This document shows, in pieces, positions 1 to 64,000 of a stretch of DNA of 64,000 nt. This DNA is from Siphonodentalium dalli (taxonomy: Eukaryota > Mollusca > Scaphopoda > Gadilida > Siphonodentaliidae): the NCBI GenBank assembly GCA_032622095.1, contig CP136061.1, positions 87,164,983 to 87,228,982 on the forward strand, read 5' to 3'. Position 1 is the first letter of the stretch. Each line of letters begins with the position of its first letter. The position numbers and the translations under genes are program-made. The notes beneath the pieces were generated by a model. That model ran no database searches and was not told the origin of the DNA. It was given only the letters and a program-made list of their open reading frames with translations.

Positions 1-618
1 CCCGCACCCTTTCTAAACCCAACTTTGTTAATGGCATCGGTAGTAGGGCACGAAATTTCCAACTGTTGGGAATTTTGACAAGGATTTGAATCAGGATTTG
101 GGCGGGGCGGATCGAGAGGGGGGGGGGGCGTGGTTCACTTTCACCGAGAGAGTATGGTGTATATTCTTATCAGTCATTTAATATTAATGAACGCAAATTG
201 TCACTATTGTGATCGAGAATATTATATATCGTGTATCGGCATATTCATCGCGTGTATGGCATGGACCCCGAGAGTATGGCCTGGTCCCGGGGGTTCGGTT
301 CCGTGCCTCACGCACCATAACCTCGCGTTAGAGGAACTCGCACTCAGTACCACATTTTCATTTCCGATATTGCTGTAAATATATTAAAATTGTGATTGGC
401 CCAGCGTGATGCATTTCCGGTGGTTAAACATCGCCTGACGGAAACAACGCACGACCAGTGAGTATGACGACCAACCTTAATGGAAATTGGAAATGGATGA
501 CATGGTCTAACTGTCACCGTCAGGACAAATCCCTTGTGTGTAGGATTTATATTGGTTTGTGCTTTTATCTAATGTTATAGCACCCTGTATATTATGAGCA
601 ATCGGTGTCATCGTTTTG
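1..618. other. intergenic, no gene seen
   Basis: There is no convincing coding sequence. A G-run lies at about 119-128. The stretch from about 500 to 590, with TTTGTGCTTTTATCTAATG and TATAGCACCCTG, is repeated in diverged form at about 1650-1715. The segment therefore belongs to a local duplication that the MITE at 619-847 later entered. Confidence 0.6.
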
Positions 619-847
619 TTAACCCTTTACCCAACAAAACGGCCCAAAACGCCCAAATAAAGCTTCAACAGCCTAAAATATCTTTTAACAATTTTTATAA
701 TATTTTTCTACATTCTTTGACAATTTTATCATTTTTAATATGTGTTAAGCCAATGCATTCTCTTATATATGCGAGGCGACCTATGGTCGACTCGCATATA
801 TAAGAGAATGCATTGGCACAGGGCCGTTCTGTTGGGTAAAGGGTTAA
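619..847. mobile_element. piggyBac-type MITE, copy 1
   Basis: A non-autonomous element bounded by TTAA at 619-622 and 844-847. Its inverted ends begin CCCTTTACCCAACA, and a CCC start with a TTAA target is the piggyBac superfamily signature. It has no ORF. One 69-bp near-perfect hairpin is present at 749-817. The left hairpin found in longer copies is missing: the sequence jumps after AAAATATCTT, which looks like a deletion between short ATCTT-like repeats. Left end, right end and target site are all visible. The superfamily assignment is by ends and target only, since no transposase is in the window. Confidence 0.8.
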
Positions 848-904
848 AGCGCCACATTATCATTAAGCCTCAGTATAAACGTACATAGTAATTGCTCGCC
901 TTTT

Positions 905-1290
905 TTAAATTTATTTTTATGACAGCATAATTAAAGTGATGTGAAACACTCCGGTAGAGTGATCAAATAGAATAATCTTGTTCAAAGTAGTTTTTTTTTT
1001 TTTTTTACAAATATTATATCTAAATTGACAACACACACCGTCATTCTTATATATTAATTAAATGCAGTGACTCTCGATGGCGAAATCGTTTTCATTAGAT
1101 TATCACCGATAGATGCGTCCCGAATCGAGTAATAAATATATACAATTGAGCAAAGTTCAGACGATGTTTTCTATGGAGTGTTACGGTCGATTTGCCTGAA
1201 ATTTTCGGCGATGTTAGTAGAATGCTACACATCTCCAGAAACTGTTGGCATAGCAGTTTCACGCATACGAACAAGTACATAATATGTCTT
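905..1290. repeat. dispersed repeat R1, copy 1
   Basis: About 385 bp matching 5945-6330 in direct orientation with many substitutions and small indels. Shared anchors include TTGACAACACACACCGTCAT and TTAGTAGAATGCTACA. There is no coding capacity or terminal repeat to classify it. It is old, judging by the divergence. Confidence 0.75.
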
Positions 1291-1644
1291 TAAATTTGCA
1301 GCTGTAGTGGTATTTTGCATTCCAGAAGGATAGCACATACGGGTTTAAGCTAGTCATGCTCGCCCAGCGTCGATATCTGCGCTTGACCAGCAGAACAAAA
1401 TGTCTTGCCATAATTAGACACTAAATTATATACGCATGTATGCTATAGATACTGTAAGAAATTAAATGAAAATGAGTAAATTTTTTAACTGAATACACTA
1501 TAGATAAATCTAAATTGCATACGGAAATTAATAACATGTACATGTTCACTCGTGACTGCCTGTATACATGAATTGTATATGTTATTTTTGGTCTACAATG
1601 TATTATGGATGTCATACAGCAAAGATGACGCAGATGATGCTGTC

Positions 1645-1765
1645 GCAGTGAGGACGAATCCCGTATGTGTATAGTATTAGTTTGTGCTTTTATCTAATGT
1701 TATAGCACCCTGCATCCCTGTGTTAAAGCGCCGCATTATCTTCCAAACTTCAAATTAAACGTATA
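1645..1765. repeat. paralogous empty site for the MITE at 619-847
   Basis: This segment matches about 500-590 and then, directly after a single TTAA at 1723-1726, continues as AGCGCC(G/A)CATTATC, which is the sequence that follows the MITE at 848. It therefore appears to preserve an uninserted version of the target. Confidence 0.65.
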
Positions 1766-2677
1766 GTAGTTGGTCGCTTTAAAACATTTCTTAGATCAAA
1801 ATAGGTATATAAAACATAAAAATAATGTATAGCTATATTTTGACCACAATGCTTGGACATTCTATATTCGGCTGACATAATGTACTGCGTGGGCTAGTCT
1901 CAAATTCTCCGAAGATTTTGTAAATTTAAATAAAAATAGACTCAGCTTTGCGGTTCACACAATGTGACCCAACGACCACAGCGCGGTAACACGCGCACCA
2001 ACAACACACACTAATAACACGCCCACTACATTCATTTCTTAAATGGCCACGTAATTACATGTAGGCCTATATATAGAAGCAATAACCCTTTAATTGCTCG
2101 TCTTGGCTAACTGTAGACAAATATACACGCTTGGAAATGTTATTCGAAAAATGCTAACAAAACCAGACTTCCCTTACCGACCAAAGCCGAATTAATCCAA
2201 TAAGATACAAATGTTTAATCAAAATTGGAAAATGTCAAAGCATTGCAAAATCATATACAAGTCAACATATTTTAACTAACAACATGATTAGTCATGTTTG
2301 TTGAGGAATCATTATAACAGTATTGTTTACATAACAATTGTTTCAACACATAAATTTTTTTTTTACTGGAGACCTACTAATAATGAATATAAGAAAAAAA
2401 AGTCTATTTCACCATGTTCTTAACCATGCCCAAGTATCCACGGCGAGTGTCTCTGGTCCCTTTAAACGTATTTTAATGTATCAAAGGATATATCCTGATA
2501 TAAATAAGTAAATCCATCAGTAAATAGCACAACGTTTTATGAAGGTAGCTTCACATACATGTATATCAGTACAGAGTGTGTGTGCTCTGCGGATGTCCGG
2601 TTTTAATCTGTATTCCAGGCACGGTAATGGAGAAGGGCATAAAATTGAGTTTGGTGGTATTTACCACGATATCATAT

Positions 2678-3120
2678 GTGACCCGCCATATCAAATCCAG
2701 TCGTAAGTCGGGATTTTTTTTACCCTGTGCCAATGCATTATCTTATATATGCGAGTCGACCATATGTCGCATCGCATATATACGAGAATGCATTGGCATA
2801 ACAATTTTTTATATATTTTTTTTAAATAAATGTTTCTTAGGACATAAAATAAAAAACATCCATTACCCTGCAGGGAGCCCCACACATATATAGAAGCATA
2901 TAGAAGAGTGTCGTCTGCTCATGTTTGTCTGGGGCTCTGTGTGGGTGAAATTATAAAATTGTTAAAGAATACAAGAAAAAATTATTAAAATTGTTAGGCC
3001 AATGCATTCTCTTATATATGCGAGGCGACCTATGGTCGACTCGCATATATAAGAGAATGCATTGGCACAGGGTTAAAAAAAAAATCCCGACTTACGACTG
3101 GATTTGATATGGCGGGTCAC
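2678..3120. mobile_element. GTGACCC-family MITE, copy 1
   Basis: An inverted-repeat element of about 443 bp. Its ends begin GTGACCCGCCATATCAAATC and continue through CCAGTCGTAAGTCGGG for more than 40 bp. Inside are two copies of the 69-bp hairpin (2729-2797, imperfect; 2998-3066) pointing towards each other. A central segment of about 200 bp includes GGAGCCCCACACATATATAG. The flanks are AT-rich, so the target duplication (AT, TA or ATAT) cannot be fixed. There is no ORF of substance. The superfamily is unknown, and the copy at 58633-59056 is inserted in the opposite orientation. Confidence 0.75.
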
Positions 3121-3998
3121 ATATATATACACGAGTTTGTTCAAAACGCTTTGTTTTATAGCTATGTAAGACTGTATGGGTAGTTCCGGTCGTTGGATCT
3201 GGTTGGATAGACATTGTATATCAAATGATTGCTTATAATAAATGAAAGCCATTAATTCTTAAATTTCGATAAAAGTAAATTTTCTGTCGTAGAAACAAAG
3301 GACATGTCCGGGCGGAGATCGCTACAATGATTCCTCATTTTACAACGCATTGTGTTTATTTTTATTCTTCCGGCAAAACAAGCAAGAGGACTTTATTATT
3401 GGGTTGACCATCTGTAAGTTGGCTTTGAGATCTGAAATGGAGGTTGGGTTGATTATATATACAGTTAATTTGTTCCACTTCAGAACAACTTGTGACAGGA
3501 CTGACTTTTTAAAATGTTCAAATAGGAGTGAAACTTATTTTGAAATCTAAAATTATTCTTGACAATTTATATTTCAAGCGGAATGATTTCCAGTGAAACG
3601 AACCATCTTGGTAGCCTTTCTTTCACAAGGGAAACGGGCAATGCGATGGCCTATAGTCTTAAACGACAATAAGGCAAAAGAAATTAAAACAATCACCCTC
3701 GTTGAACAGTTTATGCTCTCACTCCAGGATATATCTTTAATCTCAACGTCAATTGAAACTATAGGTGGAACTGTCCCGGGGGACTAAGGATAACCCCGCT
3801 GTGCCATTTGGGCTAATTAAGGTAGCCATATTAATCTATAGAAAATAGCTGTGCCAAGTTTCAAAACAATTGACGGGAAAATGTTGGAGTACAAATTCGG
3901 ACAAAATTATGCATGTTGCGAAAAGTTGGATAACTCCACTAAACAAAAAGCAGAGGGACCTCATAATCCCATGGTAGTAAATATCTGTACAATGCAAG
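3121..3998. other. intergenic, nothing recognised
   Basis: No gene, RNA or repeat family is recognised between the two MITEs. Short open frames here (60-68 codons) lack domain resemblance and are at chance length for this composition. Confidence 0.5.
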
Positions 3999-4349
3999 TT
4001 AACCCTTTACCCAACAAAACGGCAAAAAACGCCCAAAATAAAGCTTCAACAGCCTAAAATATCTTCGGTCTGTCTCAATAACACCATACAAATATGGATA
4101 TCATTGGAACCGGTTCATTGACCATGCACATTGTGATGGTTACAGTTATTCCCTGTGCCAATGCATTCTCTTATATATGCGAGTTGACCATAGGTCGCCT
4201 CGCATATATAAGAGAATGCATTGGCCTAAAAATATTCTTTTTTTAACACCTTTTACCATTTTTTCTTACATTCTTTAACAATGCATGGTCGACTCGCATA
4301 TATAAGAGAATGCACTGGCACATGACCGTTCTGTTGGGTAAAGGGTTAA
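3999..4349. mobile_element. piggyBac-type MITE, copy 2
   Basis: TTAA at 3999-4002 and 4346-4349, with CCCTTTACCCAACA ends. The left 69-bp hairpin is intact at 4157-4225. The right hairpin survives only as its distal half (about 4282-4319). The lost half ends close to the hairpin tip. The internal segment with GTCTGTCTCAATA and GGATATCATTGGAACCGG is shared with the copies at 16773, 17370 and 39673. Confidence 0.8.
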
Positions 4350-4414
4350 AAGAAATAACTGAAGAATGTAGGAATACAAGCTCGTACAAAGTTGTGACCA
4401 CGGACGGACGGCGG

Positions 4415-4830
4415 TTTGGGCTCCCAAAATACATCTAATAATATCGGTTTTTGAATTTTTCCCGGTATCGAAATAGGTCCATATATACTCGAACTAGTAA
4501 CTTTCGATGAGCATTATACGTCACAGAAAGACGCACTGACGTCATAAACAAAATACACCTTTAACACGATGTTTGGTAAACAAAACAAAAACTGCCATTT
4601 GCATGGAACAGAAAAAAAATGGTTCCGTGTTAGGATATTCCTGATATGGTAGAAATAAAGAGAGTTTGTTTACAATTGAAAATGCTGGAACATGGCTGTG
4701 ACCATGGATACAGGACATACGAAGCCGTTATTTAAATAATTAGTGTATTTGTCAACAAATGTCACACATTCCAAATTACGTAGACATAATTTAGAAGCTC
4801 GAATGAGCCATGTCCGTTCAATGCTTTTGG
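4415..4830 (+). repeat. dispersed repeat B, copy 1
   Basis: Matches about 7510-7944 in direct orientation and about 6838-7215 in inverted orientation. Shared landmarks are the CCCAAAATACATCTAATA-like start, AAAGACGCACTGA(C/A)GTCATA, CTGATATGGTAGAAATAAAG and TTTAGAAGCTCGAATGAG. It has no coding assignment. Confidence 0.7.
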
Positions 4831-5830
4831 CGATCGCTGGGTTCCTACGGAAACACGGAATTTGTGTCGCCTTAGAGACCAACGCAATCCCATTGCACCT
4901 GCAAACTCACAATCCATCACTTAGTTCTATAGTTCCCATTTCTGAGATCACATTTGGGAGTCTAGCAAACATTTGTCTCGCTATGACAGGACCCCAGATA
5001 CAGGATATCGACGAGAGGTCGCAGATTTAATCACGTTAATGGAAGCGACCGATCATTCGTTACGGCTACCGTCCATCGATAAAAGCTTCAACGAGATTGA
5101 CAAAGATTAAATTTTTATATTCCGCAATAAAATGCATTGAAAATCAAAGCGGAGTCACAGTCCGAGATCAAACCCATAATGTTTGTTTAAAACATGAAAC
5201 TTGTATGGAGCTCATCAGCGAAGTGCATCGCGATGGGATTCACTGGTTCGCTCATCAATCGATACAGTTAGGGTATATATATTCGAGCTGACATCAATGT
5301 CATAGGCGCTGAAGGATTAATTTGATCTATTCATACTGACGGAGAGTGCCACCGAGTTGTTCCAGAGCTAGTTATGACTATCACGGATGCAACACACGCC
5401 GGGACAATAAGACTAAATTCTCGGATAATATCGTAACCCATTGTTAGAGAGCGGGGTCGCGAGATAGGCTCGTTATCAGAGCCTCTCAAATTAGCGCTCA
5501 ACAAAAAGCCGCATTAGGATTTAGTAACGCTAATGTGTTCTCTGGCAACTTTAGATGTAATTATCGTTCACATAACGAGATACTCCGAGATTTTCTGTGG
5601 AAATCCAAATTACCTCACGTTGCTGAGGGTCTAAAGGCGAAAAATAACAAGGACCCTTAAATGGCCTCCGGTCTTAGACGAGGATTTCAAAGTCGGCTTG
5701 AGTACGCTAATTTCATATGATAAACTACTTTTGAAGATCCTCCGATGGCTTTTGGTTTCGGAAAATTAAAATTTGCGGCGAAAACAGAGTTTAGGAGGCT
5801 TCGGCTACGCAAGGATTATTAAAAGGAACC
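4743..5830 (+). pseudogene. possible decayed protein-coding remnant, origin unknown
   Basis: Several stop-free stretches in shifting + frames follow one another: 4743-5027, 5097-5288 and 5448-5657. The last is 70 codons without a stop and lies between in-frame stops. Base composition is more even than in the neighbouring AT-rich repeats, and the predicted peptides look globular rather than low-complexity. I do not recognise the family. A decayed mobile-element or integrated-virus protein is possible but unproven. The first stretch overlaps the 3' part of repeat B, so at least that part may be fortuitous. Confidence 0.25.
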
Positions 5831-5944
5831 CCGATAACGACAGTGAAGTTTCCAGAACTTAGTTGCATAGTGATTTCTCTGGATTTTGGTCGCTCGACAA
5901 AAAGTAAGTGATTCTAAAAAAAAACACGGGTACGACACAGGAAT

Positions 5945-6330
5945 GTTCATTAAAGTGATGTTAAACTCTCCAGAAGGGTGATCAAATAGAAATGGTGAAT
6001 AATCTTCCTCAAAGTAGTTATATTTTACAAATATTATATCCAAATTGACAACACACACCGTCATTCTTATATATTAATACAAATGCAGTGACTCTCGGTG
6101 GCGAAATCATTTTCGTAAGTTTATCGCCGATAGTTGCGTCCCGAAACTATAAGTAAATATTTACATTGAGCGTATAGTTCAGACGTTGTTTTCGTTGGAG
6201 CGGTACGGTCGAATTGATTCAGATTTTCGGGTATATTAGTAGAATGCTACATTCCCCCAGTTGACATAGTGCCTGAATACGAACTTACTAGTTTCACGTA
6301 CCCGAACAAGTGCATAATATGTCTTTAAGA
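5945..6330. repeat. dispersed repeat R1, copy 2
   Basis: Second copy of the repeat at 905-1290, in the same orientation. Both contain CACACACCGTCATTCTTATA and end close to CATAATATGTCTTTAA. Divergence is substantial. Confidence 0.75.
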
Positions 6331-6344
6331 GGGAGGCGCACGTT

Positions 6345-6870
6345 TTGCATAAATCCAGCCAAAAATGGCAAGAAACGTTCAACAAAGAATTTCTCTGGAT
6401 CTATCCGACAAATTTCACAAATCATCATTTTCATTGTATATAGAATCTGAGCAATTATTAAGAGACAACAAAAACAATGGATTTTAAACATTTGGGAGGT
6501 TGAAAATATTATTCTATTTTGTGTCCCTTTCGGTACCAAGAACTGCTAGAATAATTAATAATTTCACAAAAATCTTAAATCACCATATAGCTTATTGTCT
6601 TGGCTCTACGAGAGAAAGCTTCATTTGTGTCATAATGTTGAGTTAGGTTTATTATTGAGTTTTTCATTTCATCATCTTCATTGTTTTTAGAATCTGAGCA
6701 ATTATTAAAAGACAACGAAAACAATGGATTTTAATACATTTGAGAGGTTGAAAATATTATTCTATTTTGTGTCCCTTTTCGGTACCAAGAACTGCTAGAA
6801 TAATTAATAATTTCACACAAATCTCCAATCACCAAATAGCTTATTGTCTTGGCTTCCAAATTATGTCTGT
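6345..6870. repeat. tandem pair of fragments related to 21326-21520
   Basis: Two diverged copies lie in tandem. The first (about 6348-6620) runs from AAATCCAGCCAAAAATGGCA through GGTTGAAAATATTATTCT to ATAGCTTATTGTCTTGGCT. The second (about 6660-6860) repeats the later part. The same sequence lies at 21326-21520 and 30594-30788, next to the cysteine-rich pseudogene. On the minus strand, peptides such as IDPEKFF and LPFLAGFM suggest a former coding region of that element, but frames are broken. Confidence 0.5.
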
Positions 6871-7950
6871 GCAATTGGAAGGCGGTATACGATAATTTGA
6901 ATACTACGCGAAATATAGATATACCAGCTTCATATGGTCTTCCACGGTCACAGCCATTTTCCAATTGATTTCAATTTATAAACGCTCTTTATTTCTACCA
7001 TAACAGGGATAGACTAACACGGAAGGCACTTTTCTGATCCAATGTGCAAATTGCTGTTTTTTTGTTTGGGACTTCAATGCCTCTTTCTGTGACATAATGC
7101 TCTTAGAGAGGTAGTTCAAGTATTTATCGACCTATTTCGATACCGGAGGGGGGGGGGGGGGTCAAAATGGAGTATTATTAGTTGTATTTTGGAGCGCAAA
7201 CCGCCAAGTGGCTTTAAGTTATCACTTCAGATTTTTCATTTATCAAGGGAAATAAGTTCCCTCTCATGATCTACAGTTATGATATTACGGATGTATAAAC
7301 TGCATGTGTGAAATATTTCTATTTTTCATTTGTTCGTTGTAGTTGAAAACGGCAGTTTCAAGATGCCATAAATGAATAATATGGACTTACAAATTCCAAA
7401 TATTAGATTATCTGAGCACAATAAACATTTAAAACATATGTTGTCGTTAAATTGAAAGAAGATACTGCTTTATTTTTTAGCATTAAACAAATTTAATTTT
7501 AAAGCCACTTGGCGGTTTGCGCTCCAAAATAAACCTAATACTATTTTCTTTTGAATGTTTCCCGATATCAATATACGTCGATAGATTTCATACATATTTG
7601 AACTACATTTCTACGGGCTTTATATGTCCCAGAAAGACGCACTGAAGTCATAAAAAATACTGCATTGAACACGGTATTTTGGAACCCCAAATAAAAACAG
7701 CCATTTGCACGACATGGAACAGAAAAGAGCGTTTAGTGTTAGTCTATTCATGATATGGTAGATATAAAGAGCGTTTTTTCACTTATGCGCAAACAATTGA
7801 AAACAGCTGGGGAATGACTGTGACCGTGAAAAGTATTTTTTAGAGCCCGCGAAGCCGGTATATCAATATTTCGGGTATTTGTCGACCTGTCATACTTCCT
7901 TCCAAATTATGTAGACACAATTTGGAAGCTCGAATGAGTCATGTACATTT
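6838..7950. repeat. inverted repeat of dispersed repeat B
   Basis: The arm at about 6838-7215 is the reverse complement, with divergence, of the arm at about 7500-7950, around a spacer of about 285 bp. AAAGCCACTTGGCGGTTTGC at 7501 pairs with its complement near 7194-7214. The left arm carries a G-run at 7147-7160. There is no gene in the spacer. Confidence 0.7.
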
Positions 7951-8494
7951 ACGTTAAGACATTTACACACGCCGGGCTGAACCATGGTGAAAGGCCGTGG
8001 TGTGCACACGTGATGGGGATCTACAGGGCTACAAGGCTGTGACATGGGCTGGTGAAAGACCACTCCTGAATACTAGCCAGTTTTTATAACAATTGGAAAT
8101 TTAATACACAACAGAATAGCAATGGAAATTCCGACTGGATAACTGTTGAAATTTAACTGATACTTTATTTCTCAACAAATATTTACATGTATAGCATGCG
8201 AGTTTTGCCCCAATTAATTGAATACTTACAACTTTCAGACAACATATCCTCGCCAAATGCGCACATAATCGACCTACAAAGTGAAATAGACACATAATGC
8301 GATTATTTGATTCTGGCTTATTTGTGTCATTTTCAGCACATAATCTGCCTAGAATCGCACCATTATGAGTCGATAATATGACTACAAGGCTCCCATTTAC
8401 AGCACACTATCAACTCAAATTGACGATATTCTCAGCAGATTATCAACCTAAAAGAAGTTCCATTGTAAGCAGATAATGTGCGTATGTTTAGGAG
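7951..8494. other. intergenic, nothing recognised
   Basis: No gene or repeat match seen. The GCACATAAT/GCAGATAAT-like phrase recurs loosely at 8265-8480, which suggests a very old degenerate tandem repeat. Confidence 0.4.
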
Positions 8495-9185
8495 AACAGG
8501 CTCTTCAGACACATTCAAACCGGATTGATCCTAGTTCATGTAGTTAAACAATCCAGAAACCGGACTCACTATGTAGGATGTGTGTGGTCAATATTACAAA
8601 CAACAAATTTGTTAACACTCAGGAAAGTTGGAAGGGGTGTTGGTACGTGAAAATGGAAGTTTTTATTGTTGGTACGACCCTCTCCCTTGTGAACCAATAT
8701 CATTCAGACTCGTCCCTGGTCAGCCTATGCCATCATATGCTAGATCATGACATGAATCTCTACTATATATATAACATTGAACAAACAAGGCAGGGAATGT
8801 ACTTCTTTGTTAATACTTGTTACTCAATAATATGCTGCACATTAGGGGTGGTCCCTGCTTGAGATTGCATATTTATATGTGACTGTTGTGAGCCAATACC
8901 GCAATAAACATTGAATTAATTACCTAGGAGAAATTCCATAATTGTAAGCGACGCAAAGCGAAATAGCTCACAAAGTCAAATCATGCAATTTCAAGTTGGG
9001 ACATTCACCTACAGTGAAGTACATTATTACGGAACAGGTAATAACTAAGAAATATATTCCCGGTGTTAATTTTTCGACTTTATAAGGTTCCCTGTCAAAA
9101 CTTTAAAAAGTTCGCAGGTTTTGTACTGGTGGAATTGATCTCTATGGTATAGAGTATAGATTCATGGCACGATCTAATTAATAAA

Positions 9186-9322
9186 TAGAGCATGGCTTGG
9201 AGTGAAATACGCCGATATAGTGCATAGTGAGGTTGTGTAGTTCACGACGCGAAGCGGAGTGAACTACACAACCGCACTATGCACTATATCGGCGTATTTC
9301 ACGACAAGTCATGCTCTAATTA
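9186..9322. repeat. fold-back sequence (long hairpin)
   Basis: Arms read AGAGCATG(G)CTTG(GA)GTGAAATACGCCGATATAG and then TGCATAGTG(A/C)GGTTGTGTAGTTCAC, around a short loop GACGCGAAGCGGA. The reverse complement follows with very few mismatches. It has no coding content. It resembles a small hairpin MITE, but no clear target duplication can be assigned. Confidence 0.8.
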
Positions 9323-10062
9323 TTATATTGTATCGAACAAATATTTTGATTTATCAGTAGGAAACTACTATTTTCAACTTTTACTAAGTTCAGACAATTG
9401 ATGTTCGCCTTACTGAAGCTTTAATTTGGATCAGCGGCGAAATAACAAGTAGTTTCAGAACAAAGTTTGATGTAGTGTTCGTTACTATTTTTAGTAGTCA
9501 AAACTACATATGCATAGTGCACGATGGGAGAGACTTGAAGGCGTAGTATACAACTACGACTAATAGAGTCGAGTAGCCAACCAATCGGAAAGCTTGATTT
9601 CAATAACAAAGTCACGTGAGATACAATATCATGATCTATAAGGACTGTATATACTCTTAGAAATGTATCGTGTATATTATAAATGTATCAACCGTTTCAA
9701 TTTTCTACGGAAGTCAGACAAACGCTCTTTAATTTTACCATATAAGGAATAGACTCTTCCGACACATTCTAAACCCAATTGATCCTAGTTCGTGCAGTTG
9801 AAACAATCCAGGAAACCAAATCAAAATATAGTTTGTGTGTGGTCAATATTACTAACAACAAATTTGTTAACATCAGGAAAATTCGAATGGGTCTTGGTAC
9901 GTGAAAGCGGTATTTTTTATTGTTGGGACGACCCCCTCCCCTGTAAACGAATACCATTCAGACTCGTCCCTAGCCAGCCTATGTCATCATAGCGTACATG
10001 TATGTTAAATCATACCATGAATCTCTACTATATAACATTGAACAAACAAGGCAGGGAATGTA

Positions 10063-10508
10063 CACACACAATTTCGACCTCAAGTTATATGATGATTAAA
10101 ACAATTTCGACCTCAAGTTATATGATGATTAAAACATACCATGCAGATTTTGTCCATACGATTTCTTTTGTTTTTTTGTTATTTGTTTTTCAAATTCAAA
10201 GTTACATCTGTAGCTCATGTGCCCCATCGTGTCAAGTCAACATTTATGTATATGCATGTCGCTATGACAGTATTCCTGTGTAAATGACGCGAGTGTATCA
10301 AATAAATAGATAGTCTTATATAGTAATGGGCACACCCACCCTGTTTTGGATGGATGTGCCTTCAATGAATGCATTAGCATTAATATAACATATACTATAA
10401 TATAAGTATGTACCTGTTAAATGTTGTTTTGTCATATATTATTGTATTTGAATTTTGTATATCTCATATATCATGATTATTGATTTATTGAGATTAAAGA
10501 ATTGAATT
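10063..10508 (+). mobile_element. short LINE 3'-end insertion
   Basis: Unit 1 of the local duplication reads straight through GGCAGGGAATGTACTTC at 8791-8806. In unit 2 the same site is split. GAATGTA appears at 10056-10062 and again at 10509-10515, with about 446 bp between, ending GATTAAAGAATTGAATTGAA. A short repeated 3' tail, a 7-bp target duplication and no 5' coding region fit a heavily 5'-truncated LINE or a SINE. A 33-bp internal duplication lies at about 10068-10133. Confidence 0.75.
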
Positions 10509-10908
10509 GAATGTATTTCTTTGTTAATACTTGTTCATCAATAATCTGCTGCACATTAGGGGTGGTCCCTGTATGAGATTGCATGTTTATATGTGACTTG
10601 TGTGAGCCAATATCGCAATAAACATTGAATTAATTACCTGGGAGAAATTCCATAATTGCAGGCGACGCAAAGATAAATCGCTCACAAAGTCAAATAATGC
10701 AATTTCATGTTGGGACCTTCATCTACAGGGAATATTACGGAACAGGTAATAACTAAGAAATATATTCCCGGTGTTATTTCATAAGGTTCCCTGTCAAAAC
10801 TTCAAAAAGTTCGCAGTTTTTTGTACTGGTGGAATTGATCTCTGTGCTAGAGCATAGATTCATGGCATGATCTAAAATATATGTATGATCCTATACAGGC
10901 TGAGTATA

Positions 10909-10988
10909 CTCTTAGAAATGTATCGTGTATAATATTAGAAACCTATCACTCTTAGAAATGTATCGTGTATAATATTAGAAACCTATCA
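10909..10988. repeat. 40-bp tandem duplication
   Basis: Two adjacent copies of CTCTTAGAAATGTATCGTGT plus ATAATATTAGAAACCTATCA, with a 40-bp period. Confidence 0.85.
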
Positions 10989-11330
10989 GCCGTTTCAATT
11001 TTCCACGGAAGTCAGATAAACGCTCTTTAATTTTGCCATATCAGGAATAGACTCACCATAAACGCTCTTTATTGTGTCATACCGAACACGCACACTGTTG
11101 ATATACTGGTTAAACACATTGTATTATACATAAAGTATAACTATAAAATTTGCTATAAGGTAATTCAAGTATATGTATCGACCTATTTCGATACAGGGAC
11201 AAAATCAATGTACGCTTGCATGACGTGGTTAACCGGTTAATCTCGGTTAATTAAAATGGCCAACCGGTCATGAACAATAGTGTTCTAGAAGGTGTAAATA
11301 GTATAGACCATAAGCAAACTACCCGGCTCA

Positions 11331-11890
11331 TTATTGTCCCACGAAACATTTATTTTGGGGGGACTATTGTAATAAGCCCCGTGCGTGCGTCCGTCCGTGC
11401 ATCCATGAGTCCCGTCCGTCCGTGCGTCCGGAGTTATAACTCCAGTAATGATCATCCGATTTGATTGAAACTTGGTATGTAGGTGTCTCAACCAAGAACA
11501 CAGGTGCTCTGCAATTCTGGGTTTGATCCGATGTTCTTTTATGGAGTTAAATTTTTCTTGTTTTTTCTTTGGTTTCCGGATGATAATTAACTCAAGTTTG
11601 GATTGTTTAATTGGAAATTCTTTTTTGTGGGTCGTTCATATCAAAATACAGGTCAAGTTCGAATTTGAGTTTGATCCAATGATTTTTCCCAGAGTTATGG
11701 GCCTTTCGACTTTGAAAAACATTTTTTATAATTTTCTGTATGAGGGTACCTTCATGGTGTAATCAACTCCTCCTACAGTTTTGATCGTAGATATTTGAAA
11801 CTTCAGAGTATTGTTACCCACATATTAGAGATGTGCAACATGTTTATAGATGACGGAAAAATATTTTTTTTTACGGAATTATTAACCCTC
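11331..11890. repeat. dispersed GTCCGTCC-type repeat
   Basis: The start is GGGGACTATTGTAATAAGCC followed by GTGCGTGCGTCCGTCCGTGC and a second GTCC-rich run. Then come GGAGTTATAACTCC, CATCCGATTTGATTGAAACT and GAGTTATGGGCCTTTCGACT. This style of repeat, with alternating phrases about pressing open an ATTATTAACTC-type stop-rich sequence, is familiar to me from mollusc genomes. The family name and class are unknown. Open frames here are not coding. Confidence 0.55.
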
Positions 11891-12120
11891 TCGACTTAGA
11901 ACATTTCAACATTTTTTAAAATTTCTTTAACAAAGCGGCATCGACTTGCCACGTTGTCGGTGGACTCTGGTCGGCCGACCTTTTATCACATTTATAGTCA
12001 ACCGACCAGATGCTCAAAGAGTGTCATGGTTTGCTTTTTTTGTACTAAATATGATATATGGTATCGAGTAGTCGAATAAATCGACTAGTGACCATCGACT
12101 ATCAAGTTATCTCTGAAATC

Positions 12121-12262
12121 GGTGGGTTAATTGTATGAATATTCGATGCGGTATATATGAAATCGGTGTATGGGTTAATTGTCTGAATATTCGATGCGGT
12201 ATATATGAAATCGGTGTATGGGTTAATTGTCTGAATATTCGATGCGGTATATGAATGCATAC
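12121..12262. repeat. 48-bp tandem repeat, three units
   Basis: GAATATTCGATGCGGTATAT recurs at 12137, 12185 and 12233. The first two are followed by GAAATCGGTGTATGGGTTAA; the third unit breaks off early. Confidence 0.85.
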
Positions 12263-13765
12263 CCCGGTGACAAGGGGCCTCGATAATTTATTTTGTCTGT
12301 GAATCACGACCCAGGGCGACCAATCGCGTCGGTGTTGGGTAATTCAGGCAGAAAAAACATTTCCGTTCTGCAAAGTAATTGCGGAAAATGGTCATTAGTT
12401 GGGCCGACAAACACGAAAATTGTTTCAGCGAACCGAATTCGTTGTTTATTTAGATGTTCTAATGGTGATTGAAATCGTGATGACGCATGTTAATGATCAT
12501 ATTTTATTTAGTTTCAAGTTGCGCTTTTCTCCATAATTTATAGGCTCTGCTGCATAAAATAGATGCTTCGTTACTCAGAATTCAGAATTTTTTATTCTCA
12601 AATCGCCGGACGTGTCCGGTTTAACACAGTATAGTTATGTATACACATCAATATATACATATAGATAATAGTGCAAATGAAAACAATATATATGTCAATA
12701 ATCGTGTATACGTGCGGAGAGGGTGGTGGGGAGGGGTTTTTGGATTTGGTGTTTATAGAGGACTGACATCGGGTCTGGCATAAATCACTGCATGGGTTAA
12801 GATCACAATCGTGTTGATCATATGTACCTCCCGTATAATTTCGCTGTATATGGACGTACGTGAGGTGAGTTAGGTGGGGGTGCTTCAAGGTTCGCGTGGT
12901 TATGCCACAGGGGGCTCCACTAGGCGAAGGTCGTCTCGGATGAACATGCTAAGATTGGTGAGGATTCTCATGGATAGAGTTACGAATACGTTAAAGATGG
13001 ATTATCTCTTCATGTAACAATTTTGAAATATAGTTTCGTGGGTACAAAATAATAAATATGAGTTGAAGACCCATGTCCGGAAACGCTTCTATCATTAATA
13101 TTGATTTTATTTCGAATATTTTATAATAAAATGAGATGATTAAATGGGACACTTCATTGTTCTATTTTCAGAACGATACATTCAGGCGATACCACATAGC
13201 GATAGAGGTCATTAGGGTGTTCTCACAGTTATGCTTTGAACGGCAAATGCCCCAGATTTATTGTTTGTATTGTTTTATTACATAGTTATAAGCGATAATG
13301 AGTCTAGTTAACGTTTATTTGTGACAAAATTACACAATAAAATTTCTGGTCTCTGTTAACAGTAACCACTATTGTTCGTTAGCCAAACAACCACAGGTTT
13401 TTAGACCAGAACATATTTGAAATATAATCAATATTAATCGATAGAAGCATTCCGGACAGGAGTCTTAGATTCTTATCTAATATTTTATAACCCGGTAACT
13501 TTATAACACATGTTTACAAAAAGATAGACCATCGTTAAAGACATACCGGAGCGTTTCACACCTCTTTAAGCTGGTAGTCTTAGAACACAATCCCATTGTT
13601 AAAATCGTTCCTCGATTTTTGGTAAAGCACACCAATATCCGATGCGTGTTAACTGTCGGCCAGCACACGGGTTGTGTTTCATGATCATGACATACCGAGT
13701 CACATGGTTCAGAAGCTTATAGAAGCTATTGTTCATCTTTATTTGTGTCCCAGTAGATTCTCTGT
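12263..13765. other. intergenic, nothing recognised
   Basis: About 1.5 kb of AT-rich sequence with no gene, RNA or repeat identified. A purine-rich GGTGGGGAGGGG stretch occurs near 12724. Stop-free frames below 100 codons show no domain resemblance. Confidence 0.5.
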
Positions 13766-13773
13766 CCCAAAAC

Positions 13774-14185
13774 CAAGTCTGAGTTTAGTGTGTCTGTCAT
13801 TTGCAGAATGAGGTGCACAGAGGGTGAAATTAGCGGGCTAGCGTCACCAAATTCACCCTATGTGGACCTCATTCTGCATGGCCTCATCTGCTATGGGAGA
13901 CTCAGATTGAAGTGTCAAATGATGAATATTGTGATGTACACCCATTGGGAACCTCGACTGTGCAATTTGGGGATAGAGAGAAACTAAACTAAAGAAGAAA
14001 TAGAATCTATGTGAAGAAGTTCTATAGAAATTTTATAATAAAGAAACTGTCCAGGGAAGATGAGGCTTAAGCAGAATGAGGTTCACAGAGGGTGAATTTG
14101 GTGATGCTATATGCGGGATAGCGTCACTAAATTCACCCTCTGGGGACCTCATTCTGCAAATGACAGGCACACTAACTCGGGCTTT
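13774..14185. mobile_element. hAT-like double-hairpin MITE, copy 1
   Basis: Inverted ends of the type CAAGTCTGAGTTTAGTGTGT then CTGTCATTTGCAGAATGAGG, flanked by imperfect 8-bp duplications CCCAAAAC (13766-13773) and CCCAAAAA (14186-14193). An 8-bp target duplication suggests the hAT superfamily. Inside are two self-complementary blocks built on GAGGT(G/T)CACAGAGGGTGAA (13800-13883 and 14074-14157) around a unique spacer. The second copy is at 59752-60005. There is no transposase ORF. Confidence 0.7.
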
Positions 14186-14590
14186 CCCAAAAAACGCTGT
14201 CCCAACTTTGTCCCTATAGATTTTCTACTGGGACAAACAGACGAAAATAATTATCTCTTCTACAAGCTTCTGTAACTCTTGTCCCAAGAGTTTATACATG
14301 GTACAAACAAAATATGCCCCCATAACTTTCTGCTTATGTTTCTTGTCAGATCTACGAAATTAAAAGGACGGATGGCGGCGCCTTCGTTATATATGTTATA
14401 ATTTGGAAATAAAAGTTACCAAATTAGGAAAATTTCTTCAAGAATATTCTAATAGCATAGTATAATGATAGTATGAATGCGATATGATTATATGCAGCAC
14501 CTAAATAGTGAGCGATAAGCATCACACTCAACACCGTGGCGTTTACGTTATGAGAGTGATTCACGGTGACCCATTCAACACCGAAATCTT
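14186..14590. other. intergenic, nothing recognised
   Basis: No gene or repeat is recognised. Confidence 0.4.
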
Positions 14591-14943
14591 GAGGTGGGGA
14601 TTAGCAAAGGCTCTACCGGTATATGTTCTAAACAACTTGGTGACATTTCTAACCAAAAATCATTTAGTGGGGTTTCCCGTGTTGAGTGTTTTGCTTATCG
14701 CGTACTCTTTACGTACTGTTTGTTTACATACCATGTCGTTTGTTTACATAGCCCAGGGTACTAACATTGAGGTGGGGATTAGCAAAGGCTCTACCGGTAT
14801 GTTCTAAACAACTTGGTGACATTTCTAACCAAAAATCAAATAGTGGGGTTTCCCGTGTTGAGTGTTTTGCTTATCGAGTACTCTTTACGTACTGTTTATT
14901 TACATACCATGTCGTTTGTTTACATAGCCCAGAGTACTAACAT
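14591..14943. repeat. 178-bp tandem duplication
   Basis: GAGGTGGGGATTAGCAAAGG begins copies at 14591 and 14769. Each copy continues through CAACTTGGTGACATTTCTAA to CATGTCGTTTGTTTACATAG with a few substitutions. No coding function is assigned. Confidence 0.9.
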
Positions 14944-15669
14944 GATTATGACATGCAATTTACGCCATACTTATGATTAGTATAAGAACAAAATTTGTCT
15001 ATAATATAATATTCTTTCTGTTTATGGCGGTTTTAACGGATGTGACTTTGTTAACAGCAATACCCACCGCCAACTCTTTTCATATCTTTGAAGTGGACAT
15101 AAGCATTTGACGATTTGAAGCCAAAGATCTAGTTCTGAATCTGATGCAAAACGTTCGTGATAATCAGATGCACGGATCGCGTGAAGTGTCGCCAAGGTCT
15201 CGCCTCTAACAGATATTTCCATTGAGTCTAATGACACGTTTTCGCGCCAAATAATTCGATGATTAATGTAATAATAGAACTCGTGTGAGTGGCGATTTAT
15301 CTCCCTTAGATGACGACTCTTATTAACATGGAGGTTAAATAAGACTGCCATCCGTCATCTCGATTCATTAATCACATTGTTGCAGAAATAATTTCCAATT
15401 TTGCTCAGTCAAAAGAAAGTTGAGAAACCAATATCAGTCTTTCTATCGCCGCAAAATGAGTGATTAATCGGGCTAATATAAAACACAGAGGTCGGCAAGC
15501 AGAATCTGATGATTGACAAGTCGGTACAGACCGTTCATGGTAACCCTAATGAACCGTATTCAGAGAAACTCCGTTGTGAATACTCCCTATATATAAATGA
15601 ATTCCTGTAAAAAAATTCATGATTCCTTAAATTGGTAACAATCGATATAGTTTGAAGTTAAGGGTGCCA
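14944..15669. other. intergenic, no supported gene
   Basis: A 109-codon minus-strand open frame at 15022-15351 is the only candidate. It has no recognisable domain, signal peptide or neighbouring splice signals that I can support, so it is not called as a gene. Confidence 0.4.
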
Positions 15670-15675
15670 CCGTTA

Positions 15676-15755
15676 TGGAGCTCTCGGTAGCTGAATGGTT
15701 AGAATGTTAGGCCTGTAAACACAGCGACACGAGTTCGATTATCGCGAGCGGACTG
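15676..15755 (+). mobile_element. tRNA-like SINE head
   Basis: TAGCTGAATGGTTAGA fits a RNA polymerase III A box, and GAGTTCGATTATCGC about 40 bp downstream fits a B box. Length and spacing are close to a tRNA, with a GTA at the anticodon position, but acceptor-stem pairing is poor. It therefore reads as a tRNA-derived SINE 5' end rather than a functional tRNA. The likely 3' portion is discussed at 16060-16437. Confidence 0.5.
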
Positions 15756-16059
15756 CTGAGTTCCACGATAGTAGCTAGGTTTCGTGTTAAGTGGTAGGCA
15801 CCGATGGGGCCACCCAAAAAGTCCAAGGAATACATATGATAAAGAGCGTTTGTTGTTGTTTCGTGTTCAAATAATGGTGAATATTAAATATAGGGTAATC
15901 GAAACTGCTTCTGTCCTTTTCCCCATGGTATACACCCTTGGTTTTGCGGCCATTATGCCCTATGCTATGGGTGTTTACTTCTACGCTGATCTGGTCGTGC
16001 CAATGGGGTGATGGGGATATCTGGTAGGACAACACATTTCAGGTTTCAAGCGATGCGAG

Positions 16060-16670
16060 TTAATTTAGGAAATTGTAGTATGGCTGATCTGGCCGTGTCA
16101 ATGGAGCTATATCGATGGGCATATCTCACAGGACAACACATTTTGGATTTTCACGGATATATATTCGTGGATATCTCATTGTTGCAGTTCATTAATCTGT
16201 GAGCGAATTGGTGTGACTGTGCTCGAATGTGGTTTTGTGTTTGTATGGCGCGAATGTATACATGTACGGTGATGAATAACTGCTTTAGTATATATTTCTA
16301 TATCTTTTTTGTCCAACATATTTTTTTTTGGGTTATGGTATGTTCATGTTTTGCTTATGTTTCTTTAATTTGTTTCAATGTATTCTTGTAATAATCTTCT
16401 ACCAAGGAGGAATTAAAGATATATATATAATATAAAAGCTAACTTTGCTGATGACGTATGTCTTATTTGGAAAGTAGAATAAAGGTCGTATTGCGAAGTA
16501 TCGGGCGTGTATTTAATCCGATTAGTAGATTTTTGGTCCGCATTTAGAAGCTTTCTGGTGTGGTGAATGAGAAACCTGCAGTAATAAGCCGAAGTTTTTT
16601 GTAATAATTTGAAGGATTAGTTGTTTTAACGGAATTCTGAGGTGGTACATCCATGAAACCAATACGTTTT
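16060..16670 (+). repeat. dispersed repeat R2, copy 1, with LINE-like 3' tail inside
   Basis: Segments match 36180-36310 (ATCTGGCCGTGTCAA, AGGACAACACATTT) and 36400-36560 (CGCATTTAGAAGCTTTCTGG, AGAAACCTGCAGTAATAAGC, TTTTAACGGAATTCTGAGG). Between them, 16398-16437 ends GGAGGAATTAAAGATATATA, closely resembling the 3' terminus of the LINE at 28120-28138. A retroposon using that LINE's machinery is plausible. The full extent of the element is uncertain. Confidence 0.55.
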
Positions 16671-16673
16671 ATT

Positions 16674-16772
16674 ATAATTTATATATATACAGGGCAAACT
16701 AACGCTGTTAATAAAGAGTATATATACCGTTATGTATTATAATTTATATATATGCAGGGCAAACTAACGCTG
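16674..16772. repeat. local duplication with an empty TTAA site
   Basis: TAATTTATATATAT(A/G)CAGGGC then AAACTAACGCTG occurs twice, at about 16675-16707 and 16740-16772. In the first, the single TTAA at 16708-16711 runs on into TAAAGAGTATATATACCGTT. In the second, the same TTAA is interrupted by the MITE at 16773-17172, after which TAAAGAGTATATACCG resumes. Confidence 0.85.
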
Positions 16773-17172
16773 TTAACCCTTTACCCAACAAACCGGCCAA
16801 AACCGGCCAAATAAAGCTTCAACAGCCTAAAATATCTTCGGTCTGTCTCAATAGAACCATACAAATATGGATATCATTGGAACCGGCTCCTTGACCACAT
16901 TGTGATAGTTACAGTTATGCCCTGTGCCAATGCATTCTCTTATATATGCGAGTCGACCATAGGTCGCCTCGCATATATAAGAGAATGCATTGGCCTAAAA
17001 AAAATCTTTTTTTAACACTTTTTACCATTTTTTCTTACATTCTTTAACAATTTTATAATTTTTAATGTGTTAAGCCAATGCATTCTCTTATATATGCGAG
17101 GCGACCTATGGTCGACTCGCATATATAAGAGAATGCATTGGCACAGGGCCGTTCTGTTGGGTAAAGGGTTAA
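16773..17172. mobile_element. piggyBac-type MITE, copy 3 (full length)
   Basis: A 400-bp element with TTAA at both ends and CCCTTTACCCAACA inverted ends. The left 69-bp hairpin is at 16926-16994 and the right at 17074-17142, in opposite orientation. The whole element is thus a palindrome of hairpins. It appears to be the least damaged copy. Short open frames inside are mirror-image artefacts of the inverted structure. Confidence 0.85.
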
Positions 17173-17369
17173 TAAAGAGTATATACCGTTATGTATTAGG
17201 AAGTTGTCATTTTCGCAGTCTTGGTCTAATAGAACGAATCCAGAAAAAGTCGTTATATGTATAAAACAATTTAACATTGTCAATTTTAAAATATTTTAAT
17301 TCTCGCTGTGTTAGTTGTTGCAAACATATCTATTCACTGGCAAAATTTACAACTTTCGTAAACTTCTTC

Positions 17370-17769
17370 TTAACCCTTTACCCAACAAACCGGCCAAAAC
17401 CGGCCAAATAAAGCTTCAACAGCCTAAAATATCTTCGGTCTGTCTCAATAGAACCATACAAATATGGATATCATTGGAACCGGCTCCTTGACCACATTGT
17501 GATAGTTACAGTTATGCCCTGTGCCAATGCATTCTCTTATATATGCGAGTCGACCATAGGTCGCCTCGCATATATAAGAGAATGCATTGGCCTAAAAAAA
17601 ATCTTTTTTTAACACTTTTTACCATTTTTTCTTACATTCTTTAACAATTTTATAATTTTTAATGTGTTAAGCCAATGCATTCTCTTATATATGCGAGGCG
17701 ACCTATGGTCGACTCGCATATATAAGAGAATGCATTGGCACAGGGCCGTTCTGTTGGGTAAAGGGTTAA
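17370..17769. mobile_element. piggyBac-type MITE, copy 4
   Basis: Apparently identical to copy 3, carried in the second unit of the 597-bp tandem duplication. Hairpins are at 17523-17591 and 17671-17739. Confidence 0.85.
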
Positions 17770-17970
17770 TAAAGAGTATATACCGTTATGTATTAGGAAG
17801 TTGTCATTTTCGCAGTCTTGGTCTAATAGAACGAATCCAGAAAAAGTCGTTATATGTATAAAACAATTTAACATTGTCAATTTTAAAATATTTTAATTCT
17901 CGCTGTGTTAGTTGTTGCAAACATATCTATTCACTGGCGAAATTTACAACTTTCGTAAACTTCTTCTTAA

Positions 17971-18189
17971 CAACATATGTTTGGCCAATCAATTCAGTAA
18001 GACCAAACCGCACTATGCAAATCAGCATGGCTACGTAACCGGTGGTAATATTATTATGTATGTCATTACGGCGTAATGTCGTTCGTGATATATAGTTGTG
18101 TGTTACGAATGACAATTATTTCATGTTTTATTTAATCTGGTATGATATTATGACAGATTTATTCTCAATTTGTTTGGGTCATCTTTAAG
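17971..18189. other. intergenic spacer, nothing recognised
   Basis: Short AT-rich spacer between the TTAA duplication and the 33-bp array. No feature seen. Confidence 0.4.
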
Positions 18190-19147
18190 TTGTTTTCAGC
18201 TAATCTGCACAATCCCGCGAACCACTGCATAGCTAATCGTATAACAACACATGCACAAATGTATACGGCGAATCATCAATATATGTAAGCCATGCACCAC
18301 TGCATAACTAATCCATATAACACCGCGAACCACTGCAAGATAATCCGTATAACCCCGCAACCACTGCATAACTAGTTCGCATAACCACACGAACCAGTAT
18401 ATAGCTAATCCGTACAACACCGCAACCACTGTATAACTAGTTCGCATAACCACACGAACCACTACATAGCTAATCCCACATGAACCACCACATATGTAAT
18501 CCGTATAACCACATGCATGCACAACTGTATACGACGAATCAACAATACATGTAACCACATGCATGCACCACTCCATGTCTAATCTGCATAACCGCACGAA
18601 CCACTGTTATTGCCAATCATTAATCTATGTAACTAATTGCACCACCGTACAGTTAACCCATATAACCATGTGCACAACAACACGAACCATTGCACTGTTA
18701 ATCCATAGAATAACTGTAACCACCGCACAGCCAAATCGTATAACCACACGGACCACATCACTGTTAATCCGTATAACCACACGCACCACTGCACAGCTAA
18801 TCCATATAACAAGAATAACCACTGCGCAGCTAAATCATATAACCACACGGACCACATCACTGTTAATCCGTATAACCCCATGAACCACTGCACAGCTAAT
18901 CCATATAACAACAGTAAACACTGCACTGCTTCAACGAATAACCACATGATACACCGCACAGCTGATGCATATTTCCGTATGCACCACCTCATAGCTAATA
19001 TGTATTTTCGCATGAACAACCCCACAGCTAATATGTATTTCCACCTGCACCACTTCACGGCGGATACATATAACCACGCGAAAAAATGAACTGCTAATCG
19101 GTATATCCACACAAACCACCGACCATCTAATCTATGTAACCACATTA
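18190..19147. repeat. degenerate 33-bp minisatellite
   Basis: About 28 diverged units of the type AACCACTGCATAGCTAATCC plus (G/A)TATAACCACACG, with period about 33 bp. Long open frames on both strands here come from a repeat length divisible by three and are not genes. The last 277 bp are included in the large direct repeat A and reappear at 28139-28415. Confidence 0.85.
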
Positions 19148-19726
19148 CTGTGGAGAGGGGGTTATTGGTTGGCAGACCCCTTAGTAGTTGTGGTAGATGT
19201 CCACAGGTATTATTCCCTGTGTCCTCACATTCACATCTGATAAAGGATTGGTATATCCATATCATCAATTCAATAAACAACTTCAATGTCGACTCGTGTA
19301 TTTATGATCGCCAAAGTCCAAGTCCAAATTCTTATCAACACTGCACCTTAGTTACTTTGATAACAACGGTATTACGTAAACACCGCTTAGGTTGTGGTAT
19401 TTGTGTTAGACTGGTAATAAAATTAGGCGATGATAGAACATATCAGAATCGTCTTCATTCTGAGTCCAAGACCAAATAAAGTGATGATTTACACCAAATA
19501 GTGAAATCAGGTTATAAATTGTACGATAAAATGCTCTAAAAATAATCTAAATGAACGACGATTTACACCAATTAATTAGATCAGTAAATGGGAGTATTTA
19601 CCATGATTCCTAATATGGAATTGTAAATACATAGCCGTTGTTTAGACATATCTCAATGACAGTCTTTAAATGTTTACTGCATGCTTATACGCGAGAATAC
19701 GGTGTCGCGGCTGTCTTGGATTAAAC

Positions 19727-20095
19727 CAGCCCCGTTCCGTGATTTCAGAGATTAATCCAGCCCCGTTCCGTGGTTTCTGAGATTCATCCAGCCCCGTTCC
19801 GTGGTTTCAGAGATTCACACAGCCCCGTTCCGTGGTTTCAGAGATTAATCCAGCCCCGTTCCGTGGTTTCAGAGATTAATCCAGCCCTGTTCCGCGGTTT
19901 CAGAGATTAATCCAGCCCGTTCCGTGGTTTCAGAGATTAATCCAGCCCCGTTCCGTGGTTTCAGAGATTAATCCAGACCCGTTCCGTGGTGTCAGAGATT
20001 AATCCAGCACCGTTCCGTCGTTTCAGAGATTAATCCAGCCCCGTTCCGTGGTTTCAGTGATTGATCCAGCCCCGTTCCGTGGTTTCAGAGATTAA
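19727..20095. repeat. 31-bp minisatellite in left copy of A
   Basis: About 12 units of AGCCCCGTTCCGTGGTTTCA plus GAGATTAATCC, with single-base variants. The array is GC-richer than its surroundings. Units abut without spacers, so this is not a CRISPR. Confidence 0.92.
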
Positions 20096-20300
20096 TGATG
20101 GCAATGACGGTACCGATGGTGATGATGACGGGGATGACGACGGAGGTTGCGACGACTACAGCGACGACGACTAACATGATGCCGATGATGCTGACGATGC
20201 TACTGATGATTGACGATGCTCATGACGCGATGATGATGATGATGACGACGACCATGACGACGACAAGGACGACGACGACGACGACGATGATGGTTTTCTT
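20090..20300. repeat. GAT/GAC trinucleotide-rich tract
   Basis: Imperfect GATGAC/GACGAC repeats directly follow the 31-bp array. Open frames through it encode only Met/Thr- or Asp-rich low-complexity peptides. Confidence 0.85.
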
Positions 20301-20582
20301 AGACTTATGATTTTGAATGGACCAGTTTCTGCGCCGCAGTAAATAACTTAACATCCATTGCGGCACATATGTATATATGTTTCCTTGTATATATGTTCAT
20401 GTTTACACTCTAATTTTGTACTGTGTTGTGCTATTGGGTATTAAATCAATCATATTAAATCAAAGGCTAATTTAGGGCAAATTACATTGTAGTTGTTTAA
20501 CAACTTAATGAATGCATATAGATCTCGCTGCGCATGTATATTAACACCCCTGGTTATGGGGAGACGTATATATGTTACAGTA

Positions 20583-20709
20583 AATCAGTGAAATTAGTAA
20601 TTATGCGAAAACCCTGAATCGTTTAGTAAATTCATGAAATCCCTGATCTGAGTAGGAATTTAATGGAACTACTAGAAAATTCAGGGATTTCGCGTAATTA
20701 CTGATTTTA
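20583..20709. repeat. short fold-back
   Basis: AAATCAGTGAAATTAGTAAT then TATGCGAAAACCCTGAAT on the left is answered by ATTCAGGGATTTCGCG then TAATTACTGATTTT on the right. An 8-bp insertion in the left arm breaks the symmetry. A copy exists in the right repeat A at +9268. Confidence 0.65.
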
Positions 20710-21029
20710 GGCGCCAGGGATTTCATGAAATTACTGAAGGACAACCAAGTTAAAGTTTTATTATTTTTATTGCAAACAAGTTATGGAATACATAGAAATT
20801 ATAGTCATATTACAAACACAATCAACATTTATAAGATGTTTGATGCTAAGATAAATCATCATCAATGTTCCAGTAACAAATTTAGTTTACAGAAAGAAAT
20901 AGGCAAAATGTTTCCACTGAAAAGGTTTTTCTCAACGGCCGGGTTGAACCTTTTTGTCGACAAAAACAGAAGCACGAATGCTTTTCACTTAGCTCAATAC
21001 AAATTCATCATCTACTTGTTTTTACATGT

Positions 21030-21520
21030 TAGGCTATTGTGACATCGTGAATTACATTTTAATTGAGCCTTGAAACATTTTCATTTGGCTGTCGTGCATG
21101 TCCCCTTACAGTTACATTTCTTAAATCCTTGACCACCTGTTGCAGATTGCTCCCTGACTGCAGAGCGTAGAGGGAGAATCATTGTTTGGCAGATGTGATC
21201 GGTAGTCAAAAGTCTCTCCGGGCACAAATCAAATTGGTTGCGAGAATACTTTTCGCTCAGAATGCCTGATTTGACAGCGATTGTGTATAAGTCTCTGTCG
21301 AGGTTCATGTCGACAACTCCAAAAATCCAGCAAAAAAAAATGGCAAGAGATTTTCAAGAAAGAATTTCTCTGGGTCTATCTGGCGAAAATCTTGAATGTC
21401 ACAAAACATCATCTTCATTGAGTAATCATTGGATACATTTGAGAGGTTGAAATTATTATCTTTTTTGTCACCTTATCTCCAATCAGCAAATAGCTTATTG
21501 TCTTGGCTCCAGGAGCGTAG
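21030..21520 (-). pseudogene. integrase-associated cysteine-rich protein remnant (KRBA2-like), left copy
   Basis: Read right to left, the minus strand encodes DMNLDRDLYTIAVKSGIL, RNQFDLCPERLL, TGGQGFKKCNCKGTC and, past one stop codon, KCFKAQLKCNSRCHNS. The order Cys-x-Cys-x3-Cys, Cys-x-Cys, Cys-x3-Cys-His matches, from memory, the C-terminal region of proteins annotated as KRAB-A domain-containing protein 2-like or integrase core proteins in invertebrates, which derive from retroelements. A TGA (21081-21083) sits exactly where a conserved cysteine codon is expected, a one-base change from TGT or TGC. Upstream frames (21310-21520) are broken, and no integrase catalytic core is seen. It is therefore a dead fragment. 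The same sequence lies at 30298-30788. Confidence 0.5.
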
Positions 21521-22833
21521 GCTTCGTTCCCCGAGTGGGTGGGTATCCAGAGGCCAAAACAAGTGTTCTCCTAGGTCATGCAACTTTTATCCAAATACAA
21601 TATTTTACTTTGTTTCTATTTAAACAACTTGCAGGTGTTTTAGTCTTCTCTAATGACTAGAAATGACGCATTAAAAATAGTCTTCACCCCCTCATATAGA
21701 TGATAACATTGGTAAAATTCACTGAGAACTAATGTTGAAAGGGGGTCTTTCTGTGAACGGAACACAATTCCATATGTAAAAAATGTTTTCGATCAAGATA
21801 TGTACACAAAATAAGGTTATTTTCTGGTTATTTCTCCCATAACTATCAGCAAACATGTCGCAACGATGCTTGCTATATGCAGGCCGATACAACTGTAAGG
21901 GCAGGAGTATAATGTTAATAGCACAGCCAGACGACCAGTTAACAGTTACCGATTCATGCGAAGAAAGGGTTACATTTGGAATTGCACTGCTCTGTGATGG
22001 TGGGTTTGGACAAGGTCCCTTAACATAAGCACGCAAAAGCAACGGAACCCCAAAGGAAATCCTTTTGTTTCTTTGTTTTGTTTTTTTTTAGATATTTGAA
22101 TCAGTAACTTTCAACAATCGGTGCTATTATAAGATTATGCCAGGACAAGAGAGAAGCTTATATATTTATAGAAAGCATGAATTAGTCTAAATTTCTGTAA
22201 ATTGAGCAGATATAATCGTCATTAAAACAGTGAATTTGCCATTCTTAGTATTTCTTTGTTTGGAATTAAACAGGAAGTCACAATAATTGCGGTTAATAAA
22301 AACACCTGGTTGGAATAGGAGGCGGTCGTTTAAATTGGACCGAATTTGGAGATGGATTGGGTGGGTGTCAAAAATTTGATGGATAAAATTACACGGAAGT
22401 GTGGATGGGTCCCAAAATTCGGGGGAAAAAAATCAACCTTGTGTATGAACTTTTATCCGCTCCCCTCATAGACCGCTACCCTCATATATTATAATGCAGA
22501 ATAAAGCAGTCACAAATATTCCAGCCCAATGAAAACAAATGTTGATATGCAGTATATGGTCTACTCAAGTAGTGAGCAATCAAATGGAATCAGGCCACAG
22601 TGGTCAGCTTTAACTTTGTCAGGAACCTATATGCCCCAGAACTCATCTCAGCCCAATTTTCCACCACTGATAATTAAATTCCACAATTAAGAATAATTAG
22701 GTCTCCTCTCATGATCTTCAGATATAATATCACGGATATATGAACTTTACTTTAAAAACATATATTTTTTAAACAGAAGTTCTTGGTACCTGAAAACAAT
22801 GAAATTTTAAATACTTTTTACCTCAAAGCTGAT

Positions 22834-23433
22834 ATGCAAAGTTTCGTCGGCCATATATATGGCGAACTCAACAAATTCGCCCACTTGACATGGAACACAA
22901 TCCACGCTAACCGATCGCAAAACCCAATTGATACAAGAGGATACCCACAATCGCCGTCAGTTAGCCATGCAGACATTCAGCTGGTTGGTATTAGCAAGCA
23001 CCCATCTTCACCCATACCTAGTGCTTCAAAATTCAACCCGCAGGAAACGTCTACACCAAGTTCTTCTCACGTTAAACGCACAGATAAAGAGCCAAAAAAC
23101 ACACCACTTGACAAGAAGAATAACTCTATTAACTATGCGCGTCACGCTAATCATGACACGCACGTTGACAACCAACAATCCAATTATGACCTCCGTGATA
23201 TTCCTGTGGATGATTGTGACGACACCCACCACGATTCCGCAGAAGACACTCGACACTCCAATAAACGGAGCCACCTGCAATCAGAGAAGCCTGGTGCTAA
23301 CGATGATCATTCAAACCACAACAGACGCCCTTCGCGAAATAACTACTCATCGAACAACGCATCCTTTTCCAGGTTCTATCAAAAGTCAAACGACGGCCCT
23401 ATTAGACATCGCGTGTGTTCCTCGGTAACCTAG
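22834..23433 (+). pseudogene. LINE ORF1, 5' portion (frame-disrupted)
   Basis: The frame starting MQSFVGHIYGELNK runs 199 codons to a TAG at 23431. It encodes a hydrophilic, Asp/His/Asn/Ser-rich chain of the low-complexity kind seen in the N-terminal half of many LINE ORF1 proteins, which bind the element RNA. It ends just after the point where the conserved ORF1 C-terminal domain begins in another frame (23406 onward). The two open frames overlap by about 28 bp, so either an indel broke ORF1 or a -1 frameshift joins them. I saw no convincing slippery heptamer, so a mutation is the simpler reading. Confidence 0.55.
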
Positions 23434-23726
23434 ATGTTAAAGTCGATGCATATGTGCTTTCTGATTATCTGGATGAATTTGAAGTGCGTCACTCAGTTGT
23501 TCGAATCCTGCAAGGTGGAAGAGCTGACGGTCCTGTGTCAGCCAGAATAAATATTCATGTGGATGATGTTGATGAAGTACTCAGGAAAGGTTTCTGGCCT
23601 ATTGCCGTATTATGTAGACCTTGGCTGTCCAAACGTTCCTTTGACGATAGACGTGACAATAACTACCATAACACAACTGAGGATATACGTGGGAAACATC
23701 AATACCAACGACAACAACAACAATAA
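23406..23726 (+). pseudogene. LINE ORF1, C-terminal domain
   Basis: An open frame containing VFLGNLDVKVDAYVLSDYL and, about 60 residues later, GFWPIAVLCRPW. A (V/I)FxGxL strand, then a helix, then a terminal FWPxxVxxRPW/RRF motif is the usual layout of the ORF1 C-terminal domain in CR1-, I- and Jockey-like LINEs. There is no in-frame ATG at the start, since the frame opens after a TAG at 23403. It therefore depends on the upstream frame for translation, or is dead. It is followed by a Gln/Asn-rich tail and a stop at 23724-23726. Confidence 0.55.
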
Positions 23727-23802
23727 AATCAACTCGCATAGCAACAAATCAAATACCAAATCTTGTGCCTGCTTATGCATTTGAACCTTGAATCGCTCAA
23801 CC

Positions 23803-26800
23803 ATGTTACACGTATTACGTAATTATGCTGGTGAATCTAGCGCTTGCCACTGTTTGTGCAACTTATTGATAATTTTCATAATGTTGTTGAATATTTGCAC
23901 ATGGAACGCTACTGGGATTTTCGGTAGCAGTTCCTACCTCTCGAGCCTTCTCGCACAGGAAAATGTTGGTGTAATTGGAGTGAGTGAGCATTGGCTCTGG
24001 GAGCACAATTCTCATTTTCTCAACACATTACACCAAAATTATCGCTACCATATAGTGTGTGACTATTCACAAAGAATACCGTTACAAATGAGAAGGGCGG
24101 GAAGGCCGAAAGGCGGAGTTGCCATTATATGGCATGCTAGTTTGGACAGTGCCGTTTCAGTCATCCAATACGACGACGATCGCATTTGTGGCATTCAAAT
24201 ACAGATATCAGAATCACAGTATGTATACATCTTTCAGGTGTACCTCCCTTCCAGCAATTACCCAGTCACAATGTATAGAGACTATATAAATCGTGTGCAA
24301 GACCTTATCGATATGTACACAGAAATAGGGCACGTCATTGTAATGGGTGACTTTAACGGCAGTGTACAGAGATCGGATGCCAGAAATAGAAGTTTATCCA
24401 AACTTATCTCACAAAAATCACTGGTGTCTGTCAACAATACTGACGCTTGTATTGGGCCTTCTGCGACATACGTACCCACCGATGGTGGACCAGGTACCAT
24501 GATAGACCACATCCTCATTCCCGAGGAAGAATCGTACCTAGTACAGAAAATCGAAATCATCGACGACGATTCACTGGATGTCTCTAATCATAGGCCAATT
24601 AAAATGGTCATAAATTACCCACATAATAATAAAATGGGTCGCTCAGAAAACCAAATTTCAGCATGCAATTGGAAAAAGTTCACTGCCTCGGAAGACTTAA
24701 TCAATGCTTATCAAACCGCCGTGCAGGACAGTCTTCCGAACTTTGCCATATCTGACATCGATGATCTCGATTCGTACTACGATTCTGTTGTTAGTGCGAT
24801 AAACAAAGCTACAACGCAGCACATACCAAAAAAGTCTTTCAAATCTTTCGCCAAACCGTATTGGAACGACTCTTTGGAATCACTCCACTGCGAAATGCGC
24901 AATACTAGAAATAGATGGCTAGAAGAAGGGAGACCGAGAGGTATTGTAAATATCAGCTACGGCAACTATAAAGAAGCTAAACGCAAATTTCGCCGCGAAC
25001 TTCGCAAATGTAATGGGCAATACATGTCTGCTCAAAATGAACAAATTGATAATTCAGCTGAGTTAGACCAGGGTCTCTTTTTCAAGCTCTTTAACAACAA
25101 AAGATCGAAATCAAAACCGGATAGTAAATTATTCAATGTAAATGGCAAAATAATCCGGAATACGTCGGACATCACCGCTGCATGGGCAGATTACTATGAA
25201 CAACTATATTCACCTCTACAATCGCCCACTTTCGATTCAGAACATCTGGAGAAGATACAACTTTTGATTGCAGATATTTCTGAACATAAGTCACCTTCTA
25301 AAGTAGACCAATCTCTCATTTATGAGATATCACACAGAGAGCTCAATAACGCTATTAGTAATGCCAAAAAGGGGAAAGCCCCAGGTCCCGACCGCATATG
25401 CTATGAGCATGTGGTACATGGTGGCGATACATTGCTCAACTGCACAGCATACATGCTGTCTATGATGTTGAAACTCAGACATGTTCCAAAAATGGCCAAG
25501 ACGGGATTAATGATTTCCTTGCATAAGGGTGGAGACAAACCAAAGAACAAGTTCGATAGCTACAGAGCAATTACACTCTTACCCATATTCTATAAGCTCC
25601 TGGAAAAGGTTCTGCTCAATCGCTTCGAAATTAATACACCATATCTCGTTAAAGTTCACCCCCTTCAGAACGGGTTCCAGAAAGAAATAAGTTGCTTAAT
25701 GTCATCATATGTTGTTAGCGAATGCATCAATTACACATCAGAGCAGAATAGTAAGCTGTATGCATGTTTCCTAGATGTCCGTAAAGCCTTTGATACTGTG
25801 TGGTTAGACGGCCTATTGATCAAACTTTACAATCGTGGTTTCCGTGGACATATATGGTTCATACTACGGGAGATGTTGTCGGGCTTTTCGTGCTTCGTCA
25901 ATTATGGTAAATCAATGTCAAGGGAAATCAAAATACTACAAGGGACGCGACAAGGGGGAATTTTATCCCCTCTTTTATACATGTTGTATATAGATGATCT
26001 GTTATATGAACTCGAGGCATCGAACTATGGTCTTCGGATTGTCTCCACAAACTGCGCGTCGCCAACTCAAGCGGATGATATGACGCTCTTTTCGCTCACA
26101 AACGTGGGCCTACAACGCCTCTGTGATATTTGCACAATGTATAGCCGATTGTGGCGGTTTACATACAACGCACAGAAATGTAAAACCATTGTATTCAATG
26201 AAAAAGTGAAGAATCTGCCTGTGCATCCAAGGAGATGGAAACTTGGTGACGGGTATGTAGACGAAACTGATCACATAACCCATCTTGGCATAACGTTGCA
26301 TAGAAGCGACTTCGCTCGTGAGTTCATCGACTGTATTGTCAACAAAATAAGATCCACCTACTTCATGCTGAGCAATGCTGGTATGTATGCAGGTGGAATC
26401 ACCCCTCAAAGTTGCGAAACTCTTTACAGATCCATAATTATTCCAAAGGGTCTATACGGATCTGAACTATTGTGTGGTCTATCAGAAACCCATTGGTCAA
26501 CTCTTGAGAAAATTCATCGCTTCTGCCTCAAGCATATCCAGGGACTTCCTGTACGTGCTCGCACTGATATCGTTTTGGGGATGCTTGGCATCCATCCTAT
26601 CAAGTCATTGATTGATGCCAGGAAACTCAATTTGTTTGGAAGCCTATGCCGTATGCCTCCTGGCAAAGCTTGCAAGGAAATTTTTGTCACAAGACTTCAC
26701 ATGTACTTCACGGGACAACTGGAAAACCCAAATTCCTTCATCAGCGACATTAACAACACTCTTGTTGAATACAACCTATCCGAGCATATGCATCAGTATG

Positions 26801-27375
26801 CTCATTTCTGCTCATTTCCTCTGAAATCCGAATGGAAACGCATTACAAAAACCGCGATTAACGACAAATGCGTACAGAAATGGACAGAGAGAACAAATTG
26901 TGACACTTCATTTGCGCGTTTTCGAGAAATTCAACCAAACCCTACTATGTGTCACTTATGGAGAACATGTCGTAAATACCCTATGCATAAGATTGCATTT
27001 ATCACAGTCGGTCAGCTCATCGCAGGAAGCGCATTCTCTCAACAAAACACATGCACATTATGCTGTCAGTCACACTCTGATATTATCGAGCACGCACTTA
27101 TCTCATGCAGTAGCCCACTTATGCATTCCCACAGAAACGAAATGTGGTACCAGATGATTGATCGTTTCGGCATACCGCTATTCGTATGGGCCACGAGTCT
27201 CAGCAACAGCGACCTCGTATTGCTCCATCTCACACATCTTCCACGTGATATATTCACATTTCTTGAGCAAGTTGAGGATACATCAAAGTTTACGAGATTC
27301 ATTGTTCTTCACACAAACTTAATTTGGAGGCGCTATGTCGAACTCTCAGCCACTACGCATGACGGTTTGTGTTAA
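23803..27375 (+). CDS. LINE ORF2: APE endonuclease and reverse transcriptase
   Basis: It encodes the enzyme that nicks target DNA and copies the LINE RNA by target-primed reverse transcription. The frame is 1,190 codons from the ATG at 23803. A second ATG at 23881 directly precedes the endonuclease start LLNICTWNATG and may be the real one. Endonuclease motifs, numbered from 23803: SEHWL near residue 62, MGDFN at 182-186 and SNHRP at 261-265. Most relatives have SDHxP at the last site, so an Asn replaces the usual Asp. Reverse-transcriptase motifs: GKAPGPD near 524, FLDVRKAFDTV near 657, TRQGGILSP near 715 and QADDMTLF near 755, so the catalytic aspartates are present. The C-terminus has CTLCCQSHSDIIEHALISC near 1084, a Cys/His motif usual in this group. 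No internal stop or frameshift was seen, so the enzyme is potentially active apart from the endonuclease substitution. Confidence 0.92.
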   Translation: MLHVLRNYAGESSACHCLCNLLIIFIMLLNICTWNATGIFGSSSYLSSLLAQENVGVIGVSEHWLWEHNSHFLNTLHQNYRYHIVCDYSQRIPLQMRRAGRPKGGVAIIWHASLDSAVSVIQYDDDRICGIQIQISESQYVYIFQVYLPSSNYPVTMYRDYINRVQDLIDMYTEIGHVIVMGDFNGSVQRSDARNRSLSKLISQKSLVSVNNTDACIGPSATYVPTDGGPGTMIDHILIPEEESYLVQKIEIIDDDSLDVSNHRPIKMVINYPHNNKMGRSENQISACNWKKFTASEDLINAYQTAVQDSLPNFAISDIDDLDSYYDSVVSAINKATTQHIPKKSFKSFAKPYWNDSLESLHCEMRNTRNRWLEEGRPRGIVNISYGNYKEAKRKFRRELRKCNGQYMSAQNEQIDNSAELDQGLFFKLFNNKRSKSKPDSKLFNVNGKIIRNTSDITAAWADYYEQLYSPLQSPTFDSEHLEKIQLLIADISEHKSPSKVDQSLIYEISHRELNNAISNAKKGKAPGPDRICYEHVVHGGDTLLNCTAYMLSMMLKLRHVPKMAKTGLMISLHKGGDKPKNKFDSYRAITLLPIFYKLLEKVLLNRFEINTPYLVKVHPLQNGFQKEISCLMSSYVVSECINYTSEQNSKLYACFLDVRKAFDTVWLDGLLIKLYNRGFRGHIWFILREMLSGFSCFVNYGKSMSREIKILQGTRQGGILSPLLYMLYIDDLLYELEASNYGLRIVSTNCASPTQADDMTLFSLTNVGLQRLCDICTMYSRLWRFTYNAQKCKTIVFNEKVKNLPVHPRRWKLGDGYVDETDHITHLGITLHRSDFAREFIDCIVNKIRSTYFMLSNAGMYAGGITPQSCETLYRSIIIPKGLYGSELLCGLSETHWSTLEKIHRFCLKHIQGLPVRARTDIVLGMLGIHPIKSLIDARKLNLFGSLCRMPPGKACKEIFVTRLHMYFTGQLENPNSFISDINNTLVEYNLSEHMHQYAHFCSFPLKSEWKRITKTAINDKCVQKWTERTNCDTSFARFREIQPNPTMCHLWRTCRKYPMHKIAFITVGQLIAGSAFSQQNTCTLCCQSHSDIIEHALISCSSPLMHSHRNEMWYQMIDRFGIPLFVWATSLSNSDLVLLHLTHLPRDIFTFLEQVEDTSKFTRFIVLHTNLIWRRYVELSATTHDGLC

Positions 27376-27568
27376 ACAACCTTTGATCTTTGAAGTTTGA
27401 ACGTTACGGGTGTTCACCATAAGTCGTACTTAAATGTACCACATTCTGTCCTGTCCATAAAACCGAAGACGACAAATTAAATAAACATGAATAAATTAAT
27501 AAATCATTATATATATATGTATGCATAGGTATGTGTATATGAGGGTGTGATGGTGTGTGTGTGTGTGT

Positions 27569-27626
<58 letters not shown>

Positions 27627-28138
27627 GTGTATACGTGTGTGTATATGTTTTCTTGCGCTAGCGTTTGCACTGTCGCAACATCATCCTACATATAGTCTAT
27701 TCCACTTAATGGGTGCATACATTTATAGGGGAGCTATTGTCGAGCAAGGGCATTGCGTTTGCTGACTCTTTGGGGAGAGAGATTCTTCTAAGCGAATCCA
27801 ACTCCAACTAGAGTTCCTTTTGTAATTGTATGCACCTGCTTATGGTGTGCTGTTGTGACAGTGCATCATAACGTATGTATGTACGGTTGTGTTTGTGTCT
27901 GCGCCATGTGTTAGATTGTATATGCGTACGGGTGTGGTCGAGAGGGTGTGTGTTTTCTGTTGATGTGATATGTAAGCTCGTGTTCGTGTACATACAATTA
28001 GAATGGTATTCTTTTCCTCGGTAGTTTGTTCTCTTGTCTGTCTTTTCATTACTTCTTGATTGCTAAATGTATTTATGTTACATTCATGTATACTATGTCT
28101 TGTTAAATCTTCAATACTGGAGGCAATAAAGATATATA
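27376..28138 (+). other. LINE 3' UTR with TG microsatellite and AT tail
   Basis: Non-coding. A GT/TG dinucleotide tract with a few interruptions lies at about 27548-27622 (a minus-strand open frame here encodes only Thr-His repeats). The end is CTGGAGGCAATAAAGATATA and TATATA, where AATAAA resembles a polyadenylation signal and the ATATAT run forms the short repeated tail typical of several LINE clades. Confidence 0.8.
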
Positions 28139-28994
28139 TATAACCCCATGAACCACTGCACAGCTAATCCATATAACAACAGTAAACACTGCACTGCTTC
28201 AACGAATAACCACATGATACACCGCACAGCTGATGCATATTTCCGTATGCACCACCTCATAGCTAATATGTATTTTCGCATGAACAACCCCACAGCTAAT
28301 ATGTATTTCCACCTGCACCACTTCACGGCGGATACATATAACCACGCGAAAAAATGAACTGCTAATCGGTATATCCACACAAACCACCGACCATCTAATC
28401 TATGTAACCACATTACTGTGGAGAGGGGGTTATTGGTTGGCAGACCCCTTAGTAGTTGTGGTAGATGTCCACAGGTATTATTCCCTGTGTCCTCACATTC
28501 ACATCTGATAAAGGATTGGTATATCCATATCATCAATTCAATAAACAACTTCAATGTCGACTCGTGTATTTATGATCGCCAAAGTCCAAGTCCAAATTCT
28601 TATCAACACTGCACCTTAGTTACTTTGATAACAACGGTATTACGTAAACACCGCTTAGGTTGTGGTATTTGTGTTAGACTGGTAATAAAATTAGGCGATG
28701 ATAGAACATATCAGAATCGTCTTCATTCTGAGTCCAAGACCAAATAAAGTGATGATTTACACCAAATAGTGAAATCAGGTTATAAATTGTACGATAAAAT
28801 GCTCTAAAAATAATCTAAATGAACGACGATTTACACCAATTAATTAGATCAGTAAATGGGAGTATTTACCATGATTCCTAATATGGAATTGTAAATACAT
28901 AGCCGTTGTTTAGACATATCTCAATGACAGTCTTTAAATGTTTACTGCATGCTTATACGCGAGAATACGGTGTCGCGGCTGTCTTGGATTAAAC

Positions 28995-29568
28995 CAGCCC
29001 CGTTCCGTGATTTCAGAGATTAATCCAGCCCCGTTCCGTGGTTTCTGAGATTCATCCAGCCCCGTTCCGTGGTTTCAGAGATTCACACAGCCCCGTTCCG
29101 TGGTTTCAGAGATTAATCCAGCCCCGTTCCGTGGTTTCAGAGATTAATCCAGCCCTGTTCCGCGGTTTCAGAGATTAATCCAGCCCGTTCCGTGGTTTCA
29201 GAGATTAATCCAGCCCCGTTCCGTGGTTTCAGAGATTAATCCAGACCCGTTCCGTGGTGTCAGAGATTAATCCAGCACCGTTCCGTCGTTTCAGAGATTA
29301 ATCCAGCCCCGTTCCGTGGTTTCAGTGATTGATCCAGCCCCGTTCCGTGGTTTCAGAGATTAATGATGGCAATGACGGTACCGATGGTGATGATGACGGG
29401 GATGACGACGGAGGTTGCGACGACTACAGCGACGACGACTAACATGATGCCGATGATGCTGACGATGCTACTGATGATTGACGATGCTCATGACGCGATG
29501 ATGATGATGATGACGACGACCATGACGACGACAAGGACGACGACGACGACGACGATGATGGTTTTCTT
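28995..29568. repeat. 31-bp minisatellite and GAT/GAC tract, right copy
   Basis: Exact counterpart of 19727-20300. Unit variants such as AGCCCTGTTCCGCGG and AGACCCGTTCCGTGGTG occur in the same order in both copies, which shows they were copied together rather than evolving in parallel. Confidence 0.9.
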
Positions 29569-30297
29569 AGACTTATGATTTTGAATGGACCAGTTTCTGC
29601 GCCGCAGTAAATAACTTAACATCCATTGCGGCACATATGTATATATGTTTCCTTGTATATATGTTCATGTTTACACTCTAATTTTGTACTGTGTTGTGCT
29701 ATTGGGTATTAAATCAATCATATTAAATCAAAGGCTAATTTAGGGCAAATTACATTGTAGTTGTTTAACAACTTAATGAATGCATATAGATCTCGCTGCG
29801 CATGTATATTAACACCCCTGGTTATGGGGAGACGTATATATGTTACAGTAAATCAGTGAAATTAGTAATTATGCGAAAACCCTGAATCGTTTAGTAAATT
29901 CATGAAATCCCTGATCTGAGTAGGAATTTAATGGAACTACTAGAAAATTCAGGGATTTCGCGTAATTACTGATTTTAGGCGCCAGGGATTTCATGAAATT
30001 ACTGAAGGACAACCAAGTTAAAGTTTTATTATTTTTATTGCAAACAAGTTATGGAATACATAGAAATTATAGTCATATTACAAACACAATCAACATTTAT
30101 AAGATGTTTGATGCTAAGATAAATCATCATCAATGTTCCAGTAACAAATTTAGTTTACAGAAAGAAATAGGCAAAATGTTTCCACTGAAAAGGTTTTTCT
30201 CAACGGCCGGGTTGAACCTTTTTGTCGACAAAAACAGAAGCACGAATGCTTTTCACTTAGCTCAATACAAATTCATCATCTACTTGTTTTTACATGT

Positions 30298-30788
30298 TAG
30301 GCTATTGTGACATCGTGAATTACATTTTAATTGAGCCTTGAAACATTTTCATTTGGCTGTCGTGCATGTCCCCTTACAGTTACATTTCTTAAATCCTTGA
30401 CCACCTGTTGCAGATTGCTCCCTGACTGCAGAGCGTAGAGGGAGAATCATTGTTTGGCAGATGTGATCGGTAGTCAAAAGTCTCTCCGGGCACAAATCAA
30501 ATTGGTTGCGAGAATACTTTTCGCTCAGAATGCCTGATTTGACAGCGATTGTGTATAAGTCTCTGTCGAGGTTCATGTCGACAACTCCAAAAATCCAGCA
30601 AAAAAAAATGGCAAGAGATTTTCAAGAAAGAATTTCTCTGGGTCTATCTGGCGAAAATCTTGAATGTCACAAAACATCATCTTCATTGAGTAATCATTGG
30701 ATACATTTGAGAGGTTGAAATTATTATCTTTTTTGTCACCTTATCTCCAATCAGCAAATAGCTTATTGTCTTGGCTCCAGGAGCGTAG
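30298..30788 (-). pseudogene. KRBA2-like cysteine-rich remnant, right copy
   Basis: Same sequence as 21030-21520, including the TGA in place of a conserved cysteine codon (at 30349-30351). The stop therefore predates the duplication. Confidence 0.5.
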
Positions 30789-32087
30789 GCTTCGTTCCCC
30801 GAGTGGGTGGGTATCCAGAGGCCAAAACAAGTGTTCTCCTAGGTCATGCAACTTTTATCCAAATACAATATTTTACTTTGTTTCTATTTAAACAACTTGC
30901 AGGTGTTTTAGTCTTCTCTAATGACTAGAAATGACGCATTAAAAATAGTCTTCACCCCCTCATATAGATGATAACATTGGTAAAATTCACTGAGAACTAA
31001 TGTTGAAAGGGGGTCTTTCTGTGAACGGAACACAATTCCATATGTAAAAAATGTTTTCGATCAAGATATGTACACAAAATAAGGTTATTTTCTGGTTATT
31101 TCTCCCATAACTATCAGCAAACATGTCGCAACGATGCTTGCTATATGCAGGCCGATACAACTGTAAGGGCAGGAGTATAATGTTAATAGCACAGCCAGAC
31201 GACCAGTTAACAGTTACCGATTCATGCGAAGAAAGGGTTACATTTGGAATTGCACTGCTCTGTGATGGTGGGTTTGGACAAGGTCCCTTAACATAAGCAC
31301 GCAAAAGCAACGGAACCCCAAAGGAAATCCTTTTGTTTCTTTGTTTTGTTTTTTTTTAGATATTTGAATCAGTAACTTTCAACAATCGGTGCTATTATAA
31401 GATTATGCCAGGACAAGAGAGAAGCTTATATATTTATAGAAAGCATGAATTAGTCTAAATTTCTGTAAATTGAGCAGATATAATCGTCATTAAAACAGTG
31501 AATTTGCCATTCTTAGTATTTCTTTGTTTGGAATTAAACAGGAAGTCACAATAATTGCGGTTAATAAAAACACCTGGTTGGAATAGGAGGCGGTCGTTTA
31601 AATTGGACCGAATTTGGAGATGGATTGGGTGGGTGTCAAAAATTTGATGGATAAAATTACACGGAAGTGTGGATGGGTCCCAAAATTCGGGGGAAAAAAA
31701 TCAACCTTGTGTATGAACTTTTATCCGCTCCCCTCATAGACCGCTACCCTCATATATTATAATGCAGAATAAAGCAGTCACAAATATTCCAGCCCAATGA
31801 AAACAAATGTTGATATGCAGTATATGGTCTACTCAAGTAGTGAGCAATCAAATGGAATCAGGCCACAGTGGTCAGCTTTAACTTTGTCAGGAACCTATAT
31901 GCCCCAGAACTCATCTCAGCCCAATTTTCCACCACTGATAATTAAATTCCACAATTAAGAATAATTAGGTCTCCTCTCATGATCTTCAGATATAATATCA
32001 CGGATATATGAACTTTACTTTAAAAACATATATTTTTTAAACAGAAGTTCTTGGTACCTGAAAACAATGAAATTTTAAATACTTTTT

Positions 32088-32635
32088 CATGCCATAAAAG
32101 TTAAGTAAATTAGGTTATAATACCAAATGGGTCGATGGTTCTTAAATACTGTGTCACAATATTAGCTTGTACCAAATTTCACAAAGAAATTCCTGACAGA
32201 TTATGAGAAAATCCATTAAATTTTGGCAAAACGTGCGTCTGACAATTAAATTGTCCTGTTAATATGCTATGATGTTCGTTGGTGCTGTTGTGTTCCTATG
32301 AGACTGGTAGGCCACAGCGATGCTGGTAAGAAAAGGTTATTTTTCCAAAATCCAGTGTCTGTATGAAACATGCAACAAAAATATTAATCTATTTTGGTGC
32401 CTCTCCACATTTTATGCCACTGACCCCGACATCGTCACTTTAGACATTTTTAACCTGCACCATTTTCTTCCTCATGAACAGTTTCACCCCAGTTAGACCA
32501 ATTTTGAGCACTGTAGATGGTTTCCATGTACTTAATGTCTGTAGCTGAGAGACATGCAAACAGACAGACAATCGCACATATAGATATATAAGTAGGATTG
32601 CTGAAATATCTAGAGTTTTGAGATATGATGGTTAT
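32088..32635. other. intergenic, nothing recognised
   Basis: Unique sequence downstream of repeat A. It should be the original right flank of the LINE target. No gene seen. Confidence 0.45.
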
Positions 32636-32760
32636 TATTTGAATTGAATTGAATTGCTTTATTTCACTCAATCATATAAATTGTATGAGATACAGAGTGA
32701 AAAACGTATATACAGAACTATGTACACAATGTTAGTATGGCCGTTGCGTTTGGCGTTCGA
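32636..32760 (-). mobile_element. possible minus-strand LINE/SINE 3' end
   Basis: Read on the minus strand, TGAGTGAAATAAAGCAATTC is followed by repeated AATTC units, i.e. an AATAAA-like signal followed by a pentanucleotide tail. The plus-strand element ending at 10508 has the comparable AATTG tail. The 5' limit is not visible. Confidence 0.4.
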
Positions 32761-32788
32761 TGTCCGTAAGTGTCATTCGTCGTGTTCT

Positions 32789-32886
32789 ACGTCATCATCA
32801 TCATCATCATCACCATCATCATCATCGTCATCTTCAGCAACAACATCCTCATCATCATCATCGTCATCATCGTCATCATCATCATC

Positions 32887-32917
<31 letters not shown>

Positions 32918-32940
32918 CCATCACCATCACCATCATCATT
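32789..32940. repeat. CAT/ATC trinucleotide microsatellite
   Basis: Long run of ATC with CGTC and CAACA interruptions. It produces apparent Ser-, His- and Ile-rich (+) and Met-rich (-) open frames, none of them real genes. Confidence 0.95.
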
Positions 32941-34108
32941 TGGTGCAATGATATACGCACAAGAGGTGCTGAATCAAGCTTCCTTTTACACATGGGCATC
33001 ATTTTCTGCAAGAATTATTACGGAATCATATACGGATAGGTTTCTCCGCCCGTCATGCAACCCTATCACTTCGTACCATCTTGGGGCACATCAATTTGTA
33101 ATTTATATCACAAATGGCGTTGCAATTAGGTGATTTTAGGCACAGGCCAATTCAATTAGTAGCCTTTTTCATCTCTGAAATGATGAATTATTCATTATTC
33201 CTACCAAAGCCACCGACATCGCGCGAGGTTTTACTAACGCAAGACGCAATCCCAGAAGCGTGCAAAATGCGATAAACGTTCGCTAAGACGTTACTAAGAG
33301 AAGAGGGCCCCCAGGAGAAATCCCATGGAATTGTTACTGACAAGGAATTTAGTTCGATAGAATACTTCGTATGACTTCCTTCCATTATCCACTTGCATTA
33401 ATTTGTATTTATGAATAGAATTATTGAGCGCTGTGAGTGAAGCCAATAATTTAATGCGTTTGTTTTGTTACATTACATTAGACTGACAAAGGCACCCGGA
33501 TTTCCTCATACGTGTTGGGGGCTCAACATGGGGCTTAACAGAACACGGATCAATTTACGTTCTATCATCACACGGATATCAAACGTTCAGCTAACAAAAA
33601 TCTCGATTTCCACGTCTCTGTAAAACGCTTATAGAGTTAATGGGCCGGGTAAACAGACCGGAAATTGCCTTAACCGGTCGATCGATTATACAGACATGTC
33701 GTTGGATCCATCATTTTGATCGCAGTGCCACAGTGTCGCATCCAAAATATGACATGTCACGACACTTTGACAGAGGAGCACGCGCCATGAGATGAGAAAT
33801 ACCTCTAGAGATTAGGAATGGGTTTCATGACAGCACTTGTTATGAATCATAAATGTCCGCGATGCTTGAGTGGACTGACACATGGACCTGTTGAATGGCT
33901 CAAAGTGCCAAACATGACATTGTATATAACTTGGTCATGAACCCATGACACTGAACTCACCTCAGCCCAATATTTCATTGATCAACAGGCATGACATAGA
34001 AATTCTCAAATATAGAACATTATTTATGGGAAGTTGCCTTTCTAAATGAAAATAATCATTAATCATTAAAGACAGACAGACATTCAGACAGACAGACATT
34101 CGAACATA
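32941..34108. other. intergenic, nothing recognised
   Basis: No gene identified. Short GACA-rich runs occur at 34070-34100. No other repeat was recognised. Confidence 0.45.
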
Positions 34109-34324
34109 TACAGTAATGCCCTAAGTAATCGACCCCTTAACCACAGCATAATTATGGGTAACTTTTCAGGATTAGTCGGAAATATGGCTTGTTGTCATGC
34201 GTCGGAAAGCTCTCAGTGAGAGCTTTCCGATGAATGGCAACAAGCCATATTTCCGACTAAATCCTGAAAAGTTACCCATAATTCTGCTGTGGTTAAGGAG
34301 TCGATTACTTAGGGCATTACTGTA
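34109..34324. mobile_element. mariner-like fold-back MITE
   Basis: Almost the whole 216 bp is one inverted repeat. It starts TACAGTAATGCCCTAAGTAA and ends in the complement CTTAGGGCATTACTGTA, with arms of about 95 bp and a tip at about 34205-34225. TA at each edge and a CAGT start match Tc1/mariner ends and target. No ORF. Confidence 0.85.
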
Positions 34325-34690
34325 GATATAGAAGCAGGATTGCTGAAATATCTAGAATTTGGAGATACACGTTCTCAAAGTGCCAACATAACATTCTATA
34401 TAATTATATGATCGCAAGTTGAAGTGTCGTGGTGGTTTTAATCCTGAAATTAAGTTTCTTTCCTGGTCCTTATCCGGCTCCGGGATCACAATGGACTTAC
34501 AAGAATACTAACGACCAAGAACAGTTTATGCGGAGGATTATCACCGAACAGTTGATACCGAGGATTATCACTGCACATTTTAATTATTATGTCAACGGCA
34601 TTGGAAGAATGATTAACTTACTTACAAAAAGGACACACGGCGCTACACTTTTTAGTGTTTTTCAGAAAAGAAAAATTCAATAAATAGAGG
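34325..34690. other. intergenic, nothing recognised
   Basis: No gene or repeat family recognised; an 84-codon open frame at 34429-34683 has no domain resemblance. Confidence 0.4.
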
Positions 34691-34831
34691 ATCTCAAACA
34701 AGTTACTATTTTATACGGAATTTATCAACCGAGTTCACTAAATTCGATTTGAGCCGAGGTTTACCGAGGCTCAAATAGAATTTAGTGGACGAGTTTGATA
34801 AATTACGTATAAAATAGAACGAGTTTGAGAT
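34691..34831. repeat. fold-back sequence
   Basis: ATCTCAAAC...TTATACG(G)AATTTATCAA, then ACTAAATT(C)GATTTGAGCC, is answered by its complement after the loop GAGGTTTACCGA. Arms are about 65 bp with several mismatches. No target duplication was assigned. Confidence 0.75.
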
Positions 34832-35047
34832 AACTTTTATCACATGATCATATAATCGCTAAAATTTAATCGAAAACAACAATTAACTGCAGCCAGCGAT
34901 CATTGTCCCAAAGAGCAGCGTGACGTCATTGCACGCGACGATATTACACGTGTCTATTACGCTCGAATATTACATCGGAAAATAGTGCTAATCATGTGAT
35001 AAATTCATATATTGTACTTTATAAAAGCTAATTCCACCCTCCTAGAC

Positions 35048-35660
35048 TTTTTAATGGTCTCATCAAATCTAAAATAATCCGCTTTCTCAGAATTTGCTCA
35101 GATAAACATGATCTTAACGCAGCTTGTAATATTCTCTTTCAATCTCTCAATCATCGAGGTTATACTCTATTCGCCACATCAAAAAAATATAAATCTGAAA
35201 CTATTTATGAATTTCGTGAATTTCAATCGTCTTTCGTCCTTTCAAACTGCGCCCGAACAGTCGCACCTTATCGAACGGAGACGTCACTTACTGTAAAAAG
35301 GAGTGTTGCGCCATGAACAGTGCACCAGATAATATATTCTCATGGGGAATTTATGTTCAGAGCGAATCCACTCATATTCAATATCGATCACTCATCAAAT
35401 GGATTGCTACTCTGCAAATGTAAAATGTCTTATAACCTGTCAGTTTTGTAGATTCCAATATGTGGCTCAGACCAAAAAGGAACTCATAGTCCGCATGATG
35501 TCACATCTCCCATATATCAAACTCAAGTTGGACAAACTAGTTGCCAACCAGTTCAGTTCACCAGGACATAACTTAATCACCGATTTGCTTTGCATGCCCA
35601 TTTTGAGAGTCCCGCTCTGTGAAACAGAAGAGGACTCTAAATCTATGATATGAGACTGCA
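35048..35660 (+). pseudogene. Penelope-like element remnant with GIY-YIG region
   Basis: Two adjacent frames give the pieces expected from the C-terminal half of a Penelope-like retroelement. Near 35054-35290, stop-free codons read NGLIKSKIIRFLRICSDKHD and later LNHRGYTLF, the linker after the reverse transcriptase. Near 35405-35600 come VKCLITCQFCRFQYVAQTKK and ANQFSSPGHNL, matching the pattern CxxCxxQYVGQTxxxLxxR...HFxxPGH of the GIY-YIG nuclease. In this copy a glycine of the Y(V/I)G motif is Ala. Frames change between pieces and the nuclease lacks its end, so it is dead. No reverse-transcriptase core is recognisable upstream. Confidence 0.7.
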
Positions 35661-36179
35661 GCGAGAAGAAGTTCGGATATCAACACTTAAAACCACAACT
35701 CATTATTAACACGCCCGCGTGTATACTGGTGGCCAAATATTAGAAACATGTGGGCCGAAGGGACTTTTATAAATAGAAAATTGGTTTTTCCGGTTTATTA
35801 TTTAAAAGTCGAACTGCGCGATCAGGAGGCCGGTCACCGGTAAAAGGTGTAGTTGAGAATTTTAATTTCGTTTATTGTCCTTTATATTATTATGTAAATA
35901 ATGTTGATTTTTGGTTTGTGACAAGCTATGTCAATTACCAATAAAAGAAATTTAAAAGATAATTTGTAAGTCTTATATTTCAACTTTTATAGATATTTGT
36001 CGTTCTGCAGCCCACTGATGGTTGTGGTCGGAGACGGCCGAGTCGGCCGCCGGTTCGTTAATTAGGTGCTGGTTGTTATTGTTATTTTAACGGAATTCTG
36101 AGTTGGTCATTCGCGAAACCAATATATTTTATATTTTATAATTAAAATCTTGGGTATATAATATATGATCTTGTTTATG
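35661..36179. other. intergenic, part of repeat R2 region
   Basis: No gene. ATTTTAACGGAATTCTGAG at about 36082-36101 repeats a phrase found at 16625 and 36490, so fragments of R2 lie here. A short inverted GGCCGAGTCGGCC motif is present near 36037. Confidence 0.4.
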
Positions 36180-36560
36180 GATATTGTAGGAAGACTAATC
36201 TGGCCGTGTCAAATTGAGCTATAGCGATGGGATTTATCGCAGGACAACACATTTCTGGTTTTCGTGGGGTGTGTATCCGCTGGATATCTTATAGTTGCAG
36301 TATGTAACAATTATGACCGCGTTAATTGCCTTCGATGTTTAGGTATGAACAATGGCTGGACCATGCACTCTTGGCGGGAACACAATACCTCCGATTTTTT
36401 ATCCGCATTTAGAAGCTTTCTGGTGTGGTGAATGAGAAACCTGCAGTAATAAGCCGTAGTTGTTTGTAATTATTCGAAGGATTAGTTGTTTTAACGGAAT
36501 TCTGAGGCGGTGAATTCATGTTACCAATATATTTTATATTATAATTTATATTTATGGCTA
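36180..36560 (+). repeat. dispersed repeat R2, copy 2
   Basis: Matches 16075-16200 and 16537-16665 in order and orientation but lacks the 340 bp between them that holds the LINE-like tail. That is consistent with the tail-bearing segment at 16200-16540 being an insertion in copy 1 or a deletion here. Confidence 0.65.
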
Positions 36561-36902
36561 ATAATATGATCTTGAGGGCGTTAGCATTTCTGATTATGGT
36601 TTTCTTGTGGAAAGAATGTGTATCAAACAGCTCCACAACTTATCTGTCTTCCTCTTGTATATAATCTCCGCAGCACCGAAATTGCGCGATTATTCAAGGA
36701 GAAGGCGACCAAGATGGAAGGAGAACTGGTTGAACCACTCAACAAGAAAGTGGTCATCGCTTCTATAAGAAGACTCAGAATCTTAAAGATAAGTTCTTTA
36801 GATCTAAACTTGGTTAATTCAGTATCTAATTTTTATTTGCTTTTTTTTTTTTCAATCTTTCTCACAATTCCCATTCGGATTGTTTACGTCGTCCTGTTGG
36901 TA

Positions 36903-37058
36903 TCTCGGTTTTCAGTGTGAATGCCCCATTAATTAACTTTTGGGCGTGTTGGCATCTCGGTTTTCAGTGTGAATGCCCCATTAATTACAATTTGGGCGTG
37001 TTGACATCTCGATTTTCAGTGTGAATGCCCCATTAATTACACGCTGGGCGCACAAACA
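36903..37058. repeat. 52-bp tandem repeat, three units
   Basis: TCTCGGTTTTCAGTGTGAAT followed by GCCCCATTAATTA recurs at 36903, 36955 and 37007. Confidence 0.92.
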
Positions 37059-39090
37059 TGTTTCTCTTTAAAGCAGTGTTCATTTTAAACCACCGCCAAA
37101 AAAGAGAAATAGAAAGACACAAAACAACCGCCGCTAGGACGCCCCCACCACGCTTTCGCCGCCTTGCCTCCAACCACAGCACCTACAACAGCCAAAATTA
37201 CCGATCTTCATCGAATAAATCAAGAAAGGGTGAAGGGACATGCAAACTGCAGTCCGACCATCCTACCCGGCCTTCGGCCGGAAACGACCCAACAACCATT
37301 CGGACGTAGCATATGTTACAGAGATGTCTGATAACTAATTATCAGAATTTAGTCATCCACATTTTTTGTACGCTGACTAATATTCCCGCGATTATTTATG
37401 TCGTCATCGAAGGTTGCGTGCATGGCTTACCTGTTTACTTCTCGCAAGAGAAGTTTTGTTTACCTAGATGGGCAAGTCTCTACAACATGCAAATACATCT
37501 TCTGTTTATGATTATTATAATAATGCATTATATTACAATACATTGTGTCGTATTGTGGATATTCGTGTAGTGGTGGCCTCCTTGCCACGTGGACTGTGCG
37601 ACTCTCGTCCAACGTATCAGTTAAACAAGACTCCTCAGCGTAGCTTTTCAATCGACCCTCAATGCCAGCAAATTCAGGGTCCTCGCTGCACCGAAATTAA
37701 CTTTTGCCAAATAATTTGCCAAATTAAAATATTTTTTGCCAAATTCTTTTAGAATTTGCCAAATGCTATCCCTGATAGTACAATTTTCTGTCTTATGTTT
37801 CGACACTCACTCGCGGTTTGAACGACTTTTGATATCGATAGGAAAGCAGTTAGTTAATAGTTATACTCGCATCTCTATTGTGGTTATTATACACCAATAA
37901 ACCAATCACCGAACACTAAAATGGTAGAAGGTTGCTTCATCAGAAGGGCACACCACAAGAGGATTAGCTATATAAACACCACCACGCTAAATACGGATAA
38001 TCCCTCCACCCATCGATACTACTAGCTATCAGATTAAATGCATGTTAATAGAGGTGTTATCTTTTCCTAAACCATATAAACACCACTAATATAATTATAT
38101 TGTAAGAGTTTCCTGAAATGAATCCTATTGATTGACCAATATTTGTCAACTCTCTTGAGGAATTTAAAAGTGACTTTTGCCAAATGAAAATAATTTTTTG
38201 CCAAATGTGAATTATTTTGGCCATTGGCAAATTTGGCAAGTGGCAGCGCGATCTCTGGCAGCATGCAGGTTGACTCACATTTAATGTTCACCAACTTGGA
38301 GGACAGTGCAAGAAAGAAGTGATTTATTTCACTGAGCCCGTGCCACATACCTTTAAATATATCTATGGAATTGGACAAGTGGTTCAATTTTGATTTTCTT
38401 GGCCATGTTGTTACAATGTTACACTGGTGTAAATAGGGTTCGGAGTGACATCTAGCGGATAGAATAAAATATACACTGGGCACTGATTGGTCAATAGCCT
38501 TTTGTGCTTTTTGCATAAACAAATCATCACACCTCTCCCCTATGATTTCCCATAGGTAAAATAGCCATTGGCACAGAAATTAACCCTTTGTAGTGAAGTT
38601 TGAAGTTTTTGGTGTGGTCTAAAATATGACAGTATTTTTTTTATGCGGTTCTGACATTAGTTACGAAAACACAAGATTTAAAGGCGAATTCCCTGCTAGA
38701 CGTTAGCACTGAGGCCTATGGGAAACATTTACACCAGTGTTATAACCACAAACGATAACGCCGGCATGTCGACACATGGCAGCGGATAACTCTGGGTTGA
38801 CTCTTACATGTCACGTGGAGCCTGGGGGGATCAAACAGATCGATACGATACCTGTCCTTTAATTACTGTTGCTGTTGCGATAAATTGCATTTTCCGAGTC
38901 ACATGTTTACATTGAGGAAAGATAATGCACTTTTGTTTACAAAGCTCAATTACGGTGTTGAACAATATCGGATATGAAACTGGCTGCCTCCGCAAACAGA
39001 GAGAACGCAAGTCACCAATCGAATATAAACACAACTGCCGCCGAGAAAGTCACACAAAAACATTGTAGCTCTTTTAACTAGCAAGATAAA
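37059..39090. other. intergenic, no supported gene
   Basis: About 2 kb with no recognised gene. TTTTGCCAAAT recurs in clusters at 37692-37765 and 38173-38240, which suggests an old repeat. A 151-codon minus-strand open frame at 38067-38522 has no domain I recognise and overlaps the TTTTGCCAAAT cluster, so it is not called. Confidence 0.4.
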
Positions 39091-39170
39091 CGTGCACATT
39101 AGCTATAGACTGCCAAGATCGCGACATCACGTGCACATTAGCTATAGACTTCCAAGATCGTGACATCGAT
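39091..39170. repeat. about 38-bp tandem duplication
   Basis: CGTGCACATTAGCTATAGAC plus T(G/T)CCAAGATCG(C/T)GACATC occurs twice in succession. Confidence 0.85.
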
Positions 39171-39552
39171 AATGAGACAAAGAGCGTCTGTTTGCTAAGG
39201 CCACATTCTCACACTGACGAATTTGCGAGGCAAATATTCTGGAAATTCGTCACAAATGGCTATCTGATGCACATTTTTGAATGATAAACTCTAAATTGAA
39301 GTGTGTTCGTTCCACTGTTGTATTTATGGTTCGAGTTATATAATATCGATTGGATACTGAATTCTTATAAGGTATATATTGGAAGATTATAGCCTGTCAG
39401 TTACTCGCGGAATTACACATACATGTATGGGGGCACTCCACTGTTGTGTCAAAATAAGCAGAAAACGTTTTCTTCCTTAAACGGACATGGCTCATGCGAG
39501 CTTCCAAACTTTTATTTGTATGCAATATGTATGACAGTAGTTATGTTCGGTT

Positions 39553-39660
39553 ACTGGGGGGGGGGGGGGGGGGGGGGGTGTCGGAAATATTTCAGACACG
39601 TTTGATACTTTTGTTTTACCTTTGGCCATTTTTGCGACCCACACAACAACCTCACCCAAT
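39553..39660. repeat. poly-G-led repeat fragment
   Basis: A run of more than 20 G is followed by TCGGAAATATTTCAGACACG and a GCGACCCACAC-type phrase. A related fragment with the same order lies at 53470-53560. The apparent poly-Gly open frames are artefacts. Confidence 0.55.
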
Positions 39661-39672
39661 TTATTTTTCGTT

Positions 39673-40049
39673 TTAACAATTTACCCAACAAACCGGCCAA
39701 AACCGGCCAAATAAAGCTTCAACAGCCTAAAATATCTTCGGTCTGTCTCAATAGAACCATACACATATGGATATCATTGGAACCGACTCCTTGACCACAT
39801 TGTGATAGTTACAGTTATGCCCTGTGCCAATGCATTCTCTTATATATGCGAGTCGACCATAGGTCGCCTCGCATATATAAGAGAATGCATTGGCCTAAAA
39901 AAATAATTTTCTTACATTCTTTAACAATTTTATAATTTTTAATGTGTTAAGCCAATGCATTCTCTTATATATGCGAGGCGACCTATGGTCGACTCGCATA
40001 TATAAGAGAATGCATTGGCACAGGGCCGTTCTGTTGGGTAAAGGGTTAA
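39673..40049. mobile_element. piggyBac-type MITE, copy 5
   Basis: TTAA at 39673-39676 and 40046-40049. Both 69-bp hairpins are intact (39826-39894 and 39951-40019), with a shortened centre. The left end reads CAATTTACCCAACA instead of CCCTTTACCCAACA, while the flank just beyond the right TTAA is CAATTTATC. Confidence 0.85.
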
Positions 40050-40182
40050 CAATTTATCAACTACCTATATTACGGGTTGGTGTATGTGATTAGTTTAGTT
40101 TGACTTGGCAGTGATTGATTATGCAACATGTCTATGCATTTTAAGTTCGGAGTGACACAGACTGATATATACTGGGCATTTA

Positions 40183-40416
40183 GTAAGGCTGAAGGGGTCA
40201 CTCTCACCAAAAACACCGTTACTTAAATTGTGTTTATGAAAGTATGGCGCCCATTAGCTGTTTGTTTTCAGTACATTTTAATATTCATTGAATCTAAACA
40301 ATTATTCTCTAACATAATTCATGGCAGATACGAAAACTGAACGTCCTTTAGAACGACATTTCAAAACCTGTGTACCCTTCAGCACTTTTTTTGGTGAGAG
40401 TGACCCCTTCAGCTTT
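40183..40416. mobile_element. MITE with GCTGAAGGGGTC ends
   Basis: Inverted ends of about 25 bp, GGCTGAAGGGGTCACTCTCA then CCAAAAA, are mirrored by TTTTTGGTGAGAGTGACCCC then TTCAGC at the right. The 180-bp interior is non-coding. The target duplication is unclear. Confidence 0.75.
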
Positions 40417-40568
40417 GGTAATGCTATACAACAAGTAACAATCTATACTCACTTTCTAAATGCAGTTTTGGTGTTAAAATTACATTATCTCTAAGGTCTA
40501 AGACCAAACAGTGTTGAACAGAATGGAAAAATGCTTTCCGGTCCTCTTGACCACCCACACACCCACAG

Positions 40569-40881
40569 GTCCCTGGCACAATAGACCCCAAACACCCAAA
40601 GACATATATTATCATGTGGTGACTTTGGATGTATTGTCCTGCATAAAATTGTGAATTGAATGTTAGAAATTTAAAAAAAACTTTGTTGACTTTCTACAAA
40701 TTTGTTCCAAATTGTTTTTCACATCTATATGTCACTACTGAAAGCAATTTTTCCACAATATAATACAGAGATTCAGACCGAGTTACAAGTTTGACGTACA
40801 TTTTTTATATGTTCGCCATACTAAATGCTGTCTTATATATATGTCTTTGGGTGTTTGGGGTCTATTGTGCCAGGGACCAGT
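40569..40881. repeat. inverted repeat, 40-bp arms
   Basis: GGTCCCTGGCACAATAGACC then CCAAACACCCAAAGACATAT at the left is exactly complemented at 40838-40881. The spacer of about 230 bp has no gene. Another small inverted-repeat element is likely. Confidence 0.75.
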
Positions 40882-40904
40882 GCACACACCCAGTCATATG
40901 TTGT

Positions 40905-40975
40905 CCCGTAGTCTAGTGGTGAATGTAGAGCTGGTCGTGAACGGGAACAATGAAGAGTCCAGACGGCTTGATATA
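40905..40975 (+). other. weak tRNA-like sequence
   Basis: TCCCGTAGTCTAGTGGTGAA resembles the 5' third of a tRNA, including an A box, but no B box or closed acceptor stem follows. It may be the head of an old SINE whose tail could be at 42120-42200, although the distance is too long for one intact SINE. Confidence 0.25.
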
Positions 40976-42972
40976 TTTATATTTTAAATAAGTCACTGTC
41001 CATAAGCACACTAGGTAGACGAACAGAGGAGTTGGTTGTTCGGTTGTATAAGCGGGAGTGTCTCTGTATTTCTCGATACGTGTAGTTATTCCAACGGTTG
41101 GTGTATCATGCGTCCAAATAAGGTCTGAGGTATCAAGATACCCTTGCCTATGACGTGTACCATACTATTGTTTACTATAGGGTGATACTGGTTTGATCCG
41201 CCATAACTTATACAATGGTTGCTACCAGTCATAACCAATTAAGAATATGATCTTGTTAATTATGCTTGTGTGTTTTTATACTATATCATTTACATCTCCC
41301 ACGTATTGTGCTTATCTATACAATTAACCCTATCATTACAATCACCGGGGAAAGGAAGTGTATCCTAGATCCGGGAACACATATAACAATAACTATACTA
41401 TCTTATGTACTATACTATATTATGTACTATCGGACAATGTGCTAGGGAAAATGTTTGACTTCCCCCTGGGTTACTCGGACTACTCCTTCATTGGACAACT
41501 TTCGCACAATGAACTACTACTGGTAAGAATTGCGAACAGGGTACTACATCACTAGAATGTGTGTTCTTTCCATCAGTTGTCGTTTTGTCATAGTCCTAGC
41601 TACGGTAACGGTTATACAGAAACCAAACCCCGTGTGGCCCCGGGGTAGAATAGGCCCACCGCCCCACTTCGAGGGGTAAGAATCCCCTAATGTGGAACCA
41701 TGTTTGCCGTGAACAAGAAACAGTATTTGTGGATCGAGGCTGTCGGTTGGGTGAAGGACGACGTTCTGTCTCACCCACCCGACCATCAGCTTGACTCATT
41801 GATAAAGGTTCATGCGCGATTCATCAAATATTATAAATACCTTATCACTGCAAAATCTTATTTTAAAAGCTACTTTACATATTTCGATGCGGCTCCTTGG
41901 TGATTTCGTGTAATTTATTTGCTACTTATTATCTGTCTTTTACTACTTTTATACGTTTTATAGTATGATTGGACACTAGTCAGTTCTTGAATTAATATTC
42001 CCGACTCTAAGTGGAAACATTCCTCTTGTGTTCTTTTAATTATACATAACTAATCATTGCATTATTTTAATCTAATCCACTGTCTGCTTTATCTACACAG
42101 TTGCTTCGCTACGATCTTTTTTATGCCTGGTTCTGTTCTTGGTCGTGATATGGCCTAGTGACTAATAAGACGTTTAACACTCAATCAATCAATCGATCGA
42201 TCCAGAAACCAAGCATGCGCACGCGAACTTTGCATGCAATCCTCATCAAGCATACCACTGATTTGACATGCAAACAACATAATTAAATACAAAATAATCA
42301 CGACAAACATAAATACATCACCGTACTGTGACTGGCAAGAAGTATGAGGCACTGTTATATCACAAACGGACTCGTAATCGTGAATTTTGCGAAAAATATT
42401 TTGGACCGTCCGAAAAATTTACGACTACATGTATTAGCTATTCATTATTATTAACATTATAGTATCTCATTTTGCCAAATGTGTCCTTTTCGAGATCGTC
42501 GCCGGATAACAGAATTTGCGAGAAAAACATGATGCGCACCGAGTGTCTACCTCCAGTACTAAAATGACGTAGCCAAGTCAATAATGTTTATTTCAGTATG
42601 TTTTCTTGATCAAATCAATATAGCTGACAATGTCACCCCGCCCCTTTTGGTATGCGGGATTCGAGCCTTTTTAAGGCGGGATTCGGGCATTTAAGGCGGT
42701 GAGTGGGATGCACACCCCTCTGTTGACTGGTACTCGGACTCATGTGCCCAATTTAACAGATATTCAGGATTCAACAATAAGGCTGGTACGCAGCTTTTAT
42801 ATGATAAAATTACACACATTTTGTTTATTTTCCAGCCCGAATGACATAAGTAGATGTACATGTATTTCAGTTAAATACTTCTTGATATGTTGAAGTTATC
42901 GATACTAAATGTACGTCAGAAAATGTTACTAAATATGTATTCCATATTATCTTAACAGAATGGTACGACGAA
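40976..42972. other. intergenic; SINE/LINE-type tail near 42120-42202
   Basis: No gene recognised. TGGCCTAGTGACTAATAAGA then CGTTTAACACTCAATCAATC ends in an AATC/GATC repeat of the kind that terminates many molluscan SINEs. The rest holds only AT-rich, unassigned sequence. Low confidence for the element's extent. Confidence 0.35.
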
Positions 42973-43817
42973 TTCACCCCTCTCTGTTAACTGGTATTCA
43001 AGATTCACCCCTCTCTGTTAACTGGTACTCAGGATTCACCACTCTCTGTTAACTGGTATTCAGGCTTCACCACTCTCTGTTAACTGGTATTCAGGATTCA
43101 CCCCTTTCTGTTAACTGGTATTCAGGATTCACCCCTCTCTGCTAACTGGTATTCACCTTTCACCCCTCTCTGTTAACTGGTATTCAAGATTCACCCCTCT
43201 CTGTTAAATGGTATTCAGGATTCACCCCTCTCTGTTAAATGGTATTCAGGATTCACCCCTATATGTTAACTGGTACTCAGGATAACCCCTCTCTGTTAAC
43301 TGGTATTCAGGATTCACCCCACTCTGTTAACTGGTATTCAGGATTCATCCCTCTCTTTTAACTGGTAGTCAGCATTCACCTCTCTGTTAACTTGTATTTA
43401 TAATTCACTCCTCTATGTTAACTGGTAATCGAGATTCACCCCTCTCTGTTAAATGTTATTAATATTCACCCCTATCTGTTAACTGGTATTCAGGACTCAC
43501 CCCTTTCTGTTGACTGTTATTAATATTCACACCTCTCTGTTAACTGGTATTCAGGATTCACCCATCGCTGTTAACTGGTATTCAGGATTCACCGCTCCCT
43601 GTTAACTGGTATTCAGGATTCACCCCATCTGTTAAATTATATTTAGGATTCACCCCTCTCTTTTAACTGGTATTCAGGATTCACCCCTATTAATATTCAC
43701 ACCTATCTATTAACTGGTATTCAGGATTCACCCTCTCTATTAACTGGTATTCAGGATTCACCCCTGTCTGTTAACTGATATTAATGATTCACCCCTCTAT
43801 GTTAACTGATATCCATG
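42973..43817. repeat. 31-bp minisatellite
   Basis: About 27 imperfect units of TTCACCCCTCTCTGTTAACT plus GGTATTCAGGA. Some units carry a GTTATTAATATTCAC variant or short deletions. An isolated partial unit occurs at 42710-42770 (CACCCCTCTGTTGACTGGTA), so the array may once have begun further left. Units abut with no spacers. Confidence 0.95.
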
Positions 43818-44362
43818 ATTGGGGGCTGGGGTATGATACCCTCATAGCTAGTGTGCCAAAAATTAAGTTATATCCAGTATTTATTCAACCGACGAGCTAG
43901 TTCAAGATTCTAATTAAAATTAAAATTAGGTAGAAGTCTTATGTTCGGGAAATGAATGGTGAATGCCACTTTAAAGTTGTTTTCTTTGAAATCTCAAGGT
44001 TATTTGCCGCAAGTATAGATCAGATTGTGATGATCACGTTACAAGTGTACTCGGCAAGATTAAAAGAGACATGTCATATACGTTCTTGAGTATGAGTCGA
44101 TTAAGTGCCGCGATTTCCTGAATGTGGTGAGTGACATGAAAGTTTATCATAAGCATGCCCCAATAGATGTCTTCCTATAAGCATGCCCCAATAGATGTCT
44201 TCCTGTTAGATTAGATTGATTGATTGACACATTTGTCCGCTCGAGGCCGATGTAAAAAAAAAAACCAAACAATTACATAAATCAAATAAAATGTGATTAT
44301 AAATATAGTAGCATGAACATTTATGTTCAACGTTTGGTGATTCCCATCCTGTATGCATACAT
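43818..44362. other. intergenic, nothing recognised
   Basis: No gene. A 27-bp direct duplication, AAGCATGCCCCAATAGATGT plus CTTCCT, occurs at 44152-44204. Confidence 0.45.
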
Positions 44363-44498
44363 ATTAGTCCAGGAGATATTGATCGACCTCTGCACCCCCC
44401 CATGACTCAACTTCACCCCACTAATTTTCTTTCTTAATGTCTCCTCTAAATTTTTTCGGTTGTTAACAAGAAAAAAAGTGGCCGCAGAGACTCCAGAC

Positions 44499-45530
44499 AA
44501 GATGGCGTCCGTCATAGCGGCCATTTGTTTTATATGCACCAGGCCTCTTTGATCGCCGTTATAGTAAAGATAATATCACATGCGGTCTTGTTTTCCGCTC
44601 GATTCGTTATGCTAATATACAACCCTTACAAGTTAGCCAAAAATCCGACACCAGAATCTAATATGGCGGCCAAGATGGCCGCCGAAATGTGAAAATATGC
44701 TATTTTTCTGACATTTCACCACCTTTCGTTTGTCTGTGGGAAAATATTGGCATCTTGGCGTGATGTTATACATTTATCGTATAGAAGAGTCATTGACAAA
44801 CACACGGGGACCATAATATACATTCATTGTGGGATTGTTTTGTCCGATATCACGTTTTCCCAAATTCCGGTATAATAGGTCAAAGCCGAATCGACGCTAA
44901 TAACGCGATGTAATGTTTCGAATCAATGAATGTTATTGCTATTAAAACAACACCTATGCATATATATGTGCAGGAGATACCCGAGCTAGGATTCCTCTTA
45001 TACCTGAGTTGAGGAATATTCACCCAAATCCAAGATGGCTGCCAAAATGGCCACCAGAAATAGAAAAATCGCTGATTTTAACATCAGTGAGCGTTATTGT
45101 CACGACAGCTCCACACCTGTTTACTATTGTGAGTTGGAAATACTTAGGAGAAGAACTGTACTTATATCATATCCAAATAAAAGTATCCCAAATCTAAAAT
45201 GGCGCCCACAATGGCGGACAGATTTTGAAAATTCACCGAAATTCCCTCATATTCACATCATTGGGCATTATTTTCGAGACAACTGCATACATGCTGGCAG
45301 TTGAGTTGGAAATACTGAGGTGAAGTAATTACCTTGCATCTCATGCAAGAAATTGTTTTTCAAATCGAAGATGGCGGCCAAAATGGCGACCGAAATTTGA
45401 AAACAAGCTCACATTCCTTTACTTTCTTACGATGGGCGTTATTGTTAAGCGATTTCTGCCCACAATTACATGTTCATATGGAACATTGATATGATGTGTT
45501 CATTTGAGCTTGGCAAACTCTCGCATTCAA
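44499..45530 (+). repeat. ATGGCGGCC-bearing ~168-bp units, left arm
   Basis: Five units begin with paired ATGGC-type motifs at 44499, 44660, 45031, 45197 and 45367 (best: AAGATGGCGGCCAAAATGGC). The last three are spaced 166-170 bp apart and share GGGCGTTATTGTC-like, GAGTTGGAAATACT and AATTGTTTTTCAAATCGA segments. AAGATGGCGGC matches the known YY1 binding consensus; binding here is inference only. The first two units are more diverged. Confidence 0.75.
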
Positions 45531-46907
45531 TTGAAAATATGTCGATACTATCCCATACTAATTTCAACTTTTTGTCATTATATCGATACGTATGGACAAA
45601 ACGGTACATAATATAAGCCATCTATTAGTTTCAACATAAATCGTAGCCTTCTGGATGGATGAAAACGCACAATTAATCGCGATGTGGCATTTCGAAATCC
45701 ATTCTCCACTAAGCGCACATAATGGTCGTAACCGTATGTAGGTGTGCAGAATAGTCATATTATGACTTCCAAGAATCAAAACAACAGTACCAGAGCTTAT
45801 TCTGATTTGCCACATTCAGCATTATCTGGACCAGTTTCCGTCTCTTCGTCAGATTAATCTATCTCGTTCATAAACTTCTTTGTAGAAAGATCCCACTAAT
45901 CGGAATGTTTCAAACAATACATATGTCGGTGTCCAGCTCATGTGTTTGTCTCGAAAGCTGGGAATTCTTATCCTTATTCTTGGCGAGCTTCATTCGTGGT
46001 ATAGCTTATGGTATAATGCAGATGCTACATATGGATCTGTGCGTCATCTTGTGTGATAAACAAGAAATGTATGCGGTCGATGCGTATACTAGCTTTCAGA
46101 AGGACCTCTCTATCTGCGTATTTTCAGATTTGGTGACCTAATGGGGATAATATGTACACCTGGTAATCTTCCCAAACAGCCACTTCTCAATATATGGTTC
46201 ATCAATTCACATACTCATCTAATGCACTGACGTGCCCGGGCAACTTCTGTATATGGCTTCGAATGTTGAAATGCCTGACATGTGACGGATGCCTTTCTGC
46301 TAAGGCGTAGAAGACCATAATGCATAATATACCCACTCTTCTTGACCATGATCCTAAGAACAATCTTGTTGGCGCCCAGCAATCGTCTCACCGAACAGAT
46401 CCAAGCAGATAATAACAATACACACGGTGCTAGTTTGTGGGCATGTGTCATGATAATGGAAATGAAATTGGACCATTACTGCACCGCCTCTTCTTTGTGT
46501 ATGATTTAGATTCAGACAGGATCTCATGCGTGGGTTTGCTTTCCTTGTATGCTAAGATTGTATGTTCCGTTTGGAAGCCATTCATAATCAACTGGACCAG
46601 GCGTGTACCATTGGCTACTACTATATAAGCCCCATCCACACTGGGGTGTAGTCTTAAAGGCGATGTCTTTGATTGTTGGTTCATATGTCATACTCACGCT
46701 GTGTGGTGGTCGGTATGGTTCAAAAAAGTACAAATGCCATCAACACAAGGGTGAAATGTTCAACACGAAGAACATCCAGAGGAATGTTACGTTGATGAGA
46801 TCTTGCATTCAGTTCAACATACGTTGGGTACACCAAATGATTTCTTGGTAACATCACCGTCCGACCATTTTCCTGCATGAGACATATTAACTACTATATA
46901 CTAAAGT

Positions 46908-46938
<31 letters not shown>

Positions 46939-48302
46939 CTATATGATCATAAAGGTCACGTTCCTCAACGTCCACAGCCATTGCCGTCGAGACTATAAAT
47001 TGTTCTTTAAATACATAGTGATATAAATGCACCACAGTTCCTGACATTTTCTTGAATAATACCGCCCACATACTGACATTAACCCTGAGAGAGGATAAAA
47101 ATACCGCATACCTTCATTGTATAAAGACATTATCCTTTAGTCCATCAGACTGTTCTGGGGGGAGGCTAGCATAGTATTATCCGACAAAATTATACGTCTG
47201 GTCAAGTTTAATCAGAACCGCTTCGAAACGGATGTGGAAATATAATTTTACCACACCAAAAAACACCGACACGCATGACATTCTATATCTGAAACATGCA
47301 CCAGATGTAGGGATGGTGTATACAGTGGCCCATTTCATTCCCACTATCGTGGCGTATGTCCACAAACTAGCACCGCGAGTATTGTTCTTGTCTGCTGGGA
47401 GCTATTCGATGAGACGACTGCGGGACGCCACACAGTTTGCTTTAGGATCATGGCCAAGAAGTGTGGGTAGTCGGTACATTATGGTCTTCTCCTTAGCAGA
47501 TATACATCTGTCCAAGGGAATGAGACAGCTAGCAACCTTCGAAACATTGCCGAAGTTGTCCACGTATGCCAATGCGTTCGCTAAGTTTGTGAGTTGACGA
47601 ACCATCTATTGAGAAGTGACTATAGCTAACTGGTTCGCCAGGTGTACATGTCATCGACCATATGCCATTATAGTTCAAGATGATGCAGAAATCCCATATT
47701 TAGCAAATATTTAAAATCGTAAGCTAGAAACCGGAAAAAGAATTGTTTGAAACGTTATGATTAGAGGGACTCTTCTCACAGGAAGTGTTGAATACTTTGT
47801 CGGTATGAGCGACCTAGAAATGGAAACTGGTCCAGATAATTATGGACGTGACGTGGCAAATCAGAATCTGTTATCAGGTAATTGTTCTAATATGACTATT
47901 AGCGCACCTACGGTTACGGCCATTATAGGCGCTAAGTGGAGAAAGGATTTCGAAATGACACATCGCGATATTAATGGTTGGTTTTCGACTTTCCAGAAGG
48001 ATACGAGCTATGCTATGCGTTCTGATACGTTTTAAGTTTAAATAATAGATGGTTTATGTACAGTATCGTCCATACATATCGATATTATGACAAAAAGTTG
48101 AAATTAGTATGGGAAAATATCGATTTCTTTTCAATTTCTGGCCGTCAATTTAGCCGCCCACTTGAATGTGAGTATCAATTGCCAAACTCAAATGAATACA
48201 TCATATCAATATTCCATATCAACATGTAATGGTGGGTAGAAATCGCGAAACAATAACGCCCATCGTAAGAAAGTAAAAGAATGTAGGCGTGTTTTAAAAT
48301 TC

Positions 48303-48757
48303 GGTCGCCATTTTGGCAGCCATCTTCGATTTGGAAAACAATTTCTTGTATGAGATGTAAGGTAATTACTTCAACTCAGTATTTCCAACTCAACTGTTTG
48401 AATGGGTGGAGTTGTCTCGAAAATGAATGAATGTATATTATGGTCCCATTCTGTTCGCCATTGGCTCTTCTATATGATAAATGTATAAATTCACGCCAAG
48501 ATGCCAATATTTTCCCACAGAAACAAACGAAATGTGGTGAAATGTCAGAAAAATAGCATACTTTCACATTTCGGCGGCCATCTTGGCCGCCATATTGAAT
48601 TCTGGTGTCGGATTTTGGCTAATTTGTAAGGGTTGTATATTAGCCTAACGAATCGAGCGGAAAACAAGACCGCATGTGATATCATCTTTACTATAACGGC
48701 GATCAAAGAGACCTGGTGCTTATTACAAAATGGCCGCCATGACGGACGCCATCTTGT
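48303..48757 (-). repeat. ATGGCGGCC-bearing units, right arm
   Basis: Three complementary motif pairs at 48303-48328, 48573-48596 and 48729-48757 match left-arm units 5, 2 and 1. Sequence between the first two goes from unit-4-like to unit-2-like, so about two units are missing compared with the left arm, as expected from unequal exchange or slippage between units. Confidence 0.7.
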
Positions 48758-49127
48758 CTGGATTCTCTGCGGCCACTTTTTTTTCTTGTTAACAACCGAA
48801 AAAAATTAGAGGAGACATTAAGAAAGAAAATTAGTGGGGTGAAGTTGAGTCATGGGGGGGGGGGGGGTGCAGAGGTCGACCAATATCTCCTGGACTAATA
48901 TTGAATAAAGGCCCAACCACACAGGATGAAAATACCAACGCTGGTACATTTACAAACATTAACAAATTGTGTCATGTGACCTTACATGTAAGTACTAAAA
49001 TATAGCGACGTGGTTAAACAAATGTTTATCCAATTAAGCTAAATTCATTTGGTACGTTTAACAAACGTTCACTATATTCCACTTTAAATGACTAATCATT
49101 ATTGGATATATACGATAAGAACAAATG

Positions 49128-49562
49128 TGTATAAATTCAATACAATATGTGTTACATTGTATCTTAAACAAAATTATGTAGAAATGACACATGGCATGTA
49201 TGTGTCTGTGGAATTTCCTCATCGTTAAATATGAGGAAATATGTGAATGTATCATAGTTATTATATGAGATGTGTTCTATTGGAGACACACACAAAAACC
49301 CCGTAAAGGTTACCACAGAAACAAATATTGGCAGCAGCTTTAAAATGTGTTATACACTGCGTTTGTGTCAAAACTGAACAATGTGGTAGCATTTACGAGG
49401 TTTGTGTCTCAAATATAACATATCTCATCCACTAACTATAATATACTCATATATTCACTCATATTCAATATTGAGTAAATTCCACCTACACATATGACAC
49501 GTGTCATTTCTACACAATTTTGTTTAAGATAAAATGTAACACATATTGTGTAGACTTTATAC
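49128..49562. repeat. fold-back sequence, 435 bp
   Basis: Left arm TATAAATTCAATACAATATG, TAAACAAAATTATGTAGAAA and GAGACACACACAAAAACC. Right arm gives the complements GGTTTGTGTCTC, TTTCTACACAATTTTGTTTA and ACACATATTGTG. Mismatches are frequent. It lies about 0.8 kb upstream of the protocadherin exon. Confidence 0.75.
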
Positions 49563-50398
49563 TCACTGCAGAAACTTTGCCAAGAGTCCAAGACTCTCCA
49601 CTATTCGAGGAAAGCAACTGAGTTATATTCAAAGACTGTTTTAAGAAACCTCATATCATCTGGAACGGAAATATGGCTACAGGCAACCGAAATTCAGTGT
49701 CCCCAAATGTGAACTTTCACAAAATTAGCCTCACGTCAGAACCGAAATGCGTCTAAATTAATTCATTAGTGTCCATAATTACCACAAGGACCTAAAATAC
49801 CGTGACTTGTGTGTTTCTAAGAGCACGAGAAGAATAGCCGAGTAACGCAGCGAAAGCTGTTAATTTCTGCCTCGAGGTAGAATATGGCTTTACGCATCGA
49901 TTTTAATTCTAATGCTCGACTAAAAGCGAAGAAGCCACGCAATTACCACGGAGTTCCCTTAATGCGGCCTATCGGGAAATTCTCTGCATATTCGATGCAG
50001 ATAATGGGCGGAGACCGCCTCCATCGCGTAACACCAATTGGAAATGTACGAAGCCATTGGCTTTTACCAAACATTACAGAGCCGCTCACGATCAGCACTT
50101 CCAGTAAAGCCATTTGTATTAAATCTCAGCTTTACGGCATCTCACTGCGAAGAGTTCACTTTTGGGATATCAATAATCCACAATAGAGCACGGATTCGGA
50201 GTTACATTGCTTCGAGCGATCCGAAGAAAGAAGACACATTTCACGGTGAATAACAAATCTAATATAATACTAGGGTTCACAATGTTTTCTGTTTGATATA
50301 ACTGTTCTATATTAATTTGAAATAACTCCCAACTAACTTTCTCAATTTTGTATTTTCAGATAAAATTCACGGGACAGAGAGAATAACCAACTTGCAAA
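49563..50398 (+). promoter_or_regulatory. protocadherin upstream region and 3' splice site
   Basis: At 50331-50359 the sequence CCAACTAACTTTCTCAATTT then TGTATTTTCAG is an excellent branch point (CTAAC), pyrimidine tract and AG acceptor. The coding exon thus probably starts at 50360, with 39 bp of 5' UTR before the ATG at 50399. A 5' UTR exon must lie upstream. The GC-richer segment at about 49880-50245 is a candidate, with a possible GT donor at about 50243-50248 (CACGGTGAAT). No TATA box was assigned. Confidence 0.55.
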
Positions 50399-52912
50399 AT
50401 GGGAAACGGAACAGTTCTGATTGCACTGTGCTGTTTGGTGGTGTCCATGACTGTCCGTTTCTGCGAAGCAAACAAGATGGTGGAATTCCATGTTTTGGAA
50501 GAAATGCCTGCCAACACGATAGTGGGCGATGTTGGAAAACTGCTCAGATTCGAGATGACCGAGAAAGAGTTCTCAAACTTACTGTTTAAATTGTTCCAAC
50601 AAGCCGACTCACCAAATAAGGGCATTTTCTTCGTGACAAGTGGGGGGCTGATTCAGACTGCAGCGGTGATTGACAGGGAAGAGGTGTGCAAATTTTCTGC
50701 ATCGTGTGTGGAACGGTTTGATGTCGTGATTTATTCGCCAGATTCGACCTACTTTAATGTGATCAAGGTCACCATTTTCATCGATGACGTCAACGACAAC
50801 ATGCCGATATTTCCGCACAGGGACGTGAAATTGAACATTATGGAGAATACGATGGTGGGTACTTCCTTTATCCTGCCTGCCGCAATAGACATGGATACCG
50901 GGAGGAACAATTCAGTCCTTAACTACTCCATGAAGCCTCGAGATAGCAGCTTTTCTTTAAATTTCTCTCATGCTGAAGGCAGACTTTCAAACATAGCATT
51001 GGTTCTGACTGATGCTCTGGACAGGGAATCTAGAGACAACTACGAATTTGAAATCGTTGCCTGCGATGGCGGGAGGCCAAAGCGATGCGGTGAACTACCC
51101 GTTGATATCTTCGTCAAGGACGTCAATGATAACGCGCCAAGATTTGCCAAAAAGTCGTTTCATGTCATTGTCAACGAGTCATTGTCAGAAGGAAGCACCA
51201 TCATAGAGTTAAAAGCGACGGATCCAGATATCGAGGAAAATGGACAGATTGTGTACAGTCTGAGTAAAAATCAACCGGATAAAGTTCTTCAAGCTTTCAG
51301 AGTTGAGCCAGAAACTGGGATCGTGAGACTAGCAAGCGCTATGAGGTTCAAATCTATGGAGAATCATAAGGTTATAGTAACAGCCATGGACAAGGGGAAT
51401 CCCCCGTTAATGAGTCACACGACCGTGTTGATACATATAAAATACAGCAATAACAACCCACCCGAAGTCCAGATCAATCCGTTGTTTGGCGACATGGATG
51501 GAAGCATCTGGTTGTCGGAATCCACGAAAGAAGGTACGCTTATTGCGCATGTCAGCGTCGAAGACAGCGACATTGGTGAAAACGGAGCAGTGGAATGCAG
51601 CATCAACGATTCTCATTTCCGATTGGCTAAAACTAGAAGCAGTGGTTATAAGTTGATTCTCAAATCTGAGCTGGATCGTGAAGAGTTGGATCATATTAAC
51701 GTTGTTGTTTATTGTAGTGATCGAGGACGGCCTCCAAACAAGGTCGACAACTCTTTAGTGATTAGGCTGAAAGACGAGAACGACAACGCCCCACAGTTCG
51801 AACAGTCATTTTACTCTGAGACCATATTAGAAAACAATCCGAAATCGAGCCCAATTTTGAAAGTAAGGGCAACAGACGCGGACAAAGGCTCCAACGCGAA
51901 CATTACATATAAAATTGCCGGCAATCACAGTGAATTATTCTCCATAGATCAGTTTGGAATCATCAAGGCTAAAACAAGTTTCGACAGAGAAGGTGGTTCT
52001 TCCTATAACGTCACTGTTACGGCGTGCGATAATGGGAACCCTCCCTTAGAAACAAACACAAGCGTTTACGTCAGTATAATTGACATCAACGACCACGCCC
52101 CTAAATTCACGGATTCCATCTATATTTTCTATGTGTTAGAAAATCAGCCTGTTGGGAAGTCGTTCGGAACTATTTTGGCGGAGGATTATGATAGCCGCGA
52201 CAACGGTGACGTGTTCTATATGTTCAGTAAAATTAAGGATGACGTGCCATTCAGGATTAATGAAGACGGGGAGATGTTTACGACGGAGGTTCTGGACAGA
52301 GAATTTAAACAGAGATATGAGGTATCGGTTGTCGCGAAGGATCGCGGGTCCATTCCTTTAAGTTCTTCTATATCTATCACCATTTATGTCTTGGATGAGA
52401 ACGATAACGCGCCTGTTATTATTTACCCAAACGACGTCAACGACACGGCCGTCACAGAAGCCCCGAACAGTCCCAAAACATGGATAGTAAAAATCGACGC
52501 ACACGACAAGGACGATGGACTAAACTCCAAACTGTTGTACTACATAGTGGGAAGGGACTATAGGGAACTATTCGACATTGAACACGAATCAGGAGTAGTT
52601 TATTTCAAGAGACTTCCCCAAATGGAGGACGGGATGGAATTCAAACTTAATATCGGAGTCTCGGATTTAGGAAACCCGGCTCTCAAGGCAACGGCCATTT
52701 TGTTCATATCAGTGCTGAAGGTTGTAAATGAACCGATGGCGGTGATTCATGAGGAATCGACGGATAACTATGCTTTTCTTGGGATCCTTTTACTGATAAT
52801 TACGGCCGCCATTGTGGCGAGTGTTCTCGTGATAGTTTTAGTGACACAGAGAATGGACAGAAAAAGATCACAGAAAGGAAGGTACTTCAGCCCAAGCGAC
52901 CCCACAGCATAA
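50399..52912 (+). CDS. protocadherin-like cell-adhesion protein
   Basis: An 837-residue single-pass membrane protein for calcium-dependent cell-cell recognition. A signal peptide covers about residues 1-24. Seven cadherin repeats follow, ending at or near DDVNDNMP (129), KDVNDNAP (240), SNNNPP (350), KDENDNAP (458), IDINDHAP (561), LDENDNAP (665) and the membrane-proximal repeat (about 673-785). LDRE-type calcium motifs occur in repeats 2, 4, 5 and 6; the repeat-3 linker has lost the usual DxNDN. A hydrophobic segment at 791-815 is followed by only 22 cytoplasmic residues. Seven repeats in one exon fits non-clustered and lophotrochozoan protocadherins. The start is chosen because the signal peptide follows directly and a splice acceptor lies 39 bp upstream. 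An AAG|GTACTT sequence at 52879-52887 could be a 5' splice site that swaps the last residues for a longer tail. No second family member is visible in the window. Confidence 0.93.
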   Translation: MGNGTVLIALCCLVVSMTVRFCEANKMVEFHVLEEMPANTIVGDVGKLLRFEMTEKEFSNLLFKLFQQADSPNKGIFFVTSGGLIQTAAVIDREEVCKFSASCVERFDVVIYSPDSTYFNVIKVTIFIDDVNDNMPIFPHRDVKLNIMENTMVGTSFILPAAIDMDTGRNNSVLNYSMKPRDSSFSLNFSHAEGRLSNIALVLTDALDRESRDNYEFEIVACDGGRPKRCGELPVDIFVKDVNDNAPRFAKKSFHVIVNESLSEGSTIIELKATDPDIEENGQIVYSLSKNQPDKVLQAFRVEPETGIVRLASAMRFKSMENHKVIVTAMDKGNPPLMSHTTVLIHIKYSNNNPPEVQINPLFGDMDGSIWLSESTKEGTLIAHVSVEDSDIGENGAVECSINDSHFRLAKTRSSGYKLILKSELDREELDHINVVVYCSDRGRPPNKVDNSLVIRLKDENDNAPQFEQSFYSETILENNPKSSPILKVRATDADKGSNANITYKIAGNHSELFSIDQFGIIKAKTSFDREGGSSYNVTVTACDNGNPPLETNTSVYVSIIDINDHAPKFTDSIYIFYVLENQPVGKSFGTILAEDYDSRDNGDVFYMFSKIKDDVPFRINEDGEMFTTEVLDREFKQRYEVSVVAKDRGSIPLSSSISITIYVLDENDNAPVIIYPNDVNDTAVTEAPNSPKTWIVKIDAHDKDDGLNSKLLYYIVGRDYRELFDIEHESGVVYFKRLPQMEDGMEFKLNIGVSDLGNPALKATAILFISVLKVVNEPMAVIHEESTDNYAFLGILLLIITAAIVASVLVIVLVTQRMDRKRSQKGRYFSPSDPTA

Positions 52913-53462
52913 TTCATTATCTTAAAGGGACACAAGGCACTCGAAGTGGGTAAATGTGCAAAAAATACAAAACTTGTAGAATATCACCACTAAGGTAAAC
53001 ATGGAGAAATAGAAAAATATTAAATATTGCCTTTTTATTCATTAACGAAATTATTTCGCGCGTTGAAACCATTGAAACAAAACTGTTACAGTGGTTTGTC
53101 AGCAAACATCGCGTATAGAAAGTTTTAATATTTCAGTCTGAATATGATTTTCATATATTTACAGTCAAGTTTTAATTAAACTTTGGCATCTTATTGGACT
53201 AATTTGACTTTCATTTATTGATAATTCCACTGTAACAGTAATGTTTAATTAACAATGGTTTTGACATACGAAATCTCATTATTGGAGATTTATTAATAAG
53301 TAAAAAAGAAGAGGAAAGTCAATTTATTGTGTCATGTACTTGTTGATGATATATAGTTGTTTTACAGACTTTTATGTTATTTCACATAAACCCACTTCGA
53401 AGGCCTGGATCCCTTTAATTCATTTCGTATCATGTTCTATACGATACTATACAATTTATTTG
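52913..53462. other. protocadherin 3' flank
   Basis: AT-rich, non-coding. Possible polyadenylation hexamer ATTAAA at about 53176. Nothing else recognised. Confidence 0.4.
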
Positions 53463-53915
53463 CATAAACCGGGGGGGGGGGGGGGGTCGAATATTTTTTT
53501 CAGGCACGTATACTGATTTTTTCCTTTCGACCCTTGTTGTGACCCACCCACCCCGCGTCCAAAATTGTTTCCGTTTTCGGCAGTTTTTTCCCGACCATTT
53601 TTGGACATCCACCCCTTTTAACACTAAAACAGAGATTTGCGGGGGGAAATTCAGCTGTATATGAATTTCTGTGCTTACTATTTGTCATGGATGTTAACAT
53701 TGACATGTAAATAGGAATGGGCTACAGGCTATACTGTTTTGTCTGATCATCATGAACTTTTTCATTTATGTTAATATTGACATTCTAAGGTGTTTTAAGC
53801 CAAACTCATAGCAAAAACAGTCAAAAAGACTTGCAGGAAAAAAAAAAATTGTTGGTCCCATCGACCACCCACCCACGCCGACATACGTGCCCGGAACCCC
53901 CCCCCTGCATAAACA
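53463..53915. repeat. two poly-G-led repeat fragments in opposite orientation
   Basis: On the plus strand, GCATAAACC precedes a G-run at 53471-53486, then CAGGCACGTATACTG and GTGACCCACCCACCCC (to about 53555). On the minus strand, 53915 back to 53860 reads TTTATGCAGGGGGGGGG, GGGCACGTATGTC and GGTGGGTGGTCG. Both resemble the fragment at 39553. The family is unknown. Confidence 0.5.
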
Positions 53916-54079
53916 CAAATAAAGGCAGTATGCCAACAATACAATTCATAATAAAACAATAAACAATTAATAAACAATTACATGTGAACATGGCATGTCT
54001 AGCTATATGTATTTTATTGTGTGAGCGTAATGTCCGCATACTTGTCGGCTACATACACTTGTATAGTAAGTAGTATGCT

Positions 54080-54466
54080 AGGGTACGTTCATTTACTGAT
54101 AAATTTGCACGGTATTTTTTGCAGGCATTTCGTCATAGAAAATCATATGGTGCCAGAGCCAACTGCATGATGAGTAAAATTTCGATAGTTACACATATAG
54201 CGGTGCTACTAACATTTGCCTTCAACTACCTGTATTGTGGATTCTTGCGAGATAATTGCATGCTATTTACAGGCAAATTTCTGTAGCATCGCTACAGGTG
54301 GAACTACAGGATTTTTACTTCTAGCATAATTAGCTAAGGAACAGCATTTTATAAGCATTTTTGCTTTCTTCTTCTGGCACATAATAGCCTTCTCTATCGA
54401 AATGCCTGCAAAAAAAAAAGAAAAAAAAAAGGTAAGACAAATGTTCGAGTGTGTGAACGTAGCCTT
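54080..54466. mobile_element. GGGTACGTTCA-family fold-back element, copy 1
   Basis: Starts AGGGTACGTTCATTTACTG and ends GTGTGAACGTAGCCTT, with TTTGCAGGCATTTCG near the left and CGAAATGCCTGCAAA at the right. Degenerate inverted repeat; no ORF. An A-rich run interrupts the right arm at 54411-54430. Confidence 0.7.
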
Positions 54467-54695
54467 ATGTAAATTAAATGTCGTTTGTTTTGAAAATCGT
54501 TCCTTAGTTACATTCACATATTTATGAATTGACACAAGAGCTGGCCATGTTTGTATGTTGGTTTAAATATATTTATTTGCCTCAATATTGTGCAGTGGGA
54601 TTGGGCGGGGTAGCACATATATATTACTGATAACCCCTCTCCAGTGAAGCCAGTGCGCACAAAACAATATTTACATTGACGATGACATTTGTTTG

Positions 54696-55117
54696 TAAGG
54701 GTACGTTCATACACGGGCAAGTTTGCACATTATGGTTTGCAGGCATTTCGTCGTAGAAAACGATATGGCGCCAGAATATGAATGGAAACTAGCATATAAA
54801 ATGCATCTGTACCACACCTAACTACATGCGAAGTAAAATCCGCGTAGTTCCACATGTAGCCATGCTACCGAAATTTGCCTGTAAATAGCGTGCAATTTTA
54901 TCGCAAGAATCAATCATACAGGTATTTGCAGGCAAATGTCGGTAGTGCCGTTATAAGTGGAACTACAGAAATTTTACTTCTCAAGTCGTTCGCTTTGGTA
55001 AAGATGCATATTATATATGCACGTTTATTTTCATATTATGGCACCATGTGGTTTTCTATGATGAAATGCCTGAAAAACCATACCGTGCAAACTTGCCAGC
55101 GTATGAACGTACCCTTA
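54696..55117. mobile_element. GGGTACGTTCA-family fold-back element, copy 2
   Basis: Better preserved than copy 1. TAAGGGTACGTTCATACACG is mirrored by CGTATGAACGTACCCTTA, GGTTTGCAGGCATTTCGTCG by GATGAAATGCCTG..AAACC, and GTAGTTCCACATGTAGC by a degenerate GTGGAACTAC. Arms are close to 200 bp. No target duplication could be fixed. An apparent 112-codon frame in it is not a gene. Confidence 0.8.
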
Positions 55118-56413
55118 CATAGGAATTTTGAACAAATCACTTATCATTTTTCAAGATTTCATCTGCTTATTTTCATATGTTGTCATCCGATATTCGCCGG
55201 TGAACTTCTATAGTACATAATATGGACTGATATTTTATTTAGCCCATAAAATCATTAAAATGTTGAAAGTTCAAATGTTACCTATACACACACATGACAA
55301 TTTCTATGAATTATTGATGAATTAGCGCCGGAAACCCATTCATTTCTGTAGTTGGCAACCGATGCAATATTTTGTAAATGAGAAATTAAATAATTGAATA
55401 TGTTAGACGAAAGATATCTTCGGTTGACGATTATCGCAATACGCTGTGGGGAACAATCGATCCGATCATCGAACTCAGTTGTGATCAAATGTGACCCGCC
55501 ATATCAAATATTAATTCGTCAAATTAACCCTGCGTGGTAATTGCTCACATTTGTTCACCCTTCGGGGAACAAATATGGATGGAAGCACTTACATACATGT
55601 ACGGATTGTCTATACTCTAAGAAGACTTGCCCATGATATTTGGTGCAAATACCTTAACTATTTAAAACGGTTTCGACAACAGGGAGACATTAATGCATGA
55701 AGAATGACTATCAAGAAGCGCTCTTTGTTTATACACAATTCAGTGAAAATGTCACCATTTTTATTCTTTATTTCTGAAGCGATAATTATTTTTATCACTT
55801 CAATAATTCTTTCCAATATATATATTATATCTGACATGACTTTCTCGCATTCTGATTGGCTGCAAACTGCTATACTAATTACGATAGTACCCCAGTAGGA
55901 TTCCTACATGCCTACTATTCTTTTTCTATTTTAGTACAGAAACAAACTCATTTCGCGCAATCGGTTTGCCGCCTGAAGATAAGGCCAATCTGAACCTATA
56001 CCTTGTACGATACTTGTTGCAATATCGGTATATCATTTTTATATATTGGTGAATTGTAATGATCTTACAAATGTCCGATCATAGCTATCCAATTTAATGT
56101 ATTTAATAGTTTGTCCGTTCAGTTGTCAAGCGACCAGTCCCAATTTTGTAATGCCAGTGGACGTTATTTGTAACTTCCTTTTTCTAAAAGTTCGCCAAAT
56201 GTCTTCGCTATAATGACGTATTTATAGAAATAAACGCATGAATCACGAGGAGGCGCTGTTAGATGTTACTAATAACAATAGTTATATGTTCACTGCCATC
56301 GTCAAATGATTGCCGTAAATTGTAAAATCTGAGACCAATTTCCAAAATTCACGTAAATAAAAATGTGACAAAATCAGAAACAGAAATTGTGAGAGAATTG
56401 ACCCCAATGTTTG
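55118..56413. other. intergenic, with a solo GTGACCC end
   Basis: No gene. At 55491-55509 GTGACCCGCCATATCAAAT is the outer 19 bp of the GTGACCC MITE family with no matching second end nearby, so it is a relic. Confidence 0.55.
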
Positions 56414-56573
56414 ATATATTATAATAAATAATGAATGTCTTGTCGTTGACTATGCCAAAAATAGTGGTCCTCGAGGAGAAATAGTCCACTCACCTGCGGC
56501 TCGTGCCGATTTCTCCTCTCGGACCACTATTTTGGCATAGTCAACTCCAAGCCATTCATTATCTATATAATAA
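56414..56573. repeat. fold-back sequence, about 160 bp
   Basis: GTTGACTATGCCAAAAATAG then TGGTCC(T)CGAGGAGAAAT is complemented after a short tip by ATTTCTCCTCTCGGACCACT then ATTTTGGCATAGTCAAC. The outer part ATTATAATAAATAATGAATG pairs with CATTCATTATCTATATAAT. Confidence 0.85.
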
Positions 56574-57544
56574 GTGTATTCCGCATTTTATGATCCATTT
56601 TATTTCCCAGAACGGGACACAAACGAGTAGTTACTATATGTTCAATTTGAGTGGCAAACAAAATGGAGGGAAATATTTTTATTTGTTCTATTAATAGAAC
56701 AACATCACCAATAAATGTACATCTTCATCGATCATTATTTTCTAAATATAGTTCATATGGTTTATTTTTGTACTTGCGGCATTTTTTTAAATGTACATAT
56801 GTTTTGTATAACGTACGTTTTGTGTGTTATTTCAATCCATTATTTTATTGCCCTCTGTGAAACAAAATATTCTTGTACAATAAAAGCACATTTAGAAATA
56901 TCAAGGACTGGTAATATCAGGGACACGAACCTACATCACCAACGAAGTCTCTAACCTAAAGCGGTTTTGATTTTACTTTTGTTTAAAACATATACAATCG
57001 AAATTCTGAGGCGATGGTTTAGAGATTAAATTAGAGACGTACGTTCCAATTCTCTTTATGTCTAAATTTAGGTTAATTGTGCCGTTAAATCAAGATTTGT
57101 GTAGTAAAGGTTCGTAGAATTTATTCTGAGCTACAAGAAATATGTGCAAAAACTGTCGCACGAACGTATGCACACTGGGAGAGTTGTCGGACTGCCCCCC
57201 CCCCGCCCATCCGATCCGCATAGCATTATCAGATATAAATACTTAATGACGGTCATATGTTAACATCTATATGGATACTTAATTGTCCACCGTTTATGTA
57301 CATCGAATCTACCATTACGTTATATAAACATAATACTTACTGGCGGGCACAACATGATGATTATATTGACGAAATAACGCGGCTATTCAGAAATAAAAAA
57401 TAAATTAAAATACATTTATAAAAAAACGTTAAAATACATTTTTAACGAGCAATTTTTGTCGAAGATATTTATATTGACTAAATAACGGAGATATTCGGAA
57501 CTGGAAAAAAAAATCAAGAGCACTTTTTTAAAGAGCGTTTTTTT
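56574..57544. other. intergenic, nothing recognised
   Basis: No gene recognised. A C-run of 9 bp lies at about 57196. Confidence 0.4.
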
Positions 57545-57675
57545 CCAGGTTGTGGTGAAAAGTCACATTATTCCTATATGTGTTATTGAAATTAGACAAA
57601 TAAATATGTTTAATCTAGTCACATTGGACTCGACACGCAGCTTTGAGTCCAATATGACTTTTTACCACAACCTGG
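57545..57675. repeat. fold-back with CCAGGTTGTGGT ends
   Basis: CCAGGTTGTGGTGAAAAGTC at the left is complemented by GACTTTTTACCACAACCTGG at the right. Inside the right half AGTCACATTGGACTCGA pairs with TTGAGTCCAATATGACT as a nested hairpin. A second such nested hairpin occurs alone at 57998-58030 (CATATTGGACTCGATTGAA). Confidence 0.75.
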
Positions 57676-58632
57676 ACGAGTACAAGAAAACACATACTGT
57701 TATTTACCACATTGTATAATGACATTTTTATTATCCATCTGTATGTTTATCCAGATTTTGGGAATACAACTTTTGTGGATATTTTTGGTATTTGTCGGCA
57801 CTTGATTCTATAAACGCCTGTATTTGATCATCCGAAATCATGATTTGGAACAGTAAACACGGAAGTGAAGGCAAAAACTCAACGCGGAAGTGAAAGGTCT
57901 GCTAAATCCACCAGATTATTGCGCGCGCATCACGATTTCACGACTGCATTTGGCAATAGAGTTACTTCGTGACGTCACGGAGTCCCGATAAAAATGTCAT
58001 ATTGGACTCGATTGAATCCAATATGACTTTTTCCCGGATTATCATATGACGACTTTTACCAAATCAGAAATAGTGTTAGTTAAGGGATGGATAATAAATA
58101 ATATAGTATATCGATGCTTGAAGTGTCATGCGTCTGAACCTAAGTGTGTATATGTAAATAGCTCGAGGCAATGCAGTTGTGTTTCGCAAATTTGCCCGCG
58201 TGTAAAGTTGTGAACGTACCACGAACACTGTCATATATATATATAGCTTCGTGAGCATGTATAAACGATTTCACAGAAACCTCCATATATAGGATGTCAA
58301 ACTGGAGGCTAATCAATATACCAATGTATTTTATTCGCTTTTTCGTCGGGGATGTTTGGGAAAAGAAATAAAAGTTAACTACTGTCTGAGAGTGGTAATA
58401 TATTTAGATTTAGATCTTTTAACGTAAAACTTCAGCCAATAGCCAGGTTGAGCCACATGTACGTGTAACTTGTAACGCGTGTTGCCATTGCCAACGACAG
58501 TCACCTGAATCACGTGACCATTCCGCCTACACGTACACGGTCAAACTCGTGAAAATAATGGGGAATAATCCAATCTATACAGCCTGTTCTCGTGAAAATA
58601 ACGGGCGTATTGACATTATTTAACCTAAATAT
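57676..58632. other. intergenic, nothing recognised beyond a small hairpin
   Basis: Contains the 57998-58030 hairpin described with the previous fold-back. No gene or RNA recognised. Confidence 0.4.
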
Positions 58633-59056
58633 GTGACCCGCCATATCAATTCCAGTCGTAAGTCGGGATTTTTTTTACCCTGTGCCAATGCATTCTCTTA
58701 TATATACGAGTCGACCATAGGTCGCCTCGCATATATAAGAGAATGCATTGGCCTAACAATTTTAATAATTTTTTCTTGTATTCTTTAACAATTTTATAAT
58801 TTCACCCATACAGAGCCCCAGACAAACATGAGCAGACGACACTCTTCTATATGCTTCTATATATGTGTGGGGCTCCCTGCAGGGTAATGGATATTTTTTA
58901 TTTTATGTCCTAAAAATTGTCAGAAACATTTATTTAAAACAAATGATAATAAATTGTTAGGCCAATGCATTCTCTTATATATGCGAGGCGACCTATGGTC
59001 GACTCGCATATATAAGAGAATGCATTGGCACGACTGGATTTGATATGGCGGGTCAC
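58633..59056. mobile_element. GTGACCC-family MITE, copy 2
   Basis: GTGACCCGCCATATCAATTC at the left and GATATGGCGGGTCAC at the right. Two intact 69-bp hairpins at 58684-58752 and 58961-59029. The centre is inverted relative to the 2678 copy (GAGCCCCAGACAAACATGAG on plus). The right end lacks about 25 bp between the hairpin and the terminal CGACTGGATTTG, compared with copy 1. Confidence 0.8.
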
Positions 59057-59743
59057 ATATACGCTCTATATAGACGGAAAACGCGGGTTTTGTTTTTAAA
59101 ACAGTCCAATATAGAACTATTTCCATCCGAAATACGCCCATATTGGCATTATTTAATCTTCATTTTTTCATCGAAATGACTTACCAGATTCAGGCTGTTT
59201 ATAATGTATTTTTACTGCGGCCCGCGCCATTGAACGGTATAACGGGTATACGCTCACTATATATGGGGTTATTTCATACTAAAATCCGTCCAATATGAAC
59301 ATAGATATGTGAATATTTACGTCCAATATGAACCTATGTGAATATTTACGTCCAATATGAACCTATTTGCATGAGGATATGTTGTCTAATGAGATATTCT
59401 TTAGCGAGAAACCAACGGTATTCGGGCATTAGGAGAATATAGGGAAATATAATGTAGACGAACATAAAGATTATGTTTAGATTGAGCCAATGACGCATAT
59501 CGGTGGTCGCACTGTGGACATGTGGCTTAATTGTCTCTTCTACTTGGTTATTGTATACATGTTCTGCTACAAGTTGGGCCGATATCTCAAAACGTCTAGC
59601 ACTGGCGCCGTGATATCACATGACCTTTCCCGCCAAGTACATATCCATAGCAATACCATAGTAACACACGTTACGAGTTACACGTATGTGTGGCTGAACT
59701 TGGCTATTGAATGTCACGAGTCATATATGGCATGTATGATGTG
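59057..59743. other. intergenic; short GTCCAATATGAAC repeats
   Basis: GTCCAATATGAACCTATGTG-like phrases recur three times at 59288-59370. The 99-codon open frame beginning at 59490 runs into the hAT-like MITE and is not called. Confidence 0.45.
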
Positions 59744-59751
59744 CTTGTCTG

Positions 59752-60005
59752 CAAGCCTTGAAATAGGGTGTCTGTCATTTGCAGAATGAGGTCCACAGAG
59801 GGTGTATTTAGTGATGCTACCCCGCATAGCGGGCTAGCATCACCAAATTTACCCTCTGGTGACCTCATTCTGCTTACACCTCAACATACTGAGGTTCACA
59901 GAGGGTGAATTTGGTTATGCTAGCCCGCTATGCGGGGTAGCATCACTAAATTCACCTTCTGTGGACCTCATTCTGCAAATGACAGACACCCTATTTCAAG
60001 GCTTG
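59752..60005. mobile_element. hAT-like double-hairpin MITE, copy 2
   Basis: Ends CAAGCCTTGAAATAGGGTGT and its exact complement. A perfect 8-bp target duplication CTTGTCTG is at 59744-59751 and 60006-60013. It contains two hairpins, 59775-59872 and 59888-59977, each based on GAGGT(C/T)CACAGAGGGTG with a CCCGC(A/T)TAGCGGG-like tip. It is much younger-looking than the 13774 copy and shorter because the central spacer is nearly absent. Confidence 0.88.
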
Positions 60006-60013
60006 CTTGTCTG

Positions 60014-60962
60014 ATCTTTCTCGTATATGAATAATGACACTTTATGACAGCCTACCTGCGTTCGTATACGAACATGTCTGGACACGACGTCATACAGCTG
60101 ACCGTTAGAAGCAAATAGTGACTGAATTTAAAGTTAGTTGCACTGATTTGACACCTAAATTTTCCTAAGCCAGTTTTCATCTTACCAGGCTTACCAAGTT
60201 TCCACCTAAACGTCTATTATATACCATGGTAGCCACACCCGCGGCCTTGCAACGTACAAACCACTGATTGGACCACTAGTTCGGACCGGTTTGACTAGCA
60301 CTAAAGGCAAGATTAAATGGCCCATGACATTTATGTTGAGATATAACTATCATCGGTCATATATATTCCCACGACACCAATTCTATAGACGATGCAAAGC
60401 AAAGGGCGAGAGCTAATTAACCATACCCACGTCACGTATTACATCATTCGTATATATGGCACATGAATCGCGTAAATTCACACAACCATCCATCAGTTTC
60501 ACGTTAAAAACGAGTAAAACGTGTGTCAAGTTTGCAGTTCATTATTAGTCCAATCAAACGGATGGAAGGAAACGCGCAACCGTGAAAAAAATTGCTATGC
60601 AATGACTTTTGGTCTTTTTGAGTGTGACTATACTCATATAATAACATATCCAAAATCCCCATGAACCAGAATGGGAAAGTCCTAATTTTTGAGTCAAAAT
60701 ACTGGAATATGTAAACAAAAATAAAGCTCAGTCGAGTTCCCTGACTGCCAATGTGACCATATAATAACATATCCAAAATGGCCATGCGTTTAATGAAGGG
60801 AAAGTCGTTAATTTTGGATAAAAATCGCCTGACAAAAATTCAAAACTTTAATACTTCCTCTTTTGAAAGTCCATATACACGCAAGACTGTCGACCCCCCC
60901 CCACATTAATGGGCTTATGGGTCAGGGTTGGGTCAATTACATTGCAATGTAATTAATTACAA
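60014..60962. other. intergenic, nothing recognised
   Basis: No gene. ATAATAACATATCCAAAAT(C/G) appears twice (60638 and 60763), a faint local duplication. A C-run lies at about 60893-60903. Confidence 0.4.
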
Positions 60963-61041
60963 TGACTTTTTCTATACGACAAAAAGTAGACCCTACCCAT
61001 AATATGGGTAGGGTCTACTTTTTGTCGTATAGAAAAAGTCA
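60963..61041. repeat. perfect 79-bp palindrome
   Basis: TGACTTTTTCTATACGACAA then AAAGTAGACCCTACCCATA reads identically on the other strand around the single central A at 61002, with no mismatch and no loop. Confidence 0.95.
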
Positions 61042-61163
61042 CAATATTAGTTTTATGGTGTCAAATCGAATGGGGTATTTAATGTAGGTTCTAGGTATAA
61101 ATTTGCACAATAAGTTTCGCACATATACGCAAGATATATCACTACGATAGGTGTTGGTATATT

Positions 61164-61487
61164 TAAAGGGGTACTGTACACTGAATCCGACCATTTATGG
61201 GACCATATCCTTTTATACTCAACAAAATGCAACAAATGAATGAAATTGAGTCATGAATTAGTGAAAAATACACTGATGTGCTCTATGAACGATGGAAACA
61301 ACATGGAATTCTAATGAAAATTCATTTTCATTATAATTACCATGTTGTTTGCATCGTTCAATGAGCACATGGGTGTATATTGCACTAATACGTGACGCAA
61401 ATTCATTCATTTGTTGCATATATTCTGTTGAGTATAAAAGGAGATGGTCCCACAAATGACCGGATTTAGGGTGCCATACCCCTTTAT
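61164..61487. mobile_element. fold-back element with TAAAGGGGTA ends
   Basis: TTAAAGGGGTACTGTACACT at the left against TACCCCTTTATAA at the right. CAACAAATGAATGAAATTGA pairs with ATTCATTCATTTGTTGCAT, and ATGTGCTCTATGAACGATGG with CATCGTTCAATGAGCACAT. Arms are about 150 bp with scattered mismatches and the tip is near 61320. No ORF. Confidence 0.8.
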
Positions 61488-62672
61488 AAGTGATAAATCA
61501 GTGACATTGATATATTAAATTACAATTCCATATATCTGTTCCCAGACTCTACGTTGAAAAAGTGAAACAGTTCCCAGAACTAACTTGTTAATATTTATAA
61601 GTTATTGAATGTTTAGTTGGTTCCCAGAACACATGTCTTCATAGTGTATTTTATATTCCAAAGACCAATGGGTGAATAAATATGTTCTAATTTCCACTAT
61701 TTGTTTCTTACTCATATGTCTTCATTCTATGGATGGGCACAGCTACTGGGGTCAGTCCAGAGACATACATTTCTCCCACCCCCTGCATACTTTAGCACAG
61801 GCAGTCAGTGTGAGATAGCTGGGTGAGATTTCCCTGTCTCACATAACACGTGACCATCTGTCTCACACCACCCACGTGACTGCTTTACCTATTTAATTAA
61901 GAGCCGGAACTAATTTAACAATCCGTCATCATGTTTTGTGTGAACTAAAACAGATCAAAACAATGGCGACCAACCAGTTACGCTTCAAGATTCAAGTAAA
62001 TAAATACGGACGAATTCGTGGACGCTAATACAAATGGAGATAAGCCTCAACTGTTAATCACGAAAAACCTTCAACATAACCTCACTTGCAGACACAGAGT
62101 TGCATATATGACATATATAACATGAAATATAAACGACTAATTTGCGAACATATTCCATAAAACGGAAGACCCCAATCGAAACTGGCACATTTCGTAACAG
62201 GTAAACAATAGCCGCTTCACAAATGACAACGAAATAATTCCACATTCGAACAGTTGTCATCGTTGCAATAAATCGTCGAACGCGTCTAACTAACATTTGT
62301 CTGTCACATATTCACATGTTTCCTTTTCTAATAATATCGATATGGTCATTTCCGATGACAAACACGATTAGTTCAGTTGTATATACTTCATATCAATACG
62401 CGCGTTTCTCGGAATTTATACAGGTGCAACGATGTGACGTATCCATGTCGTTTTCACAAGACCGTGTCGATTTCACTCTAACGTATTAACCCTGCGAGCA
62501 CGGGTAACGCGCTTTGTTTTTACAGTATGGTATATACCGAAATCATCCCAGCTAAACACGAATATCGCATCAGATTTCTCCCCAGATATACCGTTACGAA
62601 GCTACTGGAATGTGCCAAAGATTGGTATAAAACAAAAAATCGGAATGAGGCTCTTGGGTTGGGAGAAAAATG
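61488..62672. other. intergenic, nothing supported
   Basis: A phrase GTTCCCAGA recurs at 61539, 61570 and 61622. CTGTCTCAC and CGTGAC motifs recur loosely around 61830-61880. An 80-codon minus-strand frame at 62054-62296 has no domain resemblance. No gene is called. Confidence 0.4.
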
Positions 62673-62820
62673 ATCCATCATGACCTGGGGTGTGATATGG
62701 AAAAATCTCACCCTCGGGGCCAGATATTTGGTCCGGACACTCGGCAAGCCTCGTGTCCGGCCCAAATATCTGGCCCCTCGGGTGAGATTTTTCCATCCCA
62801 CACCCCAGGTCATGATGGAT
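62673..62820. repeat. fold-back sequence inside a LINE remnant
   Basis: ATCCATCATGACCTGGGGTG, TGGAAAAATCTCACCCTCGG and GGCCAGATATTTGG are complemented in order to 62820, around the tip GACACTCGGCAAGCCTCGTGTC. Arms are about 70 bp with few mismatches. The sequence that follows at 62821 is LINE-like, so the fold-back may have inserted there. Confidence 0.85.
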
Positions 62821-63081
62821 AATATTAATCTCGGCATAGAAATTACTTCGGACCTATCATGGCGTGTTCACATGGACGAAGCTCTCATAAAAATGTTAAA
62901 AATCAAGCATACACTATTCACGCGTGGCTCTACTAGTAACTGAAATATGCTTGCGCAACGTGGTATGTTGCGACCCATATCGACAATATCAAATCGACCT
63001 GTTAAAAAAGGCACAAAGTCGTGCAGCTCGTTTCATTGGTCGTCAGCATTCGCGTGATCGCGGCATGGTAACAACACTGTG
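62821..63081 (+). pseudogene. LINE reverse-transcriptase C-terminal remnant (CR1/Jockey-like)
   Basis: The first frame reads NLGIEITSDLSWRVHMDEAL, matching the (Y)LGVxISSDLxWxxH(V/I)D motif after the reverse transcriptase palm. A later frame (62960-63081) gives CCDPYRQYQIDLLKKAQSRA followed by ARFIGRQHSRD, matching WDPYxxxxIxxLExVQRRAARF. A stop and a frame change lie between, and the upstream catalytic core is absent. It is a different family from the 22820-28138 LINE. It is truncated on the right by the MITE fragment at 63083. Confidence 0.7.
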
Positions 63082-63082
63082 A

Positions 63083-63395
63083 GGTCGCCTCGCATATATA
63101 AGAGAATGCATTGGCCTAACAATTTTTTACAATTTTAATAATTTTTTCTTGTATTCTTTAACAATTTTATAATTTCATCCATACAGAGCCCCAGACAAAC
63201 ATGAGCAGACGACACACTTCTATGTGCTTCTATATATGTGTGGGGCTCACTGCAGGGTAATGGATGTTTTTTATTTTATGTCCTAAAAATTGTAAGAAAC
63301 ATTTATTTAAAAAAAATGATAAAAATTATCGACTCGCATATCTAAGAGAATGGATTGGCACAGGGTAAACAAATCCCGACTTACGACTGGATTTT
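63083..63395. mobile_element. GTGACCC-family MITE, truncated copy 3
   Basis: Begins within the tip of the left 69-bp hairpin (GGTCGCCTCGCATATATAAG). It keeps the centre (GAGCCCCAGACAAACATGAG) and the distal half of the right hairpin (from CGACTCGCATAT at about 63330), and ends ATCCCGACTTACGACTGGAT. Both terminal parts beyond are lost. Confidence 0.75.
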
Positions 63396-63414
63396 CCAGG
63401 CCGCACCTGGTACG

Positions 63415-64000
63415 TTGAATTAAATGTTGAATTAAATTGTGTGGCCACGAAGGCGCGGGGGCCTTGGTCTCCTCTCGGATTTGAATTGGTGGGCACGCTA
63501 TCTTCGTGAATTAAATGGTGTGGCCACGACAGCGCGGGAGCATTTGTCTCCTCTCGGATTTGAATTGGTGGGCACGCTATCTTCGTGAATCAAATGGTGT
63601 TGCCACGAAGGCGCGGGGGCCTTGGTCTCATCTCGGATTTTAATTGTTGGGCACGCTATCTTCGTGAATTAAATGGTGTGGCCACAACAGCGCGGGAGCC
63701 TTGGTCCCCTCTCGGATTTGAATTGGCGGGCACGCTATCTTCGTGAATTAAATGGTGTGGCCACGACGGCGCGGGAGCAATGGTCTCCTCTCGAATTTGA
63801 ATTGGTGGGCACGCTATCTTCGTGAATTAAATGGTGTGGCCACGACCGTGCGGGGACCTTGGTCTCCTCTCGGATTTGAATTGGTGGGCACGCTATCTTC
63901 GTGAATCAAATGGTGTGGCCACGAAGGCGCAGGGGGGCTTGGTCTCCTCTCGGATTTGAATTGGCGGGCACGCTATCTTCGTGAATTAAATGGTGTGGCC
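63415..64000. repeat. 79-bp tandem array, continues past window edge
   Basis: GAATTAAATGGTGTGGCCAC, GCGCGGG, TTGGTCTCCTCTCGGATTTG and AATTGGTGGGCACGCTATCT recur with a 79-bp period (TCTTCGTGAA at 63501, 63580, 63659 and onward). Seven-plus units vary at few positions. It is GC-richer than the rest of the window and non-coding. Confidence 0.95.

Follow-up and report, generated by a model that had tools for sequence, protein, structure and literature searches.

The window, by which we mean the whole stretch of 64,000 nucleotides analysed, contains a LINE copy enclosed by two copies of one segment, A, in the order X-A-LINE-A-Y. The initial annotation described the flanks as apparently identical direct repeats of ~3.95 kb, and self-comparison of the window confirmed this: 18871-22819 and 28139-32087 align with 0 differences in 3,949 bases and no gaps, and no other self-match in the window comes near this pair in length. 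The left A stops at 22819 and the LINE runs from 22820, while the LINE tail ends at 28138 and the right copy starts at 28139. The unit variants of an embedded 31-bp array had been noted as common to both copies, and the two arrays are indeed the same and lie within A. The features of the locus are as follows.

17765-18870, no strand: X, the upstream flank, which runs directly into A in a paralogous segment on C5
18871-22819, no strand: A, left copy of the proposed 3,949-bp target-site duplication, identical to 28139-32087 and single in the C5 paralogue
18871-18874, plus strand: TATA at the X/A boundary, which shares homology with the (TA)n tail of the LINE and is the proposed site of the first nick; the C5 paralogue has CCGTATAACCCC (junction table)
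19719-20096, plus strand: 31-bp tandem array of 12.2 units in the left A (repeat scan)
22820-28138, plus strand: LINE copy lacking ~1,545 bp at its 5′ end; other copies reach further 5′ and begin TGGGCTGATTTACTG
23785-27375, plus strand: ORF2, a stop-to-stop frame of 1,196 codons with endonuclease and reverse transcriptase (ORF and domain analysis)
27553-27642, plus strand: (GT)n stretch within the 3′ UTR of the LINE (repeat scan)
28132-28138, plus strand: LINE 3′ tail, (AT)n/(TA)n, whose length differs among copies (copy comparison)
28139-32087, no strand: A, right copy of the proposed target-site duplication, identical to the left copy
28987-29364, plus strand: 31-bp tandem array in the right A (repeat scan)
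32088-34500, no strand: Y, the downstream flank, which runs on from A in the C5 paralogue (34500 is the end of the query)

A plain tandem duplication also lies in the window, at 16773-17971. A search of 251,371 bases, comprising the window and loci of at least 4 kb, for gapped direct repeats that reach 200 bp and 97% identity and lie outside tandem arrays gave the A/A pair and no other; being unique of its kind, the pair cannot have arisen by chance. The enclosed element belongs to the LINE class. Its ORF2, a single open frame, combines an AP-type endonuclease (PF03372) with a reverse transcriptase (PF00078), there are no LTRs, and among the copies the start points vary, the 3′ end is constant and the tail is (TA)n. 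As annotated, A abuts the element at 22820 and 28138, but 22820 is not the true LINE start, as full-length copies extend ~1,545 bp further. The last 499 bp are common to at least 40 copies at a displayed identity of 100%, and copies are dispersed across all nine contigs; a first scan gave 301 candidate copies of the family. The window LINE is thus a 5′-truncated member of a very young family.

The paralogous segment on C5, ~93-98% identical, contains A once and no LINE, with the X/A and A/Y boundaries unbroken; compared with the window, its A holds ~1.5 kb of additional GAT-rich sequence. The initial annotation had called for a search for alleles with A once and no LINE. That arrangement exists, in a paralogue and not an allele, and judging from its sequence it serves as a proxy for the empty site. 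Since the C5 segment has the flanking repeat but no LINE, the repeats represent target DNA rather than LTRs. The annotated TATA overlap between the LINE tail and the start of A is present, at 18871-18874 and again at 28139-28142, and since the paralogue has TATA too, these bases were part of the original target.

We then scored 30 near-identical family copies for flanking direct repeats, the flanks of copies without a repeat being read over 4.5-10 kb. Repeats of at least 420 bp flank 13 of the 30. Eleven were followed to their far end and measure 420-3,949 bp (median 1,351 bp; besides the window's, 3,563, 2,800, 1,550, 1,459, 1,351, 1,219, 788, 722, 449, and 420 bp), all separated from the 5′ end of the LINE by 0-24 bp; the other two, at C3:245.55 and C2:217.8, were seen in part. 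Short duplications of 8-98 bp occur in six copies, one copy is ambiguous, and ten have no flanking repeat in the 4.5-10 kb examined. A duplication is therefore present in 19/30 (three of ~8-15 bp, one of 25 bp, two of 65-98 bp, and 13 of at least 420 bp), with a median of 722 bp over the 17 comprising the 11 long ones followed to the end and the six short ones. Seven copies were left out of this count: C7:68.69, C9:162.4, and C3:126.3, whose junctions were unsettled, C4:153.8, whose 3′ end was not found, and three related copies of 94-95% identity (C3:289.9, C1:56.98, and C9:129.5), none of which had a repeat in ~4.4 kb of 3′ flank. The first six truncated copies, read with short flanks (261-874 bp 5′ and 732-926 bp 3′), yielded one 98-bp repeat and nothing in the other five. 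When the 3′ flanks were extended to 10 kb, a reach used for five copies only, three of the five negatives proved to have repeats of 1.5-3.6 kb. Repeat partners were also sought by whole-genome search, in which 40 candidates at most were scored per search, so that positives are usable and absence is unreliable: the 449-bp partner of C9:127.36, seen in its flank, is absent among the whole-genome matches listed. Long duplications are common in this family, not universal, and the kilobase duplication is a habit of the family rather than a single event, which the initial annotation had not anticipated.

The sister insertions bear on three other ways of arriving at X-A-LINE-A-Y. If A were single in the animal and had been written twice around a heterozygous or badly assembled LINE, the exact identity of the two copies would follow, and mixing of haplotypes could imitate small differences within repeat pairs. 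Several family pairs are nevertheless diverged (1/788, 3/903, and 5/419 bases; with gaps, one mismatch and four gap positions in 878, and two and five in 726, the latter flanking a LINE copy that has drifted to ~99%), as is a pair from a control family at 96.5%, and an artefact leaves unexplained why the A/LINE joint falls at the LINE terminus and why this recurs at 13 loci. For these reasons we consider the assembly artefact raised in the initial annotation improbable. Also raised there was unequal exchange within two LINEs inserted ~4 kb apart on different haplotypes. Formally the topology is the same, but two nearby insertions and an exchange would be required at each of the 13 loci, and a perfect match over all 3,949 bases is not what one would expect of A copies that come from different haplotypes, which leaves this route with a negligible share of the probability. 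Equally far-fetched is a LINE landing at the joint of an A-A tandem duplication formed earlier, or frequent here. Plain tandem duplications do exist, as at 16773-17971, and the LINE copy at C6:35.48 sits inside a 4.4-kb array; the gap of 0-24 bp between repeat and LINE in the long repeats followed to their far end would however demand repeated chance landings, which is not credible.

As controls we read 18 truncated copies of two other LINE families (10 of K1 and eight of K2), with flanks of ~400 bp 5′ and ~1.5 kb 3′. Similarity between their ORF2 and the one in the window LINE is confined to ~350 residues, at ~25%. One copy (C4:145.35) has a repeat of 96.5% over 402 bp, implying a duplication of ~1.05 kb, and another (C2:170.8) an 8-bp duplication; C7:202.3 and C4:154.17 lie in tandem repeats, repeats are weak or displaced at C2:7.72, C6:49.28, and C1:196.7, and the remaining eleven showed nothing clear within these flanks. 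Within 1.5 kb the tally is 9/30 for the window family (two extrapolated) against 1/18 for the controls, which were read shallowly (Fisher P 0.067), a difference that is not decisive as to whether the habit is specific to this family. Four 9-kb regions, two from each control family, left the 5′ ends unsettled.

Taken together, A is very probably the target-site duplication of this LINE insertion, made by target-primed reverse transcription with a second-strand break up to kilobases downstream. The initial annotation had listed target-primed reverse transcription with wide breaks and LINE-mediated tandem duplication, and the single A on C5 and the 13/30 sister insertions support them; the two options describe one kind of event. 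The family shows ordinary LINE signatures, namely 5′ truncation, a variable (TA)n tail, and microhomology at the 5′ joint. YATAA stands at the first-nick site or within four bases of it in 5/8 copies (junction table), and microhomology of 1-6 bp is found at the 5′ joint in 6/7 truncated copies joined without filler, the window LINE having none; this points to first nicks at sites resembling TATAA and to 5′ joints that carry microhomology or a short filler. In the model that we propose, the element endonuclease would nick the lower strand at the TATAA-like site of the X/A boundary; at this nick the LINE RNA would pair through its (UA)n tail and cDNA synthesis would start. The break in the upper strand would lie at the A/Y boundary, 3,949 bp downstream instead of 10-20 bp. 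The cDNA, ~1,545 bp short of full length, would be joined to this distant end, and strand-displacement synthesis over 3.9 kb would leave A on either side of the LINE.

For the second break, given that the LINE made the duplication, we lean towards a distant nick on the same duplex. The other candidate, with distinctly less weight on the same premise, is a broken sister chromatid: the LINE cDNA would be joined in a replication-coupled manner to a broken chromatid end downstream, and the LINE would then mark the joint of a tandem duplication. This is a sub-case of the reading favoured here. Such joining has been proposed, in a study on human tumours, for L1-bounded megabase tandem duplications (PMC7058536). 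It accords with the broad range of sizes, from 8 bp to 3.9 kb, and with one control LINE copy whose 5′ flank recurs 21 kb downstream, but the 11 measured long repeats all fall within 0.4-4 kb (flanks of up to 10 kb were read for five copies only), and among all the explanations weighed we regard it as rather unlikely. Sister-chromatid joining and a distal nick on the same duplex give an identical sequence outcome.

Target-site duplications of LINEs are typically ~5-20 bp, and our literature searches listed no LINE family that makes such long ones habitually. The R9 elements of bdelloid rotifers reportedly have a 126-bp target duplication, exceptionally long for a LINE; they are specific to rDNA and the length is fixed. 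Unlike R9, the present family has sites dispersed over nine contigs and lengths of ~8-3,949 bp, up to ~30 times longer. In wild-type chicken DT40 cells, a 1,228-bp duplication arose in 1/25 insertions of zebrafish ZfL2-2 and the other 24 changes were of 20 bp or less (PMC2666801). The kilobase outcome thus exists there, rarely; duplications of at least 420 bp (13/30 here vs 1/25) differ at Fisher P 0.0013, a comparison across different elements and hosts (PMC2666801). The tumour L1 events likewise have a LINE where the two units of a direct tandem duplication meet, but they are rare and very large (22.6 Mb in one example), whereas those here are of 0.4-4 kb and frequent within the family (PMC7058536).

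In size the duplications resemble those of human L1 in cells that lack nucleotide-excision repair (NER), being XPA-, XPC-, or XPD-deficient: these measure 5 bp-5.3 kb, and their median of 1,495 bp falls to 14 bp once the cells are complemented, for which the authors propose the use of a distal unrelated nick (PMC5223499). Both sets span a few bp to several kb, and the median exceeds 1 kb there and among the 11 long ones here (1,351 bp; 722 bp with the six short ones included), although that study used an engineered L1 in cultured repair-deficient cells, and the duplications here are fixed in an assembly and made by a LINE of another lineage (PMC5223499). The host also appears to differ: the genome keeps a predicted XPA_C domain (79.9 bits), and at XPA, the sole NER gene tested, host NER loss as a simple cause is not supported.

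Second-strand cutting and finishing is the least understood half of the LINE life cycle, and a natural, very recently active family with many insertions whose second break lies 0.4-4 kb away gives a rich collection of end products for study. The family also links LINE activity with how tandem segmental duplications arise, and annotation looking only for repeats of 5-30 bp would miss the true insertion boundaries. We suggest, tentatively and with the balance somewhat against it, that duplicating kilobases is a normal result of LINE insertion in the germline here, and that what determines it is how the host treats the second strand, not one element. If so, the animal would parallel in nature the repair-deficient human cell line, among the copies that show no repeat there would be even longer duplications as well as deletions, and active LINEs would routinely make tandem segmental duplications of their targets, enlarging and reshuffling the genome.

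The LINE in the window lies between two direct copies of a 3,949-bp sequence, A, so that, with the upstream flank X and the downstream flank Y, the order is X-A-LINE-A-Y. The initial annotation had called the copies apparently identical, and when we compared the window with itself they differed at 0 of 3,949 positions. Both adjoin the LINE directly, with zero intervening bases on either side, and the TATA microhomology proposed between the tail of the element and the beginning of A was indeed present, as the sole overlap at the LINE/A joints. Across the window and the retrieved loci of at least 4 kb, together 251,371 bases, the two A copies form the sole gapped direct-repeat pair that reaches 200 bp and 97% identity; every other pair detected was a tandem array or consisted of tandem copies that overlap. 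The window contains the following features:

16773-17374 and 17370-17971, 602-bp tandem duplication, 99.8%, copies without intervening sequence
18871-22819, left copy of A
20567-21318, within left A, dispersed repeat of ~750 bp with dozens of genomic matches elsewhere
22820-28138, LINE
28139-32087, right copy of A
50387-52912, + strand, 841-codon open frame, protocadherin-like, encoding six cadherin repeats (PF00028, 298.9 bits), which points to an animal genome

The LINE encodes an ORF2 with endonuclease and reverse-transcriptase domains within a 1,196-codon frame. Longer copies of the family start ~1,545 bp further upstream (TGGGCTGATTTACTG), therefore the window copy is 5′-truncated. Its last 499 bp matched at 100% in all 40 scored matches displayed (40 scored of 301 first-look candidates), and by this sequence identity the family is very young. 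Two near-identical copies lie on the same strand 22.9 kb apart (C2:172159748 and C2:172182615; contig and position), possibly an even longer duplication containing the LINE.

To survey sister copies we picked 37 from search listings, their flanks not being known beforehand: 36 of the 40 loci of one listing (C1:163.5, C4:33.6, C6:132.8, and C4:114.7, in Mb, were left out) plus C5:15.5. Thirty close copies (98–100%), the window included, were scored; both flanks were read for 27, while at C1:61.77, C4:289.5, and C6:35.48 we read the 5′ flank and found the downstream copy by searching. Of the seven others, three related copies (94–95%) showed no repeat in ~4.4 kb and four were unscorable. Direct repeats of at least 420 bp were present at 13 of the 30, and 11 of these were traced to their far end, at the LINE 5′ end, with lengths of 3,949 (window), 3,563, 2,800, 1,550, 1,459, 1,351, 1,219, 788, 722, 449, and 420 bp (median 1,351 bp; the values 1,351 and 1,219 are supported by a correctly placed 150-base match). 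Both repeat ends were read at the window, C5:19.70, C6:92.91, and C1:160.04. The other two are C3:245.55, whose first 903 bp were seen (~1.4 kb if extending to the LINE), and C2:217.8, seen as a 138-bp colinear match with an implied length of ~1,023 bp. Six copies carried short duplications (98, 65, 25, ~15, ~10, and ~8 bp, the last two by eye at the junction), and ten had no repeat in the 3′ flank read, which covered 10 kb at C2:18.97 and C5:81.79 and ~4.5–5 kb at the other eight. The last, C6:35.48, is ambiguous, as the LINE is inserted in a tandem array of ~4.4-kb units; this array spans C6:35.457–35.498 Mb with spacings near 4,419 (5′ side in locus L071).

A false assembly join, which is unlikely, would have to produce the same junction type at 13 loci. 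Nor are all the repeat pairs identical: we counted 1 difference in 788 at C6:92.91, 3 in 903 at C3:245.55, and 5 in 419 at C5:19.70. The C3:158.75 pair had 1 mismatch plus 4 gap positions over 878, and the C1:160.04 pair 2 mismatches plus 5 gap positions over 726; the LINE at C1:160.04 is itself down to ~99%. Such small differences could, however, also stem from haplotype mixing.

The assembly (2.23 Gb, 9 contigs; the window is C1:87164983-87228982) also contains a diverged duplicate of the LINE neighborhood at C5:235.148–235.159 Mb. Identity to the window is 95.6% in X (97.9% across 467 bases around X/A), 92.9–96.7% in pieces of A, 94.1% over the end of A and a stretch of Y, and 98.3% further into Y. 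The C5 segment has a single A without the LINE, and both boundaries are intact, X/A (TTAATCCGTATAACCCCATG) and A/Y (TTTTCATGCC); its A holds ~1.5 kb of additional, mostly GAT-rich sequence beside a trinucleotide run. The unit of the 602-bp tandem duplication is apparently single there. The comparison supports X-A-Y as the probable ancestral order. An allele with A once and no LINE had been suggested as a search target; that arrangement does occur, but in a paralogue rather than a segregating allele. With no differences between them, the window A copies arose long after the C1/C5 duplication.

YATAA lay at, or at most 4 bases from, the first-nick site in five of the eight copies with the left duplication start read (a raw count, with no background expectation), which fits pairing of a (UA)n RNA tail with the cut strand, that is, ordinary target-primed reverse transcription. 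The 5′ joints of seven truncated copies had 0–6 bp of microhomology with the target (0 in the window; the largest, TATCGC, at C5:230.16). Filler of 3–27 bp was present in an eighth truncated copy, C8:2.7, and in four full-length copies whose end had been measured. At C3:211.84 part of the LINE 5′ end is repeated within the filler, suggestive of a polymerase jump. In loci L062, L048, and L050, filler of 8–27 bp ending in AAT precedes the full-length 5′ end, in L062 with a partial 5′-end repeat. Judged from first-nick sites and 5′ joints, the reaction appears to begin in the usual way, with its second-strand break lying far off: the (UA)n tail would pair with the cut strand, reverse transcription would start, and the second strand would break far from the first nick. 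The proposal of target-primed reverse transcription with widely separated nicks is supported as regards a normal first half and a distant break; that break may be a nick made later in the same duplex or a broken sister chromatid, two routes with the same sequence outcome.

Is this a property of the element or of the host? We read 1.5-kb 3′ flanks of 18 truncated copies of two control LINE families, K1 and K2, whose ORF2 aligned with that of the window LINE over ~350 residues only (~25%). One K1 copy (C4:145.35) had a repeat at 96.5%, implied length ~1.05 kb; one K2 copy had an 8-bp duplication; two copies were within tandem repeats; three (C2:7.72, C6:49.28, C1:196.7) had weak or displaced repeats; and eleven showed nothing clear in these flanks. 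At equal depth, repeats were found in 9/30 family copies versus 1/18 controls (P 0.067), the control reading being shallow. The control families also suggest, tentatively, that LINEs in this genome as a whole rarely make short duplications. Among 14 control flank pieces searched, the 5′ flank of one K1 copy, C9:103.42, recurs ~21 kb downstream of the 3′ end (C9:103.398 and C9:103.423 Mb; 100% over 105 bp; 5′ side in L120). Another control 5′ flank occurs four times at C5:176.299–176.315 Mb, a tandem array with ~5.15-kb spacing. As for the host, an XPA_C domain is present in the genome, therefore complete loss of nucleotide-excision repair (NER) is not the simple answer; XPA was the NER gene examined.

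L1 duplications in NER-deficient human cells range from 5 bp to 5.3 kb (median 1,495 bp, versus 14 bp in complemented cells), and a distal unrelated nick was proposed (PMC5223499); a 22.6-Mb tandem duplication bounded by L1 was given a sister-chromatid model (PMC7058536). Duplications in DT40 were 15 bp for L1 and 5 bp for ZfL2-1 (PMC4245944). One of 25 wild-type ZfL2-2 insertions had a 1,228-bp duplication, and long deletions occurred in 5/25 in Ku70-deficient cells (PMC2666801); such deletions are a possible source of the repeat-less family copies. In the portion of the open-licence literature searched, no naturally occurring LINE family turned up that habitually makes duplications of kilobase size. 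The window shows one instance of what this family does repeatedly: its LINE produced a target-site duplication of kilobase length. Relative to that literature, such size and frequency seem to be without precedent for a natural family.
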